Shown here piece by piece: positions 1 through 21,609 of a stretch of DNA of 21,609 bases. This DNA is from a virus. The position numbers were made by a program, and so were the translations under genes. Each line of letters starts with the position of its first letter. Within the stretch, counting starts at the first letter, position 1. The stretch lies in IMG/VR virus record IMGVR_UViG_3300042988_001357, positions 1-21,609 of that record. The stretch is one strand, 5' to 3'. Under the pieces are notes generated by a model. That model made no database searches. It saw only the letters and a list, made by a program, of their open reading frames with translations, and was not told the DNA's origin.

Positions 1-351
1 CTCGGACGTGAGCGCGTCCGTCACGTCCACGGCGTCGGAGAGGGTGCGGTTCTTCTCCTGGTTGACCGTGAGCGCGTCGGTGACGCTCACCGAGTCGGAG
101 AGCGTGCGGTCCCGCTGCGCTTCACGGGTGAGGGAGTCGGTGACGCTCACCGAGTCGGTGAGGGTGCGGTTCTTCTCCTGGTTCGTGGTGAGCGCGTCGG
201 TGACGGACGCCGTGTCCGTGTACGTGCGGTCGGTCTGCTGCTGGGTGAGCAGGCTGTCGGTGACGCTCACCGAGTCCGTGCCGAGGTCGCGGTCGATGAC
301 GGAGGTGCCCGTCTTCGTGTACGTCAGCTCGTCGGTGACGCTCACCGAGTC
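1..351 (-). repeat. Tandem 60-bp coding repeats (SVTDxLT units)
   Basis: In-frame units lie at 37-96, 97-156, 157-216 and 217-276 (20 codons each). A longer 25-codon unit lies at 277-351 and a partial unit at 1-36. Each encodes D(S/T)xSVTDxLT followed by a variable ten-residue linker ending in (R)T(L/Y)(S/T). Linkers alternate between an NQEKN type and an AQRD or QQTD type. Two diverged copies occur near the protein N-terminus at about 1045-1190. The array continues past the left edge. Confidence 0.85.
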
Positions 352-1251
352 GGAGAGCGCATCGCGGTAGACCCACCGCTCTACGGTGAGCTGGTCGCCC
401 GTGCCGCCCGCCGCCGGCTTGAAGACGACCGCCGAGATGAGCGCGTCGCCGCTTGCCGTCTGCGTGTAGCTCGCCGTCTGTGAGGACGCCGCGGCATCGA
501 AGCGGTCCTCTACGCCCTCGCCGAAGCCCGTGGTGAGACGCGTGGCGTAGCCGGAACCAGGCGCCGAGTACGCCGTGTTCGGGACGCAATCGACGACGAC
601 GAGGCTCCCCGCCTGCGCGGGCGTGAAGCTGGCCGATGTGACCGTGGTGCCCGTCGTCGGCGCCGCGGTCGCCGCTGTGTCGTACGGGTCTAGAGTGTCA
701 ACGCCGCTGTACTCCAGCGCTTGCAGCGTGGTCGTGGACGGCGTGCCACCAGTCCACGTGAGGGTGACGGTGTTGGCGCCGGCTGCGCAGTTCTTCGCGT
801 ACCACCACTCCGTGGCGAACCCGAGGCCCGTGCTCCGCACATACGACGCGGCGATGCGCGTCCAAGTGTTCCCCCGCGTGTCGGTGACGGTGTTGGTGCT
901 GCTCCCCGAGGAGTCCCACGTCACCGACAGAAGAAGGAGGTTCCCCGCCGTGTTGTTCGACGTGTACGCGATCGACGAGGAGAACGTGTTCTCGCGGTTC
1001 TGAACGGCCGCGGGAGTGCCGCCAGCACCACCGAACTGGATGGTGTCGGAGAGCGCGCGGTCGCGTTGCACCTCCCGCGTGAGCGCGTCGGTCACGCTCA
1101 CCGTGTCCGAAGCCGCGTACGACTTCGGGATGGTCTCGACGGTCAGCGAGTCGGTGACGTCGATCGTGTCCGAGAGGGGCACGTCGAACAGCGCGCCCGA
1201 ACCTGCGCTCTGCTCACCACCCGGCAGAAGCGGGCCCCAGAGCATCGTCAT
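1..1251 (-). CDS. Repeat-containing tail fibre/adhesin-like virion protein, C-terminus beyond window
   Basis: The minus-strand frame is open from an ATG at 1251 to the left edge, giving 417 residues with no stop. GAGG lies five bases before the ATG; a second in-frame ATG is at 1245. The protein is a mosaic. Residues about 21-69 hold two short degenerate repeats. Residues about 74-281 form a Ser/Thr/Gly/Ala-rich, beta-looking globular part with the phrase ALEYSGVDTLDPYD, a type common in bacterial and phage surface proteins. From about residue 300 to the edge there are 20-residue repeats built around SVSVTD(A/S)LT. Function is inferred from composition and from its place at the end of a structural operon: a tail fibre, appendage or host-contact protein. 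It starts 7 bases after the stop of the 116-residue gene. A bacterial-type adhesin fold is possible; no enzymatic motif was seen. Confidence 0.75.
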   Translation of the reverse strand, partial: MTMLWGPLLPGGEQSAGSGALFDVPLSDTIDVTDSLTVETIPKSYAASDTVSVTDALTREVQRDRALSDTIQFGGAGGTPAAVQNRENTFSSSIAYTSNNTAGNLLLLSVTWDSSGSSTNTVTDTRGNTWTRIAASYVRSTGLGFATEWWYAKNCAAGANTVTLTWTGGTPSTTTLQALEYSGVDTLDPYDTAATAAPTTGTTVTSASFTPAQAGSLVVVDCVPNTAYSAPGSGYATRLTTGFGEGVEDRFDAAASSQTASYTQTASGDALISAVVFKPAAGGTGDQLTVERWVYRDALSDSVSVTDELTYTKTGTSVIDRDLGTDSVSVTDSLLTQQQTDRTYTDTASVTDALTTNQEKNRTLTDSVSVTDSLTREAQRDRTLSDSVSVTDALTVNQEKNRTLSDAVDVTDALTSE

Positions 1252-1258
1252 GGCTGCC

Positions 1259-1609
1259 TCACGTCACGGCGCGGATGGACCACGAGAACGCACGGTCGGA
1301 GCCGGCGATCTTCTTGAGCGTGAAGTCCCAGCCCTCGCCGAGAAGGAACGTCGGGGAGATGAACGGCTCCGACTGCGCGCCGATGAGGTTCGCGAGCACG
1401 CTTCGCCGCTGCGTGCCGCCCGAGATGACCTTCTCTTGCAAGGCCACCTCGTACTCGTCGCCAGCGGCCATGTTCGCCGTGTCGATCTGGACCTGCGCGA
1501 TCACGTCGGTCGTCACCGTCGCGATGCTCGTGCTGCTGTTTACGAGGCTGTACTCGGTCGAGGAGATGGTGACCGCGGAGCCCGTGTAGAGTGCATTGTT
1601 GATCGCCAT
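1259..1609 (-). CDS. Small phage virion/tail structural protein (116 aa)
   Basis: An ATG at 1609 follows directly on the TAG of the 285-residue gene (1610-1612). The 116-residue product has no signal peptide or membrane segment. It is mostly beta, with the pattern SSTEYSLVN, then IDTANMAAGDEYEVALQEKV, then a C-terminal GWDFTLKKIAGSDRAFSWSIR. This layout resembles a family of small structural proteins I associate with environmental phage genomes, where it lies beside tail or appendage genes; that is recall, not a search. Its place between a tandem-domain virion protein and the fibre-like protein supports a tail or baseplate accessory role. No catalytic residues are evident. Confidence 0.75.
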   Translation of the reverse strand: MAINNALYTGSAVTISSTEYSLVNSSTSIATVTTDVIAQVQIDTANMAAGDEYEVALQEKVISGGTQRRSVLANLIGAQSEPFISPTFLLGEGWDFTLKKIAGSDRAFSWSIRAVT

Positions 1610-2467
1610 CTAGATCACTCCGTACGCCGCGAGCGAGAGCCCGGTGATGGCGGTGCCGCTCGCCTGGAGGCGGCCGTAGACGATGTCGCCGTCCTGCGCC
1701 TGGTAGTAGGACTGGTCGCACACGCCGTCGTCCCAGAACTGCTCGGTCGTCGAGCCGTTCCACACACGGTTCTCGATGACGATGGCCTTGTTGCTCGCGT
1801 CACCGATGCCCAGATCGCCCGTGTACGCGACGGCGGTGATGGTGCCGTTGTTGACGCCCATGCCGAGTTGCCAGAACCACGGGTTGTCACCCGCGGCGAT
1901 GGTGCCGAGCGAGGTCCACGCGCCCTCCGAAGTCGTGCCGGCGGTGATGGCGGTGCCGGTGCTTGAGGCGGCGGTGATGCCGTACGCCTTGACCTTCGTG
2001 CCGACGCGCACGTTGTCGAGGCGGCGCGGCTCGCCGACGATGCGCGCTCGCGCGCGGAGCGTGCCGACGGTGGCGTTGTTCACGCTCGCGCGCGCGGCGA
2101 CCGTCGAGCCCGCCTTGATCCAGATCGGGAAGAAGTAGTGGATGCCGCCGGAGGACGTCGTCGCCGGCGCCGCGCTCGACGCGAGGAGGTCGGGGATGAG
2201 CACCGTGTACGAGGTGCCTCCGGCCGGGTCGACGCCGATGTCGACGATGGTGTCGCGCGCGGCGGTGCTGGTGGCGTTCGAGTTGAACGAGATCCAGATC
2301 CCGAAGACGTCCTTGGAGACGTTGGCGGCGCTGAGGAGTTGCGCCCACGCGCCGGACTTCGCGTTCTGTGCGGGCGTGACCGTGGCCCCCCACGCCGCCG
2401 CGATGCGCGTGGCGCCTACCTGGTCGAAGGACCAGCCGAAGCTCGGCGGGGGGACCCAGAGGGGCAC
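1610..2467 (-). CDS. Tandem-domain phage virion/tail protein (285 aa)
   Basis: The start chosen is a GTG at 2467, one base after the TGA of the 47-residue gene. The frame stays open upstream, but that part is an Arg-rich shadow of the small gene and reads poorly. The protein appears to be an internal duplication. Residues about 28-150 contain GAWAQL, then IWISF, RDTIVDIGV and HYFFPIWIKAGSTVAARAS. Residues about 170-285 contain GAWTSL, then GDLGIGDASNKAIVIENRVW and a Tyr-Gln-rich stretch ending GDIVYGRLQAS. This beta-sandwich style, with a short IPDLL motif near residue 92, recalls uncharacterised phage virion or tail proteins. A surface or baseplate role is inferred from the neighbours. Which structure it belongs to is unknown. 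Confidence 0.75.
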   Translation of the reverse strand: MPLWVPPPSFGWSFDQVGATRIAAAWGATVTPAQNAKSGAWAQLLSAANVSKDVFGIWISFNSNATSTAARDTIVDIGVDPAGGTSYTVLIPDLLASSAAPATTSSGGIHYFFPIWIKAGSTVAARASVNNATVGTLRARARIVGEPRRLDNVRVGTKVKAYGITAASSTGTAITAGTTSEGAWTSLGTIAAGDNPWFWQLGMGVNNGTITAVAYTGDLGIGDASNKAIVIENRVWNGSTTEQFWDDGVCDQSYYQAQDGDIVYGRLQASGTAITGLSLAAYGVI

Positions 2468-2468
2468 G

Positions 2469-2612
2469 TCAGCCCTCCGGCGTCTTCTCGGCCTCGTCCT
2501 CCACGGCGTACGGCACCGTGGGCGCGTCCTGCGGGATGGGCGCCTTGGGCGACTCGTCACGCATGACCTCGACGGCGAGGTGATCGGTGGTGGCTACGCG
2601 GTCCGTGTTCAT
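2469..2612 (-). CDS. Small acidic hypothetical protein (47 aa)
   Basis: This 48-codon frame runs from an ATG at 2612 to a TGA at 2469-2471, and the next gene starts at 2467, so the two are probably coupled. The product begins MNTDRVATTDHLAVEV and ends in a Pro/Glu/Asp-rich stretch with no predicted fold, membrane segment or cysteine. The Shine-Dalgarno match is weak. Support comes from the exact fit between its stop and the next start, and from coverage of an otherwise empty gap between two structural genes. It could be a small accessory or linker protein. I do not recognise it. Confidence 0.55.
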   Translation of the reverse strand: MNTDRVATTDHLAVEVMRDESPKAPIPQDAPTVPYAVEDEAEKTPEG

Positions 2613-2643
2613 GGCATCTTGTCGGCGGTCGTCTTTGCCTAAC

Positions 2644-2663
2644 TACCTGATATCACTCAGGTA
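2644..2663. repeat. Inverted repeat between tail genes
   Basis: TACCTGA (2644-2650) and TCAGGTA (2657-2663) form a perfect 7-bp stem with a 6-base loop. The stem includes the TGA stop of the 159-residue gene. There is no T-run on the minus strand, so it is not a convincing intrinsic terminator. It may stabilise mRNA or bind a regulator. Confidence 0.45.
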
Positions 2664-3136
2664 ATTCGGGCTTTGTACGTGAACCTCACTTTATCCGCGG
2701 TCGTCTTCGACACGGTGGGGCTCACGAGCGTGCGCATGAGGATGGAGCCGCCCGGCGTCGTCTTCGCGTCCATGAGGACGACCTCCTTGATGGCCGGCGC
2801 CGAGAGCGAACCACCACCCGAGGGGTAGGACACGACCCACTTGTACGTGCGGCCCGCGTCCACCGTGCGGGAGTCCACCGTGCGGATGTTCGCCGTGGCG
2901 AGCGCCGTCTTCACGTTCGTGTCGCCGGAGCCGGCTGCCGCCGAGTTCTTGCCGAGGCGCCAGAAGCGGAACTGCTTGGTGGTGGTCCCGATGGCCATCT
3001 TCCACAGGCGCTTCTTGCCCACGTTGACGATGAGGTTCTTGTTCACCTGCGAGTGGATGACCTTCGGGCCCTCCGGGGTGTCCCGGATCACCTCGATGAG
3101 CACCTCACCGCCGATCAGCCGAATCTCGTCCTTCAT
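2657..3136 (-). CDS. Phage tail-associated protein (159 aa)
   Basis: The ATG at 3136 is preceded by GGAGA with a 7-base spacer, the strongest ribosome-binding site noticed in the left half, so it is preferred over an in-frame ATG at 3160. The gene overlaps the 3' end of the 593-residue gene by 32 bases. The product has an N-terminal segment IRLIGGEVLIEVIRD, then NKNLIVNVGKKRLW, a glycine/serine middle, and a beta-rich C-terminus with IKEVVLMDA and ILMRTLVSPTV. The order (charged beta start, KNLIVN-type motif, variable loop, LxRxxxSPxVxK end) is typical of small tail-fibre or tail-collar associated proteins as I recall them. No enzyme motif is present. Identity beyond virion protein is uncertain. 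Confidence 0.75.
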   Translation of the reverse strand: MKDEIRLIGGEVLIEVIRDTPEGPKVIHSQVNKNLIVNVGKKRLWKMAIGTTTKQFRFWRLGKNSAAAGSGDTNVKTALATANIRTVDSRTVDAGRTYKWVVSYPSGGGSLSAPAIKEVVLMDAKTTPGGSILMRTLVSPTVSKTTADKVRFTYKARIT

Positions 3137-4886
3137 CGTCGTTCTCCTCGACCTTCTCACCGAGCATCTGGATGATGCGATCAGCCTCTTCTACGACCTC
3201 GGCCGGTGCATCGTCAGGCAGGTGGGTTCTAGCACGCTTGGCCCAGTGGAGAGCGTCCCGGAGCCGCCCCAGGGCCCCGTTGGTCATCGCGAGGCGCTGG
3301 GCGGGGAGGTACTGGTACACGTCCTCGTCGATCCACCACAGGGAGAAGGGCGGGTCGCCCATGGCCGTCGCCGCGTACCGGTAGAACTGGAGCGCCTGCT
3401 GGAACTGCTCCTCCTCGTAGGAGAGGTCACCGAGCCACAGCCAGTGCTCGACGCGGGACCAGTCCTCCTGCTGCGCTTGCATGAGGTGGTGGCGCGCGTT
3501 CTTGCGGTCACCGCGGTTCTTGTACTCCAGGGCGAGTTGGAGCCGGGTCTGGTACCGCGCGGGCCCGTTCTTCGACGGCGCTTGGAGGTACTCCTCCATG
3601 CGGTCCACGGCCTTCTCCGGCGCGTACTCCCGCATCTCGCTCGCGAGGTAGTAGAGCGAGTCCGCGTTGCCCCGCGTCTTCCAGTCGTCGAGGAGCGTCA
3701 CGCGGTTCTGCGCACGGCGCTGCTTCGCTCGCTTCGTCGCGTTGGCGTGGTCGCGCGTGTGCCACGTCTCGACCTGCGGCAGCTTCACGCAGAGCACGTC
3801 GTCGGGGTAGTCGAGCGCGTTGTGGGTGGGGCGCTTGAAGCGGATGCGGGAGTCGTTCCGGAACATCCACGGGTAGCCCCAGCGCTGCCCCTGCCCGGTG
3901 CGCCACACGAAGCAGATGCGTGCGGACTGCATGGTGTCCGCGGGGAGCTGGAGCAGCACGTCATGCCCGGCCTTCAGGCGCTCGTGCCCCTCCGTCATGA
4001 AGATCCAGTTGGAGGAACACTTTTCGATGCACTGGTTGCGCACCCACGAAAAGTGCACGCCATTGTCTGGGATCTTGTCTTCCTCGGGGGTAGGGCCGCG
4101 TGGGCTGTCGAGCACAAAAACCACTTCGGCGTACTTTTTTGCCACCTCTGTGGTGTTGTCCACTGTGCGCGGGTCCACCCCCACGACGATCTCGTCAGCG
4201 ACCCCGCGGAAGGACGCGAGGACCGCTTCCAGGTCTGCCGCCTCGTCGCGTACGGGCAGCGTCATGCTGAGGGAGTAGGCCTTCTTCCCCAGGCCGCAGA
4301 CGCCCAAGAGGAACGCGCCGACCCCAGGCTTGTGGTCCGGGCCGATGACCTCCACCCGCGCGTCCGGCCAGTGCTTGCGGAGAAGCTGGAGGAACCCGAG
4401 CGCCGTCCACGCGCGCTCGTGCTGCGGCTCCTCCTCCGGGGGAAGGCGGTCGTTGGGCACGCTGAAGAAGCCCACGCCGCCGTCCATGGACGCCTTCACG
4501 AGGATGTCCTCCACGGCCTCCATGGGCAGGTGCTCCAGCACCTCGGTGGCGACGACCACGTGCGGGTCCAGGCTCGCGAACATCTGCGAGCGGGCCTCTG
4601 CGTCGAGCACGTCGCACTGCCACGCCCCCAAGCCCTTGTCCGTCGCGGCCATGAGCGCGGCCGTGTTGTGCTCGGCCACGTGGACCTCGGCTTTCCGCTT
4701 GTCCGCGAGGAGCTTGCCGAGCAGGCCGACGCCGCCCCCGATGTCGAGGACGGACGTGTTCGCCGGACAGAGCTGCACGATGCGGTCGTACACGAGGGCG
4801 AGGGCGTTCCCTCGCCACGTGCCGTCGCCTTCGTCCGCCCAGATCGTGTGCCAGCGCTCGGCGCTGTTGGGCGCCGACTCGCTCAC
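3105..4886 (-). CDS. Fused SAM methyltransferase - family 2-like glycosyltransferase - TPR protein (593 aa)
   Basis: The start is a GTG at 4886 that shares GTGA with the stop of the scaffold-like gene; the frame extends upstream, but there it only mirrors that gene. Residues about 25-195 are a class I SAM-dependent methyltransferase, with motif I VLDIGGGVGLLG near 46-57 and ATEVLEHLP near 113-121. Residues about 204-370 resemble a GT2 glycosyltransferase, with SLSMTLPVRDEAADLEAVL, DEIVVGVDPRTVDNT and SWVRNQCIEKC. The usual DxD-type LDADE site reads MTEGHE near 297-302, so metal-dependent activity is uncertain. Residues about 405-560 contain helix pairs resembling tetratricopeptide repeats. 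The likely role is making or attaching a methylated sugar, perhaps on virion proteins, with the TPR part binding a partner. The domain calls are firm, but the substrate is unknown. Confidence 0.88.
   Translation of the reverse strand: MSESAPNSAERWHTIWADEGDGTWRGNALALVYDRIVQLCPANTSVLDIGGGVGLLGKLLADKRKAEVHVAEHNTAALMAATDKGLGAWQCDVLDAEARSQMFASLDPHVVVATEVLEHLPMEAVEDILVKASMDGGVGFFSVPNDRLPPEEEPQHERAWTALGFLQLLRKHWPDARVEVIGPDHKPGVGAFLLGVCGLGKKAYSLSMTLPVRDEAADLEAVLASFRGVADEIVVGVDPRTVDNTTEVAKKYAEVVFVLDSPRGPTPEEDKIPDNGVHFSWVRNQCIEKCSSNWIFMTEGHERLKAGHDVLLQLPADTMQSARICFVWRTGQGQRWGYPWMFRNDSRIRFKRPTHNALDYPDDVLCVKLPQVETWHTRDHANATKRAKQRRAQNRVTLLDDWKTRGNADSLYYLASEMREYAPEKAVDRMEEYLQAPSKNGPARYQTRLQLALEYKNRGDRKNARHHLMQAQQEDWSRVEHWLWLGDLSYEEEQFQQALQFYRYAATAMGDPPFSLWWIDEDVYQYLPAQRLAMTNGALGRLRDALHWAKRARTHLPDDAPAEVVEEADRIIQMLGEKVEENDDEGRDSADRR
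3134..3147 (-). promoter_or_regulatory. Strong ribosome-binding site shared with the 224-aa virion gene
   Basis: On the minus strand this reads GGAGAACGACGATG, ending in the ATG of the 159-residue gene. The identical 14 bases occur at 10150-10163 before the 224-residue gene. Most other genes in the window lack a clear Shine-Dalgarno sequence, so the two genes may share a high-expression initiation site. Confidence 0.7.
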
Positions 4887-5716
4887 TTCTGCCCCGGGCG
4901 CTCGGTGAACCGGAAGGACAGCCCCAGGCGCTTCAGCTCCTGGTTGAGGTCCGCGTTGCTCATGTCCTTGTAGCTGCGCGCCGGGCGCTGCTCCGTCGCG
5001 GGCTTGCGCGCCGGAGGGTTGCCCACGTCCGGCGGGGAGACGCGCACGTTGTGCACGGGGGGCTCTTCCTCCGCGGGAGCCTCCTCTTCGGCAGCTTCCT
5101 CCTCGGGGGCTTCCTCCTCTTCGGCCGCCGCGGCGTAGACCGGCTTCTCGTACGCGAGCGTGGCGAGCCACTCCTCGGGGTCGAACTCCTCCAGGTCCGC
5201 GTCGTCCATGCCCTGCACGTGCACCTGGAGGCGGTCGAGCGCGTCCTCCACCATGTCCGGGCGGATGTACTGGCTGGCGAGGCCAGTGAGCATGTTCTCC
5301 ATCTCGGTGACCACCGACTGCTGGTGCTGCTCTTCGAGACGCTGCTGCGCCTCTTGGAGCGCACGGAGTGCTTCCTCGCGGTCCTCACGCGCGCGCTCGA
5401 TCTCGCTCATCTCCTCGCGGCGGCGCTTCTCGTGCTCCTCTTCGGCCTGCTTCAGCCGTGCGAGTTGCGCGCGGGCCTCGTCGAGGTCCTCCACACCGAG
5501 AAGCTCACGCACCACCTGGCGCTGGCCTGCTCGCTTCGCCTGCTCGATGCGGCGCGAGAGCCACTCCCGGTCCTCGCCCTGGGGCGGCGTCTCGGGAGCC
5601 TGGGCGGGGGGTTGTGCCGCCGCAGGGGGACGTGCCTCCGGCGCCGGGGCCGGAGTGACGCCGAGCTTCTCGGCGAGTTGCTGGGTTTCGGGCGCGGAAG
5701 GGGTCTGGTCGGACAT
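4883..5716 (-). CDS. Scaffold-like coiled-coil protein (277 aa)
   Basis: The chosen ATG at 5716 gives a start of MSDQTPSAPE; another in-frame ATG at 5728 adds four residues. Residues 15-50 are Pro/Ala-rich. Residues about 55-150 form a long charged coiled coil (runs such as EEEHEKRRREEMSEIERARED). Residues about 155-195 are helical and acidic (QYIRPDMVEDALDRLQVH). Then comes a Glu/Ala-rich disordered stretch and a basic C-terminal helix ending RLGLSFRFTERPGQK. This is the profile of phage capsid scaffold proteins: extended coiled coil, acidic linker and basic C-terminal capsid-binding helix. The gene sits between two sugar-enzyme genes rather than directly before a recognisable capsid gene, which is unusual and lowers confidence. 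It overlaps the next gene by GTGA. Confidence 0.65.
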   Translation of the reverse strand: MSDQTPSAPETQQLAEKLGVTPAPAPEARPPAAAQPPAQAPETPPQGEDREWLSRRIEQAKRAGQRQVVRELLGVEDLDEARAQLARLKQAEEEHEKRRREEMSEIERAREDREEALRALQEAQQRLEEQHQQSVVTEMENMLTGLASQYIRPDMVEDALDRLQVHVQGMDDADLEEFDPEEWLATLAYEKPVYAAAAEEEEAPEEEAAEEEAPAEEEPPVHNVRVSPPDVGNPPARKPATEQRPARSYKDMSNADLNQELKRLGLSFRFTERPGQK

Positions 5717-5731
5717 GCCCCGGAGCATGTC
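5712..5731. repeat. Inverted repeat covering the scaffold gene start
   Basis: GACATGC (5712-5718) and GCATGTC (5725-5731) form a perfect 7-bp inverted repeat with a 6-base spacer, and they cover both candidate start codons. The outer GACAT/ATGTC half-sites match those of the palindrome at 11242-11265. It could be an operator or a start-region hairpin that limits translation. With ATG codons in each arm, chance is possible. Confidence 0.35.
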
Positions 5732-5744
5732 ACGGAACGCGCGT

Positions 5745-6566
5745 TCAGAAAAGTGAGAGGATCGCGCTCGCTGGTGCGCTGAGCACCACTTCGGCCATGT
5801 GCCCCACGGGCTGGAGGGACATCCACACGCGCTCCCCCGCCCACGTCCTCACGCGGTAGCAGAAGGAGAAGTCCTCGCTGAACTGCACGTCGTCCACACG
5901 CATCAGGTCGAACAGAGCCGCCGTGGGGTGGTCCCCCTCGACCGTCGAGTCGATGAACTGCTGCCCGACCTGGAAGGCTTGGTCGGTGAGGGTCTGGAGC
6001 AGCCCCCGCTGGATGAGGGCGCAGCCGAGGCCGATGCTCGTGATGGTGATGGCCGAGGTCCCGTCGTGCTCCCCCAAGCCCGGGGGCACGTTCCCGGTCG
6101 CCATGCACTTGCCTGCGTAGTGCACCCACTGGAAGGCGCCCTCCACAGCGTGCTTCCCCGCCCGCGCGGCAGCCGTGGCCCCGTTCCAGTCGATGAGACG
6201 CCGGGGGTAGGTGCTGGCCACGAAGGGCTTGTTCGCGGCGATCATCGAGGCCACGGCCGCCGTGTTCACCACGACGTCCACGTCGAGGAAGAGGAGGTGC
6301 GTCCCGTCCCCTTCTAGGAACTTGCGCACGATGCGCGAGCGGGCGCGCACGATGTCCCGAGGCACCATGAGGTCCTCGGAATCGATGAGGGTGTCCACCG
6401 GAAGGCCGCCGTTCCGTGCATCCTCGTAGAGCTGCTGGCGCGCGAGGTGGCAAGTCGCAGGGATGCTGCCCCCGACCGGGGTGGCGATGACGAGCTTCAT
6501 GGGGGGCACCATCACGGTGGACTCCGGAGGATCGATGACAACGCGTGCGGGGATCGTGGGGATCAC
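5745..6566 (-). CDS. GT-A-like glycosyltransferase (273 aa)
   Basis: The GTG at 6566 shares GTGA with the stop of the preceding gene. An internal ATG at 6500 giving MKLVIATPVGG is a plausible alternative start. The protein shows the GT-A pattern: MKLVIATP opening beta strand, DIVRARSRIVRKFLE, then LLFLDVDVVV with DxD at residues about 95-97. NKPFVASTYPRR follows, then SEDFSFCYRVR near 230 and VGHM near 254-257, which fit the later acidic and metal-binding histidine sites of this group. It probably transfers a nucleotide-sugar moiety in the cytoplasm; donor and acceptor cannot be read from sequence. It lies directly downstream of another glycosyltransferase and upstream of the scaffold-like gene, so it belongs to the sugar-modification cluster. 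Confidence 0.85.
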   Translation of the reverse strand: MIPTIPARVVIDPPESTVMVPPMKLVIATPVGGSIPATCHLARQQLYEDARNGGLPVDTLIDSEDLMVPRDIVRARSRIVRKFLEGDGTHLLFLDVDVVVNTAAVASMIAANKPFVASTYPRRLIDWNGATAAARAGKHAVEGAFQWVHYAGKCMATGNVPPGLGEHDGTSAITITSIGLGCALIQRGLLQTLTDQAFQVGQQFIDSTVEGDHPTAALFDLMRVDDVQFSEDFSFCYRVRTWAGERVWMSLQPVGHMAEVVLSAPASAILSLF

Positions 6567-7390
6567 GGACGGATGAAGTGGGCCGCGTACTTGTGGTCGA
6601 GGGGGATGCGCTCGTAGCGCTCGATGAGGCGCAGAGCTTCACGCTGCTCGAACCCGCACATGAGCAAGCGCCACACGAGCCCCCGGTAGAAGAGGCCGAG
6701 GTGCGGCGCGTTGTGTAGGTCCCACATGTTCCGCTGTTCCATGAACTCCGGGCTGAGCCCGAGCGGGCGGTCCACACCCATGTCCTCCCACGTCACCTGC
6801 GGGCGCCGGTACAGGTGCCGGTCGTTGCCGTAGGTGCTCTTCAGGTCCACGTCGTGGTCGATGATGGTCGGCGTCGGGTGCCAGACCACACGATCCGTGG
6901 CCATCGCGAAGAGGCCGATGAGGGTGTCCTCGCTGGTGTTCTCGACCGTCCTCTCCGGCAGCTTGGCGCGCCACGCGAGGAACTCCTTCAGCACCGTGCG
7001 GTGGAGGACGTACCCCACACCGATCATGCCGTCGTTCGTCGAGTACCAGTGGATGCCCTGGCGTGCGAGCGTGCGCGCGGCAGGGTGGGCGCAGTGCAGG
7101 CCGATGATGGCGGGCTCCTCGTGCACGGAGAGCATGGCGTGCAGGGTGGCCCAGAAGTTCGGTGCAATCCGCACGTCGTCCTGGAGGTACAGCACCCAGT
7201 CCGCATCCTGCTCGACGCCCCACTGCCATTGGAGCGCAGCCCACACCCAGTTGGGCGCCTTCACGGTCATGTGCAGCGGTTCACCCACCCAGTCCGGGCG
7301 GTGAAGCCGCAGGCTGTCATCGAGCGCGTGGAACGACGCCACCCGTGAGGGGATGTGCGGCGCGTGCGTGATGCAGTAGGCGACCCTCAC
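6563..7390 (-). CDS. Glycosyltransferase-like protein (275 aa)
   Basis: The GTG at 7390 shares GTGA with the stop of the methyltransferase gene, and this places the conserved-looking opening VRVAYCITHA at the N-terminus. Much longer upstream readings in this frame lie opposite real codons of the neighbour and were discarded. Residues about 62-77 read DADWVLYLQDDVRIAP, the typical GT-A acidic site (QDD). Later features include NTSEDTLIG (151-159), HPTPTIIDHDVD (171-182) and a C-terminal helical part rich in Arg and Trp. The pattern resembles small phage or bacterial glycosyltransferases of the GT-A/GT25-like type. Its four-base overlaps with genes on both sides indicate coupled expression with a methyltransferase and a second glycosyltransferase. 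Sugar and acceptor are unknown. Confidence 0.8.
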   Translation of the reverse strand: MRVAYCITHAPHIPSRVASFHALDDSLRLHRPDWVGEPLHMTVKAPNWVWAALQWQWGVEQDADWVLYLQDDVRIAPNFWATLHAMLSVHEEPAIIGLHCAHPAARTLARQGIHWYSTNDGMIGVGYVLHRTVLKEFLAWRAKLPERTVENTSEDTLIGLFAMATDRVVWHPTPTIIDHDVDLKSTYGNDRHLYRRPQVTWEDMGVDRPLGLSPEFMEQRNMWDLHNAPHLGLFYRGLVWRLLMCGFEQREALRLIERYERIPLDHKYAAHFIRP

Positions 7391-8007
7391 GGCTTCCTCC
7401 AGTGGAAGTAGGTCTTCTCGATGCGGAGGCTCGACCCTTCGTACCGGAGCTTCTCGTCCACGGCCTTCACCACACCGGAGAACTCCGACGTGTAGTCGTG
7501 TCCGCCGAGGATGCCCCCACGCTTCACGAGCGGCACCCAGTCCTCGATGTCGCGCTTCACCTCGGGGTAGGTGTGGTTCGCGTCGATGAAGACGAAGTGC
7601 AGCGACTCCGGCGCGAAGAGGTTCTTCGCCTGCCACGAGTAGAGGCGCAGCGGGTGCACGGCTTCCAGCACCGCCGGGTCGAACTCGCGCATCTTCACCA
7701 CGAAGGCGTTGAACGGGCCGCCCTGCTCGCGCTGCCACTTCGTGTACTCGCCTCCCCACCCCGGCGTGTCGATGGGTGCGCGCGTGTCCGGAGCTTGGCC
7801 GTGCCAGTCGTCGAACCACGGGTCCACCGTGTAGAAGGTGATCTGCTTGCCCGACTCGATGATCTTCTGGCCCATGTAGGCCGTGGACCTGCCGAACGCA
7901 GCGCCCAGCTCCACGAATACGTCGCCGCTCTTCGCGGTGGCGATGGCGTGGTCGTAGAGATCCTCGAAGTCGCACCAGCCGGGGGGACGCTCACCTTGCA
8001 CCATCAT
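7387..8007 (-). CDS. TylF-like class I SAM methyltransferase (206 aa)
   Basis: Tandem ATG codons at 8007 and 8004 overlap the stop of the upstream FkbM gene; the first gives an ATGA overlap. Residues about 28-45 contain VFVELGAAFGRSTAYMG, the SAM-binding glycine loop. LHFVFIDANHTYPEVKRDIEDW near 135-155 and GGILGGHDYTSEFSGVVKAVDE near 162-183 match the TylF/macrocin O-methyltransferase style (Methyltransf_24-like), where the D-x-x-H and GGHDY positions bind metal and substrate. Members of this group O-methylate sugars or small molecules. Its place among two FkbM methyltransferases and two glycosyltransferases points to sugar O-methylation. The product is of normal single-domain length with no membrane segment. 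Confidence 0.87.
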   Translation of the reverse strand: MMVQGERPPGWCDFEDLYDHAIATAKSGDVFVELGAAFGRSTAYMGQKIIESGKQITFYTVDPWFDDWHGQAPDTRAPIDTPGWGGEYTKWQREQGGPFNAFVVKMREFDPAVLEAVHPLRLYSWQAKNLFAPESLHFVFIDANHTYPEVKRDIEDWVPLVKRGGILGGHDYTSEFSGVVKAVDEKLRYEGSSLRIEKTYFHWRKP

Positions 8008-8651
8008 CGCCTCCACACTTGGTTGCCGAACAGAACGTGCGCCGTGCCGTAGGTCCGACCCTCGAACCCGAAGCCCCGCACGCACGTGAAGCCTTGCTCG
8101 TGAAGCACGTGCTCCGCGAGGACGCGGTTCGGGATGCCGTGCCACTCCAGCACCACCCCGCGCACGTCCTTCCAGTGCTTGTAGCGGGTGAGGAAGTGGC
8201 ACTCGGCGCCCTCGCAGTCGAGTTTCACGATGTCGAACGGGCCGATGGTGGCCGGGTGCACGAGGTCCACGTCGCACACCTTCCGCGTGGCGCCATGGTG
8301 CATGGTCGTCGTGAAGCCGGGGTGGTCGTGGCCGAGGTCGTGCAGCTCTCCGCGTGCAGTCTCGCCGATGCCCGCGCGGATGAGCGTGCACCGGTCCTGG
8401 TACCCGAACGCGCGCACGTTCTCCTCGTAGAGGTCCCAGTGCGCCGGGTTCGGCTCGTAGCTGTCGATGGTGGCCTCGGGCCAGTACCGGCAGGCCCAGA
8501 TCGCGAAGGGGGCGCGGCTGCCTCCCACGTCGAGGATGCGGCGCGCTGGGATGGCGCGCACCTCCGAGTGCTCGTACTCCCCCTCGAACACCTCCGTGGC
8601 CGTTGCGATGCGGTCCACTTCCTCCTGCGTGAACAGGTTGTCGTAGATCAC
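8004..8651 (-). CDS. FkbM-family methyltransferase, second copy (215 aa)
   Basis: The GTG at 8651 shares GTGA with the stop of the first FkbM gene; an upstream in-frame reading only mirrors that gene. Residues about 38-50 read RRILDVGGSRAPFAIWA (SAM-binding loop, variant of VDVGANxG). EPNP near 63 is the acidic adenosyl site. FDIVKLDCEGAECHFL near 145-160 is the FkbM signature K(L/V)DxEGxE. VVLEWHG follows. FkbM enzymes O-methylate hydroxyl groups, commonly on sugars and polyketides. The protein is clearly related to its upstream neighbour, so the pair arose by duplication or joint acquisition. The first glycine motif is altered (GGSRAPFA), but the catalytic-side motif is intact. Confidence 0.87.
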   Translation of the reverse strand: MIYDNLFTQEEVDRIATATEVFEGEYEHSEVRAIPARRILDVGGSRAPFAIWACRYWPEATIDSYEPNPAHWDLYEENVRAFGYQDRCTLIRAGIGETARGELHDLGHDHPGFTTTMHHGATRKVCDVDLVHPATIGPFDIVKLDCEGAECHFLTRYKHWKDVRGVVLEWHGIPNRVLAEHVLHEQGFTCVRGFGFEGRTYGTAHVLFGNQVWRR

Positions 8652-9361
8652 GGGGCCTCCTTCGGCAGCACGTAGCTGTCCGTTCGGTGGTCGTACTCGA
8701 CGGCCGTGCGCGCCCAGATGCACTGCCCGAGGTTGATGCGGTCGTGGGTGCACCGGATGAGGCGCAGGCCCTTGTCCTCACACAGGGCGTTCAGCTCCAT
8801 GAAGTCCCTCTCGCGGTGCCACTCGAACATCACGAGACGGAGGCTGTCCCAGTGCAGGTAGCCGCGGAGTACCTCCAGCTCGACGCCCTCGGCGTCCACC
8901 TTGAGCACGTCCGCCGGGGGCAGCGCGCGGGGATGCAGGGTGCGCACCTCGATGCTCTCTGCGCCGATGGGCGTGGCCGCGCGGAGGTCTTCCTGCGTCG
9001 TGTTCCAGCCCCAGTCCTCGCCGTCCCCCACACCGAGGAGGATGGTCGGCGCCGGCAGGGTGGTCACAGCCACGGGGTACACCTTCGACCCCGGTGGTGC
9101 GTTCGCCGCACAGAGCTGGGCCGCGAGCGGGTGCGGCTCGTAGCAGTCGATCCAGGCGTAGGGCCAGCGGAGATAGGCCCAGACCGCGAAGGCGCCCACG
9201 TTCGCGCCCACGTCCACCACGCGGCGGATGTACGGGTCTACGTCGGGGAGCGGGGGGTACCAGTATTCCCCGGGCTGGGCGAGCACCTTGGAGACACATG
9301 CCTCCAGGGGCTTCGGGTAGTAGAAGGTCGTTCCGTGGATGTCGTGCGCGAGCAGCTCCAT
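8648..9361 (-). CDS. FkbM-family methyltransferase, first copy (237 aa)
   Basis: An ATG at 9361 opens the gene; it is the first of the sugar-enzyme group after a strong terminator. Residues about 46-62 read RRVVDVGANVGAFAVWA, the SAM-binding motif. YEPHP near 74 is the acidic site. DVLKVDAEGVELEVLRG near 151-167 is the FkbM signature, and LVMFEWHRERDF follows. The protein is of usual family length. FkbM methyltransferases act on hydroxyls of sugars or polyketides. With a second FkbM enzyme and a TylF-like enzyme directly downstream, several sugar positions may be methylated in sequence. No promoter was clear between the terminator and the start, so how the cluster is transcribed is unresolved. 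Confidence 0.9.
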   Translation of the reverse strand: MELLAHDIHGTTFYYPKPLEACVSKVLAQPGEYWYPPLPDVDPYIRRVVDVGANVGAFAVWAYLRWPYAWIDCYEPHPLAAQLCAANAPPGSKVYPVAVTTLPAPTILLGVGDGEDWGWNTTQEDLRAATPIGAESIEVRTLHPRALPPADVLKVDAEGVELEVLRGYLHWDSLRLVMFEWHRERDFMELNALCEDKGLRLIRCTHDRINLGQCIWARTAVEYDHRTDSYVLPKEAP

Positions 9362-9398
9362 GCGCCGGCTACGGTACCTTCACCCGCCCGCAAAAGCA

Positions 9399-9433
9399 AA
9401 GCCCACGCACCCAGGAGGGAAGTGCGTGGGCTT
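9399..9433 (-). terminator. Rho-independent terminator after the 224-aa virion gene
   Basis: AAGCCCACGCAC (9399-9410) and GTGCGTGGGCTT (9422-9433) form a perfect 12-bp stem with an 11-base loop. On the minus strand the stem is followed by TGCTTTTGCG, a T-rich tail. It lies about 45 bases past the stop at 9478, the expected place to end transcripts of a highly expressed gene. Confidence 0.8.
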
Positions 9434-9477
9434 CGAGGTTATGCCGCGCCCCCGTGAGGGCTACGGGCAAGCGGAGG

Positions 9478-10152
9478 TCAGAGCGTGGCGCTGTCCGCCT
9501 GGAGCTTCGTGTCCATCGCCACCTCGGGCGCGAGCAGGAGCTTCACGCGGGCGGAGGTGATGGCGTCCGTGGCGTTGAACTTCACGTTCTCGCGGGCCGC
9601 GTCGAGGCGGGCCTGGCCGGCGGAGGCCGCCGAAGCCGAGGGGACGAGGACGATCTTCTTGCCGATCGAGGTGCCGACGAGGGCCTCCGCCTCCAGCAGC
9701 ATCAGGACCTTGCGGGTCTTGTACGCCGTGGGGATGGCGAGGGCGTTCGAGGCGACCGTGCCCGTGAACTCCACCGGCTCGCCGGGGAGCGGAGCGTAGA
9801 GGACGTCCACCTTGGTGATGGCGTCCGACGCGAGGACGGCGATGTTGCCGTTCGGCGTCGGCGCGATCTGGCCCGTGGTCGGCGTGTTGCCGAACTGCTG
9901 AGCGGCGAGCTGGCCGAGCGTGGTTCCCGAGGACGAAGCCGCCCAGAGGATGTTCGCCGCGGGCGCCCAGTCGTCCGTCTCGATGACCTGGAGGGTCGTG
10001 AGGTCGTACGACCCCGCGGCCGGGGTCTTCTGGACCAGCTCGACGTGGAGGTACTGGCGAACCAGGTTGCCCGCGCCACCCAAGCTGCGGAGCGCGTCCG
10101 CAATGGTGTTCGGGTTCACACGGTTCATCGCTGCGCGAAGACTGTCGGCCAT
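9478..10152 (-). CDS. Probable abundant virion protein (224 aa), capsid or decoration candidate
   Basis: The ATG at 10152 is preceded by GGGAGA at good spacing, identical to the site of the 159-residue gene. The 224-residue product is cytoplasmic, with an N-terminal helical stretch (MADSLRAAMNRVNPNTIADALR), a Thr/Gln/Ala-rich beta region, then SDAITKVDVLYAPLPGEPVEF and an Ala-rich C-terminus. Strong initiation site, closing terminator and surrounding structural genes together suggest a high-copy virion component. The phrase DAITKVDVLY is echoed by DAVTKARVLY in the upstream 134-residue protein. I could not recognise an HK97 capsid signature, and the length is short for a classical major capsid protein. 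Alternatives are a decoration or tail-tube protein. Virion role is inferred. Confidence 0.7.
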   Translation of the reverse strand: MADSLRAAMNRVNPNTIADALRSLGGAGNLVRQYLHVELVQKTPAAGSYDLTTLQVIETDDWAPAANILWAASSSGTTLGQLAAQQFGNTPTTGQIAPTPNGNIAVLASDAITKVDVLYAPLPGEPVEFTGTVASNALAIPTAYKTRKVLMLLEAEALVGTSIGKKIVLVPSASAASAGQARLDAARENVKFNATDAITSARVKLLLAPEVAMDTKLQADSATL

Positions 10153-10163
10153 CGTCGTTCTCC
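10150..10163 (-). promoter_or_regulatory. Strong ribosome-binding site of the 224-aa virion gene
   Basis: On the minus strand GGAGAACGACGATG ends in the start codon. It is an exact 14-base copy of the site at 3134-3147, and supports the start at 10152. Confidence 0.7.
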
Positions 10164-10188
10164 CTTAGTGGCGTAGGTGTAGCTCGTG

Positions 10189-10207
10189 GGTAGGCCAGGT
10201 GCCTACC
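10189..10207. repeat. Hairpin between the two virion genes, terminator-like on the plus strand
   Basis: GGTAGGC (10189-10195) and GCCTACC (10201-10207) make a perfect 7-bp stem with a 5-base loop. On the plus strand it is followed by AGG and TTTTT, as in an intrinsic terminator. On the minus strand it lies in the leader of the 224-residue gene without a T-run. It could block antisense transcription or protect the downstream mRNA. Confidence 0.5.
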
Positions 10208-10214
10208 AGGTTTT

Positions 10215-10619
10215 TCACTGGTCGCCGAAAGCGGCGTACTGCACGATCCCCGTCCCGGTGACCGTGATGCCCTTCACGTACTTGCCCGCGGACGCCTCGT
10301 AGAGGAACAGCCCCGTGACGGGGACGGTCGCCGTGGAGTTGTCGTCGAAGGTGAGGACGAAGACCATGGGGGCCTGCGTGCGGATGTAGAGCACGCGCGC
10401 CTTGGTCACCGCGTCCGCGGCCCCCACGCCGTAGAGCGTGAGCGGGGAGGCCGTGGCCACGTTCCGCACCATCATCCCCGTCGAAACACCGTAGGACAGG
10501 GTGGTTCCGGTCGAGAACGCCAACAGGTCCGTGATCTCGGCCGTTGGAACCGTTCCCGTCTCCGAGACACCTGCGGCGGGCCCCGCGAGGAGGTTGCCGG
10601 TGAGTTCGAGGGTGGGCAT
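10215..10619 (-). CDS. Beta-rich virion structural protein (134 aa)
   Basis: The ATG at 10619 lies 20 bases after the stop of the proline-rich gene. The product is almost wholly beta and Thr/Val/Gly/Ala-rich. A central DAVTKARVLYIRTQAPMVFVLTFDDN is followed by TVPVTGLFLYEASAGKYVKGITVTGTG. The layout (strand, LYIRT-type edge, short loop, VPVTGLFLYE, then repeated Thr-Gly strands) is one I associate with small phage virion proteins of the beta-sandwich kind. It is directly upstream of the 224-residue protein, shares its xDA(I/V)TKxxVLY phrase, and may form part of the same structure. Capsid decoration and tail subunits are both possible. Confidence 0.7.
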   Translation of the reverse strand: MPTLELTGNLLAGPAAGVSETGTVPTAEITDLLAFSTGTTLSYGVSTGMMVRNVATASPLTLYGVGAADAVTKARVLYIRTQAPMVFVLTFDDNSTATVPVTGLFLYEASAGKYVKGITVTGTGIVQYAAFGDQ

Positions 10620-10639
10620 GGTGGCGGACGTCTACTTGC

Positions 10640-10858
10640 TCAGCCGCCGTTCAGCTTGAACGGCTTCGAGGGCGCCGGCACACGCTGCGCAGGCGGAACG
10701 GGCTTCACGATGACGCCGCCGTCCGGGATGGACTTGGGGGCCACGCGCTGCTCGGGGGAGCCGGACGGCTGCGAGGCCGGGCCGGCGGGGGGCTTGATGA
10801 GGCCCGGGGACGCGCCCGCGCCGTCCGAACCCTGGCCGTTTCCGAAGGGGTTGCTCAT
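10640..10858 (-). CDS. Proline/glycine-rich small protein (72 aa)
   Basis: The ATG at 10858 shares ATGA with the stop of the HTH gene, which argues for coupled translation. The 72-residue product starts MSNPFGNGQGSDG and is dominated by Pro, Gly, Ser and Ala (for example IKPPAGPASQPSGSPEQ), ending KPFKLNGG. It has no cysteine and no membrane segment, and is probably disordered. It could be a partner of the HTH protein or a small virion accessory given the structural genes downstream. I do not recognise a family. Confidence 0.6.
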   Translation of the reverse strand: MSNPFGNGQGSDGAGASPGLIKPPAGPASQPSGSPEQRVAPKSIPDGGVIVKPVPPAQRVPAPSKPFKLNGG

Positions 10859-11187
10859 GCCCCCTCTTCTAGCACGGGCCGCCGAGGGATGTCCCTCGCG
10901 CTCTGCTCGAAGACCGCGGCGTCCTCCCGCGAGCGGGGACGCAGCTCCAGGGTCACTGCCAGCCCGAGCACCTGGAGAAGCTGGACGAGTGTCCGTACGT
11001 TCGGGATCTGCTTGCCCTGCTCCACGTAGCAAACCGCCCCCGGAGATACCCCCGAGAGCTGGGCAAGCTGCTTGATGCGCAGACCCTTCGCCTGGCGGAA
11101 GACACGCACCGCGTGCCCGATCTCCGCCGCCATGGACTGCTCGCTCGGGGTGTACCGCTGCACACGTGCGACTCGTCCCTCGGCCAT
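10855..11187 (-). CDS. HipB/Xre-like helix-turn-helix regulator (110 aa)
   Basis: The chosen ATG at 11187 gives MAEGRVARVQRYTPSEQ. Residues about 23-75 are a Cro/C1-type HTH: IGHAVRVFRQAKGLRIKQLAQLSGVSPGAVCYVEQGKQIPNVRTL, with the recognition helix near SPGAVCYVEQG. The following LLQVLGLAVTLELRPR resembles the dimer strand region of HipB-type regulators. No HipA-like kinase lies beside it, so this is probably a stand-alone repressor rather than a toxin-antitoxin pair. It is divergent from two plus-strand genes, and a palindrome between them is a natural operator. No Shine-Dalgarno precedes the ATG, and a weak -10 (TACACT) ends only 6 bases upstream, so a leaderless mRNA is possible. Confidence 0.87.
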   Translation of the reverse strand: MAEGRVARVQRYTPSEQSMAAEIGHAVRVFRQAKGLRIKQLAQLSGVSPGAVCYVEQGKQIPNVRTLVQLLQVLGLAVTLELRPRSREDAAVFEQSARDIPRRPVLEEGA

Positions 11188-11193
11188 GCACAA

Positions 11194-11224
11194 AGTGTAG
11201 CTCACAAGCTGCCAAAAAAGTGAA
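11194..11224 (-). promoter_or_regulatory. Possible weak promoter of the HTH gene
   Basis: Minus-strand TTCACT (11219-11224) and TACACT (11194-11199) are separated by 19 bases, with the ATG 6 bases after the -10. Both boxes are imperfect and the spacing is long. It is listed because the intergenic region is short and the placement matches the other two leaderless-type promoters. Confidence 0.3.
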
Positions 11225-11232
11225 CTGCGGGC

Positions 11233-11261
11233 TGGACAATCGACATGGGTACAATTACCTA
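11233..11261 (+). promoter_or_regulatory. Possible promoter of the plus-strand gene pair
   Basis: TGGACA (11233-11238, five of six to TTGACA) is followed after 17 bases by TACCTA (11256-11261), with the ATG at 11269. A better -10 match, TACAAT at 11250-11255, lacks a -35 at normal distance. Either choice lies inside the palindrome at 11242-11265, so a bound protein would block it. Confidence 0.4.
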
Positions 11262-11265
11262 TGTC
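11242..11265. promoter_or_regulatory. Candidate operator for the HTH regulator
   Basis: GACATGGGTA (11242-11251) and TACCTATGTC (11256-11265) are inverted repeats with one mismatch in ten, separated by CAAT. A 24-bp palindrome in a divergent HTH/target intergenic region is the classic layout of a repressor operator. Binding by the adjacent HTH protein is inferred. Confidence 0.6.
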
Positions 11266-11268
11266 CCC

Positions 11269-11610
11269 ATGAGCACCGCAAGCACCCCCTACGACCGCCT
11301 CTTCGTCGCGCTCAAGCTCCTCGCCCACTCGGCGACGCAGGTGCACGAGTACGACCCCACCAACGTGGCCGAGACGTACGGCGCGCCGGTGTCGAACTAC
11401 GTGATGCGCCTCCTCGCCCTCCGCGCATGCGCCGAGCTGGCCGCGAAGGAGACGGGGATCTTGCTCGACGACCTGCTCACCGCCACGGAGGCACCGGCCC
11501 ACATCCGGGAGGCCGTGCAGAACGCCAAGCGCGTCACCGAGGAGAACGTCGCCACGGCGCACACGAACTTGCTCGGTGCCCTCACCCCTGCCGAAGAGAA
11601 GACCAACTAG
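11269..11610 (+). CDS. Helical hypothetical protein of the switch island (113 aa)
   Basis: Two in-frame ATGs exist, at 11245 and 11269. The second is preferred because the first lies within the palindrome and promoter region; neither has a Shine-Dalgarno. The product (MSTASTPYDRLFVALKLLAH...) is largely alpha-helical, with a hydrophobic stretch VMRLLALRACAELAAKETGILLDDLLTA and a polar C-terminus. It has no membrane segment and no motif I recognise. It is the first gene of a two-gene plus-strand unit, divergent from the HTH gene and opposite to all surrounding structural genes, so it is probably expressed under separate control. An early, lysogenic or antirepressor-type function is conceivable but not shown. 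Confidence 0.7.
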   Translation: MSTASTPYDRLFVALKLLAHSATQVHEYDPTNVAETYGAPVSNYVMRLLALRACAELAAKETGILLDDLLTATEAPAHIREAVQNAKRVTEENVATAHTNLLGALTPAEEKTN

Positions 11611-11612
11611 CC

Positions 11613-11857
<245 letters not shown>

Positions 11858-11861
<4 letters not shown>

Positions 11862-13786
11862 GGCTTCCGCCACTGGTACGCGGGCTGGAGTGTGAGCTTC
11901 AGCTTGCGCGCCATGTAGCGGAAGCTGGGGTCGTCCTTGTCGAGGCGTACCTCACCCGACCAGGACCCCATGCGCGAGAGGATGCGCTTCCCCGCGTGCC
12001 AGTAGTCCGGCTCGTCTGCGCCAGCACCCGCGTCGTGGCGAGCCTTGTCCAAGGCCTTCTTGGTGGGGAACTTCTCGCCCACACCACGCTCCGGCTCCCC
12101 CTCACGCTCAGGGCGCCAGCTCCGCGGCATGTGGAAGTTCGCGAGGTACCAGGGGTGCTTCGTGATGACCCGCGCGTACCGCCGAGCGCGCTCAGGCGCC
12201 ATCCCGTACTTGTTCCGCAGGTGGCCCGTCGCGTACTCCTCCGCGTCCTCTTGGCACGTGGTGTCCGGGTCCCAGTCGAAGCCGAAGGACGCCCACGTGT
12301 ACCAGCCGTTGTCGAGGGCGGCGGTGACGCGCACCTTCTTCACGCCCATCTTCTGGTAGTCGTTGATCATGCGGCGGAAGACCTCTTTGCCTTGCCCGCT
12401 GCCGCGGTAGCCCTCCGCCACCTCGAAGTGCGAGTGGTACACCGACCACACGCCACGCTTCCTGGTGAAGATGCGGTTGATGTACCCCACACGACGACCC
12501 TCGTCGTCCTCCAACCGGGCGTAGACGGTGATGTTGTTGCCGCCGGGCTCCACAGAGATGGTGATGTCCCCTGCGTGGTACGTGGGACCCTCACACCACG
12601 CGCGCACGCGCTCCTCCGTGAGGAACTCCGCGGGAGGGGTGAAGCCCTGCGCGCGGTACTCCGCGTTGGCACGCGCCATCTTCTCGCGCGTCTCACGCGC
12701 AGCACGTTCTCCCCGTAGGCGGTCAGCACGACTCGCAACGGAGCGAACCATGCGATCCATGAGGGCGGCCCGCACGTTCGGTGGGAGCGTGAGGTGCGTC
12801 GTCTCGCGGAGGAACGCCTCCCACTTCTTGTTCACTCGCGGAGCTTCATCACGGCCGAAGCGCTTCTCCCACATGTCACGCGAGAGGGAGTGGGCAGCCT
12901 CGCCAGCTTCCCAGGAGTTGTACTCACCTTCCCCCGACGCGCGCTCCACTGCCTTCACCATGGCGGCGAGGGAAGGGTGATCGTGCAAGCGCTCGTCCCA
13001 CACGGCACGAGCGTGCCTCTCACCGTAGTCGTCCCAGTGCCGGGTGGTTTCGTCGATGCGCTCGCGCATAGAAGCGCTGCGCAAGACCGCATCCGGATCT
13101 ACGGGCAGCTTCTTGGTGGGGTCGTCTGGGTCGAAGATGTGCGTGGGGATGTGCGGCGGGAGCGCGTTCTCCGACTGCATCGACAGGAGGTCGAGCACGG
13201 GGACAGCGCTCAGGTGGTCACGCGCCAACTGGTCGTGGACCGCGAGGATGCGGTCCAGCCTAGCCACCACGGCCGCGCGCATCGCAGGGGACCACCCGCG
13301 CATGCTCTGCGGGTCGGCTGCGATGTCCCGCCACATCGCCCACGGCGGGCGATTGTTGCGGTAGTTGACCCGCTGTAGCCCCTGCATGGCGGCGTCCACG
13401 CTCTCGGGCGTGATCTTCTCGTTCAGGTCGAAGAGCGCCCCCTGCGTGGTGGGGTTCTCGATGTGGAGCTTGCGGAGTCGGAGAGCCTCTTGGAGACGCT
13501 CGCGTGCGGCGTGCGCCTTCTCCAGGTTGCGCTCCGACTCGGCGCTGTTCGCGTAGTAGGGCCAATCCGTTGCGCCCTCGATCTGCCCGAGGCCCGGGTC
13601 GTCGTGCAGACGCCACACGGTGCCGATCGCACGTACACCCGCGATGGCCTCGCGCACCCGGCGGTTGTCGGTGGCGCGCTCCGTCTGCCACCGCCGTAGC
13701 TCGGGGAGGTAGCGACGACCACCTCCCGGCTGCTGCACGTAGGCGCCGCCACGCGGTCCGACTTGGATGTCCTTGCCGCTTGCCAT
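11858..13786 (-). CDS. GNAT-like domain protein with N-terminal basic motif, paralogue B (642 aa)
   Basis: The ATG at 13786 forms TGATG with the stop of its paralogue; an upstream in-frame ATG would only read across that gene. Residues about 7-33 read IQVGPRGGAYVQQPGGGRRY then LPELRRW, like the short basic adaptor motif (GPRGGxY...) of chloroviruses and some phage proteins. Residues about 40-395 are helical and charged, with no recognised domain. Residues about 405-505 resemble a GNAT acetyltransferase: ITVYARLEDDEGRRVGYINR, FEVAEGYRGSGQGKEVFRRM (acetyl-CoA loop near 459-466) and ALDNGWYTWASFGFDW. A C-terminal part holds HPWYLANFHMP and EPDYWHAGKRIL. The role is unknown; an injected or virion-associated enzyme is possible because MuF-neighbour genes can encode such proteins. 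Confidence 0.8.
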
Positions 13787-15588
13787 CACGCCGCCTTCGT
13801 CTCGTCCCCGCCCAGCTTGTAGAGCTTCTTCACGCGCTCCCACGACGGGTCACCAGGCGTGCGGAGACGGATGATCCCCTTCCAATAGAGCTTGCTGTTG
13901 TGCGCCCACTGCCCGCTGTTCAACTGCGTGGACACACCCAGAAGGACACGCTTGCCCGTGTGCCACCAATCGGGGTCGTCCTTCTTCTTCATGGACTGCT
14001 GGATGCGGCGCACGCTCTCCATGTCGGTGGTCGTGCTGAGCTTGTAGCTGGAACCCTCATCAAGCCCAGGCTCGTGCCAGTCCGCGAGCGTCCACGGGTG
14101 GACGCACACCTCCCTCGCCTTGGCGATGGCGTTCACCGGCGTCCACCCACGCTTCTGCAAGTAGGAGGACACGTACTCGACGGCCTTTTCGCGGCTCTCG
14201 CTCCCCTTCCAGTCGAAGCCAAGCTTCGCCCACGCGTACGGGCCGGTGTCGAGGCCCGCTGAGACAGTGACCTCGCGAACACCAGCGTCGAGGTACTGGT
14301 GGAGGGAGTTGTCCATCATCTTGTAGGCCACGCCGCCGCCCTGTGCGCGCTCTTCGAGCCTGAAGTACGCGTGGTAGACCGTCCGCTCGTGGGGATCGTA
14401 GTGGCGTTCGACCTGGCCCACGGCGCGCCCGTTCTGCACGAGAATCGCCTCGTAGACTTCTTCGCCGCCATCGTGGCGGTACGTGTAGTCGGAGAGGTGA
14501 ATACCCGTCCCAGCGAACACCGCTTCAGCGCTCGTCTCGCTGAGAAGGCCCGAGCTACCCGGACCGTCACCCCCGTCGCTCTCCTCCTCGTAGGCCTCGA
14601 CCCGCTCACGGTGCACACGGTCGATGATGTCGTCGATGCGCGACTGCACTTCCTCCTGGATGCGGTTCTCGAAGTCGTTGTCCACGCCGCGCGTGCCGCC
14701 CGACATCTCCGAGATCATCTCGTAGATGGCGTCGTGGGAACCAAGCACGTCGGCGATGGTGGGACGGCTGGAGGAGTCTCCCTCCCAGTGCTCCGAGTAC
14801 CACTGGTTGGTCTGCTCCTCGATGCTCGCCGCATCGCGCCACCGCCAGTTGGACTCCATGGTGTGCTGCACCTCGCGGTCCACCTGGTCCGCGTAGACCT
14901 CGCGCGCGTGCGCGAGAACCTCCCGCCGAACAATGCCCTTCGCCCACCGGCCGGGAAGCGTCTTCGGCTTCTCGGCGCCCTCCTGCATCTCGCTCTCGTA
15001 GAGGTCGGTGAAGCTGGAGTAGTCGTCGTCGGCCAGCTCCAAGGCTTGCGCCGCGCGGTGAAAGTTGTCCCCCACCCAGCCCTTCACGATCTCGCGCGCC
15101 TGGGGGATCGTCGCCGCCAGCTCCCGGTACTTCGCGAAGAGGATGCCGCGTCGGGGGTCCCCCGGGGAGAACCGCGCCGCCATCGCGTGCAGCTCCTTCA
15201 TGTCGCGCACGTTCTCGATGTTCGTGCCGGGGAGGACCGGAGGCGTGACGAGGGGGTCCGGCCGCGGCGGCCCCACGGACACGTCCATGGGGAGCACGCC
15301 CTGGAGCACCTCGGGGCCCCTGCTCACCGCCTCGCGGCGCGCACGCAGGGCTTCCCGCAGCCGCGTCTCCGTGGGGGCTTCCGGGTCGTCTTCGAGGCCG
15401 TCGAACCGCTCCAGCCGCAGCGCAGCCATGCTGTCGCGGATCTCCTGGTTCTGGGCGTGCCGCACCTGCGGGTTGCGGCGCATGGCCTGCCAGCGTCGCA
15501 TCTCCGGGAGGTAGCGCTTGCTGCCGCCAGGCCCCTCGACGTACGCGCCCCCAAGGGGCCCAATCTGCACCGGCTTGTCGTTGGCCAC
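13786..15588 (-). CDS. GNAT-like domain protein with N-terminal basic motif, paralogue A (600 aa)
   Basis: The start is a GTG at 15588, 34 bases after the 83-residue gene. Residues about 7-33 read VQIGPLGGAYVEGPGGSKRY then LPEMRRW, nearly the same as in the next gene. A long charged helical region follows (about 40-355), different from its paralogue. Residues about 365-462 are GNAT-like: EAILVQNGRAVGQVERHY, AYFRLEERAQGGGVAYKMMDN (a GGGVA loop in place of GSGQGK) and AGLDTGPYAWAKLGFDW. HPWTLADWHEPG and DPDWWHTGKRVLLG follow, matching the paralogue in order. Tandem duplication is clear. The weaker acetyl-CoA loop suggests altered or lost catalysis in this copy. Function is unknown. Confidence 0.8.
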   Translation of the reverse strand: MANDKPVQIGPLGGAYVEGPGGSKRYLPEMRRWQAMRRNPQVRHAQNQEIRDSMAALRLERFDGLEDDPEAPTETRLREALRARREAVSRGPEVLQGVLPMDVSVGPPRPDPLVTPPVLPGTNIENVRDMKELHAMAARFSPGDPRRGILFAKYRELAATIPQAREIVKGWVGDNFHRAAQALELADDDYSSFTDLYESEMQEGAEKPKTLPGRWAKGIVRREVLAHAREVYADQVDREVQHTMESNWRWRDAASIEEQTNQWYSEHWEGDSSSRPTIADVLGSHDAIYEMISEMSGGTRGVDNDFENRIQEEVQSRIDDIIDRVHRERVEAYEEESDGGDGPGSSGLLSETSAEAVFAGTGIHLSDYTYRHDGGEEVYEAILVQNGRAVGQVERHYDPHERTVYHAYFRLEERAQGGGVAYKMMDNSLHQYLDAGVREVTVSAGLDTGPYAWAKLGFDWKGSESREKAVEYVSSYLQKRGWTPVNAIAKAREVCVHPWTLADWHEPGLDEGSSYKLSTTTDMESVRRIQQSMKKKDDPDWWHTGKRVLLGVSTQLNSGQWAHNSKLYWKGIIRLRTPGDPSWERVKKLYKLGGDETKAA

Positions 15589-15622
15589 GACCCCAGCCTA
15601 GCGCATGTCCCTCCAGGGCAGC

Positions 15623-15874
15623 TCAGTCGTCCACGTCGCCAGGGGGACCTCCCCCCGGGAGCGGAAGCCGGGGGAGGCCCCGCCGCTTCTGGTACTCGCG
15701 GAGCAGGGCCACGTCGGACTCCTCCATGGCGCCCCGCTCCAAAAGTCCGAACACGTGGTCGGTGAACCGGTCGCGCGCCGCGCTCTTCGAGCCGCGGTGG
15801 TGCACGAACTGGGCGTCGTTCCAGACCTTGTAGAGGCTGTTCCAGAGCTGCTTGGTCTTCTCGGTGGGGAGCAT
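15623..15874 (-). CDS. Small helical hypothetical protein (83 aa)
   Basis: The ATG at 15874 follows directly on the stop of the 61-residue gene. The product (MLPTEKTKQLWNSLYKVWND...) is mostly helical: a Trp/Lys-rich N-terminal half, then ARDRFTDHVFGLLERGAMEESDVALLREYQKRRGL, then a Gly/Pro tail. It has no cysteine, signal or membrane segment. It is the last of six small genes between a promoter at 17338-17366 and the paralogous GNAT-like pair. I do not recognise it. Confidence 0.68.
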   Translation of the reverse strand: MLPTEKTKQLWNSLYKVWNDAQFVHHRGSKSAARDRFTDHVFGLLERGAMEESDVALLREYQKRRGLPRLPLPGGGPPGDVDD

Positions 15875-16060
15875 CTACTTCGCCTCCGTCTGTGCGCCCA
15901 GCTTGCGCGCCATGGCCTGGGCGTCCTCCGGCTTGAACGGGGTAGCGCGGCTGCGCTCCTCGGCCCACTCCCAGTCCGTGCCGCGGCGCGCGAGGAACCT
16001 CCGTACGGGAGGCGTGCCCGGTGTCCCTGCCCAGCCGATCCACACGATCCACTCCGACAT
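15875..16060 (-). CDS. Small hypothetical protein (61 aa)
   Basis: The ATG at 16060 sits directly after the TAG of the zinc-site gene. The product starts MSEWIVWIGWAGTPG and continues VRRFLARRGTDWEWAEERSRATPFKPEDAQAMARKL. The latter half resembles small phage and bacterial proteins in which an Arg-rich strand is followed by a helix starting FxxEDAxxxA. The N-terminal Trp/Ile-rich stretch is too short for a membrane span. It is probably a small cytoplasmic accessory protein. Function is unknown. Confidence 0.65.
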   Translation of the reverse strand: MSEWIVWIGWAGTPGTPPVRRFLARRGTDWEWAEERSRATPFKPEDAQAMARKLGAQTEAK

Positions 16061-16456
16061 CTACGCCTCCTCGTCACCAAGCACATGCAGCAAGGTACGC
16101 CTGGCCTCTCGGTAGTCTTCTACCAGGTCCGCGAGGGAGCGAGACGTGTCCCCGGTCATCAGGGCGAGCGCCAGGGTGCGGGCCGCTACCACCTCCGCGT
16201 CCACCAGTTGGGCCAGTCGGCGCCCACGCGCCCTCCGCTCCGCCTTGGGGTCCACGTCCTTGTCCTTGTCCTTCGGGTGGACGAGGCGGATGTGGCCCTT
16301 GTTCGTGGGGCCGTGGAGCCGGCAGTAGAAGCGTGTGCCCCCGAACTCGGCGACCTCCACGCGCGCGCTGTTACGGCATGGGCGGAAGCGCGCCTCTCCG
16401 TTGTCCAAGCCCACCACGATGAGCTTGTCACACTGCTGTCCGCGCGGGATGGTCAC
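16061..16456 (-). CDS. Small protein with a predicted Cys3-His zinc site (131 aa)
   Basis: The GTG at 16456 shares GTGA with the stop of the 62-residue gene. An upstream reading of the same frame is a shadow and is left out. Cys9, Cys27, Cys45 and His48 fit one zinc site in the arrangement QCDK...CRNSAR...FYCRLHG, similar to the short C...CxN.A...CxxHG zinc modules seen in many phage and bacterial proteins. A Lys/Asp-rich linker (KDKDKDVDPKAERR) follows. The C-terminal half is helical (LAQLVDAEVVAARTLALALM, then a DYREARRTLL helix). A nucleic-acid- or protein-binding role is inferred; no enzyme motif was seen. Confidence 0.75.
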   Translation of the reverse strand: MTIPRGQQCDKLIVVGLDNGEARFRPCRNSARVEVAEFGGTRFYCRLHGPTNKGHIRLVHPKDKDKDVDPKAERRARGRRLAQLVDAEVVAARTLALALMTGDTSRSLADLVEDYREARRTLLHVLGDEEA

Positions 16457-16641
16457 GACTTCCCCCACCACGACAGGTGCACGCGGATGGGCCACCACAA
16501 CCAGAGAGTGATGGTGGCGCGCTTCCGCGGGCGGCTGTCGCCGTACGTGTGCCCTAGTGACCCCCAGTCCAGTTGCACACCCAGGCCTCGTTCCCGAGCG
16601 CCACCGTACGGCGTGCCGCCCTTCTCTACTCGGCAATCCAC
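16453..16641 (-). CDS. Small hypothetical protein (62 aa)
   Basis: The GTG at 16641 forms TAGTG with the stop of the 65-residue gene, and its own stop forms GTGA with the next start. This double coupling is the main support. The 62-residue product (V/MDCRVEKGGTPYGGARERGLGV...) is Gly/Arg-rich, with a Trp-rich end ITLWLWWPIRVHLSWWGKS. The hydrophobic part is short for a membrane span but could associate with membrane or form a strand pair. I do not recognise it. Confidence 0.6.
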   Translation of the reverse strand: MDCRVEKGGTPYGGARERGLGVQLDWGSLGHTYGDSRPRKRATITLWLWWPIRVHLSWWGKS

Positions 16642-16838
16642 TACAGCTCCTCCCCTTCCACCACCACGGTGACGTGCGCCATCTCCTTCGCGCCCGCGCG
16701 GAGGGTGAAGATGAACTCGCGGGCCTCTTCCTCCGACATCACGAGCCGGCCCGAGAACGCAGCCTGCCCAGCCGCCCCCACTCGCACGGTCACGTGGCGG
16801 TGGATGCCCACGCGCACCACTTCCAGCTTGTACCTCAT
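16641..16838 (-). CDS. Small hypothetical protein (65 aa)
   Basis: The ATG at 16838 shares ATGA with the stop of the 164-residue gene. The product is MRYKLEVVRVGIHRHVTVRV then GAAGQAAFSGRLVMSEEEAREFIFTLRAGAK, ending MAHVTVVVEGEEL. The pattern is strand-strand-helix-strand with a central helix starting SEEEAREF, typical of a compact alpha/beta fold. There is no Cys. It probably acts in a complex with its neighbours. Function is unknown. Confidence 0.7.
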   Translation of the reverse strand: MRYKLEVVRVGIHRHVTVRVGAAGQAAFSGRLVMSEEEAREFIFTLRAGAKEMAHVTVVVEGEEL

Positions 16839-17329
16839 GTGCCCTCCAGCTTGCGCATGCGCGCCTTGAGCCTGCGCTCCCACTTCGCAGCCATCGTCTC
16901 GCAGAACGCGATCCTCTTGCGGTAGTGCGCGAGCTTTCGCTCCGCCTCCTCCACCCGGGCCTCGACGCGTACGGCCTTCTCCACGGCTTCGCGCAGCGCG
17001 ACCTCCTCTTCGGTGGGGTGCGCGATGAAGCAGTCCGACCCGCCCCCGTGCTCGGCCTGCGCCTTCAACTGCGCGACCCACACGCTGTACGAGTTGAGTG
17101 AGCCTGCTGGGCGCATCTGCGACGCCAGCTCGAAGGTGTAGAAGCCCTCCCGCCTGGGCAGAGCCACACGGAACGTGGTCGAGTTGATCCTGCCGACCTT
17201 CACGGCCGCGTCGGCGTAGACGACACGGCACGTGACCCCCAAGTGGTCGGCCCCCAAGTGCTTCCACATCGCGTGCAGCACCGCCTTGATGGCCGGCGTG
17301 GCGTAGTTCGTCTCGTTCTGTACCCGCAT
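16835..17329 (-). CDS. Hypothetical protein with C-terminal coiled coil (164 aa)
   Basis: The ATG at 17329 is chosen because the upstream in-frame ATG at 17347 lies within the predicted promoter spacer. This places the start within about ten bases of the -10 box, so the mRNA may be leaderless. Residues 1-110 begin MRVQNETNYATPAIKAVLHAMW and continue as alternating strands and helices. The NETNYAT opening resembles phage metallopeptidase-like proteins, but no HExxH was found. Residues about 115-160 are a charged coiled coil (VEARVEEAERKLAHYRKRIAF...). The gene is first after a promoter and ahead of five small genes, so it probably leads a sub-operon. Function is unknown. Confidence 0.72.
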   Translation of the reverse strand: MRVQNETNYATPAIKAVLHAMWKHLGADHLGVTCRVVYADAAVKVGRINSTTFRVALPRREGFYTFELASQMRPAGSLNSYSVWVAQLKAQAEHGGGSDCFIAHPTEEEVALREAVEKAVRVEARVEEAERKLAHYRKRIAFCETMAAKWERRLKARMRKLEGT

Positions 17330-17337
17330 TATGGGTA

Positions 17338-17366
17338 ACCTTACCACGACACGGGTGTCATGTCAA
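17338..17366 (-). promoter_or_regulatory. Sigma70-type promoter inside the operon
   Basis: Minus-strand TTGACA (17361-17366, perfect consensus) and TAAGGT (17338-17343, first two and last bases match) are 17 bases apart. It overlaps the stop codon of the MuF-like gene and points to the 164-residue gene and the small genes after it. The ATG lies 8 bases after the -10. Confidence 0.55.
17348..17359. promoter_or_regulatory. Candidate operator within the promoter spacer
   Basis: GACAC-GG-GTGTC is a perfect 12-bp palindrome between the -35 and -10 boxes. A second inverted repeat, TACCC (17321-17325) and GGGTA (17333-17337), surrounds the start codon. The half-site GACA(C/T)GGGT is shared with the palindrome at 11242-11265, so the same regulator might bind both. 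Confidence 0.45.
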
Positions 17367-18385
17367 GCTGCGTCGTCTTCAGCCGGCGCCTCGTAGAGGC
17401 CCTCCAGACCCGGGGACATGATGGGCGGACGCGAGGGCGGGGGACGCTTCTTCGACCCCTTCTGCATCCACCGCTGGATGCACATCCCCCCGGGGAGCGC
17501 GCGCAGCTCCGCCGGCAGTGGCCCCCACGAGAGGCGCCAGGACACGATCGTCTCGCGGTCGTTCGGGCGCCCGGGCGGGTTCATGTAGAACACGGGCAAG
17601 CCCAAGTGGTTGCGGCACTCGAAGGGCTCGTCGAGGCGACGCACCTGACCGTGGACGTAGTAGCTGTCCCACGAGGTGCGGTCGTCGAAGGTGGCGACCA
17701 GCACCTTCACCAGGTCGCCGAACTCCTCCTGCATCTCGTTCTGCACGGCGGCCTGGCCGGCGTTGAGCGCCCCGAGCATCTCCGTCCGGACGATGCGCTC
17801 CGCCCAGTACCGCGGCTTGCCCTCCAGGAACGGGCTCCGCTCCGTGAGCAAGTCCACGGCCTCGTCGTAGTTCATGTTCGTGAGCACGGCGGTCTGGAGC
17901 ACCTGCTCGAACTCACCGATGGCGCCGAACCCGTAGCGCTGGAGCACGCCCCCATCCCCCTGGCTCGCGCGCATCCGCAGAAGGGTGGACTCGGCCCCGC
18001 GGTACGCCATGTCGAAGAGGGCTGCTTCGTCGAGCGCGAGGGTGCCCACCTCCATGGCGTTCATCCACTGGGTGGCGTTCCGTGCTGCGAACCACGCCGC
18101 GCCCCGCGCGTAGAGGTTCCAGCTCGACGCCAAGTCGAGCTGCACCTGAGCCACGGCGTCCTGGATGGCCGCACGCGTCCCTGCGGCCTGCACGACCGTG
18201 AAGCTCTCCGGGGCAGCGTCCCCCATGGCGGCCTGTGCGGCCTCGATGCGTGAGGTGAGCACGCCCTGAGCACGCGTGAGCACTCGCTCCGCGTGCTTGG
18301 GGCCCACCACGTTCACGAACCTCCGCGCGGCGGCGCGGTTGCGCGCCAGGACCTGCTTCGCGGCTGGCTTCAGCTTCTCAGTCAC
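17363..18385 (-). CDS. MuF/SPP1 gp7-like minor head protein (340 aa)
   Basis: A GTG at 18385 overlaps the small membrane-protein gene by 8 bases; an in-frame GTG at 18406 would give 347 residues. The N-terminal 190 residues are helical. Residues about 199-210 read VRTEMLGALNAG, then ATFDDRTSWDSYYVHGQVRR (231-250) and NPPGRPNDRE (269-278). This is the MuF head-morphogenesis layout RTE...N.A, (L/F)DDRT...HG and PP.RPN.R. The usual second cysteine-type positions are absent. The tail is Pro/Lys-rich and then acidic. MuF-type proteins sit on or near the portal and are injected or needed for head assembly. Location two to three genes after the portal agrees with this. Confidence 0.85.
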   Translation of the reverse strand: MTEKLKPAAKQVLARNRAAARRFVNVVGPKHAERVLTRAQGVLTSRIEAAQAAMGDAAPESFTVVQAAGTRAAIQDAVAQVQLDLASSWNLYARGAAWFAARNATQWMNAMEVGTLALDEAALFDMAYRGAESTLLRMRASQGDGGVLQRYGFGAIGEFEQVLQTAVLTNMNYDEAVDLLTERSPFLEGKPRYWAERIVRTEMLGALNAGQAAVQNEMQEEFGDLVKVLVATFDDRTSWDSYYVHGQVRRLDEPFECRNHLGLPVFYMNPPGRPNDRETIVSWRLSWGPLPAELRALPGGMCIQRWMQKGSKKRPPPSRPPIMSPGLEGLYEAPAEDDAA

Positions 18386-18515
18386 GGCGCTTCTTCGGAC
18401 GCTCACGCCGCTGGCGCTTGTCCTCCTGGTACTCGACCACGCCCCAGATCGCGACGACGCCCACCACGAAGAGGATGGCCCCCACCGCCATGGCGGCCTG
18501 GATGATGCGGTCCAT
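18378..18515 (-). CDS. One-helix small membrane protein (45 aa)
   Basis: The ATG at 18515 forms TGATG with the stop of the Arg/Pro-rich gene. The product begins MDRIIQAAMAVGAILFVVGV and continues VAIWGVVEYQEDKRQRRERPKKRRD. Residues about 6-28 are one hydrophobic segment, followed by a strongly basic tail, so an N-out/C-in orientation is expected. The length and form fit small phage membrane proteins of holin-accessory or spanin-accessory type, but location next to head genes gives no direct lysis link. Function is unknown. Confidence 0.65.
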   Translation of the reverse strand: MDRIIQAAMAVGAILFVVGVVAIWGVVEYQEDKRQRRERPKKRRD

Positions 18516-18835
18516 CACAGCCTCCGCATCCTATGGCGCCCGGGCCTGCTCCGCACCGGGCGCCGACCACGCGCAGTCGCCCGGGGCTCGCGGGGGCGGG
18601 GGCGTGGGCGGACACGGACCAGGAGCGGGCGCACCCGGCACACGTAGGCCCGGAGCTTCACGTCGATGTGCCCGAAGCCGAAGTGGCGACCGTGGTCTTC
18701 GTCCCCGTCGAGCGTGAGCTGTGCGGTCCTGTACTCGCGGTAGTAGTACGCCCCTCGCGCGTAGATCACGCCCGTGGAGTACGTCACGTCCCCTGTGCGG
18801 TTCAGGTAGTGCGGCAGCGTGTAGTGCGCGATCAC
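18515..18835 (-). CDS. Tyrosine-rich protein with Arg/Pro-rich C-terminal tail (106 aa)
   Basis: The GTG at 18835 shares GTGA with the stop of the coiled-coil gene; longer upstream readings in this frame are shadows. Residues 1-60 are beta-rich and Tyr/His-rich (AHYTLPHYLNRTGDVTYS, then ARGAYYYREYRTAQLTLDGD). From about residue 65, the chain is dominated by Arg, Pro, Val and Ala (RVRPRPRPREPRATARGRR), with a strongly positive charge. The tail could bind DNA or RNA, or the acidic region of the portal. I do not recognise the family. Two-sided coupling with neighbours supports a real gene. Confidence 0.65.
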   Translation of the reverse strand: MIAHYTLPHYLNRTGDVTYSTGVIYARGAYYYREYRTAQLTLDGDEDHGRHFGFGHIDVKLRAYVCRVRPLLVRVRPRPRPREPRATARGRRPVRSRPGRHRMRRL

Positions 18836-19134
18836 GGCTTGATGCCCACCGCCTCCTCGATGCGAGAAAGACGGCGCTCCAAGTCGGCGACCCGCTCCAT
18901 GAGCGTGGCCTTCTTCGGGTCCACGCAGTCGGGCTGGTTGGTCAGCTCGTCCACGCGCTTCGCCGCAGCAACCGCCTCGTGGAAGTCCGCAAGGAGCTTG
19001 CGCAGCTCTTCGATGCTGCCAACCCCGGGGGGAAGCGTTGGCACGGGGGACATCGGCACGACCCACCCGGGCAGTGGGTCGATCTTCGGGATTCGCGGCT
19101 CGTAGTGGTCCATCACCATGCTGATCACACACAT
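18832..19134 (-). CDS. Small coiled-coil protein (100 aa)
   Basis: The ATG at 19134 lies three bases after the portal stop, and the stop is coupled to the next GTG. Residues 1-40 are Pro-rich (IPKIDPLPGWVVPMSPVPTLPPG). Residues about 40-95 are helical with heptad-like spacing: IEELRKLLADFHEAVAAAKRVDEL, then TLMERVADLERRLSRIEEAV. A short coiled coil next to the portal could act in head assembly or as a minor virion component. There is no known motif. Conservation would need to be tested. Confidence 0.68.
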   Translation of the reverse strand: MCVISMVMDHYEPRIPKIDPLPGWVVPMSPVPTLPPGVGSIEELRKLLADFHEAVAAAKRVDELTNQPDCVDPKKATLMERVADLERRLSRIEEAVGIKP

Positions 19135-19137
19135 GGG

Positions 19138-21405
19138 TCACTCCATCCAGTCTTCGTCGCGGGACTGCCAGTCCTTCTCCTCGTCTTCAGGGCTGGGCGG
19201 GCCTTCACCCGGAGCGCCCGGGGGCGGCATCTGCCCACCGGCCATGTCCTCCATGCCGGGGAACATGCCTCCGCCAGGGCCGCCCATGCCCATCTGCGCC
19301 TGCTGCTGGGCCATCTGCTTCTGCTCGTTGTCCACGCGCTGCCACTCGGCGTCCGGGTCGATGCCGAGGGACTTGGCGGCCTTCTCGACGGCCGTGCGCT
19401 GGCTCACCACGGGCTTCCCACCCGTGGCCGTGCTGAGGGTCTGAAGCTTGCCCGCGAGGTCGTCTGGCGTGTCCGGGAAGAACTCGGGCCACTTCACCTC
19501 CAGGAACCGCGCCTCACCCGGCACGTGGTCGCGCGCGACGGCGACCGGCTCGCCCTTGGAGCTGGGCTCCTGCATGACGCGAGGCGGGAGGTCGAAGACC
19601 ACCGTCACGACCACCCGGGCCTCGTCCGCCTTCGCCTCGCGGTCGGCGAGGATCATGTCGGCCTCGGTGGGCTCTGCTCCCGCGCCGCCCTCCAGCTCAT
19701 TCCCCGCGTCGTCCTCGGCGCCCATGTCGGCGCCCGCGCCCGCGGCAGCGGGGTCCTCCTCGTCCTCCGGGGGCATGTCCTCCTGCGCGTCGGGGTCGCC
19801 CACCGCCGGCACGGGGTCCTGATCCGCCTCCGGGTCCTCGGCGGACGGAGGCATGTCCTCCGGGTCCTCCGCCGTCACGTCCTCGACGTCCTCGCCCGCG
19901 TTGATGCGGCGCATCGCCTCCTTGAGCACGTCGTCGGGGCTGGGGCCCTTCTCGCGAGCGAGGAGCGCCTCCAGGGCAGACATCTGCTGCGTGGACTCGG
20001 CGTCCTCGCCGCCCATCTGCGGCGACGGCTGCCCCTCCAAGCCCTCCGCGAGGGACGTGGGCATCTGGGCAGCGGTGACCTTCTTGGCCGCGTCCACGAG
20101 GCGCTGGCAGTAACGAAGCTGCTGCTCGAAGAGCCGCGTCAGCCCGAGGCCGTACTGCTCCCGGATGACCGACGCCTTGGACGTCATCGGCCGGTAGATG
20201 GTGCGGAGGGCGACTGCGCTCATGCCCTGGGCAGCGACCTCGTTCGGGTCGGCCAAGATACACTGGGCGCTGTTGAGTACCTGCTTGGTGCTCTCCTGTA
20301 GGCGTGCGATGCCTACTTGGACAGACGTTCCTGCTAGTTCGAGGTACGTTGCGCTGCCACCTTTGCCTGTGATGATGGCACTGTCGCTACCTTTTTTGAC
20401 ACTCTGATTGGCTGCCCACTCGGCGATGTCCATGTTCAGCACGAGGGTCGGGTCGAGGTTGAGCCCGAGGGAGCGGCTGATGAGGCTGTTCAGCACGTCC
20501 AGCATCTCCATGCTGTCTTCGAGCCCGTCGTAGTCCGGCAGGCCGTCCGGGCTGTCGTTCGTGGGGATGTTCTGGATCCACACGAAGTGGCACTCCCGGT
20601 GCTCCGGCTCGATCTGGTCCTTCGCCTCCGTGTCGTGCCAGGAGATGTTCTCCTCGTCGATCTCCCACTCCGGCTCCTTGCCGTCCTCGTAGGGCACGAC
20701 CTTGAAGGGGATGTCGGCCACGTCCGTCCAGTCCCGGCGGTGCCAGAACCACTTGTCGATGACCTTCCGCTCGCGCTCGTCGAAGACCGGCTCCGTGAAC
20801 CGGTACACCTCGGTCACGTGGCGCGGGATGAGCTGGTCCCGGTCCTCCCACTCGTGCACGTAGAGGTGCTTCGCGTTGTGCACACGGCAGAAGGGGCGCC
20901 CGTGCTTGAAGCCCCAGGACATGCCCACGGTGCCGCAGGAGCCGCCCAGCGTGCGCGCGAGGATGAGGCGGGTGTGCATCCGCTGCGCCTGCGACAGCGC
21001 CTGCACGAAGGCCTCGGAGTCGGGGTCGCCGAACGCCAGAATCTCGGGGAAACCTCCCTCCAGGATGATCGCCGTGAAGCTGTTCACGATGAGCCGCCCC
21101 ACGCGGTAAGGGTCCGTGGGGCGACGCTGGCGCAGGGGGACGTGGAAGGGCGTCTTGTTCTGGCCGAGGTACGGGCGGTACGCGTTCGAGAACGCGAGGG
21201 AGGAACCGGAGCCCTGGCCCACCCAGTTGCCGTCGAAGTCCGCGGCCTTCCAGTTGTGGCTCGTGCCCTTGTAGATGCTCTCCCAGTAGTCGATCTGGCG
21301 GCAGCGCTCGCCGAACATGAAGTTCGCAGCGCTCCACTGGTTGTCGGCCAGGCCGTAGGCGCTGGAACCGGTGACCCTCATGGTGCCAGGGGCGAAGACG
21401 CTCAT
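19138..21405 (-). CDS. Phage portal protein (755 aa) with long acidic insertion
   Basis: The ATG at 21405 gives MSVFAPGTMRVTG. The sequence follows SPP1/Gp6-like portals: an N-terminal RQIDYWESIYKG and NPYRVGR-like region (PTDPYRVGRLIVNS near 96-109), FVWIQNIPTNDSPDGLPDYDGLEDSMEMLDVLNSLISRS near 274-312, then DSAIITGKGG, YLELAGTSVQVGIARLQESTKQ and a stem helix near 380-445. Residues about 449-597 are an acidic, Pro/Ala-rich, probably disordered insertion. After it a typical portal C-terminal part resumes (EVKWPEFFPDTPDDLAGKLQTLSTATGG near 636-663). The tail (700-755) is Gly/Met/Pro-rich. The dodecameric portal forms the DNA entry channel. At 755 residues it is longer than the usual roughly 450-550. 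Confidence 0.9.
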   Translation of the reverse strand: MSVFAPGTMRVTGSSAYGLADNQWSAANFMFGERCRQIDYWESIYKGTSHNWKAADFDGNWVGQGSGSSLAFSNAYRPYLGQNKTPFHVPLRQRRPTDPYRVGRLIVNSFTAIILEGGFPEILAFGDPDSEAFVQALSQAQRMHTRLILARTLGGSCGTVGMSWGFKHGRPFCRVHNAKHLYVHEWEDRDQLIPRHVTEVYRFTEPVFDERERKVIDKWFWHRRDWTDVADIPFKVVPYEDGKEPEWEIDEENISWHDTEAKDQIEPEHRECHFVWIQNIPTNDSPDGLPDYDGLEDSMEMLDVLNSLISRSLGLNLDPTLVLNMDIAEWAANQSVKKGSDSAIITGKGGSATYLELAGTSVQVGIARLQESTKQVLNSAQCILADPNEVAAQGMSAVALRTIYRPMTSKASVIREQYGLGLTRLFEQQLRYCQRLVDAAKKVTAAQMPTSLAEGLEGQPSPQMGGEDAESTQQMSALEALLAREKGPSPDDVLKEAMRRINAGEDVEDVTAEDPEDMPPSAEDPEADQDPVPAVGDPDAQEDMPPEDEEDPAAAGAGADMGAEDDAGNELEGGAGAEPTEADMILADREAKADEARVVVTVVFDLPPRVMQEPSSKGEPVAVARDHVPGEARFLEVKWPEFFPDTPDDLAGKLQTLSTATGGKPVVSQRTAVEKAAKSLGIDPDAEWQRVDNEQKQMAQQQAQMGMGGPGGGMFPGMEDMAGGQMPPPGAPGEGPPSPEDEEKDWQSRDEDWME

Positions 21406-21426
21406 GGCCGTACTTGTACCACGGCG

Positions 21427-21591
21427 TCAGCGCCGGATGACCACCGGAGGCATGTCCTCCTGCACCTTCGCGGCGGGCTTGCCCCTCTCCAGCTCCGGCA
21501 GGGCCTCCGTGAGGTCCACGGTCATGGGCGCTTCACGAGGTACCTTCGCCCGAGAGGAGCGCTTCTTGGCACGCTGAACCAGACGCGGCAT
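21427..21591 (-). CDS. Small basic protein or C-terminus of a longer gene (54 aa)
   Basis: An ATG at 21591 gives MPRLVQRAKKRSSRAKVPRE, then APMTVDLTEALPELERGKPA, ending in VVIRR. The N-terminal half is strongly basic. The frame is open upstream to the window edge and includes a GTG, so it could be the 3' end of a larger gene. It stops 21 bases before the portal start. In many phages the gene before the portal is a terminase subunit, but no terminase motif is visible here. Confidence 0.5.
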   Translation of the reverse strand: MPRLVQRAKKRSSRAKVPREAPMTVDLTEALPELERGKPAAKVQEDMPPVVIRR

Positions 21592-21609
21592 GCCGTATTG
21601 AGGCACTGA

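What the first reader, a model, noticed from the sequence alone, without database searches (positions are those of the whole stretch)
11858..15588. Tandem paralogous GNAT-like proteins with a chlorovirus-type basic motif
Two large adjacent proteins share, in the same order, an N-terminal GP(L/R)GGAYV...RYLPE(L/M)RRW motif, a GNAT-like region, (A/G)LD.G.Y.WA..GFDW, HPW.LA..H.P and (D/E)PD.WH.GKR.L. Their middles differ. Only the 642-residue copy keeps a GSGQGK acetyl-CoA loop; the other has GGGVA. The set of C-terminal motifs after GNAT is one I cannot assign. Near MuF-like genes such proteins may be carried in the capsid. This is a candidate new family, possibly an injected acetyltransferase with a diverged partner.
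Basis: partly seen in the sequence, partly recalled or inferred. Interest (0 to 1): 0.8.

Follow-up and report, generated by a model that had tools for sequence, protein, structure and literature searches.

The report
Tandem head-linked phage acetyltransferase-like effectors
Two neighbouring phage genes encode proteins that each end in the same acetyltransferase-type module, which many other phages fuse to capsid proteins and some soil bacteria build into giant secreted-toxin-like proteins, so they are probably enzymes that the virus carries in its head and delivers into the bacterium at infection.

Summary
A (11861-13786, -, 642 aa) and B (13789-15588, -, 600 aa) are adjacent genes sharing about 34 N-terminal and about 250 C-terminal residues (BLASTP 4e-27). 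The C-terminal part is a GNAT domain plus a C-terminal extension (AlphaFold2 pLDDT 82.6; Foldseek best hits NatD, Gcn5). The 'unassignable' C-terminal motifs are this family's conserved extension. B has not lost the acetyl-CoA loop: its Q-G-G-G-V-A is the family's standard form. The family is widespread: 126 IMG/VR contigs encode it. In 50 records examined it is fused to MuF, minor-capsid-2 or portal proteins in 17 and lies within 8 kb of one in 20. In Microbacterium phage Jera it stands where sister phages carry an ADP-ribosyltransferase on the same head protein. In Actinomycetota it sits in giant proteins, some with type VII (WXG100) N-termini. Best reading: an exchangeable head-carried effector module; A and B are stand-alone versions near the phage's own MuF gene. 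Packaging, catalysis and target are inferred. No Pfam or NCBIfam family specific to this GNAT was found. The 'chlorovirus' N-terminal motif is sub-threshold and was found nowhere else.

The parts
13786..15588 (-). Gene B, 600 aa, GTG start
   Evidence: ORF and coding-like GC3 0.90; stop overlaps the start of A
11858..13786 (-). Gene A, 642 aa, ATG start at 13786 (the 661-aa ORF call starts 57 bases upstream)
   Evidence: ORF and GC3 0.85; paralogue of B
15487..15588 (-). B N-terminal module, residues 1-34 (GPLGGAYV...RYLPEMRRWQ)
   Evidence: 46% identical to that of A; three short strands predicted, pLDDT about 75
13685..13786 (-). A N-terminal module, residues 1-34 (GPRGGAYV...RYLPELRRWQ)
   Evidence: PF08789 14.4 bits, below cut-off
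14500..15486 (-). B middle, mostly helical, not shared with A
   Evidence: low-confidence helices; poor alignment with A
12575..13684 (-). A middle, not shared with B
14194..14499 (-). B GNAT core, residues 364-465
   Evidence: held-out family profile 6e-23; AlphaFold2 region mostly 86-94 pLDDT; Foldseek GNATs
12266..12574 (-). A GNAT core, residues 405-507
   Evidence: held-out family profile 1.4e-29; AlphaFold2 pLDDT about 90; Foldseek NatD, Gcn5
14326..14343 (-). B acetyl-CoA loop Q-G-G-G-V-A
   Evidence: fits family consensus Q/R-G-x-G-x-A
12386..12406 (-). A acetyl-CoA loop R-G-S-G-Q-G-K
   Evidence: fits Q/R-x-x-G-x-G/A
12275..12301 (-). A family signature YTWASFGFD, residues 496-504
13789..14193 (-). 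B C-terminal extension (HPWTLA..., DPDWWHTGKRVL, W.G)
   Evidence: family-wide conservation
11861..12265 (-). A C-terminal extension (HPWYLA..., EPDYWHAGKRIL, W609-S-G611)
   Evidence: G599 51/54, K600 45/54, W609 53/54
17363..18406 (-). MuF-like head protein without a C-terminal effector (context)
   Evidence: Phage_Mu_F 1.7e-4, phrog_3517 9e-7
19138..21405 (-). Portal protein (context)
   Evidence: phrog_64 portal 3.7e-6

Best explanation
A and B are two stand-alone, head-associated effector proteins of a tailed phage. Each has a short lineage-specific N-terminal module, a divergent helical middle and a C-terminal GNAT acyltransferase module with a conserved extension. That module is a mobile, exchangeable effector module: in other phages it is part of MuF, minor-capsid-2 or portal proteins, in one case in the place that an ADP-ribosyltransferase holds in close relatives, and in Actinomycetota it is built into giant proteins, some with type VII (WXG100-like) N-termini. 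Proposed mechanism: the proteins are made late, enter or bind the head near the portal vertex, are ejected with the DNA, and transfer an acetyl group from host acetyl-CoA to a host macromolecule early in infection; the differing middles suggest different partners or targets. SHOWN: GNAT fold and intact family residues in both, family membership, recurrent fusion or linkage to head-vertex proteins, the exchange with an ADP-ribosyltransferase, the WXG100 link. INFERRED: packaging of A and B, ejection, catalysis, and target (protein somewhat more likely than aminoacyl-tRNA).
For: Held-out profile matches 1.4e-29 and 6e-23; GNAT fold; conserved CoA loop, R438, H451, GK and W. Head linkage: 17 of 50 records fused to MuF/minor-capsid-2/portal and 20 more within 8 kb; cultured examples Jera gp5, R7M minor head protein, Pseudomonas AIIMS-Plu-RaNi and Lucjan. 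Exchange: Jera GNAT versus PermaG ADPrib_exo_Tox 8e-24 on the same head protein; Jera and Milani 86% identical up to residue 430 and then unrelated. Four of the sampled carriers hold ART and GNAT in one ORF. WXG100_2 3e-12 on an Actinoplanes carrier, four more by iteration. In the window the genes follow portal and MuF on the same strand.
Against: A and B themselves are not fused to a head protein and no proteomics exists. Substrate and activity are unknown. The usual catalytic Tyr position appears to be Trp. 12 of 50 records show no recognised head gene. The relatives were collected with a signature pattern, so invariance of those residues is partly by construction.
Confidence: 0.62

Rival explanations
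1. Catalytically idle GNAT fold used structurally: A and B are minor head or vertex proteins whose GNAT-like module only binds virion proteins or CoA during assembly.
For: Frequent fusion to head proteins; Trp at the position of the usual catalytic Tyr (inference from spacing); strongly conserved extension of unknown role.
Against: CoA loop and a beta-4 His kept in nearly all members; replaced by an ADP-ribosyltransferase on the same head protein in sister phages; present in WXG100-type bacterial proteins that are not virion parts.
Confidence: 0.15
2. Non-packaged late enzymes: A and B are made late in the infected cell and modify host or virion proteins there, without being carried in the head.
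For: They are free-standing, at the end of the head-gene block and followed by methyltransferase- and glycosyltransferase-like genes, which could be a modification region.
Against: The same module is physically part of head proteins in 17 of 50 records and within 8 kb in 20; repeated fusion of an enzyme to the portal vertex is hard to explain without carriage.
Confidence: 0.15
3. Active plus inactive pair: A is the enzyme and B a diverged regulator or partner.
For: The two are coupled genes with a shared N-terminal module seen nowhere else; tandem copies recur in L008, L022, L026, L100.
Against: B's motifs are as complete as those of A; the tree does not join A and B (13% of bootstraps), A leaning weakly to Jera/L011.
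Confidence: 0.08

Closest known systems
MuF polymorphic toxins (Jamet et al. 2017, PMC5576092)
   Same: Head-protein body with exchangeable C-terminal effector; ADP-ribosyltransferases among the alternatives; the authors propose delivery with the DNA
   Different: A and B are stand-alone, not MuF-fused; the survey's main text lists no acetyltransferase
GNATs of phage polyvalent proteins (Iyer et al. 2017, PMC5512222)
   Same: GNAT domains in proteins predicted to be packaged and injected; one of the two families neighbours an ART domain, as in four carriers here
   Different: Alice gp113, exemplar of the second family, is not recognised by this family's profile (2.1 bits); the first family's exemplar could not be compared
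Phage T4 Alt (packaged ADP-ribosyltransferase)
   Same: Packaged protein-modifying enzyme acting at injection (described in PMC5512222)
   Different: Different chemistry and fold; packaging of A and B not shown
phiKMV-type Rac (phage GNAT acting on RNA polymerase alpha; PMC7824862)
   Same: Phage GNAT acting on a host protein
   Different: Not head-linked in the source read; sequence comparison with Rac not made here
phrog_25452 and phrog_27103 (unknown function), phrog_4611 (minor head protein)
   Same: phrog_25452 matches 38 of 57 carriers and both window proteins
   Different: Unannotated families; the match covers only the GNAT region in A and B
PBCV_basic_adap (PF08789)
   Same: GPRGG core of the N-terminal module
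   Different: 14.4 bits against a cut-off of 20.4, 13 residues, no hit in B

Membership tests
GNAT superfamily | GNAT fold | tested here: met
   AlphaFold2 and Foldseek for A and B
GNAT superfamily | Pyrophosphate loop Q/R-x-x-G-x-G/A | tested here: met
   A RGSGQG, B QGGGVA
GNAT superfamily | Acetyl-CoA binding and acyl transfer | not testable with these tools
   needs biochemistry
GNAT superfamily | Pfam Acetyltransf_1 over curated cut-off | tested here: inconclusive
   A 20.7 bits with its neighbours in the frame, at the cut-off, but 17.6 by hmmscan; B 18.3 and 15.1, below
Head-linked GNAT module family (this work) | Match to a profile built without the window proteins, seed signature masked | tested here: met
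   6e-19 and 4e-12
Head-linked GNAT module family (this work) | C-terminal extension with GK...W.G | tested here: met
MuF polymorphic toxin | MuF domain in the same protein | tested here: not met
   no MuF domain in A or B; MuF is a separate gene at 17363-18406
MuF polymorphic toxin | Effector domain exchangeable with known toxins on MuF bodies | tested here: met
   for the module, in Jera/PermaG; not for A and B themselves
Polyvalent-protein GNAT, Alice gp113 type | Sequence relation to gp113 | tested here: not met
   2.1 bits, E 5.6
Polyvalent-protein GNAT, ART-associated type | Sequence relation to BAR32501 | not tested
   sequence not found in the collections searched; ART+GNAT ORFs do occur in the family
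PBCV basic adaptor PF08789 | Curated score | tested here: not met
   14.4 against 20.4 bits; 12.5 bits
Virion-packaged injected effector | Presence in particles and transfer at infection | not testable with these tools
   needs proteomics and a translocation assay

The most novel reading that the evidence does not exclude
An unnamed acyltransferase effector family moves between two delivery machines, phage heads (on MuF, minor capsid and portal proteins, or as free proteins as here) and type VII-like secreted giants of Actinomycetota, and acetylates a host target, with Trp in place of the usual catalytic Tyr. It would be the acetyltransferase counterpart of injected ADP-ribosyltransferases such as T4 Alt.
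Probability: 0.4. Interest if true: 0.75.

Novelty: new variant of a known kind. Interest (0 to 1): 0.56.

Why it matters
It would give a function to a widespread phage protein family now labelled 'unknown function' or 'minor head protein', and add an acetyltransferase to the exchangeable cargo of phage head proteins. The Jera and PermaG phages (same head-protein body, GNAT versus ADP-ribosyltransferase tail, same laboratory host Microbacterium foliorum) make the question of what such cargo does directly testable. The same module in WXG100-type proteins suggests that phages and secretion systems draw on one pool of effectors.

Tried and rejected
Single-protein scans of viral contigs with A and with B found nothing. 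Phage tblastn with the portal found nothing. PADLOC gave no defence family. phmmer of A against PDB found nothing; a 54-sequence profile reached only weak GNAT hits. The N-terminal module was sought by DNA pattern and by alignment: 8 and 13 stretches, none a relative. Virion proteomics of related phages (JL/Shanette, R7M): paper not held or no hit. Alice gp113 as a relative: rejected. 'B lost its CoA loop': rejected. Milani's tail as an ADP-ribosyltransferase: suspected by eye, not supported by Pfam or PDB searches. Considered, not established: that A and B are simple duplicates (tree unresolved); that L-P-E in RYLPE(L/M)RRW is a T4-type prohead protease site (L-x-E is too short to test).

Full report
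OBSERVATION. The window is a 21,609-base IMG/VR virus record. On the - strand a block runs portal (19138-21405; phrog_64, 3.7e-6), a 208-aa ORF, MuF (17363-18406; Phage_Mu_F 1.7e-4; phrog_3517 9e-7), small ORFs, then B (13789-15588) and A (11861-13786). B's stop and A's start overlap. A and B align at both ends but not in the middle.

WHAT THE C-TERMINUS IS. Pfam Acetyltransf_1 matches both, weakly. Relatives were found through Microbacterium phage Jera gp5 and Exiguobacterium phage EalM-132 orf60. An alignment of the four led to 126 viral contigs carrying Y[TA]WA[KSR]xG[FY][DK]. A profile built without the window proteins recovers A and B at 1.4e-29 and 6e-23, and at 6e-19 and 4e-12 with that signature masked, so membership does not rest on the seed. 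AlphaFold2 with the family alignment gives a GNAT topology for A (pLDDT 82.6, pTM 0.80). In B's full-length model the same region scores mostly 86-94, while the middle is poorly predicted. Foldseek places A next to NatD and Gcn5 and B next to nourseothricin acetyltransferase, OrfE and RimL. TM-scores are modest (target-normalised about 0.4) because only the core aligns. The viral library's best matches to A include Bacillus phage JL and CP-51 proteins and a 'phage head morphogenesis domain' protein.

CONSERVED RESIDUES (A numbering). R438 51/54; H451 47/54 (N in 5) on beta-4; Q/R461-G462-x-G464-x-A/G466; A489 53/54; G599 51/54, K600 45/54, W609 53/54. Y496, W498, A499 and G502 are invariant, but partly by construction, because the search pattern contained them. 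By spacing, W498 takes the place of the usual catalytic Tyr (Y-x-x-x-G-F); this is inference. B keeps all of these positions, so it is not a loop-less partner.

CONTEXT ACROSS PHAGES. Among 57 carriers Pfam finds MuF in 11, minor-capsid-2 in 5, ADPrib_exo_Tox in 3 and portal in 1; NCBIfam finds the SPP1 gp7-type minor capsid protein in 12 and no family specific to this GNAT. With coordinates, in 50 records the GNAT is in the same ORF as MuF, minor-capsid-2 or portal in 17, within 8 kb of one in 20, farther in 1, and without a recognised head gene in 12, several of them short contigs. Isolated examples: Jera gp5; the R7M 'minor head protein' between portal and scaffold; Pseudomonas AIIMS-Plu-RaNi and Lucjan, where the GNAT precedes the MuF region.

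THE SWAP. Jera gp5 and Milani gp6 are 86% identical over residues 1-430 and then unrelated. Jera ends in the GNAT (96.6 bits); Milani's tail has no Pfam or convincing PDB match. The sister PermaG gp5, 69% identical to Jera over 1-367, ends in ADPrib_exo_Tox, 8e-24. Exchange of C-terminal cargo on one head protein is the hallmark of MuF polymorphic toxins (PMC5576092).

OUTSIDE PHAGES. 26 genome loci, mostly Actinomycetota. Many are giant ORFs of 1,500-3,600 aa. An Actinoplanes one begins with WXG100_2 (3e-12) and PPE-like regions; iteration finds the same N-terminus in L108, L094 and L106, and partial matches at locus edges in L092 and L096. In two Nocardia proteins (L087, L098) the GNAT and its extension form the very C-terminus. 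Actinomadura L105 looks by eye like a portal-GNAT fusion, and Glycomyces L100 has two consecutive GNAT-bearing proteins that look MuF-like (not profile-tested).

MECHANISM. The best-supported reading is an exchangeable acyltransferase effector carried with the phage head; A and B are stand-alone versions near a short MuF gene. Packaging of A and B, ejection, catalysis and target are inferred. A protein target is slightly favoured because PDB neighbours include N-terminal protein acetyltransferases (NatD, RimL) and because the module alternates with protein-modifying ARTs; aminoacyl-tRNA is a live alternative, since TacT1, a GNAT toxin (of the tRNA-acetylating kind, from general knowledge), is also among the structural matches.

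KNOWN OR NEW. GNATs in injected polyvalent proteins were proposed in 2017 (PMC5512222), so the kind is known. The Alice gp113 family is not recognised by this profile; the ART-associated family could not be compared. The main texts of the polymorphic-toxin catalogue (PMC3482391, first 300,000 characters) and the MuF survey (PMC5576092) do not mention GNATs or acetyltransferases; supplements were not searched. Hence 'new variant of a known kind'.

DUPLICATION. The shared N-terminal module argues for duplication or module reuse; the GNAT tree is unresolved (A+B together in 13% of bootstraps; A leans weakly to Jera/L011, 85/94). More than one GNAT copy per locus recurs in L008, L011, L022, L026 and L100.

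Noticed in passing
Carrier proteins: L017 aa 293, L044 aa 318, L019 aa 745, L027 aa 90, L034 aa 12, L050 aa 7, L055 aa 8, L063 aa 29, L020 aa 96: A short HPRDxxGRF-like motif recurs at the N-terminus or at domain junctions, in L017 between MuF and GNAT; other Gly-rich tags (GSGNFGHAGRPG, HLPGQHDQ..HG, GPRGG.[YF]) recur likewise. Possibly a packaging, linker or processing tag.
   Followed up: partly
L107, L108, L094, L106, L092: The GNAT module lies in giant actinobacterial proteins with a WXG100-like N-terminus.
   Followed up: partly
L117:3800-4447: Milani gp6 has a third, unassigned C-terminal tail on the same head-protein body as Jera and PermaG; it looks ART-like by eye but has no Pfam match.
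   Followed up: partly
window 3105-9361, - strand: A run of sugar- and methyl-transfer genes: methyltransferase plus glycosyltransferase with TPR (3105-5171), a glucosyltransferase-like ORF (6563-7975) and two FkbM-type methyltransferase-like ORFs (8004-8753, 8648-9361), perhaps for virion or surface glycan modification.
   Followed up: no
window 11614-11861, + strand: A small ORF facing A end to end, with a hydrophobic stretch followed by a run of about ten glutamines encoded by a CAG repeat.
   Followed up: no
window 10855-11562, - strand: HTH_31/HTH_3 regulator domain in an ORF just downstream of A.
   Followed up: no
L033:9198-15095: A contig with the GNAT gene next to MuF and five further ADPrib_exo_Tox matches in a row: an effector-rich head-gene region.
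   Followed up: no
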